A DNA stretch of 64,000 nucleotides, from contig WHUZ01000016.1 of assembly GCA_015179045.1 (NCBI GenBank), positions 372,001 through 436,000 of the forward strand. The letters are read 5' to 3'. Below are positions 1-64,000 of this stretch, piece by piece. Each line of letters opens with the position of its first letter. The first letter of the stretch is position 1. Below the pieces are notes generated by a model that did not search any database, had not been told where the DNA came from, and was given only the letters and a program-made list of their open reading frames with translations. This stretch comes from Kalaharituber pfeilii. Its lineage: Eukaryota > Ascomycota > Pezizomycetes > Pezizales > Pezizaceae. A program made the translations under genes and the position numbers.

Positions 1-452
1 TGTGATATTCTCAGCATAATGACATAAGCCGAAATTTCATGCGCTAACAATGTCCACTTGTAGTGATGATCACATAGACTGACACCCACATAATCTATTC
101 AACACCATACATCTACTCCGCACAATGCATCTTCTCTCTATGCGCTCCCAAAATCACTAGTGCGAAATTTTACTGGTATCACTGCACTTTGGCTAACGTA
201 TATTTTATTTATTCCAGTGAATACGAGAATACTGCGGAACCAAAAAATATGAAAGGTCGGTGGGAACTGAAAGCTATATTGTATGGCAACATGAATGCGG
301 CGATGGAATGGTGAAGTAGACAGATGAGCTACTTTAGATTGGAGGTGAAATGAGACCAAGGCGGAGCTGGGATAGGCGGTAGAAATACGGCATGACGCCA
401 ATAAAATGAACTTGACAGTGTAAGGTAGACAGAAAGTATCCACTATTGCCTT
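1..452. other. no gene recognised
   Basis: AT-rich sequence with one open frame on the minus strand (about 138-443) that has no recognisable domain and no intron or promoter context. I do not call it a gene. Confidence 0.5.
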
Positions 453-881
453 TCAATGGACCGGAGCGCTGAGAACTGGCGGAACGAACGTACGATCGAA
501 TGCGAGTGCGAGTGCGAAAGCGTGCGAAAAGAAGAGAAGAGAAGGTCGTTGATTGTATGTGCTACAGTACAGGAAGTCATATCTCAACCTGATATCCATG
601 TCAATGTCTTTGTTGCCTGGGTTAGTCGGATATGAGATAATTTCTGGATCCGCCGGAGGGTAATCGGCCTCCCTTGGCTTCCGGAACACAACTCAGAATG
701 CTCTTTCCAATCTCATGGGCAAAGGCGAGATTTTCCCGCTCCCGAACTGTGGAACATCGCAAAACATTTGCCGTAACCAATCTTGCTCGTTGTACTGAAG
801 CATTTCCTTCAGGGCTTGCAATGATCTACCGTGGAATGGTCCATTCCATTCCAGTGTTTCTATAGAAAATAAAACCCTCAT
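453..881 (-). pseudogene. possible coding remnant, frame broken
   Basis: On the minus strand an ATG at 881 opens 62 codons rich in plausible protein composition (WNGPFHGRSLQALKEML..., then DWLRQMFCDVPQ). Just downstream a second frame reads well (ENLAFAHEIGKSILSCVPEA), and a third reads EADYPPADPEIISYPTNPGN. Three good stretches in different frames on one strand suggest either small introns that I could not place or a frameshifted old gene. No family is recognised. Confidence 0.3.
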
Positions 882-1415
882 TATCGGATTTGGGGTCCAT
901 TATTCACTAACCTGTGTGATGACGGCTCAACAGCATCCACTGTTTCGCACGGGTACCGGTGTCTAGAGCTGGCGGAACGAAGCCTCAAGGGCGGCCTCAA
1001 TAATCAAACGTTAAGAAGAGAGTCTTCAATTGTCTTGTCTGTACGTGTCCATATCTGTCCATGTCTGTATATCTCCGTGTATGTCTCCATGTATGTCTCC
1101 ATGTATGTCTCCATGTCCCTCCACACAGTCCTATCTACATACAATTTATAGATCACCTTCGCCTTCCAACTGAGCCTATACATACATATCTCGCTTCTTA
1201 TCCATAATTTTCTTCCTTATCCTACGCATGTGTCATCATGTGGCCCTACTGCTGAGTACCGCTCCGGCCCGCGTATGGCCTTATTCTTTCCATCGGTACC
1301 GTGGTTACCACCACATACTACCCCCCTCTCTTAGAACAGCGGCCCTCCGCGTTCGAACCATCAAACCAAGAAGAAAAACCAAGCTATAAAACAAAGAACA
1401 ACAAAAGCCTAGTCA
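882..1415. other. no gene; short TGTCTCCATGTA tandem repeat
   Basis: A 12-bp unit (atgtctccatgt) is repeated about three times at 1080-1118. The rest shows no ORF or RNA gene that I can support. Confidence 0.5.
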
Positions 1416-1524
1416 ATGTCAAAGATTAATACACCCACCGTGTTCCAATTCCCTCTCGCTTCTGGTGCTTCTCCCAATTTTCATTTCCTTCAGGTTTTAT
1501 CCCACGCTGCTTCTCAACCTGAAT

Positions 1525-2183
1525 GTATACCGGGCAACGAGGCGGCAGACATGGCGGCGAGAGTGGGAACCGCCCTGCAGCGAGCACCAGAGATCGTGAC
1601 AGAAGCAGGAATGAGACAGGAAGCAAGGAGGGAGAGAGCACGAGAAAGGAACAGATTGGGCTTGACATATCGACCACTGGAGAGACTAGGAACCAAAACG
1701 ACAAGGTTAGCGGGACTTTTAGGGGCGAAAGGCCTGCGGGCATGGAGGCATCACATACATGAGGCACCAGACCCGGACTGTAGGTGGTGTGGGGAGGCGG
1801 AGGAGACGACCACACACCTACTGGAGGAGTGCAGGGTATGGAAGAAGAGATGGCCTGGGGGTATGGCAGCTATCCGGCAGCCCCCAAAACCAAGAGAAGG
1901 AGAGGGAGATCAACTCCAGAGTCTTTTTTTTTTTTTTTTTTATATCACATGACCCCGCTTGTAGCTGTTCGCCATGGCAGGGCAACTCCAGAGTCTGATG
2001 GAGATGTTGGGGGAGGACGGAGGGAGGATGCAGCGGTAGCTTTTATCTTAGTCATATTTCTTATTTCCTTTTCCTTTCTCTACACCTCTATATCTCATCC
2101 ATGTACTTATCCCAATACCTCGCCATAGCCTGACAGGCGGCAAGCGAGTAATGATATAAAAAAAAAAAAAAAAAAAAAAAAAA
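1525..2183 (+). mobile_element. LINE-B 3' fragment (RNase H end + zinc motif)
   Basis: This is a 5'-truncated non-LTR retrotransposon. The 13-bp target duplication tctcaacctgaat lies at 1512-1524 and 2184-2196. The copy starts at the last RNase H motif (GNEAADMAARVG) and continues through the C-terminal CCHC-like motif (CRWCGEAEETTTHLLEEC). It stops after GEDGGRMQR. The 3' UTR ends in the hairpin GCCATAGCCTGACAGGCGGC, then GCGAGTAATGATAT and a 26-base poly(A). The frame is continuous once the nested hairpin insertion at 1924-1983 is removed. Known family behaviour: fungal Tad-like LINEs carry RNase H at the end of ORF2. Confidence 0.85.
1924..1983 (-). mobile_element. LINE-A hairpin-only insertion (60 bp)
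   Basis: Minus-strand GCCCTGCCATGGCGAACAGC followed by TACAAGCGGGGTCATGTGAT and poly(A) of about 18. The 12-bp target duplication aactccagagtc lies at 1912-1923 and 1984-1995. The copy holds only the 3'-terminal hairpin of LINE-A and its tail. It sits inside the LINE-B fragment, so it is younger than that fragment. Confidence 0.9.
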
Positions 2184-2312
2184 TCTCAACCTGAATTCCC
2201 AGACAATCCTTCTGACAGTCAGCAATGGCCGGGTTCATCACTGACTGCATTCTTTTCCCACTATCACCTGTCTAGCCTTGCTACGATTGCGCTCATGCTT
2301 CGCTTTCATTGA

Positions 2313-4345
2313 ACAAAACGTTGCCGAATTTCCCTGTTTATCATAGATGGTAGTATAGCAGCTGCCATCATCTCTGTTGTCATGCTTAGCTCATATTAGC
2401 CGCTCCCATGGTCTCCCAAGAATGACTTCTTGTGAAAGTCCTTCCATGACAAATACTCTGCATCTAGCTTCAATCCCTCCCACCACTATTGGCACATCAT
2501 GGCATATGCCATATGCTTTGGTGTTGTGTGAGTTTGCTGATCCAATTACCCAATTTGTTTCCATGTCCATGGGGAGATTCAGCTGCTCATATGCTTCTAT
2601 TGACATTAAACAAAGCTCTGATCCTGTGTCAATCAACATGTCAAAGGTGCGTTCTTCAATTGTGCCTTTGCATCGAGGTGCTGCACATGCATACAGCTTT
2701 AGCGAGTCCGTCTGAGCAATGTTAACATAGGCATCTATCTTTCCCTTGGCTTCTGGAAGTGGCGAAATCGTCTTGTCTTGAAACCATCGTTGCATCTTAT
2801 CTGGTGAGACTGATAGTATCTCCTGATCTATCATGCCTGGTGCTACTGTATCAAAGTTTTCCTGATCATATTGCTGTTTATTGCATTGCCAAAGTCTCGC
2901 CTCATTGTCTGTGTCTTCCATAGCAGTGTCATGATGATCGTCATTTCTATCTTCTCTCATATGCCTAGGGTGCACTGTAATCGTGTCTGGAGAAGGTGAT
3001 TGCGTGCATGTTTTGCATGGCCGTGGTCTCTGATTTCGTGTATGATCGCCCTCATCATGCAACTGCCGGCCTCGTTTTCCTGCCTCCTGCCGACTAGCCT
3101 TCTGCCTAGCAGTTTGATGAATGACTTTCTCACCATTGATCTTTTCCACTCTCTCATCCAATAGTGTAATACACCCCACTGACTTAGACATCTCAGACTC
3201 CTTCTTACGAAGTTGTGCAGCAACCCAGTCTTTCTGCCATTCAACTATACCATCTTTTTCTACTGGAATAGGTACCCTAACTGAGTCCCCTACACCTTCT
3301 TGGCCAAGATAGAGTATAGGTCCTTTCCTATGAACATCTCCTCTGGATAGTACCTTGCCCAAGTCTTCACATGTCTCTCGATTGTGCATACCACCGTCCC
3401 AGTAGCATCCCCTAAGATTGGTCCTATTAGGTGCTGGATAATCCCGGTTACCATATTGATTTGGTGAGTAGTATGGCTTAGTTGCGGCCATCGATTTCAT
3501 TTCTGCTATTTGTGCATCAACTCGTTTTTGAGCTTCAAGTTGCTGGACCTTCAATTCTTTCATCATTTCGGTGAGGTCTCCAATATCTTTGTCACGCCCT
3601 GAGGTCCTAGGTGCCTTGTAGTGTTGCTGCGGTTTCTGTGATTGCTGTGGTTGTGGCTGCGGCTGTAGCCTAACCGGCTCTGTCTGTATCATAGGCTGCT
3701 TTTTCTTCTATAGCTTTTTCATTTGCGAGTCTTCCTTGGTACAGAGCCTGCCTCCGGGCTTTGAGGGTATAGTAGACCCAGGTGCCCTGCCTTGGCGAAC
3801 AGCTGCATGCGGGGTCACGTGATATTTAAAAAAAAAAAAAAAAGTCTTCCTTGGTGCAGATGCGAATAACCTCCTTCTTAAGATCACTCCATACAGTAGC
3901 CGTCGTTGCTGGATCTTCAATATCAATATCGCATTTCTTGCATAGCTTGTCACCAATCTTGTCTGAAAATGCTTGTCGAAAAAGTATCACTCTGTTATGT
4001 GTACTTAGAAGCTCCTTGGATACCAAATACTCTGCTCGTTCTGTGAAATCCAGAATGAATGCCCTAAAGATTGCTGGTGTTGGATTCTGGTGCTCACGCA
4101 TTGCCCTGGAAATATCCTGCAAGTACGTTTCTGTGTACTTTTGCTGCTCTCCATCTTCTTCACAGAATTCCTCCAGTAGGTCTTTCTTAAACTGATCCCA
4201 AGAATCTCCCATATAGCTTGCCATGGTCTTAACATATTTGCTAATGAGCCTCTCACAGTATAAGGGAACCATCTTTTTCTTGAATTCACTGCTCCAATCT
4301 GCAGTCATTTCTTCCCAAATCCTAATAAAGTCCGTAATATCATTC
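2313..4345 (-). pseudogene. Ty3/Gypsy gag-protease fragment (G1)
   Basis: Minus-strand retrotransposon polyprotein fragment. From about 4345 it reads a gag-like region (IRIWEEMTADWSSEFKKKMV...). A LINE-A copy at 3745-3842 interrupts it, and the frame resumes at 3692. It then shows a divergent zinc-knuckle-like CYWDGGMHNRETCEDL segment (near 3400) and a retroviral-type aspartic protease with catalytic IDTGSELCLMS (near 2625), ending at VILGRPWERLI* (2391). No reverse transcriptase or integrase follows; sequence further left is not recognisably part of the element. The 5' end joins directly to a second Gypsy fragment at about 4346. It is a dead remnant. Confidence 0.75.
3745..3842 (+). mobile_element. 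LINE-A 3' fragment (98 bp)
   Basis: Begins GCCTGCCTCCGGGC and carries the A hairpin (CCCTGC ... GCGGGG), then TCACGTGATATTT and poly(A) of about 15. The 17-bp target duplication agtcttccttggt(a/g)cag is at 3728-3744 and 3843-3859 with one mismatch. It breaks the gag frame of the Gypsy remnant. It is longer at the 5' side than the hairpin-only copies. Confidence 0.88.
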
Positions 4346-6003
4346 TTTTATGTATACCGATTTTCTCAGCTAGTTGCCTATTGATGACTGGTCCGGATGC
4401 AGCAGTATCAACAATTGCTTCAGCATATACATTTTTTGTCAGGGTAACTTGTACTGTTAGTAATGAGGTATGACGGGGTGTGTGATCAGTACTACTCGCA
4501 GCACCCCCTAATCTTTTGCTTGCTGGTCCAAATTTTCTTCCTCATCATCTGAGGCGAGTTCTGTAATCCGTAGTTGGGCTGTTTCGGTCTGTTGGCGTTT
4601 AGTAGTTGAAGGTGCTGAGCCTGAGGTAGGTCGTCGTTTTTTACTAGATGGCTCTAGTAATTCACAGTTGATTCTGGCTTGGTACTTCGAAATCCAGTTC
4701 TGCATTCTGTTGCAATATGCCCTTTGCGTGCACACTTGTAACAGAGGCCTGCTTTCCTTCTTGCATCTATTTCCTGCTGAGAAACATAATTTTCGACCCT
4801 AATATTGTTCTTGGGAGGTGCTGGGAGGTGTGACGTTTTGGATTGTTGCGATTTCGAGGCTCGAGTATCAAACCGAGTGCCTGTCGAGGTTCGTGCCTCT
4901 ATTTTTTTTTTTTTTTATTTCATTAATCGCGTGCCGCCCTAAGGGCTATGGCGATGTATAAAGGCTAACTAAAAAGGAAAAAGGGGCTAACGCTAAGTAC
5001 CTGGTGTTTGGACCGGGATCCCGAGCCTGTCTATTCCCTCTTTCTGTTTGGCTCGTAACCCTCCGATCTCAGCAACTTCCCCCCAAGTCTGACTCTCCCA
5101 ATCTCCACCCTTGCCTTTGTGTACAGCACTATCGAGCTTGCCTTTTTTCCTTCTTCTTCGAGTGTCGTCTTCCTTCGCAGCCATCTAATGCCCGTGGTCA
5201 TCTTTCCTGTTCGTGCCTCTAGCCGAGTGCCTGTCTTAATAGCTATACTCTTCCAAGCATTATAGTCATGTAGGGGACCATTCTGGCCTTCCAGAGCCTT
5301 CCGTAGATTTGGCTTTAGCCCTGGTTCCAACATAAAAGGTAGATTCTCATTTGGTAATTTGGCATGAATATTAAGTGACTCTGCTTCAACAAAGAAGTGT
5401 CATAAGGGAGGTGGTATCATTTGCTTGCCGGCCTGGGTCAGCGAACGCGTCTCGTAAAGCTCGAAGGGCGGTCTGTTCATCCTGTAGGGCTTTCTTATTA
5501 TGTCTCCACCATAAGCCAGCCTTGCCTTTCATTGCTAGATTAAGCAGTCCGAATCGAATGCCTGGAGTGTTTGTTGTCCGTAATGCTACCATGTTTTGAA
5601 ATTCATACTCAAATTCATCAAAATTTGAGGTACCATCAAATGTAGGTATCTCTGTAAGGCGGAGTGCTTGAATGGCATTGCGGTCCTCCTTACTGATTGC
5701 AGTGTCTAAGTTATCTGCTTCCGAGCTTGCTGAGACTGATAGAGTTGCCGGGGCTGCCAGAGTTGCTGGGGTTGCCGGAATTGCCGGGGTGACTGCCAGA
5801 GTTGCTGAGGTTGCTGAATTTGCCGGAGTGGCTGCCAGAGTTGCTACTTTTCGTTCTAGCTTCTTGATGGTAGCCTGAAGGGCTTGTATAGTCTGTTTTG
5901 CAGTCGATCTTGGGGGTTCCGGCGAGAGTGATCCTAATGTTGGGGAGTAGGGTGTAGGCGATCCCAATGTTGGGGAGTAGGGCACTTCGTCATCCATATC
6001 CAT
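4346..6003 (-). pseudogene. Ty3/Gypsy gag with CCHC knuckle and protease start (G2)
   Basis: The ORF starts at 6003 (MDMDDEVPYSPTLGS) with proline/alanine-rich repeats, a coiled stretch (IQALQATIKKLERKVATL), and a gag core (IPTFDGTSNFDEFEYEFQNM ... GLWWRHNKKALQDEQ). That frame stops at 5386 after a frameshift; the neighbouring frame continues (FMLEPGLKPNLRKALEGQNG). A LINE-B derivative at 4901-5208 splits it. Beyond it lies a canonical zinc knuckle CYKCARKGHIATEC (near 4710-4755) and a protease-like VDTAASGPVINRQLAEKIG (near 4390). At 4346 it joins the unrelated G1 fragment. The 5' LTR is at 6140-6392. Confidence 0.75.
4901..5208 (-). mobile_element. LINE-B derivative: ORF1 end joined to 3' hairpin
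   Basis: Minus strand: the end of a LINE gag-like ORF1 (TTGIRWLRRKTTLEEEGKKA ... ARVEIGRVRLGGKLLRSEGY ending EPNRKRE*), about 95 bp of spacer, then the B hairpin (CGCCATAGCCCTTAGGGCGG), GCGATTAATGAAAT and poly(A). The 12-bp target duplication gttcgtgcctct is at 4889-4900 and 5209-5220. ORF2 is absent. The same ORF1-to-tail junction occurs at 23526-24326, so it is a propagated family and not a one-off deletion. Confidence 0.85.
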
Positions 6004-6139
6004 TTGTGCAAGCGAGTAACTTCAAAGGGTTGGAGGCGAGAACCGTTTGTTGAGTAAAGGTAAACGGTAAGGCTTTGAGGTAAAAGGTAAAGGTAAGGCG
6101 TTGACGTAAAAGGTAAAGGTAAGAAGTTCAGCGTTGTAA

Positions 6140-6392
6140 TGTTACGGTGTCTGCGATTGCAGCGAAGTGTAGGTGTAACTTAGGACAACGCTTGGAACTT
6201 GACCTTTGTATAGAGGCCGTGGAGGCCTCTATATATAGGCGTCCAGCGTGTCGGTTATTTGCATTATTCTATTTAACATTGAGTGCTAACTAACAAGCTT
6301 CTCTCTCTTCACCATCATAACTATGAATGGCGTGATTATCATGCGTCATCTCTCATCGCTTATCATTGATACTTTGTTGGGTCACCCTGACA
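6140..6392 (-). repeat. 5' LTR of Gypsy G2
   Basis: On the minus strand it starts TGTCAGGGTGACCC and ends CCGTAACA at 6140. It contains the TATA-like CCTATATATAGAGG and the block AAGCGTTGTCCTAAGTTACA. The same block and the same CCGTAACA end occur in the solo LTR at 19514-19940, so the two belong to one LTR family. The gag ATG lies 137 bp inside. Confidence 0.7.
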
Positions 6393-7490
6393 ATTGCCAT
6401 CAAAGCGTGGAGCGCCGGGTTGATGTGCGAGTGGGTAGAAGTAGACACCTGAGCCATTCTTAGGGTTACTGGCGTGCTGGAAGCCATGAACTTAAGATTG
6501 AGAAGCGCATCCTAGTTACCCTCCATCAGGAGGGGACCATTTGTTGATGTGAGCCTCACGATTGCAATCCTATCCTAACAGGCCACCAGCCCACCTGCCC
6601 GCTATGAATTTGAGAGAGGACATAGATCTGAGATGTGTTTCCAGGGCCACAATGAGCCGTTCATGCAGCGCCAAAGCCCTAGGAAGAGACCGGACCTGGT
6701 ATCCAAGGCATGTAGGAAGGCACGGGGATTGAAGATCCGCAGCCTAGGCTAAATTAGCTGTTATGGAACCTTGCAAGGAGAAGGAGTCCATTTCAACGAG
6801 ATGCGAGGAGTCGCGAGGGAGGTTAAAAGGAGTTCGAAGATGGTTAGGGAAATGGAATGACGAACCGAGACCAGGGACAAGGCGAGTGAAAGAAGAATGA
6901 GCAGCGGGAGATGACGGAGAGGAAAGCCGATTGACAAGGGAGACGGGAGAAGGGGGCAGAGGGATGTGATGGTTATTTTATTGCCGGGGGGGGCACTGTG
7001 AGATGAGATCAACTTGTAAAGATGGAGTGGGAGATCTTGGTAGCACACCGTCTCTTTAGACCTGCTTACGAGACTACCTTTTCTCTTGGCGGACCCCTCA
7101 TATTAGTTTGGTTCCTTCACGTCCCCTCCCCTATCGCTTAAGTTTAGCTGTTTAGAACGGGTAACGTTTATTCGAAGAAGTCAGTGAGCTCATTGACCTC
7201 AGACTAGATTCACGCCCTCAAATGTCTCCAATTTTTTTTTTTCTTTGGGGGAGGGGGGAATATTTTATGCAATGTATATCGGGTTACCATCGATTCGGTC
7301 CTCGTCCCCAATCAGCCTTTTTCTCCCGCTACTCCCCAATCGTATATTAGACCATAATATATAGCTGCCATTGCAAAGTGTCACTGTCAAATCTGAAATT
7401 GGAAGGAAAGCTTGACACTACATCGATGAATCGTACAGGGGAATTGGGATTCTCGAGACACTTTGCTGTGTCAGCCATAATACTGCTCGC
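6393..7490. other. no gene recognised
   Basis: Open frames here are proline/leucine-rich and low in complexity (about 6761-7048, minus). I see no gene, RNA or clear repeat. Confidence 0.5.
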
Positions 7491-7498
7491 TGTGGGAG

Positions 7499-7848
7499 TA
7501 GTGAGCGGCACGAGCTAGCTCGAGCCGAGCTGGAGGGTAAGCTCGAGCCAGCTCGTGAGTAAGTGAGCTCGAGCCTGGATTGATTATATACATAATATTG
7601 ACAAACTAAACTAAACTAAGCTAAATTTTCATCTTTCTCACTACTATCAGCTAAATTGTGCATTTCGAAGTTGTTGGTAGGTCAGAATGAGCTCCAAGTC
7701 TCTAATTTTTACTATATTAGGTATTTACAGTTTATGAAACCTTGCACTGGCTAAGCATTTTAGCGAGCTGTCAAGAAAAACACAAGCATGATCTTGGCTC
7801 GTTTGAGCTCGAGCTGGCTCGAGCTGGCTCGGCTCGTGCCGCTCACTA
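7499..7848. mobile_element. hAT-like non-autonomous element, 350 bp
   Basis: Terminal inverted repeats TAGTGAGCGGCACGAGC / GCTCGTGCCGCTCACTA, with a perfect 8-bp target duplication tgtgggag at 7491-7498 and 7849-7856. An 8-bp duplication is the hAT hallmark. The subterminal zones carry several copies of GAGCTCGAGC/GCTCGAGCTGGC, as binding sites for a hAT transposase often do. There is no coding capacity, so it would need a transposase from elsewhere. Confidence 0.85.
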
Positions 7849-7856
7849 TGTGGGAG

Positions 7857-8970
7857 GGTAACTTGATGGAAATCTAGATTTGTGAATGTTAAAATAGATG
7901 CTGGGTTTTTTGTTCTTATATGCTACAGCGAGATACAGCTGGATAAACCTTGAGATTTTGTGCAGACCAGCTACGTTAGCTTACAGAAAACTAGTGTATC
8001 AGTCAAACCTGTCATAATGGACAGTTCTGTTACTAGATATCCGCTATTATTCGGTAAATGTGAATTCTCTCAACCCCAGTACTTTGGGCAATGTTGGAGG
8101 TTCCCGTTTTGTACCTAGACATACTCTCCGCTCAATGAAACCTCTGTAAATGGACATTAGGCAATATTGGATAACTAGCTTTGCTCCCGTCGGTAATCCA
8201 ATATGACACGTAAGGCTGCCGCAAATATCCCTGAACTGTTCACCTGAGATAACCAGTACCTGCCCATATTTCTCCAAACAAAAGACTATTGCCCTACAAA
8301 CAAACTACGAAAGACATACTCCTTACAACTCATGAGATCATCCACCTAGGAAGTCTGAATTCATACCGAGCTTACTGCGTATCATGGATCAGGATTCAAC
8401 AACAGTGTCCAGTGACATGAATCCCATAGAAGGACGAAACGGGCGTGGGCAGGCTGGCCGGCTGAGGAAGGTTGGCGGCACCATGGGATAGGTAGGATAG
8501 TTCAACAGTTCAACGTGTAATTGATGCGCCCCGAATACGTGCGTGCAGGTTCATGCCTTTTTCCTTTGTAGGTGCTGAAGAGTCTTAAGAGAAGATCCGC
8601 TACATAGTGACCGCCTGAGAAAGCCAGTTTGTGTGAGAAATTTAGGCGTCCACGTTCATAGGCGGCGGAATGGCAAAGTTATGGGATCCAGATTCCGTAA
8701 TATCCCGCCATTCCTATCTTACGTTTTCCTGGACTGTTGTTTTTTTTAAATACACAGACCAACCTTCGACATCTCGCGACGCCGTCCCATCCATGTCTCA
8801 ATTTTAAGGTATACTACCCCTTCTGTCCCCACTCTGGAACCCTCACCCACCGAGGACCCTAAATCAACCACTCCTACTCTTGCAGTTATGTCACAAATAT
8901 ATCCAATAACTTCCATTCTATACTATCACCGTACCTACCTAACTTTTTTCTTTCTTCTCTTAGTATTTAC

Positions 8971-9001
<31 letters not shown>

Positions 9002-9069
9002 GAGAAACTACTATATATCACGCATGCAGATATCTCCTCCCGCCCCGAGTAAAGCGAATTCCTAGATAC
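7857..9069. other. no gene recognised; A-run at 8970-8996
   Basis: No gene supported. A run of about 27 A at 8970-8996 resembles a retroposon tail but is not preceded by either LINE hairpin, and no target duplication was found. Confidence 0.5.
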
Positions 9070-9522
9070 TGTGGGAATCTTGGCGCTTGATGATGCAACG
9101 GTGGTTGACGGCCTGGGGGATGTACTCAAGAGGGAAGGGGGGACTATGACGGCCTGGCTGAGACTACCCAAGGGGGAAGGAGGGACCATGACGGCCTGGA
9201 TGAGACTACCCAAGAGGGAAGGGGGTACTGAGGGACTGGGGAGAGGAGACTACCACAAGGGGGAAAAGGGGACCAGAGGGTGACGGGTATATAAGGAGGG
9301 AGAGAAGGAGGCTTGCTTCCATCATCATCATCATCATCATCATCTTCGTCGAGGGTGGTCACAGTATAACTGGGTTGTTATTCTGTCAGTCTTACAGTTG
9401 TTTCATAGTCCTCTTTAAGTTACAGTGAACCGGTCTTCCTCTTGTGTCTTGCTCTCTAGTCCCTTTACCATTGTGTGTTCTTGTTCCCCTTCGTTAGAAC
9501 TTCGTCGTTGATTCCTCCCACA
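9070..9522 (+). repeat. solo LTR, 453 bp
   Basis: Starts TGTGGGAATC and ends GATTCCTCCCACA; the ends form TGTGGGA/TCCCACA. ATAC flanks it on both sides (9066-9069 and 9523-9526). The U3-like half has about 2.5 copies of a 45-bp unit containing ATGACGGCCTGGMTGAGACT (9143-9235). A TATA box tatataagg is at about 9289, and a (CAT)n microsatellite lies near 9320-9343. No internal element is attached. Confidence 0.65.
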
Positions 9523-10985
9523 ATACACAAGAGATATCCTGACATCCTCCCACCCACTCTGCATGTCGTTCCCTGTGCCCGTGTTCCAAGGTTTCTGTTG
9601 ACGCCAAACACAGCGCTTTAAGCACAGTCACAATCTCACCTCTATTGTGAGCTCATACTAGGACATAAATTCAGACACTTTTGAGACATGAATCTTTCCA
9701 CTATTCCGGATACTTATCAATCCTCCTCAATTTTTCTCTTTTCCTATTAGAAGAGCATTAAGCGTTGTGGCCCTCTTTCAACAAGTAATAAATTATTGAA
9801 TCTACCCGCCCTCCTCCCTCTCCATCCCCTTCTAGTCCCAATCTGCAATCCAATCCAATCCAATCCAATCCGACACACATACCTTCCATCTTGAAGCCAA
9901 AGATTCTATACTACCCCTATCCACCATTCCTCCTTTAAAAGAAAAAAGAACAATCCCAAACACTCTACCTCCGCATCTAATTTTTTATTCCACTTCACAG
10001 TCTTCACACCAATCCTCAACAATACCATCTATCCCCACACCCAACCTCTATATCTCACAGCACTCTAATCGACCACTCCTCTCCACTATACTATCCATCG
10101 CTTGTTTTCTAAATTACTCAGTTTTTCTATTTCATCCATTCATTCATTCAATTATCTAGAAAAACGAACATACTATATTACATACATATAAACGGCAAGA
10201 TAAATAAGCTCTTTAGCGGAAAAAAAAAAAAGAAAGGAAAAAAGAAAAATCTAGAAGATCCAAGTTAAGCACAGAAGCGGAGGAGACTCTTTGAGTTTGC
10301 AATAGCACGCATTTTGAAAACTAACAATATTATAGATATATATACAAGTTTCCTGACACTATAACAAACTTTTACCCACTGCCGAACATTAAATCTGTAC
10401 AACTTGGCTACCATTTGTGATATATCCTTTGATTTTTCTACCAACCAGACTGGGTATAGTTCCTTTGCTTGAAAACCATGACTAGCTAAGGCATGTGGTT
10501 CGCGCGCTGGCAATCCGAGAGATCTGCGACAAATGTCCGGAGGGACATGCAATGAACCGGTCGGACATGATTGTCGATCTTATTGGATTGTCAATGGGGG
10601 CCTCCAAGCTTACCGTACTTGGTAAACCGAATGATTAGCTATCTGTGGTACATTGTTTCGTACGCGGCTTCGTGTTATGTATTTTCTTTATATGCATGGT
10701 TTTCGAAGCGAGAGTATCAAAGAATTCAGTCATGTCGCATCCTGCGTTATCCCTCTATTTTTCTACATCCCTGACGGGTGGAACTTGGCAAAATACTCTA
10801 TCAATGCTGGGCACCATCCATAGCGTTCATCCCCAGGGTCTGAACTCTGAACAGGCAAGTCACTTTCTTTCAACATACATATGTTACGGCCTGGGTGTGC
10901 AGTGGGCTGAATTTGATTCGTGATCACCCGTAGTCAACGATTTCTAAAGTTTAGATATGGCAGTACCGGACGGAATGCCTCGTAC
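9523..10985. other. no gene supported; (CCAAT)n repeat
   Basis: A (ccaat)n run lies at 9850-9870. A 95-codon minus-strand frame at 10265-10552 has a plausible middle (HGFQAKELYPVWLVEKSKDI) but no family, promoter or splice support, so it is not called. Confidence 0.45.
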
Positions 10986-12003
10986 AGTCAGACCTTGCTA
11001 TAACGAACACGTAAAATTTGGCCCCTTTCGTGTATAGAAGATCGTGACAAAATTAGGAATGCAACCTTGGCAGCTGAAGTTCAGACTCCTCAACGCCTCA
11101 ACTCAGCTATTGCAGTATACCTCGTCTTGACTTACTAGCAAAGGAAATAACCAAATAAAGAAATCTATAAAATAAAGGATATTCAACTCATAGAGATCTG
11201 TAACAGACTGCCTTTGGTCCAGACTAGCCCTCGGTAATTAGAACACTCAAAATTCCAACAACTACGCGACGAGTGTTAAGTAAACTGAGAAGCATCAGAT
11301 GTGCAAGAAAAGATTAGAGCCAAAAGAAATCTTGAATGAGTTCCATAGGCATTCTGTGAATGAAGAGGTATATCATTGTCTTAAATAGTATAAGATAGTT
11401 GTAAACATTTAGGCTTTCCTATTCATCGCAGGCATGGATATACGGATATGTTGGGAGATTGCCGGGGAGTTTTCTACAGATTTCACTGGCCACTTTTTTC
11501 GTTATAGCATGAAAAAATGTGTATGTAGACAGAAATAACCTCCACTAGATTTTTTTCCTTTTATTATTTGGTAGGGTTTCGTTATAGCAAGGGCAGAATG
11601 AGTGGAGAGGGAAATCCGGGAGAGCAGGGGTTCGTACTAGACAGAAAAATAAGTATTTGGACAGGGGACAAATGCATATTTATGCGCCATGCAGTATTCG
11701 GCAGAAACTAGCATATTTTCGTATGCTTGGCTGGTGATAGCCATAAGACAGTCCAAATTTCGTGATAGGGTGTCCAAATTCATTATGTAAGAAAGTATTT
11801 GGACAGCTGACGTGATGAAATTTGGACAGCTGACATAATCAATTTCGACTTTACACCTATTCTTTACTGCCAAGCATACGAAAATATGCTAGTTTCCGCC
11901 AAATACCGCATAGCGCATAATATGCATTATCCCCTGTCCAAATACTTATTTTTCTGTCTAGTAATAGCAAAGGTTTTCGCTATAGCGAGGTGAAGGTCTG
12001 GCC
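10986..12003. mobile_element. decayed pogo/Fot1-like element
   Basis: The left end is TA followed by CAGTCAGACCTTGCTATAACG; the right end, read inversely, is GGCCAGACCTTCACCTCGC. This resembles pogo/Tigger-type termini. Further fragments (tttcgttatagcaag) occur at 11578 and near 11500, so the body is rearranged. I see no transposase. A second inverted-repeat element is nested at 11640-11958. Confidence 0.5.
11640..11958. mobile_element. Tc1/mariner-like MITE, 319 bp
   Basis: Inverted repeats of about 100 bp starting GACAGAAAAATAAGTATTTG, with TA on both sides (11638-11639 and 11959-11960). The arms also share GCATACGAAAATATGCTAG. There is no coding sequence. TA duplication plus long inverted repeats fits a Tc1/mariner MITE. 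It lies inside the pogo-like element. Confidence 0.75.
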
Positions 12004-12223
12004 AATCTATGAACCGTTAAAACCGGCAACATTATGCTACGTCTCTATATGGGTAAATGCGGTGCGGAGGAAAATGGGCCTATGATCGCCTTACGTCAAA
12101 ATTGCATATAGCCCCCCTTGCTAAATATTCATAGAGGCAGCATGGATGTATATTAGTCATGCGTTTGTATTAGAAGAAAAAAGTAAAAGATAAGGTTAAT
12201 TTATTGTTTTTATTTTTTACTTA

Positions 12224-12320
12224 CCCCCCTCCCCCCCCCCCCCTGCGCCCTCGTTTTTTCGATATCGTTTTTGCCCTCCCAGCGGAGATCAAGGAGGGGG
12301 CGGGGGGGGGGGGGGGGGGC
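12224..12320. repeat. C-tract facing G-tract
   Basis: A C-rich tract (12224-12242) and a G-rich tract (12294-12320, about 19 G with one interruption) flank 50 bp. The two tracts can pair, and the G tract could form a quadruplex. No gene is attached. Confidence 0.7.
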
Positions 12321-13029
12321 ACGAAAATGAAGATCAGGATATGCCAGTGCAGCGTTAGAACCAACTATCAGTTATTTAAATTATTAAGCTGCATTCGTAC
12401 GATAGAGAATACCGACGCACCTTGGGTTCGCTGCTACCCATGACTCATGAACTTGAACAAACGAAAGAAAAAATTCGGAAGAGTGTTAGAAGCAAATGTC
12501 TCGTTTGCCTTGCGCACGTCGTCACGTGCTTAATAAGTAAGTAACCGGCATTGGTAAAGTTTCGCAAAATGCAACGCAAGGGTCGCCACCAAAATGTTGA
12601 TCGTCTTTGAAATCAAGGAAAAAAGGACGAGGCAAAAAAAGACGTCAATAAGAGTCATCATTCCGTCGGAAATGTATTGGTCAATTCTGGTTGGGGCAAT
12701 CCGTACCAGTTCTCAGGAAGTCCTAGATCTGCACGACCAGAATCACGTGCTGCGTTAGCCATGTCCAACAACCACTGAAGGCGGACACAACCAATTAAAA
12801 TTTAAATTATAACATCTGTGGATGCACAAACCCCAGCACGGCTAGCTTCAAGAGATAGGAAAGGCGTTTGAGGAGGGGAGAAGCCTAAGGAGGACAAAGG
12901 TAGCAAAGAAGAACATGTGGAAGCTGTCGCGGGTGCGCTGGCGATGGAGATTTCAAAAGTCCTTCTCCTAGTAATATTAGGTGTGAGGCGGTCCAGTGCA
13001 AAAGTTTACTTGTTGAAGACCATCAGTGG
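12321..13029. other. no gene recognised
   Basis: No ORF, RNA gene or repeat that I can support. Confidence 0.45.
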
Positions 13030-13205
13030 TAAAGGAGGCAGGCATGAGGATGAGGGGTCGAGCCGAAGAGAAAGAACAGGTTGTACATGGGCTGCAGGCG
13101 CCATCCAGCGTTAGATTCGACTGACGGCCACGCTGGGAGGTTTGGTGGGCGGAAAGGGATTGAGGGTGTGGAGGTACAAGTTAGGGAAGGCGGACCAGCA
13201 TTATC
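13030..13205 (+). mobile_element. decayed LINE-B ORF2 fragment
   Basis: The frame LTATLGGLVGGKGLRVWRYK aligns with VATLAGILGGKGLRRWKFK of the LINE-B copy at 58740-59233. The stretch before it (MRGRAEEKEQVVHGLQ) matches the corresponding LINE arginine-rich segment. There are no hairpin, poly(A) or target duplication, so this is an old fragment. Confidence 0.55.
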
Positions 13206-13975
13206 CGAATATTCATTTGATGCAAAGTAGACCTTCAGTTATCAAACTGGGACTGGCGAAGCATTGGGTAATTGCTGGAACCAGATTTTCAAGCCTTATG
13301 AAGGCACTCTATGAGAGTATGCCACAACGAATTGCAGCAGTACTGAAGGCGAAAGCCCTGAATATATATACTAAGTATTAGTGGTAAGAGACTCAGAATT
13401 GAGCAGCTTTAGGCCATATTTCAAAAGTCTCCTTTCTGGTACAATATTCTGTTGCAGTCGTTTCCTGTTTATGCATGTTTGCATCTTTAGCTGATTTCTT
13501 TTACCTTATAATTTAGATGTATCAGTATATATTTACCTAGAAGTTTGTAAATAAAATTAGGTTTGATATTCTTTTCCCTTGATGATGGTCTTTACGAGAT
13601 ATTCATAGTGTTGTGTTTACGAGGGCTTGATCTACTACTTTTCCTACTGCATCATCGTGGTCAATGCACTGCATATGCGCTTTTCCTATTATTGAATAGT
13701 GGGGGGGTGGCGTATCCTAGTCTGGTTGCATCCTAGTCTGGTTGCACCAACCCTCCGACCGTAGGCGTATCCCAGCTCTCAGCAATGAAAAATCATCTAT
13801 ATCGAGAACAACAATGCCTGCAAACTCGTCACAACCGTTTGGACCTAGCGAAGAAATTTAGATTGTAGAAAAGTTTAGGTTCTGCCGCTCTTGTCCTTTC
13901 TAGTATTGCTTCTTGCTCTCCCGATCGCAGCGATCTACTCAGCGCCTATCGAAAAGACAAAAGTTGACAACGATA
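13206..13975. other. no gene recognised
   Basis: Contains a local 16-bp direct duplication (cctagtctggttgca, twice at 13717-13747). Nothing else is supported. Confidence 0.45.
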
Positions 13976-14511
13976 TCAATCCTTCTCCTGTATACGGTGG
14001 TACCATGATAGGTACTTAAATGCCTTCATCAGAAGTTCGAGGCAACCGTTGTTCTGGCCGTTCCTTCGATATATCCATGTCGGTACGCGGGTAATGATAA
14101 ATAATAACCAATCAAATAAAAAGGATATGTCCATGCATAACTGCAGGTTGCCAAGCCGCGAGAGGTACCATACTCTATCAACGGAAGGAGCTGCTAAAAA
14201 TCGCCAGCGTTGGTATGCCAACGCCGGGTATACCATGTCCTCAGGCCTAACAGCAACACCAAAGACTTCGTAATTGCTATTGGAACACGATACGCAAGCC
14301 AGAACCTTAGCCGTATCTATCAATGAACCGCATCCGCGATCAGGAAATATCCCTCTCTCTTTTTCTTGTTGCCTTTGCAATCACTAATCTCTATATGAAC
14401 CAACGGCTGACCTGGCTTCCCAGGATATGCCATGCAATCGTGCAATCCACAGTCAGTAAATGCTTGCAGCCGATGTTCAAAACCGGTTCGGTGAGGTTCG
14501 AGCAATTGCAT
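13976..14511 (-). pseudogene. unknown gene remnant with a frameshift
   Basis: A minus-strand frame from 14511 (MQLLEPHRTGFEHRLQAF ... KREGYFLIADAVH*) is followed without a gap by another frame. That frame reads DTAKVLACVSCSNSNYEVFG and RPEDMVYPALAYQRWRFLAA, and ends at 13976. The two stretches look like one protein separated by a single frameshift near 14325; no usable intron sits there. No family is recognised. Confidence 0.4.
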
Positions 14512-16391
14512 GCCACCCTAAAGGCTATGGCGATTTTACGGTACAAAAGAAATAAAAGGAAAGGGAAACAAAAAGATGTAGGTACTCAAAAGCCCCGCTA
14601 GTGAGGTGGGTGGAAACAAATTGAAAATTTCCCGTACCTGGCCATGTGTTTCCCCGCCTGAGCTCCTGCTCCGGTAGTAATCGCCGCATATACTGGAGTA
14701 CAATTGCACCCCCCAAAAAATAACGGAATTACATACCTTATTACTGTGAGGGTGGTGTGGCACAATCGGTTAACGGTAATTTTGACAGCTTTTGTTTTAC
14801 AGCAAAGATTTCCCTGGCAGCGATTTCCCTGGCAGCACTAGCAACGCAAGGATAAGCCCTGTTGATCTGCGCCAACGCATGGAACCTTCTGTTGACGTCG
14901 GCAAATAATGTAGTATATATTAAGAAGTTTAGCATCAACAAAGCCGTCAACTTGATGCATCCGTGTCATGGGATGAAAAGACAGCAAGAACGCACCGGTT
15001 TAGAATGTCCAATTCTGATCATGTTCAGACTTATTTTAGCTCAATTGAAAGACCCGCAAAGCCAACAGCCGACTCCCGTTTTTTTTGTTCTATAAGCGCA
15101 GCGCCACCACTGACCAGCGCTAGCCTCTGACAACCTGGACGCTGAAAGCAGCATAAGGTAGAAGATGAGACACAAAGAAGCTGTCCTGTTGATAACCAAC
15201 GGGTACCTTTTAAAATTCCTTATGCTGAAATTTTTCCCACTCTCCTTTTGCGGCGGACGTGTCCGGTAACCTGGCTGTCTACGGATACTGGTGGCAATCT
15301 ACACGACGATGTGAGTAACAAACAGTGGAACAACCAGTGGGGGGCGAAAGTGGGGGTGGCTATAGACTGATAAGATTGGGCAGTTACTCGTTTGCCTGAC
15401 GGAGTGGATTCGCCCATCCAATCAAGCCACAGTGTCATTCCAGAGTCTTCCGGACTTACTAGTTTGAGCTGAGACACCTCAGAGCGAGCAGAGAAATATC
15501 CATGATGAGTAGAAAGCTCTGGCTGTTCTTGCCAATTCGGGTAAGCTCTTAGTCACTAAAAAAGACTTTTTTTCAATACAAACTATGCCCTTATACGAAA
15601 GAATGTCTGCTTGAAGGCGTATCCAAAGATAAAGAAACGCAACTGACCTGTCGATTCGAACGGAGCAAGCCCTATGCACTGGAAAATGCAGGATGAGCAC
15701 ATGGATGAGACAATTTTGGGCAGCAGAATGGGAGGGACGCCGCGCCAGCTGGGGACATGGTGTCAGCTGAGAGTGGCATAGAGGCGCACTACGCAGCAAT
15801 CGCAGCCAATAGGCAGGGGGCTGGGGCATATTGCTGCATCCGACATACCTAGTCCAGCTGAGTGGCGCGGAGAAAGAGCGAATGAGGGGAATGAGGGGAA
15901 GCTGGGAAAGATTGGGGTGGGTGTGGAGGGGGCGTCTAGGATCAGCAGCACAGTTGATGATAGCAGAGGCGCGAAACGGGCCTCGGTAGACATTTGACAA
16001 GAGCCGCATATGGGTAGACGCTTCTTGTGCTCAGAAGCGTTTATTGCGAGCGTTGACGCTGCGTGGAGCGGGGAGGGAGGGCAGGGAGAGGAGGAGAGGA
16101 GGAGAGGAGAGGGAGGAGAGGGAGGAGAGGAGAGGGGCGGCCGGGCCCTTGGTGCTCGAATCTGGTAGCTGCGGGCCAGCTGCCAAGCCGCAGACGGCAG
16201 CGTGCCACCGCAGGCGCAGGGCGCCGCGCGGCTCTGCCCCTTCCGCCCCTCCTCCCGCCCCGCCCAAGCGCCGGACTGAAGCCCGCCAGCCGCAAGCCAG
16301 CCCGCCGGCGCCTAGCGACAGCAGCAGCAGCGCCAGTCGCACACAGCACGCATACGCGCCCCGCCGCGGGGCAGGGCACCGCAGCCGGCGG
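14512..16391. other. no convincing gene
   Basis: Minus-strand frames at 15220-15477 and 15479-16009 are open but have no motif, and the second lies over a CT-rich tract. From 16044 the DNA becomes very GC-rich, and several long frames on both strands result from composition. I read this as promoter/5'-UTR DNA for the gene at 16618. Confidence 0.45.
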
Positions 16392-16401
16392 TTTTATAAG
16401 G
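16392..16401 (+). promoter_or_regulatory. TATA-like element
   Basis: ttttataagg in a GC-rich island, 217 bp before the ATG at 16618. It is the only TATA-like word in that region. Confidence 0.4.
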
Positions 16402-16520
16402 ATGCGCCCCCGCCAGCCCCCGCACTGCTGAGCGGTCTGCGTTCCTCCTTACAGCCCGCCTCCTGCTACTGCCCCGCGCCCGACCCCTACCTCCCGGCCG
16501 TTCGGCCTCCCTCTCCAGCC

Positions 16521-16573
16521 CACCCAGCCGCCCAGCCGCCCAGCCACCCAGCCGCCCAGCCACCCAGCCACCC
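16521..16573. repeat. CCCAGCCGCCCAGCCA minisatellite
   Basis: An 8-bp unit (cccagccR) is repeated about seven times in the presumed 5' UTR of the gene at 16618. Confidence 0.8.
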
Positions 16574-16617
16574 CCGCTACGCACTGGCCTGCCCTCCCGG
16601 CCCCGCTCGCTTGCCGA

Positions 16618-17321
16618 ATGCAGAGGAACGCTGCCGGCACTTGGGCCAAGCCCAAGTCCACTTCAGGGAAGCGTCCCTCCCGTTCGGTTCTGGCGGAGTC
16701 GTTGGGGATCCAGTTGGCAACCTTCAATATTCTGCTGGTGCGTTGGCTCCCCCATTCATTATCCCTCCCTCTTCCAACCGATCTAGTACCCAGTTCCAGC
16801 CCCCTTGGCCTCCTCCAACCTCATATCCTTTCCGGGTTTTTCTTTTTTTTTTGTTTCATACCTCGCCTAGCTTAACATCGATATTACTAACTCACTCTTA
16901 ACAGGCCCTCGCGAAACAAACCCTCCTTACTCCCCCGCACACCGCCCTGCTCAACTCCCCACACGGTACCTGGAACTGTGTAGACCCCGCATTGAAACGT
17001 GCCTGCATCGTCGCGTTCCGCACAGCGGTTGCCGAGGCCGGCTCTTCGGACCCTGACGCCCAGTCCCCGGATGACACGGAGCATGGACTGGCCATGGCTA
17101 TTTTGGAGGACGATACGGTGGCAGCGTACTTTTTGCATGCGCAATTTGCGGTACAGAGGGCGTATATGAAAAGGATTGCGGCATATGCGGAGGACGCTGC
17201 AAACACAGGTGGAAATGGTTCTGGGGCGGGTTCTACAGGGGCGTCGCCAAGGAGTCCCACAACGACGGAGGAGGGGGACGAGCCTGCTTGTAATGGGACG
17301 GATCTCTGGCTACGAAACTAG
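16618..17321 (+). CDS. unknown 178-aa protein, two exons
   Basis: Exon 1 is 16618-16737 (40 codons, MQRNAAGTWAKPKSTSGKRP...). The intron is 16738-16904 with donor GTGCGT, branch ACTAACTCAC and acceptor AACAG. Exon 2 is 16905-17321. The junction is in phase 0, and the joined frame is open for 178 residues. The second half has an even, helix-prone composition (CVDPALKRACIVAFRTAVAE, then LEDDTVAAYFLHAQFAVQRA) and a Gly/Ser/Thr-rich, acidic C-terminus. There is no signal peptide, membrane segment or known domain. The start was chosen as the first ATG in the exon-1 frame after the GC-rich leader. I do not recognise the family. Surrounding DNA is free of recent insertions, unlike most of the window. 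Confidence 0.6.
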
Positions 17322-17802
17322 GACGGACCGGGATTAGGAGAAGCTTTCATTGGATCCTCCTTCTTTTTTTTCATTCTATTCCTTTTCACTCCGAATTTGG
17401 CGCATACTTATGTTCCATCCTTCTGATCCCTTTTACCCAGTTTTTGGTTAGCTACGACTATTCATCTTGATGTTTGACTGGTACAATTCCCTCTCCCTCC
17501 CGTCGCATATCATCGCATATTTTTAACACATCCTTGTGTTTCATTTTGGTTTTCCCCTCTATGTTACTATTAACTTTCTTCAACAAAATAATTCCATGCT
17601 TCGACAAAGGATTTTTATTCCGCCCCCCTTGCATCGCATCACGCCCGCATAGCAGCAACTTTTTGGATACATTGTGAATAGGTTGTTATTTTTCAGTCAT
17701 TAACGAAAGAAACATTTCTTCATTATGGTTTATGTTGGAAACGTCCGCAGGTTTTTATGTCGAGGCTTTATTATAAATTGTCACATTACTAGTACGTACT
17801 CG
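17322..17802. other. no gene recognised
   Basis: 3' flank of the two-exon gene; AT-rich, nothing supported. Confidence 0.45.
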
Positions 17803-17937
17803 CTGGTTCAGAAAAGTATTGGAACGCCGCATAAATCGTATGCGCTATTCGCTCTTTGGAAGCAAATTCATGCCACTTCGCACTATTCCAAAAAGCGAAT
17901 AGCGCATTCGTTTTATGCAGCGTTCCACCGAACCAGC
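17803..17937. mobile_element. small foldback element
   Basis: Arms CTGGTTCAGAAAAGTATTGG (17803) and its imperfect inverse ending CCACCGAACCAG (17937) enclose about 25 bp. Both arms include gcgctattcg/cgaatagcgc. The word AGTATTGGAACG also opens a half element at 28914, so both come from one Tc1-like family. The target duplication is unclear. Confidence 0.65.
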
Positions 17938-18272
17938 AAACCATTTTTTCCCCATGCTTTGACACGCCACACAAGTTGTATGTAATGTATACGCAACATG
18001 AAAAAAAAACAAAAAGAAAGAGAAGAAAGAATTATCATGATCCGGAAAATTCGGAGAACGGGCTGTTGTGGGGGGCTACAGTAGATATATGCCTAAACAT
18101 TGTAACAAATTTTTTCCCCCCCCCTAATTAGAAAAAAAAACTTGTTTTCCCGTGAACTACCGGATACTTAATAAAACAAGTAGTGAATGCATCACGTTTT
18201 TGCCCACACATGTTTTGTATACAACGCATCGGATGCATTCTCAGCATATAGGGAGGCGGAAAAGAAGTGTAG

Positions 18273-18394
18273 GCATCTACGGCCATAGACTGAAGAAAAC
18301 GAGGCATCCCGTCCGCTCTGCCATATCTAAGCTTCAGATCGCCAAGCTAGTACTACGGTGGGTGACCACGTGGGAATCCTTGGTGCTGTAGGTA
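18273..18394 (+). rRNA. 5S ribosomal RNA gene
   Basis: About 121 nt starting at ATCTACGGCCATAGAC and ending GTGCTGTAGGTAT. The ends pair as helix I (ATCTAC with GTAGGT). The 5S signatures CCCGTCCGCTCTGCC, AGCTAGTACTACGGTGGGTG and ACCACGTGGGAATCC are present in order. A T-run terminator follows directly. It stands alone and not in a tandem array, as in many Pezizomycotina. Its last ~44 nt recur at 55946-55989, again just upstream of a recombinase gene copy. Confidence 0.92.
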
Positions 18395-18398
18395 TAAC

Positions 18399-18412
18399 TT
18401 TTTTTTTTTTTT
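18399..18412 (+). terminator. RNA polymerase III T-run after 5S
   Basis: Fourteen T residues start five bases after the 5S 3' end; the usual Pol III terminator. Confidence 0.8.
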
Positions 18413-18623
18413 GTTTCTAACCCAGATCCTCCTCAATCAAAGCAGTAATATACGTTAAAGAAATAACTTGCTGTTCAGATTTTGGACCCTAGGGATCAAG
18501 TTATGGATCTTGCCAATTAGGGAACATAAGGTTTGCCAAGTTCCATAAGGCAAGGGTGCCTCAAGGCTAAACTAACTCTGGTAATTCCTACTCAGAAGCA
18601 GTAGCGACTTCCTTCAGTACAGC

Positions 18624-18688
18624 TTTTTTTTTTTTTTTTTTTTTTTATATCACATGACCCCGCTTGTAGCTGTTCGCCATGGCAGGGC
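18624..18688 (-). mobile_element. LINE-A hairpin-only insertion with empty-site proof
   Basis: Poly(T) of 22, then atatcacatgaccccgcttg and the A hairpin. Target duplication cttcagtacagc on both sides (18612-18623, 18689-18700). The paralogous copy at 56222-56245 reads cttccttcagcacagccaat with no insert, which is a direct empty site. Confidence 0.92.
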
Positions 18689-19513
18689 CTTCAGTACAGC
18701 TAATGAGGATTTGGGCCGATAATTATAACTATATCAGAAACTTGTATATATACCTCTAAAGCCCCCGTTGCTGCTATACTCTTGCCCTAGACTCTACAGT
18801 TCTTTCTGCCAAACCTCCTCTTCTTGCTTTCTCTGCTCGTGTCTCCTGACTCTACACACTTTCTTTCCTGCTTCGGTGCAATTCTAATTTATATCCTTCC
18901 CTTTACATTCTCAACAAATGGCTCAGCAAAAAGAGAAGTATCGCCAAATGGTCCAAGCCCTAGACTTGTGTGAGCTTGATGCCCCTATTAAAATTTACCG
19001 GTTCACCTACAGAACATAAAATTGCCGGCGCAGATAGAGCTTTTGGCAAATTTTGCGACGAAGTCTTCCATGCAGGGTCTGACTTCATAAATGAAGGATA
19101 CATCATTCTGTATTTGCGATCGAAGTTGGATGAGGGAAATCAGTTTCAGACCGTCGTTAACAATTTTGCTGAGCTACGAATGTTTTGTCGGAAGAGGTAT
19201 AAAGCTGTATTCCCTTCCGACAAGAAAAAGCGGATCGATAATTATATGGAGCTGTGTAAAGGTTCACGCATCAAAGAGTATGACATGGCAGCTGGGACAA
19301 TTACTAGCAGCTCCAGACCGCTGCCGACTAGCATCCAGAATTTGAAAGCTAAGCTGCTGCTCGATGCGAGCGATTTGGTTAACCTTTTAACATTTCATTG
19401 GATACAATCAACCATTCAATATCCAATACCTCGTTACCGTGTCCAGTTACCACTCATTATGCAAATTCTAGCCTATACAAGATCTCGCCCTGGAGCAGTA
19501 ATCGAATCGAGTG

Positions 19514-19940
19514 TGTCACGGGCCTACCCAGAGATGCTGGGGATATCCACCTGAGTTGACCCGTAAGGCTGCTAGTGACCATTCGGCCTGATCAACCGAT
19601 AGCTACAGCAGGGCAATACAATTGACAGGTCGGGTCACGGAAGCGTATCACAAGCGGAGCACATGGTTGAGTGAGTTGCGCCACTGAGTGGCAAGAGTAC
19701 GCGTAGGCTTGTTGTGCACAGCCTCAGACATTGTTATTGATTGTTAAGCATTGATACCGATTGTTAAGCATTGATATCGATTGTTAAGCATAGATAGCAT
19801 AAGCAATAGAACATACAGTGGGCATGCGCGGGGAGCTGGCTATATAAGGAGGGTCTTCTGCCTTCGAGAGATGGTCAAGCTTCAAGCGTTGTCCTAAGTT
19901 ACACCCTCACTTTAGCTAAATCATCGTAGACTCCGTAACA
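19514..19940 (+). repeat. solo LTR (Gypsy G2 family), 427 bp
   Basis: TGTCACGGGCCTACCC ... CTCCGTAACA with a perfect 5-bp duplication GAGTG at 19509-19513 and 19941-19945. Copy 2 of the recombinase gene (about 57035) reads atcgagtggttacc, the uninterrupted site. Inside are three copies of a unit built on attgttaagcattgat (19735-19795) and a TATA box ctatataagg. The block AAGCGTTGTCCTAAGTTACA is shared with the LTR at 6140-6392. Confidence 0.92.
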
Positions 19941-20871
19941 GAGTGGTTACCGCAAGACCAATCAGGCAATGACATATCGGGACGTTGATTTGACTTTACA
20001 GAGAGATAATGCTGGAAAACAGCGATGGACTATCCAATACCATAGCCGGCTTTGGAAATATCAAAGACATACGGAGCAGTACGTACTGGTTTCGGTGACG
20101 TTTAGAATATAAACTGACTATATACAGACTTAGCTTTACTCTCAACGCCCTTCCAGAAACACCTCTCCTCTGTCCTGTTCTGTTGACGCTTGCCCTCGCA
20201 TTTGATGATTATGCATTTAAAGTCCCCGACATGACTCCTACGAAGCTACTAGGGCTAAAAGTAAGCCAAGCTATCTATATTCCACTATCAATAATGCTAA
20301 TTCTAAACAGATAGTCAAGGAAGCTCGAACATCACTGCATGTTGAGTGGAAAGAGTCAATGTTGGACGTCCCCATCTTTCGAAAAATGCAAACAAACCGA
20401 GTTTTATCTCCAAAGAGAGCACTTGACTATAATACTGCTCAAGAACATGTAAAACATCTTGGCGAGGCATTTGGCTTTCGGGGACCAATCACTTTTTATT
20501 GCTCGAGAAGAGGTGCTGCAAATGCTATAGACAGTACGTTTTTTTATAACACCACTGTTGTGTAAGCATTGCTGACTATGTATCTAGAGGATTCTACTGA
20601 AGCATAAAGACTTCACATTATGGGCCACATGTTACGGCTAAGGTGAGACTTACTCGATAAGAGGAACACTTACCCTGAACCATTAGTAAGACCAATGCTG
20701 ATAGAGCGGACTGATCACCCGTTAGGCTTTGCAGAAGGTTCTTTGTCTTTCGAATAGGGTAGTGCTAAGGAAGTGTGTGTCATTGTTTATGGTAAGGTCT
20801 TCGGACCTCTAAGGCACTCAGTTTATGAAGCTAATATGCGCACATGCATTAGTAGATATCAGTATCTTGCG

Positions 20872-21610
20872 CAGTGTTCCCAACCGGCCAGGCCGCCGAC
20901 CAGGCCGTCCAGGCCGCCCAGGCTGGTCCAGGCCGGTCCAGGCCGCCCAGGCCGTCCAGGCCATTCAGGCCGTTCAACCAATTTCAGGGGCAGGAGGGCT
21001 GGTTACGAGGCTATTTCAGGGGCCACCTTCAGGTTACTTGGACACGGATTTAATATGAACCTTTCAATATTTTCGGAAAACTATCTAGACTTTTTTTTTA
21101 TTGAGCAGCGCTTTTCGCAGGTATTCAGGTAAGTAATTTTTTTTTGTATCGCTTGACTATATACTAATTTCTTATTAGTATTGCAGGGAGACAGACATTC
21201 CAACCACCGGTACTGGCGATGATGATTCCTTTAGTATTCTCCTATTCTTCACTCTCCATAGTGCAGTTCAAGTGTTGACCTTGCATCGACGATTCCCTGC
21301 AGTCCAATCTGATGCCGATATCGAGTCTTCTGGAATTTGGGTTACAAAAATCTGGTGCGACAAAGTTGGATTTGACACTATGGTGAAGATGTGCATGGCT
21401 AATGGAAAGCGATACTGGCGGTGTAAAATCAGCAAGCAAAATCCTAAACATTAGAGAATGAGGTATACGTAGAATTCAGAGTACGTTCTGTATATAGCTA
21501 GCTACTGTATAACTTAACTCACACTGCAGCCTGAATGGCCTAGATTTCTATGGCCCAGGCCGGCCAGGCCATACCCTTGGCCTGGCCTGGCCGGCCCGTT
21601 GGGAACACTG
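20872..21610 (+). mobile_element. hAT-like element with GGCC-rich ends and a coding remnant
   Basis: Ends CAGTGTTCCCAAC and GTTGGGAACACTG. The directly flanking words agtatcttgcg and agattcttgcg (9 of 11 identical) look like a target duplication. Next to each end are runs of CAGGCCG/GGCCTGGCC repeats (20883-20980, 21557-21600). In the middle, an intron with GTAAGT donor and TTATTAG acceptor (about 21131-21180) leads into an exon. It reads ESSGIWVTKIWCDKVGFDTM ... GKRYWRCKISKQNPKH* (stop 21454), resembling the W...RC N-terminal BED-finger part of fungal hAT transposases with one Cys missing. The transposase core is absent. Confidence 0.65.
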
Positions 21611-21651
21611 AGATTCTTGCGTCTGTACTATTTTTGCATGTTTCTGCTACG

Positions 21652-22831
21652 TGTACCTGTTACTGTAGTTCACCACTTTCCCGGACACCCCACTTTCCCG
21701 GACACATTTACCACCAAAACTGCGCAACTTTCGCACTCAATATCTCAACAACCATAACAGCATTTGTGAACGCGCTTTGTATAGCTATTAGGCAAAGTGT
21801 AATTCTTGCTATCTAGCACTTTTTCTTCATCAAAAATTGTGGGTGCAAAGGGATTATGGCTTGTCGCATTTTTGTTGGAAGGCTTGGCATTTATTTGTAT
21901 GGGATCTCCATACAAAACGTTCATAAGACTTGAATATAGTCCTACTCTTCAACGCTAATTACAATAGCTATGATAGTATATGTCCAGAATCACCTGAAGA
22001 GTTATAGTAAGGTGCTGCATTTAGTTTACTTTCATTTGTTGAATTGTAGAGTTGGTGTACAACTATCTACTTTTGGGTGTGTTTCTCATACAAATGGTTT
22101 CTATGGGAAATATGAATATTGTGAATGATTTCACAACCACTACAGGTATTACCTAACTACGTTGCTCATAGTTTCCAACTGAGTGATCCTATTGAATGTG
22201 AGGGTCTGAGTTTTTTTCATGAATTGATTGCATGTGTAGCATGCAGAATTCGGGGGCGGTGACATTTGTATGGAGATCCCATACAAATAAATGCCAAGCC
22301 TTCCAACAAAAATGCGACAAGCCATAATCCCTTTGCACCCACAATTTTTGATGAAGAAAAAGTGCTAGATAGCAAGAATTACACTTTGCCTAATAGCTAT
22401 ACAAAGCGCGTTCACAAATGCTGTTATGGTTGTTGAGATATTGAATGCGAAAGTTGCGCAGTTTTGGTGGTAAATGTGTCCGGGAAAGTGGTGAACTACA
22501 GTAACACATATATTGGCATTAATAAGGAATTGCCACGTTGTCAGTCATTTGTTCATTTGTTGACTAGTCATGTATGACTGCGCTTAAGTCTATATAAGCG
22601 CTGGCTGGCGATAGCATAGTTAAAGGAATCAAGACACTAGCGGTGTTCTAAGTTTCTCTATAGACTCTGAAACCTATCGTTTCCTTATTGCGCCCGTGAA
22701 CTGCTGCGCTCCGCTGCGCTCCGCTGCGCGCCCCACGCCGAATAGCTGCCCTCCGGTCCGCCGTATATACCCCTTAGCCGTAACACCTAGCTTCCGGGCC
22801 CAGCGTAGCCGAGCCCCTCACGCCCGTAACA
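21652..22831 (+). repeat. solo LTR carrying a nested foldback element
   Basis: TGTACCTGT ... GCCCGTAACA, with ctacg before and ctaca after (4 of 5 identical). A TATA box (ctatataagc, near 22593) is followed by GCGGTGTTCTAAGTTTC, an analogue of the block in the two other LTRs of this family. The 839-bp element at 21663-22501 is inserted near its left end. The direct repeat gctccgctgc is present near 22700. Confidence 0.6.
21663..22501. mobile_element. pogo-like foldback element, ~250-bp inverted arms
   Basis: TA on both sides (21661-21662, 22502-22503). The left arm starts CTGTAGTTCACCACTTTCCC; the right arm is its inverse. The arms match over about 250 bp (21663-21916 and 22254-22501), with one extra 17-bp duplication (ccactttcccggacacc) in the left arm. 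The central 340 bp shows no transposase. The CCCGGACA word in the ends is usual for pogo/Fot1-type elements. Confidence 0.88.
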
Positions 22832-23525
22832 CTACAAAGGAACACAAGTTTTTCAGGCCTATACTTCACAAACATCAACCGTTGATACTCAGGCTGCTTT
22901 TCATGGAACAGCTCCCGAGCAGAGCCTACTTAATAGAGCATCAGCTATGGGTCTATAGTGGGATAAGCGAGCTGTATTTTATGTTAAGAAAACAACAATT
23001 AATGAGCTCCGCAAGTCGGATACTAAACTTCAGTTATTAACCCAGAAGAAAGATACGGCTTTGGCTCGATATCGACAGAATCGGGATTCTAGGAGGTATA
23101 AGGATTATACGCGGGCTTGCAATGCAGTTTCCACAAGAGTACGGAGTCTACGAAGAAAAGCGGAAAAAGAGCAACTGGAGGTCTTCTTCCTGAATGTGAA
23201 CTCGCACGATATTACAAAGCAGCTGGGCATAGACAAGGAAAAACAAGATGAAGCAGAATCGGTAACTGCAATGTATAGCTGGCATGGGATTTTTCGAGAA
23301 GGCTGGTATCATAATATTCTTCAAGGATTAGTCCAGTACCTTGAGGAGGGGAAGAGGCGGGAAGGGAGAGGCAAAGCATGAGCAATAAAAGGATAACGCC
23401 AAGTAAATCGAACTCCTCTGTCAATTAACCAATGACCTGAGGAAAGCGGAGGAAAAAGTGAGCAAACTGGACTTTGAAACATTTTTAGCCTTGGACCATC
23501 ATCTACGATGGGTGCATCAGATATC

Positions 23526-24326
23526 TTTTTTTTTTTTTTTTTTTTATTTCATTGATCGCATGCCGCCCTAAGGGCTATGGCGATGTATATGAGTTAACTA
23601 AAAGAAAGAAAATACGCAGCCTAAGTACATGGTATTTGAGTCGGGGTCCCGAGCCTGTCTATTCCCTTCTTCTGTTTGGCTCGTATTCCTCCGATCTCAG
23701 CCACTTCCCCCCAAGTTTGACTCTCCCAATCTCCACTCTTGTCTTCGTATACAACACTATGGAGCTTGCCTTCTTTCCTTCTTCTTCCAGTGTCGTTTTT
23801 CGTCGCAGCCATCTGATGCCCGTGGTCGTCTTTCCTAGCTCTTTATTGTCCTCTTCCAGCCATTTCCTGACTTTCTCCAAATCCTTTCTGAGTGCAACGC
23901 CATGAATGACGATGCCTTTCGTGGTTCGGGGAGAGGGTCGGCTGGTGTGCCTGGTCTGATTGCGGGGGCGGGATGGTGCAGGGGCGGGTGTCGAGTCAGG
24001 GGTTGGTGTGGGGTTCGGTGCTGGTGTTGCGGGGGTTGGGGGAACCTCCCGTTCTTCGACCGTGAGGGGGGTTTTTCCTACTCTCTTTGTCTTTTTCCTC
24101 CTCGGATTTGTCTTCTTCGTGGTCGAAGTTGCTGGTGGGGCCTTCTCGGGGACGGGTTCCTCCGAGAGTAGCTGGTAGGAGTGGAAGCTTAGGGGTTCCG
24201 GTGTTGTCTCCTCTGGTGGAGTATCCACGCACGTGATGGGGCTAAGCCCCAGTGGCTTTGTCTGTGGCTCAATGGCCGGGATGTCTATGTGCACGATGGG
24301 GCTGAGCCCCAGTGGCTGTTGTGGCG
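23526..24326 (-). mobile_element. LINE-B derivative: ORF1 joined to 3' hairpin (801 bp)
   Basis: Minus strand: about 220 codons of a gag-like ORF1. It has proline-rich repeats (PLGLSPIVHIDIPAIEPQ, twice), a basic stretch (TTKKTNPRRKKTKRVGK), PTPAPSRPRNQTR, and the conserved IVIHGVALRKDLEKVRKWL ... GIRWLRRKTTLEEEGKKASS, ending YEPNRRRE*. The expected CCHC knuckles and all of ORF2 are missing. The tail CGCCATAGCCCTTAGGGCGG, GCGATCAATGAAAT and poly(A) follow. Target duplication gcatcagatatc at 23514-23525 and 24327-24338. It interrupts the 3' part of the recombinase region. Confidence 0.87.
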
Positions 24327-24338
24327 GCATCAGATATC

Positions 24339-24618
24339 GGATCGTGGGAAATATTGTTTCGGATCCTCATCTGTTCTTCCAGAAACCGTTTTTCAAAGGG
24401 GAACTTCCGCATATGTGCAAGATATCTCAAATGAGAAGCCAACTTTTGAAGCATATTCCACGTCCCCAAAAGATGCGGTAGAATGGTTTCGCTGTGCACC
24501 CGCCGTATTTGAGGGACATGCCAACGTCAAAGTCGAATTCAATGGCGAGCCGAAAATGAACCGTTTGACAGCATTTGTGCTTCTCGGTATATATAATCTA
24601 ATAATACTCTTTTTGTAA
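24339..24618 (+). pseudogene. unknown exon fragment
   Basis: After the LINE derivative is removed, a frame reads LPETVFQRGTSAYVQDISNE ... DAVEWFRCAPAVFEGHANVK ... NGEPKMNRLTAFVLLG, then a GTATATATAATC donor-like word at about 24588. Composition is protein-like. It may be an upstream exon of the EST1-like gene or an unrelated exon. No family is recognised. Confidence 0.35.
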
Positions 24619-24734
24619 ATTTTTTTTTTTTTTTTTTAAAAAATTCTCTTTATAGAATTAAAACTTTCTTGAGGAATAACAGATGACACCTTCATTATCT
24701 GTATATTTCCCTGTCATAGGCCGGCTGGTAGCCT

Positions 24735-24735
<1 letters not shown>

Positions 24736-24806
<71 letters not shown>

Positions 24807-24849
24807 TATTTCACGTGACCCCGCATGCAGCTGTTCGCCATGGCAGGGC
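24736..24849 (-). mobile_element. LINE-A hairpin-only insertion with 70-base poly(T)
   Basis: An uninterrupted T-run of about 70 (24736-24805) followed by gtatttcacgtgacc and the A hairpin ending ggcagggc. No target duplication is visible; a 13-bp direct repeat (gtggagaggtt) follows instead. The very long homopolymer suggests a recent insertion, or two insertions at one site. Confidence 0.8.
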
Positions 24850-25017
24850 GTGTGGAGAGGTTATGTGGAGAGGTTTTGTAAGGGAAAATTGGTATCTGAT
24901 TTCATGTAACGTTAAGGCCAGGACACAGCAAGAATTCCAGGGAGCTAATGGCCCAGTATCATAATCATACACTAGTATTTCACACATATCAATATCACCA
25001 AACCTCTATTGTTTAAT

Positions 25018-26296
25018 ATAGTGGACCCTAACGAGACAATTCATAATGACCAACTTGTCGAGCCAAATCCATCACCTTGTATGCAACCTTTCGCGCTTCT
25101 AAAGACTTAAGAAAAAACAAATGTGGCGTAGAACCCCCTTCCTGTAGATGTCATAACGCTTTACAAATTTGCTGGCACTATCAACCACATCCCTCCCCCA
25201 TTCCAGCGAACACCCAATGGCATGCTATATGGTTCACCGGTATCAATTTCGACGATTTCTATGGAATTTTGGATGAGTACGTCAGCTTGTTGGACAAGCA
25301 CATTAGCAGGGTTGGCGAAGAGTGGACAGTTCAAGGTTGCCTAGTTGCCGTGTGCAGTATTGCTGCCTTATATCAATACAACACTCGCGAAAGTACACTC
25401 AGGCAGGCTTGGAAGGAAGCCAGGACCGTTGTGAAGGAAGAAGAGGCAAATAAGGTGCCCGCTCAAATTCCAGAACAAGGAACTGGTAACGAGTATGATA
25501 ACCCCCTTCCTCGAGAGACAAACTCAGAACACGCTAGCTCCTGGGTCCCATTGGATTACGCGATTAAGATGGGATTTGAAATCTTCAATCTGGTACTGCA
25601 GCGCATTGATAATAGTTACATATTACCCCATGTACATAGTTGGTTGGCGTTCCTATATCATATCAAGGATTCTATCCCGACAATTCACCTGCTCGAGAAC
25701 GACCTCCCCTGGGATAGCCTGGTCGTGCTTCTCAATTCACTAATTAAGTCAGAACTGGCTTCCTCGAGTTATATTGATTCAAGTCTCAACTTTGCCACAT
25801 TCCCTCGAGGGTAAAATCGCCCTCTTCCAGAGGATTGGACTCTTCGTGGTCTTGAGTGGACTAACAATTATTTCCCCCAAGGCTGGATTGAAGAGGCAAA
25901 AGTTGATGATGAGGAGCAGTTATTGGAGCTTTCTTCATTTGTGGCTTTGAGGAAACAGCGTATCCTGTGGCTTGCATACAAGCTAGTTGAGGTAGGTTTA
26001 GAGAACCCTCTCATTTATCAAAGTTGTTTACTTATGTAACTAGGGTGGTGATTAGTTGAACTACGACACTGCTAGTGAGCGCTTCTCTGTACATCCCGCC
26101 GTGCTTGAGAGAATCAGATGCAACCGAAGAGTAGCACAGATCAAGCAGGAGGGTATGGCAACCATGAAGGAACAACAGGAATCAGATATTGAGATGGACT
26201 ACACTGTTGCCACACCTGTTGAAGAGGACATCGGCGAGTTTGAAGACCTTGCTGAGCAATCTGAGGTACTGCAGCAGCTCCCTGCGTTCAAACTCG
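25018..26296 (+). pseudogene. EST1-like (DNA/RNA-binding domain) gene, copy 1
   Basis: An acceptor-like AATATAG is followed by GTGGACCCTAACGAGAC, shared with 47126. The frame from 25077 contains FDDFYGILDEYVSLLDKHIS, LQRIDNSYILPHVHSWLAFL, ENDLPWDSLVVLLNSLIK, then TFPRG and a stop (25812-25814). It continues in frame with NRPLPEDWTLRGLEWTNNYF, PQGWIEEAKVDDEEQLLELS and ALRKQRILWLAYKLVE. An intron (GTAGGT...ACTAG, about 25991-26043) and an exon with ERFSVHPAVLERI follow. This series matches the EST1 DNA/RNA-binding domain of fungal EST1/SMG7-like proteins (telomerase and nonsense-mediated decay). Copy 2 has CAA where this one has the TAA stop. Another stop lies at 26053-26055. Confidence 0.7.
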
Positions 26297-26637
26297 GGAT
26301 GTCGAAAAGGATTGGAAAAATAACGTGGAGAACGGGGAGGAATGGGAGGAATGGGATGGGCTGGAAAGGTTTTTTTCCTTCATCAGGTATTAAGAAAGGC
26401 GGGATCAAGGGACGGCGGCGGGATCAAAGGATAGAGGGAGTGTTGCGAATTATTTAGGTCTTTGGTTAGAGAGTGAGTTCACAAGCTTGGCACTGCACTA
26501 AATAACTCAAAGGGGGGTAAAACTAAACCTAAAAAAGGGGGGGGGGAAATTGAAAAGGCTGCTTAGTAATCGTAAAGCGAAATGTTACGTTATGCTAGTA
26601 CTAAGTTGCCTGCACTATACAAGCAGGGTTATGTGAT

Positions 26638-26682
<45 letters not shown>
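26297..26682 (+). mobile_element. LINE-A 3' segment with ORF end and poly(A)
   Basis: The frame DVEKDWKNNVENGEEWEEWD, GLERFFSFIRY* matches AENGEEWDELERFFSGIRF* at the start of the LINE-A copy at 29792. After about 250 bp it ends with CCTGCACTATACAAGCAGGG, TTATGTGATTATT and poly(A) of 41. The hairpin stem here is CCTGC/GCAGG, where most A copies have CCCTGC/GCGGGG. The left border with the EST1-like sequence is uncertain, since both parts also occur together at 59234-59640. Confidence 0.65.
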
Positions 26683-26685
<3 letters not shown>

Positions 26686-28265
26686 CGTTGAAAACTCCAC
26701 TCGCATCATTTCTGCCTGGAGTTTACCCTGATGCAGTCGTATTGTACTCATGCTATATGTAGTTGCAGCATGAGGACTCAGTGTATATAAAATATTTTTA
26801 AGCAATGTGAGGAACTCTATTCTTGCTTGATCTTCTAACTCATCAATTGCGTCAATGCAAATAAATATGATGTCAAGCTTTTGTACCAGCTCTTGCAACG
26901 TAGTTATTGCGTCAGCAAGTTCCAGCTTTGTATAAGCCTTTCGAGCAGATTCAAAATTCTTTACCAGCATATCAGGCAAGGGTTGAGAGGTGGACATTAA
27001 TTCCCGCACCAATTGCTTCAGCAGGCTGCCAACTAGATGTATAGGAACTTGCTCTTTTTGGTCTCGATAATCACAGTAGAGATAGATTGTAGCTGCTCTT
27101 GGTTGCCTAACAGCAAGAGATAAATGATCAATGACAACAGACCTTCCAGAATTGTTAGCAACCCTGCACGTGTTCTTTATTCACTTTTTTTTTTTTTTTT
27201 TTTTTTATATCAATACTCGCGTGCCGCCCTATGGGCTATGGTCTTTATTCACTATATAGCGAAATTGTCATATACACTACTAGATATACATACGTAATCA
27301 CTGTTTTCCCAGCACCAGGCATTCCGTAGCAGCCTAGAATATGTGAAGTTTTAATATCACCGTCCCGCCAGGACATGAATTGGTCTGTGTGAAGAATCCA
27401 AGTTGTTGTGTTTGCAAGGCGCCTAGATCTGATATCCTGATGTCTTTTCCGTGGCTCAAGTGGGGACAACCATGCCAGGAGCTTTTCCATATTGTCCTCT
27501 GAGAAAGTAATAAGTATAGATGCCGGTGCAAGTATCAGAGATCCGAATAAAATGGTCCCTACCATCCATGTTGAGCTGCAACCTTTGCACACCACGTTTG
27601 ATCTGATGCACATCGACAGCCAATTGATCAAGTATCGAAACGAAGCTCAAGATCTCGCCAAGTGTAGCACTCATTTTAGACATCTCAGCTGGTATAGCAG
27701 GGAACAAGGACATGACGGAGTCTATTTGCTGCTTTTGCTGCGACAAGCCGGTCATAACTTCGCGCGAAGTCTTGGAAAGAAGTTCACTGTTTTTGACTTA
27801 GTCGTCTATATAGAAATGGGTAGGAGATTTTGGAAAATACCAATTCGCAATAGTAAGCGAAAATTCGATCGTTTGGGTGCAGCGATGCAATGTCTGCACT
27901 ACCTCAATGCAATCTTGTTTTTTGAAAGGCCATTTCAATCGGTCACTGAATCCTCCTGATACTTTTCCCCCTGACATTTGAAACTTGACTAGTATCGAGT
28001 GAAGACTTTCAATCTTGCTTTTACAGATCGCAATGACGACACAAAGAGCAGAAGTTTCCCGAAAATTCCCCTTGACATCCTCCTCCCTCAGGAACCCAAT
28101 CAGCTGGTCAAGGGTACAACTTAGTGCATTAATCTCAGCAAGTAAATCATAAGCATCCTTCGGAGCAGACTTGACCTGACCCGTATATTCTGTCAGGATT
28201 TTCGCAAGCTCAATGGCTAAAGAGAGGAAACCAGCGACTCCGGTGGAAATGGAAAAGGGGTCCAT
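26683..28265 (-). pseudogene. NACHT-domain NLR (STAND) gene, truncated
   Basis: Exon 1, 28265-27841: MDPFSISTGVAGFLSLAIEL ... QTIEFSLTIAN, the fungal NACHT N-terminal domain. Intron 27840-27787; exon 2, 27786-27563 (CELLSKTSREVMTGLSQQKQ...). Intron 27562-27499; exon 3, 27498-27294, with EDNMEKLLAWLSPLEPRKRH and the P-loop GCYGMPGAGKT. Intron 3, 27293-27164, enlarged by a LINE-B hairpin. Exon 4 from 27163 has RAATIYLYCDYRDQKEQVPI and the Walker B-like IIFICIDAIDELED. All four exons join in phase. Exon 4 ends abruptly at the LINE-A poly(A) (26682) after MMRVEFST, so the rest of NACHT and any sensor repeats are lost. Fungal NLRs act in non-self recognition and cell death. It lies tail-to-tail with the EST1-like gene. 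Confidence 0.85.
27186..27241 (-). mobile_element. LINE-B hairpin-only insertion in NLR intron 3
   Basis: Minus-strand ACCATAGCCCATAGGGCGGC, GCGAGTATTGATAT and poly(A) of about 22. Target duplication tctttattcact at 27174-27185 and 27242-27253. It lies wholly inside intron 3, which would be about 62 nt without it. Confidence 0.88.
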
Positions 28266-28639
28266 TTACGGAGGCAAATGGATTAGTATCTCGGAACTGA
28301 ATTGATGTAAGTATATCAGGTTTTAGTTCAATGCTTTGGATAATCGGCGCTTTGGAGTGTGTTGTAATTTGGGAAACAAATATGAACTGGCACAGTGATT
28401 GTGGGCTGAGGCTCGAGCGGGGGTCAGTCGCCGGTCTGCACAAAAGTGGGGTATGGGTGCGAGACAAATTCTTGGCGGCATTTTCCATCCCCATTATTCT
28501 CTTCTCCGCTTCTTTCAATTTTTTTCCTTTTTGAGAAAAATTGATATAAAAAGGGCATTCAAGTTATTTTTTTTCATAGCGTTAGGTCGAAGCTTCGTGA
28601 ATCGCGCAATTACTCACTAATGCCAAGTGTTACATACTA
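28266..28639. other. NLR 5' flank, no other gene
   Basis: No TATA or other element is clear. Frames here are short. Confidence 0.4.
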
Positions 28640-28863
28640 ATGTTGCATAGTAAATGTATATCTAATCTCTATGTAGCAATACTGCACATTCTCGGTCGGG
28701 ACTCTCCGGATCCTGCACCCCCGAGTCGCAAAATAGCAGAGCGGCAGAGGAAAGTTGGTACACGAGATTGCTTGCAGTTTGTAGCTTCCTTGCGCGACAG
28801 GGTCCCCGAAGAATTCAGACTTGGGTGCCCCCACTGCAAGGTAGACTACAGACTACGGCGTAA
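28640..28863 (+). pseudogene. unknown exon ending at a GTAAGT donor
   Basis: The frame LHILGRDSPDPAPPSRKIAE ... DCLQFVASLRDRVPEEFRLG, CPHCKVDYRLR runs to a perfect GTAAGT donor at about 28861. A CxxC pair is present. The following exon is not found; the next 50 bp enter a Tc1-like terminal repeat. Probably one exon of a broken gene. Confidence 0.4.
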
Positions 28864-28913
28864 GTACCTGTATCATACGTAAATACTGTACTTAACTCCG
28901 GGGTAGATCTACT

Positions 28914-28960
28914 CTCTGGTCCAAAAAAAAGTATTGGAACGGCTGACTAATGCATAAATT
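28914..28960 (+). repeat. Tc1-like terminal repeat half
   Basis: CTCTGGTCCAAAAAAAAGTA followed by TTGGAACGGC matches the ends of the foldback at 17803. The opposite end is not seen within 2 kb, so it is a broken element. Confidence 0.5.
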
Positions 28961-29472
28961 ACGTAATAGATTCGGTAACTCCACCGATACCCCATCCCCA
29001 CCCCCCTTCACGACCCCATATCTGAATATATCCGTATTCTTGCCCCAGATAGGACACATTCCTTCCCCACCCCGCATCTGGTTCGTTCCCCCACGTTCTC
29101 GTTCGACTAGTTTGGGTATTCGGATGCAGGTGAATCGGTAACATAGGAGGATGCAAGACAGCGAGAAACCGGCGGAAATGAGGAGGCCCAGGTGGTGCGA
29201 CTGCTCTTAGTGCTTCATCACCTTCATGGAGTAGCTCGCTGTGGGGTGCAGAGTGGATGAGGATGAGCAGGAGGGGAGTACACTTACGTTTTTTTGACTG
29301 CAGGTGCAACAGAGCCTCTGATAGTTAGTCCAACCCAGATGATTTCTTCGTTTAAGCTCGTAGTGTGTAGAAATTCCGGTGGCTTTCAAGCGATGTGGAA
29401 AGAAAAGAGTGGAGAAAGATCGTCGGTGCGGCAATTTTTCTGAAAGGGACAAAATTGGAAGGATAATAACCT
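28961..29472. other. no gene recognised
   Basis: Short frames only; nothing supported. Confidence 0.4.
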
Positions 29473-29791
29473 TTGCTAGGAGAACATATATTACCTGATG
29501 TAACTAGACTAGGATCATGTGGTGCTGACTGCAGCGTGCAGCATGAATTGCGGAGCAATATCATATTCGACTTGCGCACCAAGCCAGTGTGTAATAACTC
29601 AGACTGGGTTCCTGCCATGGGCTGTAGCCGGTACGTGGTGTTATTTTGGCAGGGAGGAAAAAAAATAAAAAGTTCAGTCTGGGAGCGAGAACTGGAGCAG
29701 GCATATTTGAATAACCCGTTAACTCCTCCACTAATTGAACTCCGATATGAATTCAGTAACCGATTTGATCTTCAGAGCAAGCTGAACAACC
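29473..29791 (+). pseudogene. unknown coding remnant split by LINE-A
   Basis: A frame with plausible composition (GADCSVQHELRSNIIFDLRT ... PPLIELRYEFSNRFDLQSKL) leads into the LINE-A target site (29780-29791) and does not stay open beyond 30067. No domain is recognised. Confidence 0.35.
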
Positions 29792-30023
29792 AACTGGAAA
29801 AGGACAGCAGAGAATGGGGAGGAGTGGGATGAGTTGGAAAGATTCTTCTCCGGGATCAGGTTCTAGGGCGCCGTGCGGTTTGCCGTCGGGGAAGTTTGCT
29901 TGCCGGGGTGCGAAAGTGTGGAGAAGAGGGGAGGGGGGAGAGGGGGGTTTGTTAAGCCTGTCTCCGGGCTTCGAGGGCTTGCCCAGGGGCCCTGCCATGG
30001 CCACGTGCTACAAGCGGGGTTAT

Positions 30024-30055
<32 letters not shown>
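29792..30055 (+). mobile_element. LINE-A 3' end with ORF terminus (264 bp)
   Basis: The longest clearly bounded A copy. Target duplication agctgaacaacc at 29780-29791 and 30056-30067. It begins with the end of an ORF (AENGEEWDELERFFSGIRF*), has a 3' UTR with CCTGTCTCCGGGCTTCGAGG, then the hairpin CCCTGCCATGG ... GCGGGG, TTATGTGATTT and poly(A) of 26. It shows that the hairpin-only copies are 3' ends of a coding LINE. Confidence 0.88.
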
Positions 30056-30058
<3 letters not shown>

Positions 30059-30526
30059 TGAACAACCCCTTGGGTTTAAAATTTAAAGTGAAGGAGTTAG
30101 TTGCCAAGATTGGACTTTCGGAACTGCGGTAAATTACGAGCTTAGAATTATGCGGCGGATAGAACTTCGTTAATTTTCTTAATATGACCTTCCGAACAAA
30201 CATCCCTATTTATGCACCGGGAACAGACATGTACCTTCGTACCCAAATAAACACCCATTGGTAGATATGATGGAGTGGTTGACAGCGGTAATAAGGAAAA
30301 CGTCAGAACTACATCATGACTGCAGCACAGCTGCATATGACTGATGTTTCGGTCGCATATTCTCAACAGGAACAATGTTACGTATATGGGGAGAAGCGCC
30401 AAGCTTAGCGTTGGGATGCTCCAAGCATTTACTTACTAATCGCATTGTTACCAAAAAGATCGAAACTACGTCCAATTGGGTTAGTGTCTCGGTTAACAGA
30501 AGGGCCCCTTCTGAACTTTTTTTTTT

Positions 30527-30630
30527 TTTTGTAAATCACGTATCCCTGCTTACAGCCAGGATGGCAGGCTCCCTGGACCGATTCCTTATGGCCCGGAGAC
30601 AGGTGCTGTGCAACTGTCTACGACAACTAC
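30527..30630 (-). mobile_element. LINE-A 3' fragment
   Basis: Minus strand: CACCTGTCTCCGGGCC, ..., CCTGCCATCCTGGCTGTAAG, CAGGGATACGTGATTTAC, then poly(A) of 12. The hairpin stem is CCTGC/GCAGG. The 5' limit and target duplication were not found. Confidence 0.75.
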
Positions 30631-31187
30631 GCAATCATAACTCCTTCTTAAAGCCGAGGCCACATTCTTCCGGGTTCGGGGCGAGTTTTCCCATCCATAC
30701 GCATCCTGTCCTCGGGAGAACTCTTGTGCACAATAGCACGCTGCAAAAGCAGCTGAATTTACATCGAGTGAAACTTGCTACTTACTCTCGTCGTTGCTGC
30801 TTCGGGATTAGTGAGTACACAAACGAAGGAGAGGAAGAACTGTTCAGCTGCTGTGCCTGTATGTTCAAATATATTAGATACACCAGGCTTTATTTATTGT
30901 ACCTTGCTAGACAGGACCGTGTCTTAGCAGGGCTTAATATCAGTCTTAATAATTGGAGAAGCTGGGGTATGCCACACCAGATATTTGCTAGCTTTAACCG
31001 ACACTATACCGGGCAGGGAAAAATAGAGCTCAGTACTACCATTAGGAAATATCAGCTCTGGGCGAGTAAAGTCCAAGTTGAGAAGAAGCAAGTAATTCAG
31101 CTACCTATGGAGAGATTATCCTATCTTCAAACATGTCATGCACTTAGAAGTCAAATATGCTCCCACCCTAGCAGAGATTTTAACTGA
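30631..31187 (+). other. open frame of doubtful status
   Basis: A frame of 270 codons (30375-31187) is open through the antisense LINE-A tail, so its first third is certainly not original coding sequence. The rest (EEELFSCCACMFKYIRYTRL ..., RKYQLWASKVQVEKKQVIQL) could be old coding DNA, but no family is recognised. Confidence 0.2.
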
Positions 31188-31257
31188 ATTCCGACCACAT
31201 ACAGATGCGTAGTAAGTAGTACCGAATCTGTGCTGTGCAGCATCATTGAATGTACTG

Positions 31258-31495
31258 CTAGGACCTCAGCTGTGACGCAAGTAGCGATTCGTACAGGCAG
31301 CTGAAATCCAGTGCAATCCTGCTGGAACATCTATAGGCCAGGCATTCAGCTTGCGGCAATCACGATTCTAGACAGCTGAAAGTGCACTTCAGCTGAAGAA
31401 CTTCTAGATGAGGCCTAGAACTATGATGCAAGTAGCGATTTGTAGGCAGCTGAAAGCTAGTACGACCCAGCTTGAAAACCTCCAGAGCAGGTAAA
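31258..31495. repeat. imperfect ~150-bp tandem duplication
   Basis: gaYgcaagtagcgattYgta followed by ggcagctgaaa occurs at about 31274 and 31424, with matching flanks. It lies 200-430 bp upstream of the lectin ATG. Confidence 0.6.
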
Positions 31496-31695
31496 GAATC
31501 AATCACGCTGGATATGTAACTCTCTGGTTACGATAGGACAGTTCTACTGAACATCTGTGCTCTCCGTTCCATAAAACGCGGCGGGTGCACCTCTCTTATT
31601 GTGATACTTCCACATTCAACCAGACATTTCTCAGTCTCATCATAAGTCTACCTTTCTGAACAAACTTTCCCCTTGTAACGTTTATTTCCCTCAAA

Positions 31696-32626
31696 ATGTC
31701 CTCTGTCAAGCTCCACACCTGGCAGGAACGGAACCCCGATAACACCCCCATCCACAAGACCCAAACCATCCAATCGCAGCTTCCCCTCCCCAGCTTCGCC
31801 TTCGCCCTCACCGGCATCGACGCCACTCCCGCACCCATCGTCCAACTTTCGGCCTCCGCCGCATGGGTTCAAGAAAACTGCTCCCCAGCATTCGATGCTA
31901 TTCTTGATTCGGGCTCCGACCCCATGAAAACCGCAAGCTGTAACTTCCTCGAAATTTCCGCAAACCATCCGGTGCTTCGCACCGGAACTTACAACATTAC
32001 TGGCCCGCTCACCGGTACGAAGGAAATTCCAATCGAATTCCCGGAACCCTTCACGACAAAGGCGAAAGTAATCGTGTTCGTGAACAGTATTCAATTTCAA
32101 GGGGATCATGACTACAACATTTGGCTCGATGCGACTAATGTAACTGAGAACGGGTTCCACATAAAGGTGGAGCTATGGACTGATGAGGTCATATTGGGGT
32201 TGGACGTGACGTGGATTGCGTATCCGGAGGGAACCCCAGGTATCACCAGTGGTTACGTCAACACAAATCAATTCAGAACGATTAGGGACGACCCGACGCA
32301 GCATGATAATGCGTGGTATGAGTCACTAGTCGGACAGGTTGGTCACCACCCATCCATATCGTACCGTTTACAACATCCATGTAGCCCTCCCTATATTCAA
32401 CATGGATACTAATATATCTCTTAAACTATATTAGGATTTTCAAACAACTCCCACAATCTTCTTTGGTTTCAACAGCTTCAAATTTGGAACTGGCAGGAAC
32501 CTCAGGGTCCAGTCGATGATATGGAAGTCCGATCAATATGGGTTCTTGTGGGGTGCAAATACTTCAGGTGATACATTGATGTATCGGATTTACCTGGGAT
32601 ATGTGGCTTTTGATCCTAGTATTTGA
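31696..32626 (+). CDS. H-type lectin domain protein, two exons
   Basis: Exon 1 is 31696-32337 (214 codons) and exon 2 is 32435-32626. The intron (97 nt) has GTTGGT at the donor, a CTAATATA branch and TATTAG acceptor; the junction is phase 0, giving 277 residues. Residues about 115-185 hold a complete H-type lectin motif: EPFTTKAKVIVFVNSIQF, then IWLDATNVTENGFHIKVELW and LGLDVTWIAYPEG. Exon 2 encodes a second one: TPTIFFGFNSFKFGTGRNLR, DQYGFLWGANTSGDTLMYRI, YLGYVAFDPSI*. Residues 20-90 may be a third, weaker unit. There is no signal peptide. H-type lectins bind galactose/GalNAc-type glycans; fungal cytoplasmic lectins of this kind are often linked to defence or fruiting. The gene is intact and insertion-free. 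Confidence 0.85.
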
Positions 32627-34457
32627 GAAATCCTATGTGTGTGAATACGGGTATGGCAGAATCAACTTGAAGCAATTGGGTTAAGGACGTGTGCCATGGG
32701 GATGGTTAGAGCATTTATGTAGTGTTTGTTGAATATGTGAGGCTTGGGATAGTATTATAATGCTTAGGAATAATTTATTCTTAAGAAAGAAGGTGTGGAC
32801 AACTCTCTATGCGACGGATGCCTAGCTCCATTTTTTGTCGCTTCTCAGAATTTCCATAGTGGTTATGACTAGGTCAACGTGCCAAGACCGGGGTATCCAT
32901 TGCTGCTAACAGCTACATATACTCGTTATTGATCTTGCGATTCTGTGCGGAGGCAAGGCAGTGGTGATATGCGGCATAATGAACATTGCTGTTATTTTTA
33001 TTTCGTGATTAACTTTAGCCCACAAGTTACCAGGTACTGTCATCACAGATGTCCCCGCACTGAGTAATGTGTGGTTTGGTCGCTTGTCTTCCCTTCACCT
33101 ACAGCATCACCCTGAACCGATATGTTCCATCTCAATTGGGCTTTGCTCTATATCTCCTCAAGTAAAAATAAAATTGCTCTTGTTGATTTCACTTAGTCTG
33201 AAGTCCAACAGTCTTAAATGAAGAAATACATTGACTGTTTATACTTATTATGTGCATATGTTGTAGTAGGAGGACATTTTTCACATATGCAAAATCCTTG
33301 GTGCTGGCTACATATTTTTTTATGCAACGTTACCTAACCCCTTTCGGTGGTCTGGAACGTGTTTCCAGAAAGTCTGGGTCTGGGGGAGAGGGGGATCTGC
33401 CAGAATCTCACACTCTGGAAGGGGGTTGAAAATTTCTTCTGGTAGATCAAGCGCTGATAACATCTGGGTCTGGTAGTCTGGGCCGGCGAGAAGTCATCCA
33501 ATTGGCGGCTGTGAGAATTTGATAATTCCAGGTCCCAAGAGTACTTATTAGATTCCCCGCATCAATCTCACTCGTGCCGCTGCCCCCTGCATACAACAAT
33601 CATATTAACTACCGTCGGGGGTCATGCCAACTGGACTACTTAACATATTACTCAGCCAGACATGACTCAAAATAGTATCTGAGCTTCCCAGTGACGTTAG
33701 CTATCACTGACTCCCTGTTACACCACCCCCCTAATCACTCGTTATCATCACCCCGGCCTTAGCCAACATCACACTTGCAGGGATCCTTGTCGGCGTGCAA
33801 GTGAGCCGCCCTTCCGCTGTGCATAATGAGAATAATAATAAGAATCAGATAATTCAATCTCATTTATCAGCTTCCCGAGTTTACTTTGCATTTATCGGCC
33901 ACCTCGTGCTAATACTCCCCAAGGTCAATTGTGACAGTCTCAAACCAGAGACTACTATTTGATTTGTGCCATCCAGTCAGAACCATCTAATTTTAATGAT
34001 CGTGGAATGAGTAGCTACGTGAGTTAGATGAATGAAAGATCTACTAGCATCGAAGTCTGCGTAGGGTTTCCCACGCATTTAAAGTCATAATGTCCTACAG
34101 AATCCAGCTTGGAATCGGAGTTGAAGTAAAGTATTTTGTGCGAGTGTGGAGGGGGAATAGGAATGAGGGGTAGGACAGGAGGCCTAGTTTACGGAATCTA
34201 TCTACTTTTAAGCCTGAGGATTCTGGTTCAAATGCCTCATTGTGCCATACATGTAGGTGCCCCGCAAACTCAGATCATAGTCACTACATTCCTTTCATCC
34301 CTAGAACTTTTTTGTTTTTTTTCCCCCTTGTTTCTGCGTCGGTTGTAACTACTTTCTCCGCCGAATACTCCACATGGGTCCGGCATACTTTGTACGGTTT
34401 TTAAAATAAAAAGCAAAAACAACTGAAGGCAAGGAAAAGAAGGACCACAAAGACTGC
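32627..34457. other. no gene recognised
   Basis: 1.8 kb of AT-rich DNA between the lectin gene and the coiled-coil gene. No ORF, RNA gene or repeat was seen apart from a G-rich tract near 33380. Confidence 0.45.
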
Positions 34458-35259
34458 TCATGTTTCGCGATCTTTGTTCCAAAGGGTTTGAACTACCATA
34501 GCCGCTTTTTTAGCATCATGAGCTCTCCACCTCCGATCTCGCCTCGCTATCCACTCTTCGGAAGTAAAGAATAGATGGATGCATGTGACCCCAAAGAGAA
34601 ACCAAACCAACTGGAATGCTTTATCCAGCAGCCGATCGGTAAAGGTCACTTTAGCATTGCCCATAGAAGTGTCCAAATCCATCTTCATGTCCGTCCTATT
34701 GTCTGGTAGTTCACCAGTCTTTTTATTCAGCATCTCTGTCAAGCCGTCCATTCTGGATAGAAGGTCATCCAAGATTCTTCCCACTTTTTCCAGGCGAGCT
34801 TCAATTTGATCCAGGTGAGCTTCAACGCGATCTAGTCGGGCTACAACTTGATCTAATCTGGCTTCAACCTGATCCACCCTATTGTGCAGTTTTGTAGTTT
34901 CTGTGTCTACATACGACTTGAGATTGGCAATTTGGACTTGATATGGGGATTGAACGGCAGCTAAACGTCAGCATTTTCTCCTTTTTAGGGGCTCGTTGAC
35001 AATAGGACCAATACCAGTAATGCAGGTTTCAATCATTTGCTGTAGTTCCAGCGACTGCTCTCTCGAGAACTGGGCCAAGGGCGCTCCAGCAATGATTCCA
35101 TGCATATTGCAGTTGGCGCTGAGGGCAGTGAAAGGCAGTGGCGCTCTAAATTAGTACGAGACGAAAGGAGTTAAGGTGAAAATGAGGGGATACTGCCTAC
35201 TTGCCGAGCAACATCAACAGCACGGCCAGGCTTACGACGATAAGCCAAAGTTGCTTCAT
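34458..35259 (-). CDS. two-membrane-segment coiled-coil protein, three exons
   Basis: Exons 35259-35201, 35145-35015 and 34960-34458; introns 35200-35146 (GTAGGC...ACTAATTTAG) and 35014-34961 (GTATTG...CTGACGTTTAG). All junctions join in frame, for about 230 residues. An N-terminal hydrophobic segment (LWLIVVSLAVLLMLLG) is followed by a luminal-type stretch with NCNMHGIIAGAPLAQFS and SLELQQMIETCITGI. A long coiled coil of DQVEARL-type heptads then ends in a second hydrophobic helix (LVWFLFGVTCIHLFF) and a basic tail. An in-frame ATG at 35523 would add an 88-residue Pro/Ser/Ala-rich N-terminus; I chose the ATG just before the hydrophobic segment. It is likely an organelle or endomembrane protein; the family is not recognised. 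Confidence 0.7.
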
Positions 35260-35523
35260 TGTCAGGAACGTCCAAAGTGTCTGTGTGGGGCTTTTTCTTA
35301 GGAGGGGGGGATGAGGGGGAGCTGCTGCAGGCGCAGAGCCAGTGGAAGCGGCTCTGGACGAAACTGTGGGGGCGGGTGGTGAGGCGGAGGCCAGATTGGA
35401 TGAACAAGGAAGAGAGGCCCAGCACGCAGCGGTTTGGGGGGAACAGGACACAGGGCTGGGCGCTGGTGCGTCCTTCCGAGCCGGGAACTCCCCGTTTGGG
35501 TACCATCTGTCGTCGGAGCGCAT

Positions 35524-36507
35524 TCCTCTTCGAGGTTGGGTACGAGACTATAGTGCATCAACCAAACAAGGAACATACGAGATGTGCTGCGCGCTGCGTG
35601 GCCTCCGCGGCTTAAAGTTACGGTGGCCCCTCCACACCGTCATGCTGAGTCATCCTCCTCCCCTCTTAAGCCGCCGTAGAACACGCGCAGTCTGACGCCA
35701 AGTATCAGCAGCCCAAGCGAGCTAACCATCGACGATGTGTCGTTCTGCTGGGGATGCGTGAACCATATCAAAAATTACTGTAAATAAGGGCGGGATCTTA
35801 AACATCAAACCATGCATATATTGGTGGATTTTAGCCGTTCACTATTCCTCTCAATTCCTGAACTCACCGCCCTCCCTCTCCCCCACAACTTATAACACTC
35901 GCTACCATCCACAACATTACCTTGTGCTTTACTATTGATAGGGGAGTATAATTAGTAAGAGCCAAAGCGGCCTCGGATATAACAGTAAATTAAACCATCC
36001 CATTTATTTTCTTATAGTGACAGAAAAGATCATGAGAGAACTTTCGATAAGAGGAGGAGTTGGGCCGGCCTGGCGAATTAAGAGAGTGGCATAAGTTGCA
36101 GCCATACATGAGAATGGACAAGGAAATAAAGGAATGAAGAAAACCCCTAGTGCCCCCGCCTTGTTCAGAATTTGATGCCCGAACGTGACATGCAATACAT
36201 AATTCGACAAGACAAGACCTTGCAAGATAATGATAACAGATGGAAAAAAAAAAGCGTAGCATTGAGGAAACAACTATTGCGCTGTAACATGGAAGTTTAG
36301 AGGTCGTAGGAATCAGTATTTAGTACGTCACTTTAACAAAAAGCGTACTGAGAACTTATTTGCAGTCATGTAGGGGGCGAGTATAAGGTGCAACTGGCTT
36401 TTGGGATCTCTGGACGATGGCTCTCTCATATACAATACATCCAAATGTTGCCTCACGAGGAAAAAGGAAATTTGGGGTGGAGGGCTTGATCCAAAAATAC
36501 AGAATAT
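35524..36507. other. no gene recognised
   Basis: GC-rich up to about 35690 (5' flank of the coiled-coil gene), then AT-rich. Nothing else supported. Confidence 0.45.
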
Positions 36508-36811
36508 TGTGGAAAAAGAGTACAGAGGAATAGGCTCAGAGATGTGTATATTCGATTCTAATAATCAATCAAGGACGGGGCTTCCAGAGCCCATATATAT
36601 ACAAAAACTCTATAACACGAAGTTGTATACAAAACCAGTGAACAGAACAGCTAAGTATTTGGACTACCTAATATGGAATACTCAGTCCGGAGCGCTTGGG
36701 CCATCGCGGATGTTCGGAGTGCTTGAGCAATCGCGGATGTTCGGATGTTTTACACGCTCGGACTGTTTCGCTCGGACTGTTTCGCGTGTGTTCGGCACAT
36801 GGTTTCTAACA
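36508..36811 (-). repeat. 3' LTR of the older Copia element
   Basis: Minus strand TGTTAGAAACCATGTGCC ... CTCTTTTTCCACA. About 304 bp, clearly the same LTR family as 39757-40073 but diverged (gatgttcggagtgcttgag changes, one fewer GAAACAGTCCGAGC copy). Confidence 0.85.
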
Positions 36812-39463
36812 CTCCCACTCAACTGCGTGTTCCTGTTCTGATCCTGTAGCCTCCTTAAAACTCTCGATGCCTTATGCATACCTCCATAGCAAAACCCTAT
36901 GGGAAAAAAGCTTACGTGAGAAGAGTACTACCCCAAGTTACCTAAATTGCTTAACTCCCATTCCTTCCATGAAGTATTCATGTTTTGTGCGTGCTAATGC
37001 TTTTGTGCAAATATCCGCTAGGTTCTCATCGGTTTTGACATACTTGAGTGAGATTGCACCAGATTCAATAGTCTCACGAATGAAATGGTGACAGATTGCA
37101 ATGTACTTAGTCCTATCATGATGCTTAGGGTCTTTAGCTAGATCAATAGCTCCATTGTTGTCTATTTGAATAAGCTGCCCTTCAGGTTGTTGATTGTTGC
37201 ATCCAGTCTCCCACTTGCTCTTGATTTCATCGAACAGCCTTCGTAGCCATATGCCTTCCTTGCAGGCCTCTGTAGCTGCCATATATTCAGCTTCAGTTGT
37301 GGAAAGAGCTACTGTAGGCTGTTTTCTAGACTTCCAGGAGATCGCAGCACCAGCGAGGGTAAAAACATAGCCAGAGGTTGATTTGCGTGTGTCAATATCA
37401 CCGGCCCAGTCAGAGTCGCTATACCCTATAGGATGATGATAGCCTACAATCCATTCAGTAGCTGAGCTCAAACCTGACCTTGAGCCTTGAAATAGTAGGC
37501 CATATTGCCGGGTGTGTTGAAGATATCGAAGAACACACTTTGCAGCTGCTAAGTGTTGAGCTGAGGGGGCGGCACTAAACTGTCCAAGTGCAGATACTGT
37601 GTAAGCTAGATCTGGCCGAGTTCCAAGCATTGCATACATGAGCTTTCCAACAAGTGACTGGTACTGGCGTATTTCGGCTGGTGTAGGAGTAGCAGTACTA
37701 TCTGTTTGTAGTCTGACATTCGAGTCGAGAGGAGTGGAAAGGCTCTTGCATCGATCCATGCCGAAATATACAAGAATACTGCTGATGTATTTAGTTTGGT
37801 GGAGCCAGATTATGTGATTTGGGCGGTCTCGAGTAATCTCAAATCCAATGAATAACTTTACTGCTCCAAGATCCTTCATGTTGTATTTGCTAGCGAGCTG
37901 CTTCTTAATTTGATCTTTGAGTATAGGATTGAATGAAAAGATCAAGATATCATCAACCCAGAGCAGCAGTAAAATTCCAGACATAATGTAGAGATTTGAA
38001 TCCTCTGTTGAGCGCTGGAAGCCAATGGATATTAGATATGCATCGATGTCTACATACCATGCTCGAGGTGCCTGTTTGAGGCCGTAGAGGGCTTTCCGGA
38101 GCCTGCAGACTTGGTTGCTGTTGGAGCTGTTGCTGAAGCCTTCGGGTAGCTCCATATACACTTCCTCATCGAGTTCAGGGTGAAGAAATGCTGTAATGAC
38201 ATCCATTTGATCAATATCAAGGTCATGTTCTGCAGCAATCGCCATTAGCATTCGAACAGTAGCAAACTTAGCAACTGGGGCAAAGGTTTCTTCATAGTCA
38301 ACTCCTGCTCTCTGCTCATAGCCTTTAATCACAAGGCGAGCTTTATATCTTATGCTGCCATCAGCATTCTGCTTCACTTTGTACACCCATTTGCAGCCAA
38401 TCACACTCTTGCTCTCAGGTACCTGAGCTTGGTCAACAAGCTCCCAAGTTTGGTTTTCTAGCAGCGAGTTGAGTTCTTCACCCATAGCTTGCTCCCACTG
38501 AACATAGCCAGGGCTTTGCATGGCTTGCCGGTAGCTAGTCGGTTCACCAATTGCCTCCTTTACTGGTCCCTGGGCTTGAAAAGCTTTTGTCATGGTATGG
38601 CCAGATCTCCACAGAGCATCTGCCAGGGCATTGAGAGCTTCAAGCCTCCCTTCGTCAGGTGTGGCTTGTAGAGTACTAGATTCTAGTGCATGACAGCACC
38701 TAGATATCTCTTCACTTGCATCAGTATGCAGAGTGGACACATGGATTGTGTGGTGCTTAGCCGTCTGGTCGGCATTGGGGTCTTTACCAGTCATAGAACT
38801 GGTAGCTACAGCATGCGAGCGGCGTGGGCATTTCTCAATGATTTTTTCTCCAAGACGTAGGTGTGGTCTTAGAGGCATGTCAGGCTCTGTCCGTTGAGGT
38901 GTCGTGGCCGGCATCATAGGTAGTGTCACACCTGGCGTCATAGCCGGCGTCATAGCCGGCGTCATAGCCAGCGTCATAGGTTCATCAGCAATCTTGGTGA
39001 TTCTATCTTCTGGCCGGATGTCAGGTATATTAACATCCTGTGGCTCTTCTGTACTGCAGCTGGTAGGTGCATTCACCTGCTCAGCTGTGGTGATGCCCAT
39101 TGGTTTTCTCTCGTCAAATACCACGTCAGCTACAATGTATGCTCGACAGCCTTGTAGGTCCCAAACTCGCCACTGCTTGGTTGTAGTAGGTGAATAGCCG
39201 ATGAAGATGCACTGCTGTAACTTAGCCTGCATGGTACGGCGCTTCTGTTTTAGAATATGTGCATAGGCATGACAACCAAAAATGCACAGGTGGTGCAGGG
39301 CCGGTTTCTTGCCATACCAGGCCTCGTAGAGTGTTTTGTTCTCGAGAGCTCGTGTAGGTGACCTGTTCAAGATATACACAGCTGTTGCAGTAGCTTCTGC
39401 CCAGAATTCCTCATCAAGCTTAGCAGCACACCTCATAGACACTGCCATCTCCTTGATAGTCCT

Positions 39464-39495
39464 CATGCGATTAATGAAATAAAAAAAAAAAAAAA
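39464..39495 (+). mobile_element. 32-bp LINE-B micro-insertion
   Basis: catgcgattaatgaaat plus 15 A, bounded by the perfect 14-bp duplication tccttgatagtcct (39450-39463, 39496-39509). Only the last 17 nt of the B tail were copied, not even the hairpin. The uninterrupted sequence is visible in the younger Copia (near 42270). Confidence 0.93.
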
Positions 39496-39756
39496 TCCTT
39501 GATAGTCCTAATTTTTCTTTCGCTGACTCTGTTTTGATACTGAGTATAGGGTGCGCTGGGTTCATAGGAGATACTGCTACTTGACAGAATACCTCGGAAT
39601 CTGCGGTTGTCATATCCTCCCTTGCCATTGTCACACCTGAAACATTTGATAACTCTCCCACTTTCCTTCTCGACATGTGCTTTAAAGTCCTGAAACGCAC
39701 TGCAGACCTCTTCCACTGTTTTTGATTCAAGGATGTATACCCATGTCATGCGTGAA

Positions 39757-40073
39757 TGTTAGAAACCATGAGCCGAACACACGCGAAACAGTCCGAGCGA
39801 AACAGTCCGAGCGAAACAGTCCGAGTGTGTAAAACATCCGAACATCCGCGATGGCCTAAGCACTCCGAACATCCGCGATGGCCCAAACACTCCGGACTGA
39901 GTATTCCATATTAGGCAGTCCAAATACTTAGCTGTTCTGTTCACTGGTTTTGTATGCAACTTCGTGTTATAGAGTTTTTGTATATATATGGGCTCTGGAA
40001 GCCCCGTTCTTGATTGATCATTAGAATCGAATACACACATCTCTGAGCCTATTCCTCTGTACTCCTTTTCACA
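39757..40073 (+). repeat. 5' LTR of the younger Copia
   Basis: Contains three tandem gaaacagtccgagc units near its start, two copies of ccgaacatccgcgatggccY, and a TATA-like tatatatatggg near 39981. Confidence 0.95.
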
Positions 40074-40087
40074 GGTTATGAGCCCGG
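40074..40087 (+). promoter_or_regulatory. primer-binding site, initiator tRNA anticodon arm type
   Basis: ggttatgagcccgg begins at the first base after the LTR. Its complement CCGGGCTCATAACC matches the anticodon stem-loop of initiator tRNA-Met (GGGCTCATAACCC). Priming by a half-tRNA cut in the anticodon loop is known from Drosophila copia. Confidence 0.7.
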
Positions 40088-40277
40088 ACTGTGCAATATA
40101 GTCCACCGCATTTAAGTCGCACTTTTTCACACACTTGCACTCCTTGCTCGCACTCCTCACTTGTGCTCCTCGCTCACATTCCTCGCTTGCACTCCTCGCT
40201 CGTGCTCCTCGCTTCTCGAATCCCTCGAGCTCACCTGCTCTCCACGTCTACTACTGCAAACATCAAATCATCCTACA

Positions 40278-43200
40278 ATGTCTGGATCCACCTCCACCAC
40301 TGCTGATGTCTTTCGCCATAAACATGGACAAGCTCCCATGCTTACAACCTCAAACTACCAACAATGGAGCGTGGCCATGAAGTTCATTCTCAAGGCCTGC
40401 AATCTCTGGGAAATCGTCAATGGCACTGAGCATGCCCCAGAACAAACTACCTTAGCCTCCCGAGCATCACGAGCATCAAGCAGTGCCGGACCATCCACCT
40501 CAGGCCCCAATACAAACTCAGAAGCTCTAGCTAAGTTTACCAAACGCTCTAATCAAGCTGCTTCCATTATTTTCGGCTCTCTGACACTATCTGCTCAAGC
40601 TTATCTTGGAAATGCAGATGAGCCTACTGAGATGTGGAAGGCCCTCAAGCAAAGACTTGACACAGTTGCAAACCGCTCTGGTATTAACGCAATTCAGATG
40701 GCCTTTGGAAACGATAAAATGGGTGAACATGAGAAAGTATCTGCATGGATTAGCAGACTCATAGGTTACCAAAATGCGTTGACCCACACTGATGACCCTA
40801 TTACTGACAGAGGAATGGTCAATCACATCCTCCGCCATCTCTCACCCAAATTTTCAGGCATACGTCGTGTAATAGCAGAGAAACCAATTCCAGAACAGAC
40901 TATCAACTATGTCCTCAGTACCCTTGTTGACTATGAAACTCAGCTCGAACCAATAACCACTACTACCGCCGGAGCACTGGCAACGAATAGCCGTGGAGGA
41001 GGCCGTGGCCGTGGCCGTGGCTACAGATCAGGACGTGGCGGCCGTGGCGGATATAGAGTCAACAAGAGAGATACCCAGTCTAAGCGAATTGCAGGAGTAT
41101 GTTGGTACTGCACAAAAGAAGGACACAAAGCAGAGGATTGCAGATTACAGAAGAAGGCAATTGAGCTCAAGAACAAAAGAGAGAAACTGAGCCCCGCATC
41201 CAATACAGATGATTCCAACAAATCGAGTGCTAACCTGACAAGGATGTATATTGCCAAAGCCTCTGCAACTAGAGCTACCCTCACCAATTGTCAACGAAGA
41301 ACCTGGTACATTGACTCTGGAGCCAGTGACCACATGTGCTCCACTCTGTCAGACTTCACAAGCCACAAGACACTTGCAAAGCCACGTAAGGTACTACTGG
41401 GAGACAACTACACAATTTTCGCTACAGCAATAGGAACCATGACTATTCAGGGTAATGAACGGTGCATGACTCTTGAATCAGTGTTATATGTTCCAGATCT
41501 CAAATGCAACCTCTTCTCAGTAGCAAAAGCAGAGGATGCAGGTTACAGCACATTATTCAAGTCAGGCACCTGCAGGATTGCAGATGAACAGGACCGACCA
41601 GTCATCACTGTCAAACGTCGAGATGGAATGTACGTAATTAACCTCCGAAAAACCCACGCCGTGCCTGCCACCGCCGTGCCTGCCACCGCCGTGCCTGCCA
41701 CCACCGTGCCTGCCACCACCGTTCTGGCTAAAGGTACACTCGAGCTCTGGCATTACCGCCTAGGACACCTGAATACAGCTGCTGTTAAGACGCTCGCCAA
41801 TGGTCTTGCAACTGGCATAGAGCTGCGAAAGGCAGAGCTATCCAAAGATGGCAGTCCCTGTTTTCCATGCCTGCAAGGCAAACAGAAGGTCACAATCAAT
41901 CGAACACCCTCTGAGAGGGCAACTGAGCCCCTCCAACTCATTCACTCTGACTCTGCTGGTCCATTCCCAGTCACACCTGGAAACTCTAGGTACTTCCTCC
42001 TCTACATTGATGACTATTCACGCATGACATGGGTATACATCCTTGAATCCAAAACAGTTGAAGAGGTCTGCAGTGCTTTTCAAGACTTTAAAGCACATGT
42101 AGAGAAGGAAAGTGGGAGAGTTATCAAACGTTTCAGGTGTGACAATGGCAAGGGAGAATATGACAACCGCAGATTCCGAGGTATTCTGTCAAGCAGCGGT
42201 ATCTCCTATGAACCCAGCGCACCCTACACTCAGCATCAAAATGGAGTCAGTGAAAGAAAAATTAGGACTATCAAGGAGATGGCAGTGTCTATGAGGTGTG
42301 CTGCTAAGCTTGATGAGGAATTCTGGGCAGAAGCTACTGCAACAGCTGTGTATATCTTGAACAGGTCACCTACACGAGCTCTCGAGAACAAAACGCCCTA
42401 TGAGGCCTGGTATGGCAAGAAACCGGCCCTGCACCACCTGCGCATTTTTGGATGTCACGCCTATGCACATATCCCAAAACAGAAGCGTCGTACCATGCAA
42501 GCTAAGTCACAGCAGTGCATCTTCATCGGCTATTCACCTACTACAACCAAGCAGTGGCGAGTTTGGGACCCACAAGGCCGTCGGGCATACATTGTAGCTG
42601 ACGTGGTATTCGACGAGAGAAAACCAATGGGCATCACCACAGCTGAGCAGCTGAATGCACCTACCAGCTGCAGTACAGAAGAGCTACAAGATGTTAACAT
42701 GCCTGACATCTGGCCAGAAGACAGAATCACTGAGATTGCTGATGAACCTACGACGCCGGCTATGACGCCAGGTGCGACACTGCCTATGACTCGGGTACCG
42801 GCCACGATGCCTCAACGGACAGAGCCTGACATACCACGCCTACGTCTTGGAGAAGAAATCATTGAGAAACGCCCACGCCGCTCGCGTGCTGCAGCTACCA
42901 GTTCTATGACTGGTAAAGACCCCAATGCCGACCAGATGGCTAAGCACCACACAATCCACGTGTCCACTGTGCATACTGATGCAAGTGAAGAGATATCTAG
43001 GTGCTGTCACGCACTAGAATCTGGTACTCTACAAGCTACACCTGACGAAGGGAGGCTTGAAGCTCTCAATGCCCTGGCAGATGCTCTGTGGAGATCTGGC
43101 CATACCATGACAAAAGCTTTTCAAGCCCAGGGACCAGTAAAGGAGGCAATTGGTGAACCGACTAGCTACCGGCAAGCCATGCAAAGCCCTGACTGTGTTC

Positions 43201-44762
43201 AGTGGGAGCAAGCTATGGGCGAAGAACTTAACTCGCTGCTAGAAAACCAAACATGGGAGCTTGTTGACCAAGCTCAGGTACCTGAGAGCAAGAGTGTGAT
43301 TGGCTGCAAATGGGTGTACAAAGTAAAGCAGAATGCTGATGGCAGCATAAGATATAAAGCCCGCCTTGTGATTAAAGGCTATGAGCAGAGAGCAGGAGTT
43401 GACTATGAAGAAACCTTTGCCCCAGTTGCTAAGTTTGCTACTGTTCGAATGCTAATGGCGATTGCTGCAGAACATGACCTTGATATTGATCAAATGGATG
43501 TCATTACAGCATTTCTTCACCCTGAACTCGATGAGGAAGTGTATATGGAGCTACCCGAAGGCTTCAGCAACAGCTCCAACAGCAACCAAGTCTGCAAGCT
43601 CCGAAAAGCCCTCTACGGCCTCAAACAGGCACCTCGAGCATGGTATGCAGACATCGATGCATATCTAATATCCATTGGCTTCCAGCGCTCAACAGAGGAT
43701 TCAAATCTCTACATCATGTCTGGAATTTTACTGCTGCTCTGGGTAGACGATATCTTGATCTTTTCATTCAATCCTACACTCAAAGATCAAATTAAGAAGC
43801 AGCTCGCTAGCAAATACAACATGAAGGATCTTGGAGCAGTAAAGTTATTCATTGGATTTGAGATTACTCGAGACCGCCCAAATCGCATAATCTGGCTCCA
43901 CCAAACTAAATACATCAGCAGTATTCTTGTATATTTCGGCATGGATCGATGCAAGAGCCTTTCCACTCCTCTCGACTCGAATGTCAGACTACAAACAGAT
44001 AGTACTGCTACTCCTACACCAGCCGAAATACGCCAATACCAGTCACTTGTTGGAAAGCTCATGTATGCAATGCTTGGAACTCGGCCAGATCTAGCTTACA
44101 CAGTATCTACACTTGGACAGTTCAGTGCTGCCCCCTCAGCTCAACACTTAGCAGCTGCAAAGCGTGTTCTTCGATATCTTCAACACACCCGACAACATGG
44201 CCTACTATTTCAAGGCTCAAGGTCAAGTTCGAGCTCAGCTACTGAACGGATTATAGGCTATCATCATCCTATAGGGTATAGCGACTCTGACTGGGCCGGT
44301 GATATTGACACACGCAAATCAACCTCTGGCTATGTTTTTACCCTCGCTGGTGCTGCGATCTCCTGGAAGTCTAGAAAACAGCCTACAGTAGCTCTTTCCA
44401 CAACCGAAGCTGAATATATGGCAGCTACAGAGGCCTGCAAGGAAGGCATATGGCTACGAAGGCTATTCGATGAAATCAAGAGCAAGTGGGAGACTGGATG
44501 CAACAATCAACAACATGAAGGGCAACTTATTCGAATAGACAACAATGGGGCTATTGATCTAGCTAAAGACCCTAAGCATCATGATAGGACTAAGCACATT
44601 GCAATCCGTCACCATTTCATCCGTGAAGCCATTGAATCTGGTGCAATCTCACTCAAGTATGTCAAAACCAATGAGAACCTAGCGGATATTTGCACAAAAG
44701 CATTAGCACGCACGAAACATGAATACTTCATGGAAGGAATGGGAGTTAAGCAATTTAGGTAA
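40278..44762 (+). CDS. Copia gag-pol polyprotein, 1494 aa, intact
   Basis: One ORF from ATG 40278 (MSGSTSTTADVF; chosen over an upstream in-frame ATG at 40161 because gag homology starts here). Gag is followed by an Arg/Gly stretch and a zinc knuckle CWYCTKEGHKAEDC (about residues 275-288). Next are protease WYIDSGASDHM (about 343), a VPAT repeat linker (about 460), and the integrase zinc region HYRLGHLNTAA ... CFPCLQGK. The integrase catalytic segments are IHSDSAGPF, RCDNGKGEYDN and HQNGVSERK (about 554-660). Reverse transcriptase has LLLWVDDILIF (about 1155), and RNase H has YSDSDWAG, TEAEYMAATEA and LADICTKAL (about 1335-1475). Order protease-integrase-RT-RNase H is Copia-type. No stop or frameshift was seen. 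Confidence 0.95.
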   Translation: MSGSTSTTADVFRHKHGQAPMLTTSNYQQWSVAMKFILKACNLWEIVNGTEHAPEQTTLASRASRASSSAGPSTSGPNTNSEALAKFTKRSNQAASIIFGSLTLSAQAYLGNADEPTEMWKALKQRLDTVANRSGINAIQMAFGNDKMGEHEKVSAWISRLIGYQNALTHTDDPITDRGMVNHILRHLSPKFSGIRRVIAEKPIPEQTINYVLSTLVDYETQLEPITTTTAGALATNSRGGGRGRGRGYRSGRGGRGGYRVNKRDTQSKRIAGVCWYCTKEGHKAEDCRLQKKAIELKNKREKLSPASNTDDSNKSSANLTRMYIAKASATRATLTNCQRRTWYIDSGASDHMCSTLSDFTSHKTLAKPRKVLLGDNYTIFATAIGTMTIQGNERCMTLESVLYVPDLKCNLFSVAKAEDAGYSTLFKSGTCRIADEQDRPVITVKRRDGMYVINLRKTHAVPATAVPATAVPATTVPATTVLAKGTLELWHYRLGHLNTAAVKTLANGLATGIELRKAELSKDGSPCFPCLQGKQKVTINRTPSERATEPLQLIHSDSAGPFPVTPGNSRYFLLYIDDYSRMTWVYILESKTVEEVCSAFQDFKAHVEKESGRVIKRFRCDNGKGEYDNRRFRGILSSSGISYEPSAPYTQHQNGVSERKIRTIKEMAVSMRCAAKLDEEFWAEATATAVYILNRSPTRALENKTPYEAWYGKKPALHHLRIFGCHAYAHIPKQKRRTMQAKSQQCIFIGYSPTTTKQWRVWDPQGRRAYIVADVVFDERKPMGITTAEQLNAPTSCSTEELQDVNMPDIWPEDRITEIADEPTTPAMTPGATLPMTRVPATMPQRTEPDIPRLRLGEEIIEKRPRRSRAAATSSMTGKDPNADQMAKHHTIHVSTVHTDASEEISRCCHALESGTLQATPDEGRLEALNALADALWRSGHTMTKAFQAQGPVKEAIGEPTSYRQAMQSPDCVQWEQAMGEELNSLLENQTWELVDQAQVPESKSVIGCKWVYKVKQNADGSIRYKARLVIKGYEQRAGVDYEETFAPVAKFATVRMLMAIAAEHDLDIDQMDVITAFLHPELDEEVYMELPEGFSNSSNSNQVCKLRKALYGLKQAPRAWYADIDAYLISIGFQRSTEDSNLYIMSGILLLLWVDDILIFSFNPTLKDQIKKQLASKYNMKDLGAVKLFIGFEITRDRPNRIIWLHQTKYISSILVYFGMDRCKSLSTPLDSNVRLQTDSTATPTPAEIRQYQSLVGKLMYAMLGTRPDLAYTVSTLGQFSAAPSAQHLAAAKRVLRYLQHTRQHGLLFQGSRSSSSSATERIIGYHHPIGYSDSDWAGDIDTRKSTSGYVFTLAGAAISWKSRKQPTVALSTTEAEYMAATEACKEGIWLRRLFDEIKSKWETGCNNQQHEGQLIRIDNNGAIDLAKDPKHHDRTKHIAIRHHFIREAIESGAISLKYVKTNENLADICTKALARTKHEYFMEGMGVKQFR

Positions 44763-44879
44763 CTTGGGGTAGTACTCTTTCTCTCACGTAAGCTTTTTCC
44801 CATAGGGTTTTTGCTACGGAGGTATGCATAAGGCATCGAGAGTTTTAAGGAGGCTACAGGATCAGAACAGGAACACGCA

Positions 44880-44891
44880 GTTGAGTGGGAG
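44880..44891 (+). promoter_or_regulatory. polypurine tract
   Basis: gttgagtgggag directly before the 3' LTR; the expected plus-strand primer position. Confidence 0.65.
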
Positions 44892-45208
44892 TGTTAGAAA
44901 CCATGAGCCGAACACACGCGAAACAGTCCGAGCGAAACAGTCCGAGCGAAACAGTCCGAGTGTGTAAAACATCCGAACATCCGCGATGGCCTAAGCACTC
45001 CGAACATCCGCGATGGCCCAAACACTCCGGACTGAGTATTCCATATTAGGCAGTCCAAATACTTAGCTGTTCTGTTCACTGGTTTTGTATGCAACTTCGT
45101 GTTATAGAGTTTTTGTATATATATGGGCTCTGGAAGCCCCGTTCTTGATTGATCATTAGAATCGAATACACACATCTCTGAGCCTATTCCTCTGTACTCC
45201 TTTTCACA
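44892..45208 (+). repeat. 3' LTR of the younger Copia
   Basis: Identical by eye to 39757-40073. Confidence 0.95.
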
Positions 45209-45815
45209 GTGAATAGTCATTAATGTAGAGGAGGAAGTACCTGGAGTTTCCAGGTGTGACTGGGAATGGACCAGCAGAGTCAGAGTGAATGAGTTGGAGT
45301 GGCTCAGTTGCCCTCTCAGAGGGTGTTCGATTGATTGTGACCTTCTGTTTGCCTTGCAGGCATGGAAAACAGGGACTGCCATCTTTGGATAGCTCTTCCT
45401 TTTGAAGCTCTATGCCAGTTGCAAGACCATTGGCGAGCATCTTAACAGCAGCTATATTCAGGTGTCCTAGGTGGTAATGCTAGAGCTCGAGTGTACCTTT
45501 AGCCAGAATGGTGGTGGCAGGCACAGTAGCGGTAGGCACGGTGGTGGCAGGCACGGTGGTGGCAGGCACGGTAGTAGCAGGCACAGTGGTGGCAGGTACG
45601 GCGTGGGGTTTTCGGAGGTTAATTACGTACATTCCGTCTCGACATTTAACAGTGATGACTGGTCGGTCCTGTTCATCTGCAATCCTGCAGGTGCCTGACT
45701 TGAATAACGTGCTGTAACCTGCATCCTCTGCTTTTGCTACTGAAAAGAGGTTGCATTTGAGATCTGGAACATATAACACTAATTCAAGAGTTATGCACCG
45801 TTCATTACCCTGAAT

Positions 45816-46102
45816 AGTGCTGCAGTTGCAGCCGTCGAGGAGGAGGAGGAGGAGGACATGTTGGGAGAAGAAAGGAGGAGATTCGAGCAACACCGAGAAG
45901 GAGAAGAGTATGGAAAGAGGAGGAAGGAGCAGGAGGTAACCCTTATATCGAAATTGAGAAGAAGAAAGAAAGGAGGAGGTTCGATATAAGAATGTTGGGA
46001 GGAAGAAGGTTGCAGAGGAGAAGACCGAGAGGAAGAAGAGTAGAGGATGAAGTTACAATGTCGAAAAGAGGAAGAAGGAGCGGGAGGTAACCCTTATATA
46101 GG
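45816..46102 (-). pseudogene. promoter, CT-rich leader and start of a truncated gene
   Basis: Minus strand: TATA boxes CCTATATAAGGG (46092-46102) and a second, tandem-duplicated CGATATAAGGG (about 45941). A long pyrimidine leader and an ATG (about 45859) opening MSSSSSSSTAATAA follow. The frame then runs into the older Copia at 45815. The layout (TATA, CT leader, serine start) matches the SIM-array gene at 51817, so this looks like a paralogue cut by Copia. Confidence 0.5.
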
Positions 46103-46523
46103 AATTATTCCTTACTCGCTTCCGTGGTCCCAAGTCAACTCCAGATCCCCTGGATCTTCTCAATTTGTTCTTAGGGTTAGGTTCTGTTACTCGCCACCCC
46201 CTAAACACCATGTCCAACCCCATTTTGTGAATCATTTCCACAACAGCAAATAGCGAGCCACTGATGTTTGTAGAAGGTCCCTCTGATACTGCGAGCATAA
46301 TGCAAATCGTATCATTGAGATCCATTACATCAAACTCTAAACGTCTCACACAGCCTCCGGCCAGAGGCATATCCTCGATAAAGACTGCGTTGGTTCGTCC
46401 GCTAAACGTAAAGGATGCGGAATCCTTTATCAGGATGTCCATCATTGCGGCGCACAGGTCCGAACCTAACCTGCCGTATATAGCTCCTTTACAATGATAA
46501 AGGTCATGCCTATCACCGTTCAC
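46053..46523 (-). CDS. unknown 156-aa protein, cassette-1 gene
   Basis: ATG 46523: MNGDRHDLYHCKGAIYGRLG ... FTFSGRTNAVFIEDMPLAGG, CVRRLEFDVMDLNDTICIML, then SGSLFAVVEMIHKMGLDMVF and NKLRRSRGSGVDLGPRKR. The last 75 residues are paralogous to the frame at 52317-52069. The end overlaps the TATA box region of the downstream minus-strand leader. No known domain. It may be coding or a conserved piece of a duplicated locus. Confidence 0.45.
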   Translation of the reverse strand: MNGDRHDLYHCKGAIYGRLGSDLCAAMMDILIKDSASFTFSGRTNAVFIEDMPLAGGCVRRLEFDVMDLNDTICIMLAVSEGPSTNISGSLFAVVEMIHKMGLDMVFRGWRVTEPNPKNKLRRSRGSGVDLGPRKRVRNNSYIRVTSRSFFLFSTL

Positions 46524-47040
46524 ATGCGATAGGCAGAGGGAGGTGGCGCAGAACCAGTTAGCTTCCGGGATTCACTCCATATGCCATGAACATTTTAGAA
46601 TTTTGATTTTGATATCCTTCAGAGATCTCCGGCCAAGTACTTGTCTTGTTTCAGGTCATTGATCAGTTGGATGGGACATGTGATGTAGAGAACTGTGATA
46701 GAACTATGATTCTGTGCCGTAATCGATATGCACCTGCTGTGCCATAATCGATATGCACCTTCTGTGCCATATTGATATGCATTAGCAATACTACAATAAC
46801 AAAAACCTAAAACCTAAAAATGATCATGGACATGTAACGAACTACTAGGTATGTGTAACAAACGTGTAACCAACTCCTAGGTGCTACAGCTTGTGTTTGT
46901 AGCTTCCCGTGTTCGTAGCTTCTCAATAGCTTTTGTTCGTGCCTTCTCAGGGTGTTATGCATTGATAAATAGCAGGGCCTTCACCTGTTCGGCCGCAATC
47001 CAAAAGAACAGACCTTAAGATACCTCCCTACCTCTCCAAA
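46524..47040. other. divergent intergenic region with short repeats
   Basis: Three units of tgtgccataatcgatatgca lie at about 46713-46780. Near 46963 gataaatagcagggcct matches gataaatagcaggacct near 52957, which also leads a plus-strand gene. I read it as the promoter side of the gene at 47041. Confidence 0.5.
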
Positions 47041-47072
47041 TTGTTACCTACAGTCACTCTAACGAGCGCAGA

Positions 47073-47400
47073 GTATGTACATGTCAACTTTAGCTGCTCC
47101 GAACTTAAGTTACTAACTTTTATAGTAGACCCTAACGAGACAATTCATAATGGCCAATGTGTCAAGCCAAATCCATCCGATGATGTGCCAATCTATTTGG
47201 TTGTTCCAATTTATTTGGAGGTCGACTCGGGTAGATTTCCAATTTATTTCGAGACCGACTCAGATTTTGTTCCAGTCTATATGCACACCAACTCAGTTTT
47301 TTGCCCAATTTATTTGGAGGCCGACCCAGATATTGTTCCAATCTATATGCACACCAACTCGGATATTGTTCTCTCTTTAGACCAGATGGAGCAGCCATAG
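47073..47400 (+). CDS. tandem-repeat ORF behind a canonical intron
   Basis: An intron 47073-47125 (GTATGT ... TTACTAACTTTTATAG) precedes a frame reading DPNETIHNGQCVKPNPSDD. A tandem repeat VPIYMHTNSD / VPIYLEADPD (15-16 residues, about five units) follows, with stop at 47400. No ATG was found in the frame-compatible first exon, so the gene model is incomplete. The first exon-2 segment (ccctaacgagacaattcata) also occurs at 25021 at the start of the EST1-like locus. Confidence 0.4.
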
Positions 47401-47424
47401 CAGCCACTAGTTAGAACTAGTCCT

Positions 47425-47710
47425 CAATTGTTTTTTTTTTTTTTTTTTTTTTTTTTGTCTTTATACTCTTTTGTTTTATACGCGATTATCTATAATTGTT
47501 GACTATACTGATCGGCAATGAATTTGTGTTCTTACGTTCACCTCTCTAGCCCTCTCTCTGATATTTTCCCTTTTTTTTTTTTTTTTTGTCTTTACACTCT
47601 TTGGTTTTTTTATAGCCTCGATTACTTCCTATAATTGTTGTGCTCAGCCCTGTTTGACCATACTGATCTGCAATGATTTTGTGTTCTTACGTTCACTTCT
47701 CTATGAACAT
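47425..47710. repeat. ~140-bp tandem duplication with T-runs
   Basis: Two units each start with a T-run and ttttgtctttaYactctttg; both end in ttgtgttcttacgttcac. The second leads into the gene at 47784. Confidence 0.7.
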
Positions 47711-47783
47711 TTGTATCTATAAATCGGGCCCTTCCACAATACCATTCTCCACAATCACTTATATCGCCAACCACAAAGTACCA

Positions 47784-48470
47784 ATGTCCACTCCACTCGT
47801 TAACTCCAAGTCGTGCTTAATCTCCCTTGATGGAGACTCAACAGACTCAACGTCCTCTGACGATGTAACTTCGGCCTCTCACGCAACTTTACTCGTTAAC
47901 CCCAGCCATAATGGAGACAACCCCTCATCATCCTCAGCTGTTCCCTCGGCTCCTCCTTCTAGGATTCCCTTGTTACCACCAGAGGTAACTTCGGCCTCTC
48001 ACGCTACGTTACTCGTTAACCCCAGCCATAATGGAGGCAACCCCTCATCATCCTCAGCTGTTCCCTCGGCTCCTCCTTCTAGGATTCCCTTGTTACCACC
48101 AGAACGCATAATCCTTCTTACCCTCATATTCCTTCGTACCTATTATCCAAACCTTTACAACCTTTATTACTCAGGTACAACTGAAGAGGATGAGCTTCAA
48201 TACTATTATAACTCGGATACTACTGAAGAGGATGGGCTTCAAGACTATTATAACTTGGATACAACTGAGGAGGATGAGCCTCAGTCCAAAAAGCAGCGAA
48301 ACGTAGAAGACGAGAGACCTATCGTACAGCGGCAGCACGGAGGGGAGCCTCAGTCCGAGGGAAAGCAAAAGGTAGAAGACGAAGGACCTATCGCAAAGCG
48401 ACTTCGTAGTGCTAGGAACCAGAAGCCAAAGCAGGGCGGAGGCGAAGCGACATGGAGCGGGCAAAGGTAG
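47784..48470 (+). CDS. acidic repeat protein, 228 aa
   Basis: ATG 47784 (MSTPLVNSKSCLISLDGDS). Residues about 30-110 are two near-identical 38-residue repeats (VTSASHATLLVNPSHNGDNP ... PSRIPLLPPE). A hydrophobic stretch (IILLTLIFLRTYYPNLYNLY) follows, then three repeats of YYNSDTTEEDGLQD type. A basic end with KKQRNVEDERPI and AKRLRSARNQKPK is nuclear-signal-like. It ends at 48470. The C-terminus resembles a fragment at 54090 (APKRLRNAGKWMTVIEEI). Family unknown; duplicated locus. Confidence 0.5.
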   Translation: MSTPLVNSKSCLISLDGDSTDSTSSDDVTSASHATLLVNPSHNGDNPSSSSAVPSAPPSRIPLLPPEVTSASHATLLVNPSHNGGNPSSSSAVPSAPPSRIPLLPPERIILLTLIFLRTYYPNLYNLYYSGTTEEDELQYYYNSDTTEEDGLQDYYNLDTTEEDEPQSKKQRNVEDERPIVQRQHGGEPQSEGKQKVEDEGPIAKRLRSARNQKPKQGGGEATWSGQR

Positions 48471-48652
48471 AAGACGTAGTTAGGACTTTATTTATTTTTT
48501 CTTTGTATAGCTCATCTCACAGTGCATGAGTATTTCCTATGTTGTGCAAGTAATTACTGGCCTATTCGCACTAGTATGTCTCAGTTTTGCAACCAGGGTC
48601 CAAATACGGGTCCTGGTACCCAAAAACGGGTCCTATTATGATATAGGCACAA

Positions 48653-48660
48653 GTATAAAT
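48653..48660 (+). promoter_or_regulatory. TATA-like element of the secreted-protein gene
   Basis: gtataaat, about 155 bp before the ATG at 48811. Related upstream blocks (ccaaatacgggtccY, then caagYRYaaaaatct) recur at 50130, 50480 and 54345 before the relics of the same gene. Confidence 0.5.
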
Positions 48661-48810
48661 TCACATTATACATAAACAAGTACTCCATGGAGTCGAGAAT
48701 ACTAGGGCACTCTCGTAACTAGGTCTCCTAGCGCATTACGGGATATATCCAGAATACGTGGGCATCTACTTATTCTACCTATCAATACCAATACCAGTTT
48801 TAAATCTACA

Positions 48811-49434
48811 ATGCAATCAGTGATATTTATCATTTTTCTTAGTCTTTTCTCAAGTGTCGTAGTCCCTTTTGAACTTCCTCCCCCAAATTATCAACATGCT
48901 GGCATCCAAAAGGACGATATCCAATACACAGACTTTGGTCGTCTGAGCTGCGACGGGCCTAGTGAGGCTGTATTCACCAATGCAACACTGCTCACGTTGA
49001 CACAGCGGACACACCTTCGATTCTATTCGTATGGTACGGCTGGGATGCCTACGGAACCTTTCACGTTACTCCCGAATGGTACTTTCTCTACATGTTGTGC
49101 TCAAATTGGTTCAGGCTTCTATGTGAAAAATGTTGGCAAGGAGGACATCTTGCAACCTGATTCAGGCTTCATCTTTACAACTCTGTTCTATATATCTCAG
49201 AACTGCTATGACGGGGCCGGTACCATGAGATGGAGGCTGGGTGGTCCAAAGCCAGGAAAGAGTAGAGATCGAGTAGAGATCAAGACATTCTTCAATAATA
49301 CTAAGCTCACGGAAGAGCTGGCAGCTGGAGGGACAGAGTTTTTTTTCGATGTGTGCGGTAACTGGACAGATTTACTCAAAGATGTATGGGGCCGGGCGTT
49401 AAAGCAAAACCAGACTCTGAAAATAGAGTTTTAA
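48811..49434 (+). CDS. small secreted protein, 207 aa
   Basis: ATG 48811 begins a clear signal peptide (MQSVIFIIFLSLFSSVVVPF). The mature part has several N-glycosylation sites (NATL, NGTF, NNTK, NWTD, NQTL) and six cysteines (RLSCDGP, STCCAQ, QNCYDG, FDVCGN). It is intact, single-exon, ending LKIEF*. No known domain; composition and length suit an apoplastic or wall-associated effector-like protein. At least three degenerate relatives lie downstream (about 50220, 50690, 54440). Confidence 0.75.
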   Translation: MQSVIFIIFLSLFSSVVVPFELPPPNYQHAGIQKDDIQYTDFGRLSCDGPSEAVFTNATLLTLTQRTHLRFYSYGTAGMPTEPFTLLPNGTFSTCCAQIGSGFYVKNVGKEDILQPDSGFIFTTLFYISQNCYDGAGTMRWRLGGPKPGKSRDRVEIKTFFNNTKLTEELAAGGTEFFFDVCGNWTDLLKDVWGRALKQNQTLKIEF

Positions 49435-49559
49435 AGTAAAGGGTTTGGTGTGTTAGGAAAGCAGAAGCTTCACTAGTGCGAGTTGGATGCTCAGAGGGGA
49501 TCAAGGGCTGGACTAGGGACATGAGAGGTGGACCAATATCATTATAGCTAAAGATAATA

Positions 49560-50290
49560 ACCTCCAGCTTAAAGACGGTAGTTAGGACTTGAATTTATTA
49601 CTTAACTCTTATTCGTACTCAAAGTTCCATAATATAGTATGCTATGTAAGGTGAAAACGAGACTTTGCGAAGACATTCCTCACTTGAGAGCAAAAATAAC
49701 AAACGCGCACTACGTCGGTCATGGCAAGCCTCTTAGCGCTAGTGCGCGTGTATTACCAAGTAGGCACGAGTACGGAGTACGCATTACTGATCCCCACATT
49801 ACCGCGATGCTAAGAATAGAGATGTGCTTAGTAATGCCAAGATTGAAGCAACAGCGCACTAACGCGCTCCAAAAAGACTTCGTAATGCTGGTAAATGAAT
49901 GACTGTGATTAGGAGGAAATTAACCACGGGGGACCAGTGTCCCAGGATCGATCAAGAATAGTTAGGACTTGAATTCATTTTTATTATAAGTGGGTGAAGG
50001 GGAGATGGTGCGATCCTGTACCTAACTAGAGAGAGCGACCACAAGATAATTTTTCAAATTTGGACATTCTAATGAGGCAATTACTGCCCTATCGGTACTA
50101 GCATGTCTTGGCTTCAAAGAATCCAAATACGGGTCCCTAGCACCCAATTATGATGCAAGCCCAGTTAAAAATCTATCAATTCCTTACTACTTACCTATCA
50201 TCCTTCATCTTTTATCCCAAGCGCTGTGTTTGCTTTCGAAATGTTTCGCTCAGAAAATTGCATTTATGCACTATGTCGCTAGAATAAAAA
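49560..50290 (+). pseudogene. degenerate duplicate of secreted-protein locus
   Basis: Contains agttaggacttgaattcatt (49961) and an upstream block nearly identical to 54185-54435. It then holds ccaagcgctgtgtttgcttt (50218), matching the signal-peptide end of the relic at 54486, and breaks off. At 49863-49910 it also holds gctccaaaaagacttcgtaa, shared with 54090. Confidence 0.55.
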
Positions 50291-50456
50291 GTAATAGTAT
50301 AACTGGTCAGTTTGTCCGGACACTTCAATGCCTTTAATGCTATGATACCTCTCCTTAAAAAAATAAAGCGGCTTGTTACTCTACTAATCTATATAGGGTA
50401 GTAGCCACCACATTTGGCGTTGCTTTCCAATTTTCGGATTTTAAGATTACCATAGT

Positions 50457-50920
50457 ATGTTTTGGCTTCAAGAGTCCGAATACAGGTCCCTAGGTCAAAA
50501 ATCGATACTGAGCCAAAGTATAAATCTCACTTTGGTGCTATTTTACCTATCATACAAATCAACACCAGTATATCATACCTATCGATACCGTACAAACCAA
50601 AATCATAGCATACCATTCATCCTTACCTATGATGCAAACAGAGATTCTTATTATCTTTTCACAAGCGTTCTATTCCCTTTTGAAATTCCTCACCTAGATC
50701 TTGAACATTTTGGTATCCAAAAAGACGATAAAACGATCGATCAAAAAATTGACTATATTCAAATGTATTGTACCGGGCACCACTCTGGTACTAAACCCAA
50801 ACCACATGAGTGGTCCGAACAGGGATAAACTAGAGATTCGGACCTTTCAGGATCGAAACCTCATGGAAGAACTGGAGGCTAGGGGGCCGGACTTTTTTTT
50901 TCGATGCGTGCAGTAAGAAT
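50457..50920 (+). pseudogene. secreted-protein paralogue, decayed
   Basis: The upstream block is followed by FPFEIPHLDLEHFGIQKDD (compare VPFELPPPNYQHAGIQKDD in the intact gene). After a gap and frameshift, SGPNRDKLEIRTFQDRNLME, ELEARGPDFFF matches the intact gene's C-terminal third. The middle is deleted. Confidence 0.75.
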
Positions 50921-51286
50921 GCATCCGATATTATATTGGGCAGGAGACCAAGTACAACTAGACTATTAAAGCGCCGTGAAGGAGCAAAAGGAAGTCGATA
51001 AAGAAGAAAAGACCAGGATGAGCTGGGCTGAGAAACAAAGGCTGGGCAAGGGGGATCTGCTACATAAAGAATAAAAAGTTTCAAAAATTAATGCCGCTAT
51101 GTGGACCCCCTGTTTTGAGAAATAAAGAGTCAAGAACTAACAATATATTAACAGCACAGATAAATAACTATAACCATCAAAAAATTGCAACCAGTAAAAT
51201 CTAACAATATAATTAATAACACAGTTTTGGCCAACTTAGTCCAGCTGCCGAAAATCATATGAACCGATAATCTGATCGATATGCAG
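50921..51286. other. no gene recognised
   Basis: AT-rich spacer between converging genes. Confidence 0.45.
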
Positions 51287-51817
51287 TTAAAAATGTGGTG
51301 GAGGACTTCCGGGACCAGCAGAATCATGGGCGTCAGTTAAATCAATTCTTTTGACAGGTGCTTCTCCCTCTATGAGATCAATAACAGCCCGACGACGTCT
51401 TGCATCCAAAGCATCATTGTGTCTACTCATGAGATCAACAACATCTGGTCTCCTGGTACGTCTCCTGGTATGTCTATGTCTTCGCCCTAGGGGACTAGAG
51501 GGACTAGAGGGACTACTAACTGGCTGGAGTCGTCGAACTCGGTCTTGCCGTGGGGCTGCTGTAATCCCTCGATCCTTTCTACCTCTCCTGCGCAATGGAG
51601 TGGAGGGACCGGCATTCTGATGGGTGTCAATAACAACCGGTCCACGTTCATCATCTTGGTTCGTGAGATCAATGATTAAAGGGTCGTCATCTCCGTTCAT
51701 GAGATCAATGATCAAAGCGCCCGCACTGGCAGCTAGCACAGAGTGGACCGGGGGTGCAAGGTCATTTGTAAGGTCCAGAATTTCGGGTACAGGAGTAGTT
51801 GCAACTGAACGAGGCAT
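51287..51817 (-). CDS. SUMO-interaction-motif array protein, 176 aa
   Basis: First ATG in frame at 51817 (MPRSVATTPVPEILDLTND). SIM-type cores, hydrophobic runs next to acidic or Ser residues, are EILDLTND (12-19), LIIDLMNGDDD (35-45), LIIDLTNQDDE (47-57), PVVIDT (60-65), DVVDLMS (125-131), AVIDLIEGE (144-152) and RIDLTDA (157-163). Between them lies a strongly basic region (residues 75-125) with RRRGRKDR and RRHRHTRRRTRR. No RING finger is seen. Arrays of SIMs bind poly-SUMO in SUMO-targeted ubiquitin ligases (Slx5/RNF4 type). Here the basic stretch suggests a nuclear or DNA-associated protein. A TATA box and CT-rich leader stand upstream. Confidence 0.65.
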   Translation of the reverse strand: MPRSVATTPVPEILDLTNDLAPPVHSVLAASAGALIIDLMNGDDDPLIIDLTNQDDERGPVVIDTHQNAGPSTPLRRRGRKDRGITAAPRQDRVRRLQPVSSPSSPSSPLGRRHRHTRRRTRRPDVVDLMSRHNDALDARRRRAVIDLIEGEAPVKRIDLTDAHDSAGPGSPPPHF

Positions 51818-52056
51818 ATTTGGAAGAAGATATAGTGGAGGTGTATTAAGCAGGATTTGACAAAATGGTGAGGAGGAAGACACAATCGAAGAGGGGAGGT
51901 AGCGGAGAAAGAAGAATCTAGCAAGGGTTGAGAGGAGTTGAGCAAAGGCAAAATCAGAGAGGAGGGATCAAGCAAAGAGTCGAGAAGAGCTGAGCAAAGA
52001 GAAAATCAAGAGAGGAGGGACAGAATGAAGAGAGAAGAAAGGAGCAGAGAGCAACC

Positions 52057-52066
52057 CTTATATAGG
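52057..52066 (-). promoter_or_regulatory. TATA box of the SIM-array gene
   Basis: CCTATATAAG on the minus strand, 240 bp before the ATG, followed by a pyrimidine-rich leader. The same word opens the truncated paralogue at 46092-46102. Confidence 0.65.
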
Positions 52067-52068
52067 AA

Positions 52069-52317
52069 TTATCTCTTTCGTCGTTTGGAGGGTCCAATGT
52101 CAACTTCAGTTCCCCTGGTTCTTCCCAATTTATTATTAGAATTAGGAACCCTAAGTTCGCACCCGCCAAACTCTTTGTCTAATCCCATGTTATGAATCAT
52201 TTCCACAACAGAAAATGGTGAACCACTAATGTTCGTAGAAATTCCATCTGTTCCTGCGAGCATACTGCAAGTCATTGAATCTCTTGTAAGTGTGTTCGTA
52301 TGTGTCGAAGTGTTCAA
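52069..52317 (-). pseudogene. paralogue of the 46053-46523 gene, shortened
   Basis: Reads TDGISTNISGSPFSVVEMIH, NMGLDKEFGGCELRVPNSNN, KLGRTRGTEVDIGPSKRRKR*; about 60% identical by eye to the end of the cassette-1 gene. Its N-terminal part is replaced by repeat units of the array at 52320-52950. Confidence 0.5.
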
Positions 52318-52950
52318 AGTCTGAAAATAGCCATAGCCACTTTTTTTTTTTTTTTTTTTTTTTCACGTGACTCCGCTTGTAGCTGTTCACCATGGCAGGG
52401 CGGGCCATAGCCACTAATGTTCGTAAGTGTCGATGTGTTCATAGCCTGAAAATAGCCATAGCCACTAATGTTCATAGAAATTGCCTCTGTTCCTGCGAGC
52501 ATCGTTGAATCTCGTGTAGGTGTGTTCGTATGTGCCGAAGTGTTCATAGTCTGAAAAAGCCATAGCCACTAATGTTCGTAGAACTTCCCTCCGTTCCTGT
52601 GAGTTGAGCCTGAAAATAGCCATAGCCACTAATGTTCGTAGAAATTCCCTCTGTTCCTGGAGCATACTGCAGGTCGTATCATGAGATCCATTACCTCACA
52701 CTCCAAACATCTAGCATGCTGAATCTTTTGCAGGGGTATTCGTATGTGTCAAACCCGAAAATAGCCATAGCCACTAATGTTCATAAGTGTCGAAGTATTT
52801 ATAGCCTGAAAATAGCCATAGCCACTAATGTTTATAGAAATTGCCTCTGTTCCTGCGAGCACACTGCCAGTCGTTGAATCTCTTGTAGGTGTATTCGTAT
52901 GTGTCGAAGTGTTCAAAGTCTGAAAATAGGGATAGTCTGAAAGTAGGGAT
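52318..52950. repeat. tandem array of a gene-end fragment
   Basis: Five to six imperfect units containing aatagccatagccactaatg and gtagaaattgcctctgttcc, plus tgcgagcat and gtgttcgtatgtgYcgaagt. On the minus strand each encodes the motif AGTEAISMNISGYGYF, so the array amplifies the end of the 52069-52317 frame. A LINE-A hairpin sits in it. Confidence 0.8.
52341..52403 (-). mobile_element. LINE-A hairpin-only insertion
   Basis: Poly(T) of 22, cacgtgactccgcttgtagc, tgttcaccatggcagggcgg; target duplication gccatagccac at 52330-52340 and 52404-52414. Confidence 0.9.
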
Positions 52951-53029
52951 AACCTGATAAATAGCAGGACCTCTGCTCACTATCAGCAATAACTTCAGCA
53001 ATAACTCAGCCAAGCTATCATTCTACTCC

Positions 53030-53036
53030 ATATAAA
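53030..53036 (+). promoter_or_regulatory. TATA-like element
   Basis: atataaa, 85 bp before the ATG at 53121. Confidence 0.5.
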
Positions 53037-53120
53037 CGCTCTTCTACTAATCTCTACTTCTCTTCTACCAATCTTTGCGTTCTCTTTTCGACTTCTTTCT
53101 ATATCATAGAAGGTTACAGA

Positions 53121-53767
53121 ATGACCAAACTTGATCTAAATTCTACACATGCAATCTTGAGTTCTCTCATTAGTAAGTGGTTATACCTACCAGTACAAAC
53201 ATTTACTTACCCCTTAACTCAGAAAAAGATCTTGGGGTGGTTGTGCCGCCTGCAGATATACACATTCGGATAATTCGGACAAATCGGGAGGGGCATCATT
53301 ACTGGTGGAACCTGAAAGGTAACTTCAGATGGCCTTCAAAGCCTCTAGAGCGATGGACAATACAGGACAAGGTCCGCATTATCAGGGCATGGCGTGCCAA
53401 AAAGTTTTGGGCAGTAGACTGTGCAGAATTGGACGAGATGACGGAGGACCTCGGTAAGGGTCAAGATGTATCAAGTCGGGAGATTCTAAGTTGCATTATT
53501 GGTAAGTGGTTAGATTTGAAATATTCTTCCCTGTATACTTACCTCATTGCAGACCTCGACCTCGGGGAATATGTGCCTCCCGATAATATCCATGTTAGAA
53601 GGCTTTGTGGGAGAGAATGGCTCTGGAATTATTGGTGGAGGATTCGCAAAGGAAGCAAATTCGAATGGCCTATAGGAGATCCTAACAGCTGGGGCACAGA
53701 GGACAAACTCAAGGTTATCGCGCAATGGCAGGAAGGGAAGTTCCAAGCGGTTAAGTATCGACCTTGA
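53121..53767 (+). CDS. two-module protein with duplicated exon units, 181 aa
   Basis: Exons 53121-53172, 53223-53501 and 53553-53767. Both introns (50 and 51 nt) start GTAAGTGGTTA and are phase 1. Exons 2 and 3 encode the same module: DLGVVVPPADIHIRIIR, HHYWWNLKGNFRWPSK, WTIQDKVRIIRAWRAKKFWA; and DLGEYVPPDNIHVRRL, NYWWRIRKGSKFEWPIG, WGTEDKLKVIAQWQEGKFQA. Even the end of each preceding exon matches (ILSSLI / ILSCII), so exon and intron were duplicated together. The modules are rich in Trp and basic residues. No known domain is recognised; no signal peptide. The frame is intact. Confidence 0.7.
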
Positions 53768-53818
53768 ATTCTATTCATAGCCATAATTATAAAAACAGGT
53801 TTCTTCCATTAGAGTTAA

Positions 53819-53862
53819 GAACATAACATAACATAACATAGAATAACATGACATGACATAAA
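53819..53862. repeat. (AACAT)n microsatellite
   Basis: aacat repeated about eight times with small changes. Confidence 0.85.
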
Positions 53863-54079
53863 TACACATGTTCTAGCTAATCTAACCCTAACCCCGACTC
53901 GCGTTTGATCGCCACAATTTTTTCAACTTTTGGGATCCCACTTTCTGGTGTCCTCGGCCACGATCTTCACTAGCGCATTTGTATCTCTGCAATAGTTAAT
54001 TTCTTCCCTCTTTTGGACTTCATTCATCGGTGTTTTCGACATTGCCCCATGTCATCTTTTCGCTATTCAGTTATTACAA

Positions 54080-54660
54080 AGCTCCAAAAAGACTTCGTAA
54101 TGCTGGTAAATGGATGACTGTGATAGAAGAAATTTATCCATGGGGAGACCAGTGGGCAAGGATCGATCAAGTAGCTAGAAGAATAGTTAGGACTTGAATT
54201 CATTTTTATTATAAGTGGGTGAAGGGGAGATGGTGCGATCCTGTACTTAACTAGAGAGAGCGACTATAAGATAATTTTTTGAATTTGGACATCCTGATGA
54301 GGCAATTACTGCCCTATCAGTACTAGCATGTCTTGGCTTCAAAGAATCCAAATCCGGGTTCCTAGTGCCCAATTATGATGCAAGCCCAGTTAAAAATCTA
54401 TCAATTCCTTACTACTTACCTATCATCCTTCATCTTGTATCCTACGATGTTTCTGATTCTTTTGATTTTTCTTAGTCTTTTCCCAAGCGCTTTGTTTGCT
54501 TTCGAAATGTTTCGCTTAGAAAATCGTGCCTGAATCCACGGTCTTGAAGCCTTAGGGGCATTGTTGCAAGCGTTGTATTATAGATTATATTCTTATGGGG
54601 CAGTTGGGATACCTACGGAACCTTTCCTTTCACGTTACCAAGGTCGCAGGTCAGTTCGAA
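54080..54660 (+). pseudogene. duplicate of repeat-protein end and secreted-protein start
   Basis: APKRLRNAGKWMTVIEEIYP followed by WARIDQVARRIVRT* (about 54089-54197) resembles the end of the acidic repeat protein. After the shared upstream block, an ATG at 54448 opens a signal peptide (MFLILLIFLSLFPSALFAFE) that soon stops. LYSYGAVGIPTEPF near 54583 matches FYSYGTAGMPTEPF of the intact secreted protein. Confidence 0.65.
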
Positions 54661-55235
54661 CATACTACGAATCCTAGCGCTCTTGAACCCTTCGATACCT
54701 CCGCCAGCGACCACCTCCGCCAGCGACACCACCTCCGCCAGCGACACCACCTCCGCCACTTCGAGCGGAAAGGATTAGCGGAAAAGGACTGGGAGAAGAA
54801 TGATGGGAGAATGGAAAGAGTTGGACCTTTACCGATTCTAGACAGGCCCGATGAATGCATGATGGCAAAAGAAAAGATCTCTGAATTGAGCAGTGGTAGA
54901 CGGCCCAGTACTGCACAAAATAGAAGGGAAGAGGAGTAGTCAGGCTGTGTCCAGTGGCATTTTAACATGTCGATATCCTGGGAATCGAACCCAGCCTTGC
55001 CCACCAGGGTCACGAACATGCCCCCACAGGACTCGAAACACAGCCATCGTGATGAGTTCAGATGTGGACTGGTAACTGATCGAGGATTGGAAATTCAGCA
55101 GCCTTTTATGGATGAAGTTGGGAACTTGCCCCTGAATGAGGACAAAATAGAGGGTATCCATGAAAACCGGGGTGTATTCCGACCATATATCAACAGGCAT
55201 TATTGTGCTCATGTTGTATACTAAAACGGGTAAGT
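54661..55235. other. no gene supported; 18-bp minisatellite
   Basis: The unit cgccagcgacaccacctc is repeated about three times at 54700-54757. Frames on both strands run through it but carry no motif. Confidence 0.45.
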
Positions 55236-55324
55236 ATAGGCCTGAAGGGGGGAAGGGCAAAGCCTGCCTTGTCATAGGCGGCAAAGTGAGCTTCCCTGTT
55301 ATATACCCGAAGGGGTAACGGGAA

Positions 55325-55800
55325 AAATGGCACTTGTTACAAGTCGTATCTTGGACAAGTTCATAGTCAAGAGTAAAGGCCAAAGTGGCACTTGTTATGC
55401 TGCCGTATCATGGACAAGGAACCGTATCACGGACAAGGGGCCCAGAAATTACATGACCTTCCGTGTTATATACCTGAAGAGGTAAAGGTCAGAGTGGCAC
55501 TTGTTAAGCTGTCGTATCATGGACAAGGAAAAATTCGACCATGTGCAGCACCGTCTCAGGGGCAAGAGGCCCAGAAATAACATGACCTTCCGTGTTATAT
55601 ACCTGAAGAGGTAAAGGTCAGAGTGGCACTTGTTAAGCTGTCGTATCATGGACAAGGAAAATGTGATATTTGACCACCTGCACCACCGTATCACGGACAA
55701 GGGGCTCAAAAATAAAATGAACTTCCGTGTTATATACCCGAAGAAGTAAAGGCCATTGTTATGCTGTCGTATCATGGACAAAAGGAGGAAAGCAAAATCC
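55325..55800. repeat. ~129-bp tandem repeat
   Basis: Units contain gtggcacttgttaagctgtc and gtatcatggacaagg, then tgaccttccgtgttatatac and ctgaagaggtaaaggtcaga. The clearest two units are spaced 129 bp (55492 and 55621); partial units lie on both sides. They end just before the second 5S fragment. Confidence 0.8.
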
Positions 55801-55945
55801 ATCTTACGTGCCTGAAGAAATAACAGCAATGTTTCGACAAATGGGGTAGTTACTGCCCTAAGTAGATTAGTAGAGCGACCTGCCGCTTTATTTTTTATGC
55901 CAAGGCAGCGTCTTTCTGCTATCCAAGTTCGACCTAGCTGTTCAA

Positions 55946-55989
55946 ACTACAGTGGGTGACCACGTGGGAATCCTTGGTGCTGTAGGTAT
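55946..55989 (+). pseudogene. 3' part of a 5S rRNA gene (44 nt)
   Basis: actacagtgggtgaccacgt, then gggaatccttggtgctgtag, gtat: identical to the end of the 5S gene at 18351-18394 except for one base. Upstream sequence is unrelated to 5S, so homology starts inside the gene. The T-run and the recombinase gene follow as in copy 1. Confidence 0.88.
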
Positions 55990-56443
55990 AACTTTTTTTT
56001 TTGTTTTTCTAACCCAAATCCTCCCACTGTACGTGCCTCAATCAAAGCAGTAATATACGTCAAAGAAATAACTTGCTGTTCAGATTTTGGACCCTAGGGA
56101 TCAAGTTATGCATCTTGCTAATTAGGGAAGACCTTGACACAGGGATTGCCAAGTTCCACAAAGCAAGGGTGCCTCAAGGCTAAACCAACTCTGGTAATTC
56201 CTACCCAGAAGCAGTAGCGACTTCCTTCAGCACAGCCAATGACAATAATTATAACTATATCAGAAACTTGTATATAAACCTCTAAAACCCCCGTTGCTGC
56301 TGTACTCTTTCCCTAGACTCTACAGTTCTTTCTGCCAAACCTCCTCTTCTTGCTTTCTCTGCTCGTGTCTCCTGACTCTACACACTTTCTTTTCTGCTTT
56401 AGTGCAATTCCAATTTATAATCTTCCCTTTACATTCTCAACAA

Positions 56444-57321
56444 ATGGCTCAGCAAAAAGAGAAATATCACCAAATGCTCCAAGCCCTAGACTTGTGTGAG
56501 CTTGACGCCCCTATTAAAATTTACCGTCTACCTACAGAACATAAAATTGCCGGCGCAGATAGAGCTTTTGGCAAATTTTACGACGAAGTCTTCCATGCAG
56601 AGCCTGACCTCATGAATGGAGGATACATCATTCTGTATTTGCAATCGAAGTTGGATAAGGGAAATTAGTTTCAGATCGTCGTTAACAATTTTGCTGAGCT
56701 ACGAATGCTTTATCGAAAGAGGTATAAAGCTGTATTCCCTTTCGATAAGAAAAAGTGGATCGATAATTATCTAAAGCTATATAAAGAAAGGTTCATACAT
56801 TAAAGAGTATGACATGGCAGCTGGGACAATTACTAGCAGCTCCAGACCGCTGCCGACTAGCATCTAAAATTTGAAAGCTAAGCCGCTGCTCGATGCGAGC
56901 GATTTGGTTAACCTTTTAACATTTCATTGGATACAATCAACCATTTAATATCCAATACCTCGTTGCCGTGTCCAGTTACCACTCATTATGCAAATTCTAG
57001 CCTATACAAGATCTCGCCCTGGAGCAGTAATTGAATCGAGTGGTTACCGCAAGACCAATCAGGCAATGACATATCAGGACGGTGGTTTGATTTTATAGAA
57101 AGATAATGCTGCAAAACAGTGATGGACTATCCAATACCATAGCCGGCTTCGGAAATATCAAAGACATATGGAGCAGTACGTACTAGTTTCGGTGACGTTT
57201 AGAATATAAACTAACTATATACAGACTTAGCTTTACTCTCAAAGCCCTTCCAGAAACACCTCTCCTCTGTCCTGTTCTGTTGATGCTTGCCCTCGCATTT
57301 GATGATTATGCATTTAAAGCA
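56444..57321 (+). pseudogene. DUF3435 recombinase, copy 2
   Basis: ATG 56444: MAQQKEKYHQMLQALDLCEL ... DAPIKIYRLPTEHKIAGADR without the frameshift of copy 1, then a stop at 56666 (TAG where copy 1 has CAG). Homology continues without the solo LTR (intact GAGTG site) through NTIAGFGNIKDIW and LALAFDDYAFKA to 57320, where a terminal-inverted-repeat element begins. The second catalytic box and C-terminus are missing. Several differences from copy 1 are C-to-T or G-to-A. Confidence 0.8.
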
Positions 57322-57775
57322 GAACCTCTCCGGACAGGCAGATTCTGCCTGCCGCTCCCGGACCTCATCAGATGATAAACTTTACGCCATGACACTGTGA
57401 CACAGGTACCAACATTGTGGGGTAGGTATGATCAATTGTTGGTACAGGCATATGGCAAGACAAGTTTTAAAGTGGACTAGTGACGTAAGTGCGTACTGTG
57501 CCCACTGGCTACCAAATGTCGGCCCATGCTGTGACCTACTAGTTTGAATGCATGATTACTCAATTAAGTAAAAAATGAAAAATGGAAAAATAGATCTGAA
57601 TTAATGAGCAGATGAATAAACAAAAATGAAATTTTGGGTTTCCTGTAGTACCTCACTCTGTCATATTACTTGCTCATCAGTTCCGGTCACTGCTGGTAGG
57701 CTTCGTCTTGCGCTGTCTCGTGCTCGTAGGATGTTACATTTGGAGTACACTACTCCAGATGCACAGGAGCTTATT

Positions 57776-57842
57776 TTTTTTTTTTTTTTATAATTGCATT
57801 GATCGCATGCCGCCCTATGTGCTATGGCGATGTAGTTCTTTT
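57776..57842 (-). mobile_element. LINE-B hairpin-only insertion
   Basis: tttataattgcattgatcgc, atgccgccctatgtgctatg, gcgatgtag; target duplication gcaca(g/a)gagcttatt at 57761-57775 and 57843-57857. Confidence 0.87.
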
Positions 57843-58369
57843 GCACAAGAGCTTATTCATTTGCAGTGACAGAGCATTCTGAGGGTGTACCTTTGAGGTG
57901 TAGGTGTATGTAGTAAAAGCTTCAGGATATCCTGCAAAGCCTGACAATTTTGAAACTGCTGGATGAGCTACGCTGCTTTACAGGCTTGAATTCTTCGCTA
58001 GAAAGATTGGCATGACATTGCTCTGTTTAAATAATTTTGTTCCGCATACAAGCTACAATCCTATGGCAGAGACAAAAAAAAAATAGGTTACCTCACTACA
58101 ATATGTGAAGTTGAGAATCCAGCTGGCGCCGTTTGGCCATGGGTCAATATTCCAGCCGTTCGCAATGATCACAATCTGGCAGCTTGAGACATTGACGCTG
58201 TAGGTTCGGTTGATGTAGTTAATAGCCATCTAGGATGAATTAAAGTGATTGGAATTGGTGTCTGCAATTCAAACAATGGTCCAAGCTTGTTGTGACATGG
58301 AAACGTGTATTGGTACAGTAAGTAATACTACTCATTACCAGCATTTGTTGCTGTAATAGCATGCGTTGG

Positions 58370-58432
58370 TTTTTTTTTTTTTTTTTTTTATTTCACGTGA
58401 CCCCGCTTGTAGCTGTTCGCCATGGCAGGGCA
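58370..58432 (-). mobile_element. LINE-A hairpin-only insertion
   Basis: Poly(T), atttcacgtgaccccgcttg, tagctgttcgccatggcagg; target duplication catgcgttgg at 58360-58369 and 58433-58442. Confidence 0.9.
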
Positions 58433-58739
58433 CATGCGTTGGTTGAAAGGCTGTGGCCACATTGCTATTTACCCAGGCCCCCAAGACAAACGCTGCTGTT
58501 TTCCCTACAAAACTGTCCTCTCAACAGAGAAGATACCCTGTTGCCACACCAGGTCAATGACCTCTCGCACGGACTATGCCCAGCCTCTATTTTGCATCAC
58601 TAAATGCTGGTAACAAGTACCAACATTTGATCTACCTACCCCACAATGTTGGTACCTGTGTCACAGTGTCATGGCGTAAAGTTTATCGTCTGATGAGGTC
58701 CGGGAGCGGCAGGCAGAATCTGCCTGTCCGGAGAGGTTC

Positions 58740-59233
58740 CGAAGGAGGACGGGATGAAACAAGAGGCCAAAGCAAGGAGAGCGGCCGAAAGAAACAGACT
58801 GAATATATCGTAGAGGCCACTACGCAGACTAGGCAATAGGGTGGCAACGCTAGCTGGCATCCTTGGGGGCAAGGGCCTCCGGCGCTGGAAATTCAAGGTC
58901 GGCACAGCTGACAGCCCGGAATGCCGGTGGTGCGGCGAGGCTGAAGAAACGACCCATCACATATTGTCCCAATGTAGAGTCTGGAAGCAGAGATGCCCAA
59001 GGGGCGAGGATGGATTGTGCAGACCCTTGGATGACCAAGATGAAGGGGAGGGCCTCCGGTGAGTGATGGGAATCTTGGAATGGGCGAGGGGTTAGTCCCG
59101 GGGATGGATGCGCGATGGATTTACTTCTATTTTTCCGTACTTGTACTTTGTTTTGATGTAACTAGACCTCGCCATAGCCCATAAGGCGGCACGCGAGTAA
59201 TGATATAAAAAAAAAAGAAAAAAAAAAAAAAAA
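58740..59233 (+). mobile_element. LINE-B 3' fragment
   Basis: The ORF2 end VATLAGILGGKGLRRWKFKV, SPECRWCGEAEETTHHILSQ, CRVWKQRCPRGED (frame shifted relative to its start), a 3' UTR, the hairpin GCCATAGCCCATAAGGCGGC, GCGAGTAATGATAT and poly(A) with one G. The left edge abuts the inverted-repeat element. Confidence 0.8.
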
Positions 59234-59640
59234 GTCAGAAGCTGCTTCTTCGAGTCATATTGATTCAAGTCTCAACTTTGCCACTCCCACATTCCCTCGA
59301 GGGCAAAATCGCCCTCTTCCAGAGGATTAGACTCTTCGTGGTTTTGAGTGGACTAACAATTATTTCCCCCAAGGCTGGATTAGAGTGGCACAGATCAAGC
59401 AGGAGGCTATGGCAACCATGAAGAAACAGGAATCAGACATTGAGATGGACTACACTGTTGCCGCACCTGGGATGTCGAAAAAGATTGGAAAAATAACGCG
59501 GAGAAAGGGGAGGAATGGGATGGGATGGAAAGGTTTTTCTCCTTCATCAGGTATTAAGAAAGGCGGGATCAAGGGAAGGACACTAACTCAAAGGGGGGTA
59601 AAACTAAACCTAAAAATGGGTCAAAAAAATTGAAAAGGCT
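59234..59640 (+). pseudogene. EST1-like copy 2 with LINE-A ORF end
   Basis: Near-identical to parts of 25740-26560 but shortened. It reads SSHIDSSLNFATPTFPRGQN, RPLPED*TLRGFEWTNNYF, then a deletion to VAQIKQEAMATMKKQESDIE, MDYTVAAPG, and a second deletion before DVEKDWKNNAEKGEEWDGME. Here the first stop of copy 1 is CAA, while TGG of copy 1 is TAG. Confidence 0.75.
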
Positions 59641-60082
59641 GCTTAGTTGAGAGGTTTTATAAACCCCGAACTTTTTTCAGGATTTGGGAAAAAAATACGT
59701 TGCCTTAGCAACAACGTGTTTATTTATACCAAGTCCTGAAAATTTCCCTTCCGAAATCCGGAAAACTGACCCTTAAGACTGTAAAATTCCCACAATACCC
59801 AATTCTAAAGATATTTACATCCAATAAACACGAAAAATGAGCCAAAGCACTTCTCTATCTACTCAAGAGAATCTATCCCAGTACAACGTTGTGGGCACCC
59901 TCCACGGACTTCTCAATCTCCAGTGGTCAATTCAGTGACTACTACACCACAACCCACATCACAACGTTTTTTTTTTTTTTATATATATATCATTAATCGC
60001 ATGCCGCCCTGTGGGCTATGGCGATTTTAGTTACATATGCTAGAGAGGGGTAAGTAGAAAATATATAAGGAAATGTCTGGGT

Positions 60083-60084
<2 letters not shown>

Positions 60085-60127
<43 letters not shown>

Positions 60128-60164
60128 CATTACTCGCTTGGCGCCTGTCAGGCTATGGTGAGGT
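60085..60164 (-). mobile_element. LINE-B hairpin-only insertion, 41-base poly(T)
   Basis: atcattactcgcttggcgcc, tgtcaggctatggtgaggt; hairpin of the GCCTGACAGGC type. Target duplication aatgtctgggtta at 60072-60084 and 60165-60177. Confidence 0.9.
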
Positions 60165-60278
60165 AATGTCTGGGTTAGGATGGATATAAATTAAAAAGAA
60201 AATGTCTGAAATCAATCCCGTCCTGCCCGTTCTTCTAATGGATAAGACATTAAATACTGAAATCAGTCCCGTCCTGCC

Positions 60279-60380
60279 GTACTTAAGACCATATTTGCTT
60301 TGATTTTGTTTTAGTTAAATTAAACCCTCGCCATAGCCCATAGGGCGGCATGCGAGTAATGAAATAAAAAAAAAAAAAAA
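60279..60380 (+). mobile_element. LINE-B short 3' fragment (102 bp)
   Basis: Starts gtacttaagaccatatttgc, ends with the hairpin GCCATAGCCCATAGGGCGGC, GCGAGTAATGAAAT and poly(A) of 15. Target duplication agtcccgtcctgcc at 60265-60278 and 60381-60394. Inserted in the ORF2 end of the surrounding LINE. Confidence 0.9.
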
Positions 60381-61680
60381 AGTCCCGTCCTGCCCATTCC
60401 AGTAGTTCCATCAATTTGTCTCTTTCCCCATCCTTCTCTTGTTTAGGAGGCGCTTTCAGGTCCACCTCCCCTCCCAGCCATCTTTTCTTGCATGTCTCGC
60501 AATCGTTGAGGATGTGGGTAACGTTCTCGAGGGCTTTGCCACACCACCTGCACTCCAGTGAGTCCGCCTTTCCAATTTGGTGCCTCCACTGTCGTAGCCC
60601 CTTGTTGCCTATGATGCCCGCTAGGGTGGCGACCGCCTTTCTGGTGCCTAGCCACTGGAGGGGCCGATACGTCAGTTGTAGTCTGTTTCTTTCTTCGGCT
60701 CTTTGTGCCCTCACGAACTGGCGCAATCCGGCCTCTGTAACTGTCTCGTCTTGGTACTGTAGGGCAGTGCCGACTTTAGCCGCCCTGTCGGCTTGGGTGT
60801 TGCCTTAGATGCCCACGTGCGATTTGACCCACATGATAGCTATGTCTAGTTCACCTCGTTTCACTCTTTTTTCCCACCGTTCTCTCACAATTTGCGCGGG
60901 TCCCTCATGGGTTGGGTCCCCCATCCGCGATCTTCCTCAGTTTGGATATGGCGATTTTCGAGTCCGTGATGATTAGTACCTCTCCGTCCTGATTCATCGC
61001 TTCGCCCATGGCGATCAGTTCCGCGTCGTTGACCGTGGACTGGGCGCCCAGGTAGAGTGATGTACTCGCCCGGTTGTGGTGAGCTCCGGCTCCGGTGGTC
61101 CCATCTATTCTGCTTCCCTCAGTGTAGAGGCTTATCCATCCTTCGTCTTCTTCTTTGGCGATGATTCTTTCCCACTCCTCCATTGAGGTGTCTCTCGGGT
61201 GGGCTGGTAACATGTGTAGCGGTAGAGGGTGCCGGTGGCATAGGGAGCCTCTCAGATAGTTGGTGTCTGTTTGGGGGTCTCTCAGGGGTTCGTCGTAAAA
61301 GCGTAGTGTCCTTCCCTCCACTCTTTCGGACTCACTGTTGACAAACGTCTCCATGCTTTCCAGGTTTGCGAGCCCTTCCACCACGTCCCGTCTTGTCCCC
61401 CACTGGGCTCCTGTGATCTCCCTGGCCACCGTGTATTGCCATCTTGTTAGTTGGTCGATTTTGGTCTTCCTGGGGGCGCCTTGCGCATAGTCCGTCCATG
61501 CCCAGCTTCCCCAAGTGGTGATGTTCCTGGCACATCACAACGTTTGTAGTGTACCAGTAGTTAATTCCTGAGTTTTCAGGCTAACTTACAAAACCTGACG
61601 CAATCTCAGGGTTTTAGCATGATTACTAATTAAGTTACCCGCAAATTTCAGAAAAAAAAAAAAAAAATTTAAAAAAAAAT

Positions 61681-61708
61681 TGCGTTGAAAACTCCACTCG
61701 CATCATTC
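61681..61708 (-). pseudogene. NACHT gene fragment, copy 2
   Basis: ttgcgttgaaaactccactc, gcatcatt: identical over 28 nt to the point where the NLR exon 4 breaks off at 26683-26710, and likewise preceded by an A-run. Beyond 61708 the match ends. Confidence 0.65.
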
Positions 61709-61767
61709 TTGTGCCATAATCCTTTGTTCTTTTAAAATATAGCCAGGTTTCTTTAATCCTAGTAATT

Positions 61768-61819
61768 TTTTTTTTTTTAATATCATTACTCGCGTGCCGC
61801 CCTGGGGGCTATGGCGAGG
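61768..61819 (-). mobile_element. LINE-B hairpin-only insertion (52 bp)
   Basis: aatatcattactcgcgtgcc, gccctgggggctatggcgag; hairpin GCCCCCAGGGC. Target duplication aatcctagtaatt at 61755-61767 and 61820-61832. Confidence 0.92.
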
Positions 61820-61832
61820 AATCCTAGTAATT

Positions 61833-62571
61833 GATTTATTTCAAACGTAAGGAATAAAGAGAATAAATGAAAGATCCGTAAGAATAAATTATGAAAATAC
61901 AATAAAACTAACTGAAAACTTGATAAAGAAAATAAAATTAAAACCCATTCTACCACACACGGTATAGTTCTCTGATATCATACTGTCCTCTAGAGGAGCT
62001 CTATCGTTCTTTGATTTTTCCAGTAGGACGGCGGAAATGAAGCTGATTGATAATTGCTCATGCCGTATGCATTTTTCTATTTCTTCTATGAGTGCTCCGG
62101 ATGGCTGTGAAGTGGATTTAAGTGCCGTGGATTGAGGTATGGTGGGCTGTAGTGCGGAAGATTGAAGAAGAGTACGAAGGAGCGATTTCCGTTCATATAC
62201 CAGAGGGAGCAACTCCCTTTTTGGAAACGTCTATCGAGGGAATAGAATCAGCTATGGAAGTATACTGAGGTATTGTGGATTCTGAGGTACTTTAGACTCT
62301 GACTCTGAATCCGAATCTGACTCTGACTCCCACTCCAGATCTGACTGACGCCGGCTCCAAATCCGACTTCCAGCGGGATGAGCCTTTCTCTGGAGCTTCT
62401 GCGATGTTTTGATTTCTTGCATAGGTAGCCTTGCGAAAGCCTTGTGATATGCATATTCGAGAGCCTTGTGCCATACTTGGTATCGTAGCGTTGCGAGAGC
62501 CTTGCGCCATCCTTGTGATCGATGACAGTGTAATCGTGACAAAAGCCTTCTGTGGCTCTATTTAAGAGCAA
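61833..62571 (-). other. two open frames of doubtful status
   Basis: Minus frames at 61889-62212 and 62248-62571. The second overlaps an alternative frame with an acidic SDSDSESES run. Short repeats of ccttgcgaRagccttg occur near 62430-62505. No family or splice support. Confidence 0.25.
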
Positions 62572-63486
62572 CGTTCTCTCCTACATTTCGATTAGAAGCT
62601 CTGTGCATATATCAGGAAGAAGGTATAATTATGGTTTACCATCAGATTTTCGCCTATTATTTTGATCGTGGTGAAGTATCAAGTAGGGTATTTGCTTTTT
62701 TTGTGTTGCTAACTTTTTGCTTTTTTGTGTTGTTTTGCTTTTTTTTTTTTCCAATTTCAGATCATGCACATTGACTCGGATCCCCTGTAATACATGAGTT
62801 GCTGTGATTCTCCTTTGAAATTATAAAATTATAAAAATTTGTTTAAATTCATAAAATTCACAATCTATAAGATTTGACGAAAAATAAGAAAGCTAAAGTT
62901 TTAACACTCAGCCCGTTGCTTTAGTATTTGAACATCTTATTCTCTTCAGAACTTATAGTTAAAGTATCTAAATTTCTGATTGTAAATATCGATTGATTGC
63001 TTGAGATACTAGTTTAGTCTTAATTTGACCCCAGTTTTGTCTAGCTGCCACGTACCGTAGTATTCTGTATGGATTTATTGATCCTTGCTATATATGCTGT
63101 AGGTGGTATCATTTCTTGCAACAAAATATGTGTAAATTAAGCAGAACATCCAAAGACGATAAATTCTAGATCGTTGTGTAAATGTCTACTTTTTCTTCTC
63201 TGTTGTACAACCTATACTAGGTACGCACTACGCTCGTTAATATGATGGGTCTTGTTCACACTGGAAATGCAGCTTGGTGTATGGTAAGAGGATGGATTTT
63301 TGTACGTAATATTAACTGATGTTTGTTTGAACTATAGTGAGGTGTGCCGGTTTTTGCCTTGGTTGATGCCTTCCCCTAACGACCGGAATTCTGAGTTAAG
63401 ACAGGATAAAATTGTAATCCATTCCAAAAAAAAATAAAAATAAAAATAAAAATAAACACAGAAATATTAGCGGTGGTCATCAATTA
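62572..63486. other. no gene recognised
   Basis: AT-rich DNA with T-runs and an (AAAAAT)n tract near 63427-63458. Confidence 0.45.
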
Positions 63487-63660
63487 TCTACAGTAAAGTA
63501 AATGGAACATTTGTACATTTTTCGCGTCTTGGCATCAATGCCCATTGGCTATGTTCCGCCCTGAAATGTAAGGTAAGGTACAACTATCACAGTACATTTC
63601 TGAAAAATCTACAGCACGAAATAGTCCCGTTACATTTGGAAAAACATTTACTTTACTTTA
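63487..63660. repeat. imperfect foldback, ~170 bp
   Basis: cagtaaagtaaatggaacat at the left and catttactttactttag at the right are inverted copies. It could be a small MITE; the target duplication is unclear. Confidence 0.45.
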
Positions 63661-63683
63661 GATTTGCTACGAACCGCCCCCAC

Positions 63684-63986
63684 TCAACACAACCCCACAC
63701 CGCACCGCACCGCACCGCACCGCACCGCACCGCACCAGAAGGAGGCTCTTTGCATCCGAGAAATAGCGAGAAATGCTGGATCTGGATATTCATTAATCAA
63801 ATTTGATAGAATATTTGACTGTTGCCTTCCAGCAGAGTTTTTGCCAGGGTTAAAATATTGATTAGCTGCAATATTATCACTCCTATCTATTAGCTCCTGA
63901 AGCTCCTCTAAGTCCTCCTCTACTTCCTCTGAACTGTACTCTGAGTCAAACTCTGTATCTAAATCATACTCCATTGCTGTCATCAA
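63684..63986 (-). pseudogene. possible Harbinger/HARBI1-type transposase N-terminus
   Basis: ATG at 63986 or 63983, a strongly acidic start (EFDSEYSSEEVEEDLEELQE), then ILSNLINEYPDPAFLAISRM, QRASFW. The NEYPDPAFL..SRMQRASFW segment resembles the conserved block before the DDE core in fungal HARBI1-like proteins. The frame then runs into a (CCGCA)n repeat at 63697-63737, encoding GAVRC repeats, and ends. Family assignment is tentative. Confidence 0.4.
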
Positions 63987-64000
63987 AACATTGATTTCAG

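What the first reader, a model, noticed from the sequence alone, without database searches (positions are those of the whole stretch)
18273..28265. 5S rRNA gene - DUF3435 recombinase - EST1-like - NACHT series, repeated at 55946-61708
Seen: the order 5S sequence, tyrosine recombinase, EST1-like gene, NACHT sequence occurs twice on the same strand about 37 kb apart. Copy 2 is shrunken by deletions. Known: DUF3435 recombinases are the captains of fungal Starships, sit at the 5' end and drive cargo; NLR genes are frequent Starship cargo; at least one Starship (Voyager, from memory) was reported to insert in 5S genes. Inference: this is a decayed captain-driven element that uses 5S genes as landing sites and carried an EST1-like gene plus an NLR. 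An alternative is plain segmental duplication of a locus.
Basis: partly seen in the sequence, partly recalled or inferred. Interest (0 to 1): 0.92.

Follow-up and report, generated by a model that had tools for sequence, protein, structure and literature searches.

The report
Truffle giant transposon landing in 5S genes
In a desert-truffle genome, a decayed giant "Starship"-type mobile element appears to have landed inside 5S ribosomal RNA genes at one fixed position, and it may carry the end of the 5S gene with it so that the gene it hits stays whole and can be hit again.

Summary
A complete 5S gene (18275-18394) stands 0.5 kb before a broken DUF3435 gene. "Copy 2" (55946-61707) matches copy 1 only in pieces (94.5% from 5S tail to captain). 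Its 5S is just nt 78-117; its "NACHT" is a 56-bp scrap, largely poly-A. Key finding: the DNA ending exactly at 55945 is an element right end. It recurs at C179 (93% over 7.7 kb aligned), abutting a different 5S tail that continues like an intact, empty paralogous 5S on C354; and, as ~140 bp, at two C112 sites, one with a recognisable 5S tail. So one right end sits in 5S near nt 78 at three sites. Most economical reading: one 37.6-kb element (18357-55945) stacked on an older one, its left end carrying the 5S 3' third and so restoring the gene. 5S insertion is well supported; the single-element, 5S-restoring step is inferred. No second left end was found, and 5S#2 nearby shares 5S#1's flanks, so 5S#1 could be an unbroken native gene.

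The parts
18275..18394 (+). complete 5S rRNA gene (5S#1)
   Evidence: Rfam RF00001 87.9 bits; nt 1-117 identical to the common 5S of the genome
18352..18356 (+). ACTAC, putative core / direct repeat (5S nt 78-82), beside the centre of the palindrome TAGT^ACTA
   Evidence: same bases at 55946-55950 next to the right end; role inferred
18918..23378 (+). captain A: DUF3435 tyrosine-recombinase gene, broken
   Evidence: PF11917 in three pieces; ATG at 18918 and a change of frame soon after it that copy 2 lacks; LTR and other inserts
18624..18688 (+). short poly-T + LINE-tail-like insert with target duplication
   Evidence: flanked by CCTTCAGTACAG; absent from copy 2; LINE-like by eye
19514..19940 (+). 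427-bp solo-LTR-like insert (TG..CA) with GAGTG target duplication inside captain A
   Evidence: 38 further places at 86-100% in the capped list; copy 2 is the empty site
20869..22510 (.). stretch interrupting captain A, absent beside the captain scrap on C179; holds inverted 227-bp arms
   Evidence: 20630-20868 and 22511-22779 lie about 51 bp apart on C179; arms 21690-21916 / 22265-22491
25050..26036 (+). EST1-like gene piece
   Evidence: relative P0002 with PF10373; no direct Pfam match
26632..28265 (-). NLR-type gene in pieces: PigL_N + NPHP3_N (NACHT-like)
31660..32409 (+). H-type lectin domain ORF, candidate cargo
   Evidence: PF09458, 51.5 bits
36512..45209 (.). nested LTR-retrotransposon complex (Copia-like by eye), inverted 3.2-kb arms
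   Evidence: self-alignment 93.5%; ORFs; family name recalled
46884..55945 (+). right part of element A, shared with C179
   Evidence: 93.0% over 7705 aligned bases
55804..55945 (+). conserved right terminus ending CTAGCNNNNCAA
   Evidence: four loci aligned: C68, C179, C112 x2; only this part is shared with C112
55946..55985 (+). orphan 5S tail, nt 78-117
   Evidence: 39 of 40 identical
56444..57319 (+). captain B remnant with in-frame stops, lacking its later part
59232..59647 (+). remnant matching the EST1-like gene and the DNA after it
61652..61707 (.). 56-bp remnant matching the NLR 3' end (largely poly-A plus 29 other bases)

Best explanation
A decayed Starship-type (DUF3435-captain) element family of Kalaharituber pfeilii inserts site-specifically inside 5S rRNA genes at nt 78 (centre of TAGT^ACTA, core ACTA/ACTAC). 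Shown: its right end lies inside 5S genes. Inferred: element A is 18357-55945 (37.6 kb); its left end carries a copy of the 5S 3' third plus terminator, so that insertion joins host 5S nt 1-82 to the element-borne tail and leaves a whole 5S gene at the left and an orphan tail at the right. Because the gene is restored it can be hit again: A was inserted into (or arose by recombination at) the 5S in front of an older element B, giving the tandem series 5S - captain A - cargo - right end - 5S tail - captain B. The recombination itself would be done by the captain on a circular or excised form, as tyrosine recombinases do at tRNA genes in bacteria (recalled).
For: The right end stops at 55945 and recurs at C179:467000(-), where a different 5S tail follows. 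That tail is identical to the C354 5S over nt 83-117 (0 of 35 mismatches) and tail plus 3' flank align with C354 over 787 bp at 77%: a paralogous empty site. The query of the last 164 bp plus 15 of 5S gave 5 matches: C68, C179 and C112:2055.8k abut 5S tails (0, 0 and 8 of 2000 shuffles as good), C112:741.5k is not distinguishable (434 of 2000), and the fifth is an internal 62-bp scrap without the end. C112 shares only the terminal ~140 bp in 11.7 kb read at each place, as expected of a cis-acting end. Captain A starts 561 bp from the proposed left junction and reads inward. C:G to T:A changes are 43 towards copy 2 against 21 towards copy 1 (p 0.008): B is more decayed. Divergences are alike: A/B 5.5%, C68/C179 right parts 7.0%.
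Against: No second copy of the left end was found outside C68. No 5S head was found in C179:462.5-512.0 kb, so no element is seen with both ends except by inference at C68. 5S#1 shares its 5' flank and its unusual 3' end (GTAGGTATAWC, T run) with 5S#2, 49 kb away; one search matched the flank nowhere else and none of the other 38 genes listed has that end: this suits an unbroken native gene as well as a restored one. The older element's own right end and the displaced native 5S tail were not found on C68. No inverted terminal repeat in a simple scan (best 14 of 20). The captain scrap on C179 is in the opposite orientation to the right end there. Orphan tails at C68 and C179 are hardly damaged (1 of 40, a base found at that place in 8 of the 40 genes; 0 of 35), so the intactness of the 5S#1 tail is no evidence of restoration.
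Confidence: 0.55

Rival explanations
1. Two events. A 5S gene with a nearby solo DUF3435 gene was duplicated locally (copy 1, copy 2); later an element of the right-end family, whose left end has since been lost, inserted into the 5S of copy 2. The element does not carry a 5S tail and 5S#1 is simply native.
For: 5S genes are locally duplicated in this genome, including 5S#1/5S#2 with shared 5' flanks; 5S#1 looks native on both sides.
Against: The 5S head and 5' flank of copy 2 should lie at the lost left end; apart from 5S#1 the window holds only a minus-strand 5S scrap at 10.9 kb, and the flank matched only 5S#1 and 5S#2. It needs an extra deletion and leaves the captain's presence between the two junctions unexplained.
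Confidence: 0.3
2. The captain-bearing element begins just after the 5S terminator (about 18418), not inside the gene; it targets 5S flanks, and the right-end family is a different kind of element that targets 5S nt 78.
For: Similarity of 5S#1 and 5S#2 stops right after the T run.
Against: Two different 5S-directed elements would have to meet by chance in one 37-kb stretch; no junction at 18418 was found outside C68.
Confidence: 0.1
3. Plain segmental duplication without any transposition.
For: Collinear pieces on one strand.
Against: The left breakpoint coincides with the end of a sequence that also abuts other 5S genes at other loci.
Confidence: 0.05

Closest known systems
Starships of the Osiris navis (Enterprise captain family), Aspergillus fumigatus (PMC12153272, passages seen)
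   Same: captain element inserting in 5S rDNA coding sequence; local 5S-rich hotspot
   Different: there the insert is predicted to fragment the 5S gene; here a whole 5S gene stands at the captain side. Captain family here not assigned; the exact nt of the Osiris site was not seen
Voyager Starship (Gluck-Thaler 2022, not held; target AGAATACAGGGC as quoted in PMC10128009, passages seen)
   Same: 5S-associated captain element (PMC10128009 says that Starships are reported to insert in 5S rDNA; that Voyager does is recalled)
   Different: its target word fits this 5S best at nt 20-31 with 9 of 12 bases, no better than chance (559 of 5000 shuffles as good), so its place in 5S is not settled here; here the site is nt 78
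Bacterial integrative elements in tRNA genes (recalled)
   Same: tyrosine recombinase, structural-RNA target, element-borne 3' gene end that restores the gene, tandem stacking
   Different: bacterial; no common descent claimed

Membership tests
Starship superfamily | captain gene with DUF3435 tyrosine-recombinase domain | tested here: met
   PF11917 at 60.3 and 26.1 bits, over the 25.8 cut-off, in two of three pieces; gene broken
Starship superfamily | captain is first gene at the 5' end, reading inward | tested here: inconclusive
   ATG 561 bp from the proposed junction, but the left boundary is inferred
Starship superfamily | flanking short direct repeats of a target | tested here: inconclusive
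   ACTAC at 18352 and 55946; valid only if both belong to one element
Starship superfamily | same element end at two or more sites | tested here: met
   right end with 5S tail at C68, C179, C112:2055.8k; right end only
Starship superfamily | empty site known | tested here: met
   paralogous empty 5S on C354 for the right side at C179 only
Starship superfamily | presence/absence between strains | not testable with these tools
   only one genome held
Starship superfamily | terminal inverted repeats (in 18 of 20 A. fumigatus elements, PMC12153272) | tested here: inconclusive
   ungapped scan of 18-56 kb with the last 20 bases: best 14 of 20; gapped or shorter repeats not tested
Starship superfamily | non-transposon cargo | tested here: met
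   NLR pieces, H-lectin ORF, EST1-like piece, if the element is as proposed
5S-targeting Starships | inserted inside the 5S coding sequence | tested here: met
   right end at nt 78
5S-targeting Starships | 5S gene left fragmented | tested here: inconclusive
   fragmented on the right side; whole on the captain side, possibly restored
Enterprise captain family | captain groups with Enterprise captains | not tested
   no reference captains at hand; one search returned no protein, one, the organism's own

The most novel reading that the evidence does not exclude
A eukaryotic giant element that carries the 3' third of its target gene: by putting back 5S nt 83-120 at every insertion it spares the host's 5S gene and keeps the landing site open, so elements stack in tandem, the same solution that bacterial islands reached at tRNA genes. 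It could help explain why 5S-rich hotspots persist under repeated Starship attack.
Probability: 0.48. Interest if true: 0.8.

Novelty: new variant of a known kind. Interest (0 to 1): 0.57.

Why it matters
5S-targeting Starships are described as breaking the gene they hit (PMC12153272, passages). If this lineage restores the gene, the cost to the host, the persistence of 5S hotspots and the tandem build-up of cargo become explicable and testable. It would also place a captain element, a defined right end and a precise 5S site in a truffle (Pezizomycetes). Two searches of the held library with Starship, Pezizomycetes, Kalaharituber, truffle, captain and transposable element as terms listed 15 of 99 and 10 of 151 papers; none of the titles listed is about such an element, which does not exclude one among the papers not listed or not held.

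Tried and rejected
Segmental duplication alone: rejected by the right-end junctions elsewhere. Right end as a LINE end: it has no poly-A, and the seven ORF stretches of 46.9-55.9 kb that were scanned gave no reverse-transcriptase match (other ORFs there were not scanned). Left end at C179: 49.5 kb (462.5-512.0 kb) read without finding a 5S head; C354's 5' flank matched nothing on C179. C112 interiors: only the end is shared. Inverted terminal repeats: none in a simple scan. Voyager's target word in this 5S: chance level. RIP: 64 of 75 changes are transitions but without a clear CpA bias. LINE-broken 5S genes (L042, L043, L045) were first taken for further captain junctions and dropped when LINE-like sequence was seen there by eye. 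Captain relatives in other fungi: none found.
Full report
WHERE. The window is contig C68:372001-436000 of a 78-Mb, 360-contig genome. The captain's N-terminal ORF matches one protein record, Kalaharituber pfeilii BDZ91DRAFT_762893, on a contig of the same length, 921809: a desert truffle (recalled), Pezizomycetes.

THE OBSERVATION. cmscan finds one 5S gene in the window at gathering score, 18275-18394; its nt 1-117 equal the common 5S of this genome. DUF3435 (PF11917) matches three ORF pieces downstream at 20.5, 60.3 and 26.1 bits, cut-off 25.8; in the genome the family has 2 matches at E <= 0.001, both here. The gene is broken: a change of frame soon after the ATG that copy 2 lacks, a 427-bp solo-LTR-like insert with GAGTG target duplication for which copy 2 is the empty site, and a 1.6-kb interruption. 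The NLR gene is on the minus strand (PigL_N 39.6 bits; NPHP3_N 35.2 and 53.9 bits). The EST1 label rests on one relative with PF10373; direct Pfam scans gave no EST1 match. Self-comparison confirms a collinear repeat: 18352-18623, 18688-19513, 19941-20222, 25746-25898, 26128-26218, 26296-26415, 26503-26567 and 26655-26710 recur in order at 55946-61707. Copy 2's 5S is only nt 78-117 and its NLR part only 56 bp, much of it poly-A.

THE RIGHT END. The repeat starts exactly at 5S nt 78. The sequence left of it (55000-55945) was searched in the genome without any 5S in the query: 10 matches, of which C179 (two overlapping) reaches the end, C112:741.5k comes within 7 bases of it, C112:2055.8k lies close to it, one is an inverted internal scrap on C68, one is itself, and four (C46 x3, C349) cover other parts. 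On C179 the match runs from window 46884 to 55945 (7705 aligned bases, 93.0%) and beyond the same last bases, CTAGCTGTTCAA, stands a different 5S tail. That tail equals the C354 5S gene over nt 83-117 (0 of 35 mismatches), and tail plus following DNA align to C354 over 787 bp at 77%. C354 is thus a paralogous 5S without the insert. Searching with the last 164 bp plus 15 of the 5S gave 5 matches: C68, C179, two on C112, and the internal 62-bp scrap at window 50358-50419. Of the four with the end (aligned), three are followed by a 5S tail better than nearly all shuffles (0, 0, 8 of 2000); C112:741.5k is not (434 of 2000). The C112 loci share only the terminal ~140 bp with C68 in the 11.7 kb read at each.

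THE MODEL. One right end in several 5S genes at one position means site-specific insertion. In C68 the partner left end is best placed at the 5S#1 gene: captain A starts 561 bp from nt 83 of it and reads inward, and ACTAC stands at both junctions. The site is the centre of the palindrome TAGTACTA. If so, the element brings its own 5S nt 83-120 and terminator, and 5S#1 is a restored gene; the junction at 55945/55946 is right end - core - 5S tail - captain B, i.e. the older element B with A stacked before it. Copy 2 carries 43 C:G to T:A differences against 21 in copy 1 (p 0.008), as expected if B is older. Shown: right-end insertion in 5S, the captain remnants, the whole 5S at the left. Inferred: that the two ends belong to one element, that the tail is element-borne, that the captain does the work, the order of events.

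WHAT SPEAKS AGAINST IT. The C68 genes 5S#1 and 5S#2 (window-equivalent 67655) share a 5' flank that one search matched nowhere else and an end, GTAGGTATAWC, seen in none of the other 38 genes listed. 5S#1 could thus be a plain native gene with a captain beside it, duplicated together, with a separate element inserted in the second 5S and its left end lost. The restored-gene model must assume that the left arm was captured at this locus. No other left end was found: the 5S-to-captain DNA matched only C68 (its other matches are the LTR and short LINE-tail-like repeats inside the query), the captain N-terminus only C68 (3 matches, 1 itself and 2 overlapping in copy 2), and 49.5 kb of C179 gave no 5S head. 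No inverted terminal repeats were seen in a simple scan. The orphan tails at C68 and C179 are nearly undamaged, so a perfect tail in 5S#1 does not by itself argue for a restored, working gene.

KNOWN KINDS. Passages of PMC12153272 say that Osiris Starships (Enterprise family) insert in 5S coding sequence and fragment it, and that one A. fumigatus hotspot holds six to eight intact 5S copies. Passages of PMC12134995 say that captain families differ in target, 5S among them, and that DUF3435 genes are often solo. Passages of PMC10128009 quote the Voyager target word. Against these the present family agrees in captain, 5S target and kind of cargo; it differs in the whole 5S at the captain side and possibly in the position hit. 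It is filed as a probable Starship; captain family not assigned.

VERDICT. Real, of mobile-element origin, 5S-targeted. The captain-driven, gene-restoring, tandem-stacking reading is the best supported of four (about 0.55) and can be settled by comparison of strains.

Noticed in passing
whole genome, 40 Rfam 5S matches: 5S genes cluster: 7 same-contig pairs within 55 kb against a simulated mean of 1.1 (9 of 20000 simulations as many; uniform genome without contig ends), 6 of 7 in the same orientation, five of them 36-52 kb apart.
   Followed up: partly
L045 (C295:1454.9k), L042 (C295:1630.7k), L043 (C353:157.5k): LINE-like sequences (by eye) break three further 5S genes, two of them near the same nt 73-82 as the Starship site; L043 has a 13-bp target duplication at nt 54-66.
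   Followed up: partly
10943-10983, minus strand: Scrap of a decayed 5S gene (nt 25-64 at 88%) 7 kb left of 5S#1: the locus has held several 5S copies.
   Followed up: no
1924, 3784, 18624, 24788, 30048, 52341, 58370 and other places: Very short repeats of about 60 bp, poly-T/A plus a LINE-3'-end-like stretch (by eye), the one at 18624 with a clear target duplication; a possible minimal SINE-like or dead-on-arrival LINE family.
   Followed up: no
L060, L061, L064, L073 (C340 x2, C353, C304): Four 5S genes share 94-99% identical upstream flanks of about 700 bp, and each has a second 5S fragment, nt 19 to 68-70 at 84-85%, some 600-700 bp upstream.
   Followed up: no
L056, L079, L080 (C296, C38, C45): Near-identical 5S loci on three contigs, possibly unmerged haplotypes in the assembly.
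   Followed up: no
48706-49434 and C179:473.9-475.0k: ORF without a Pfam match, conserved at 89-95% in both element copies, with further related pieces nearby: the best-kept cargo candidate seen.
   Followed up: partly
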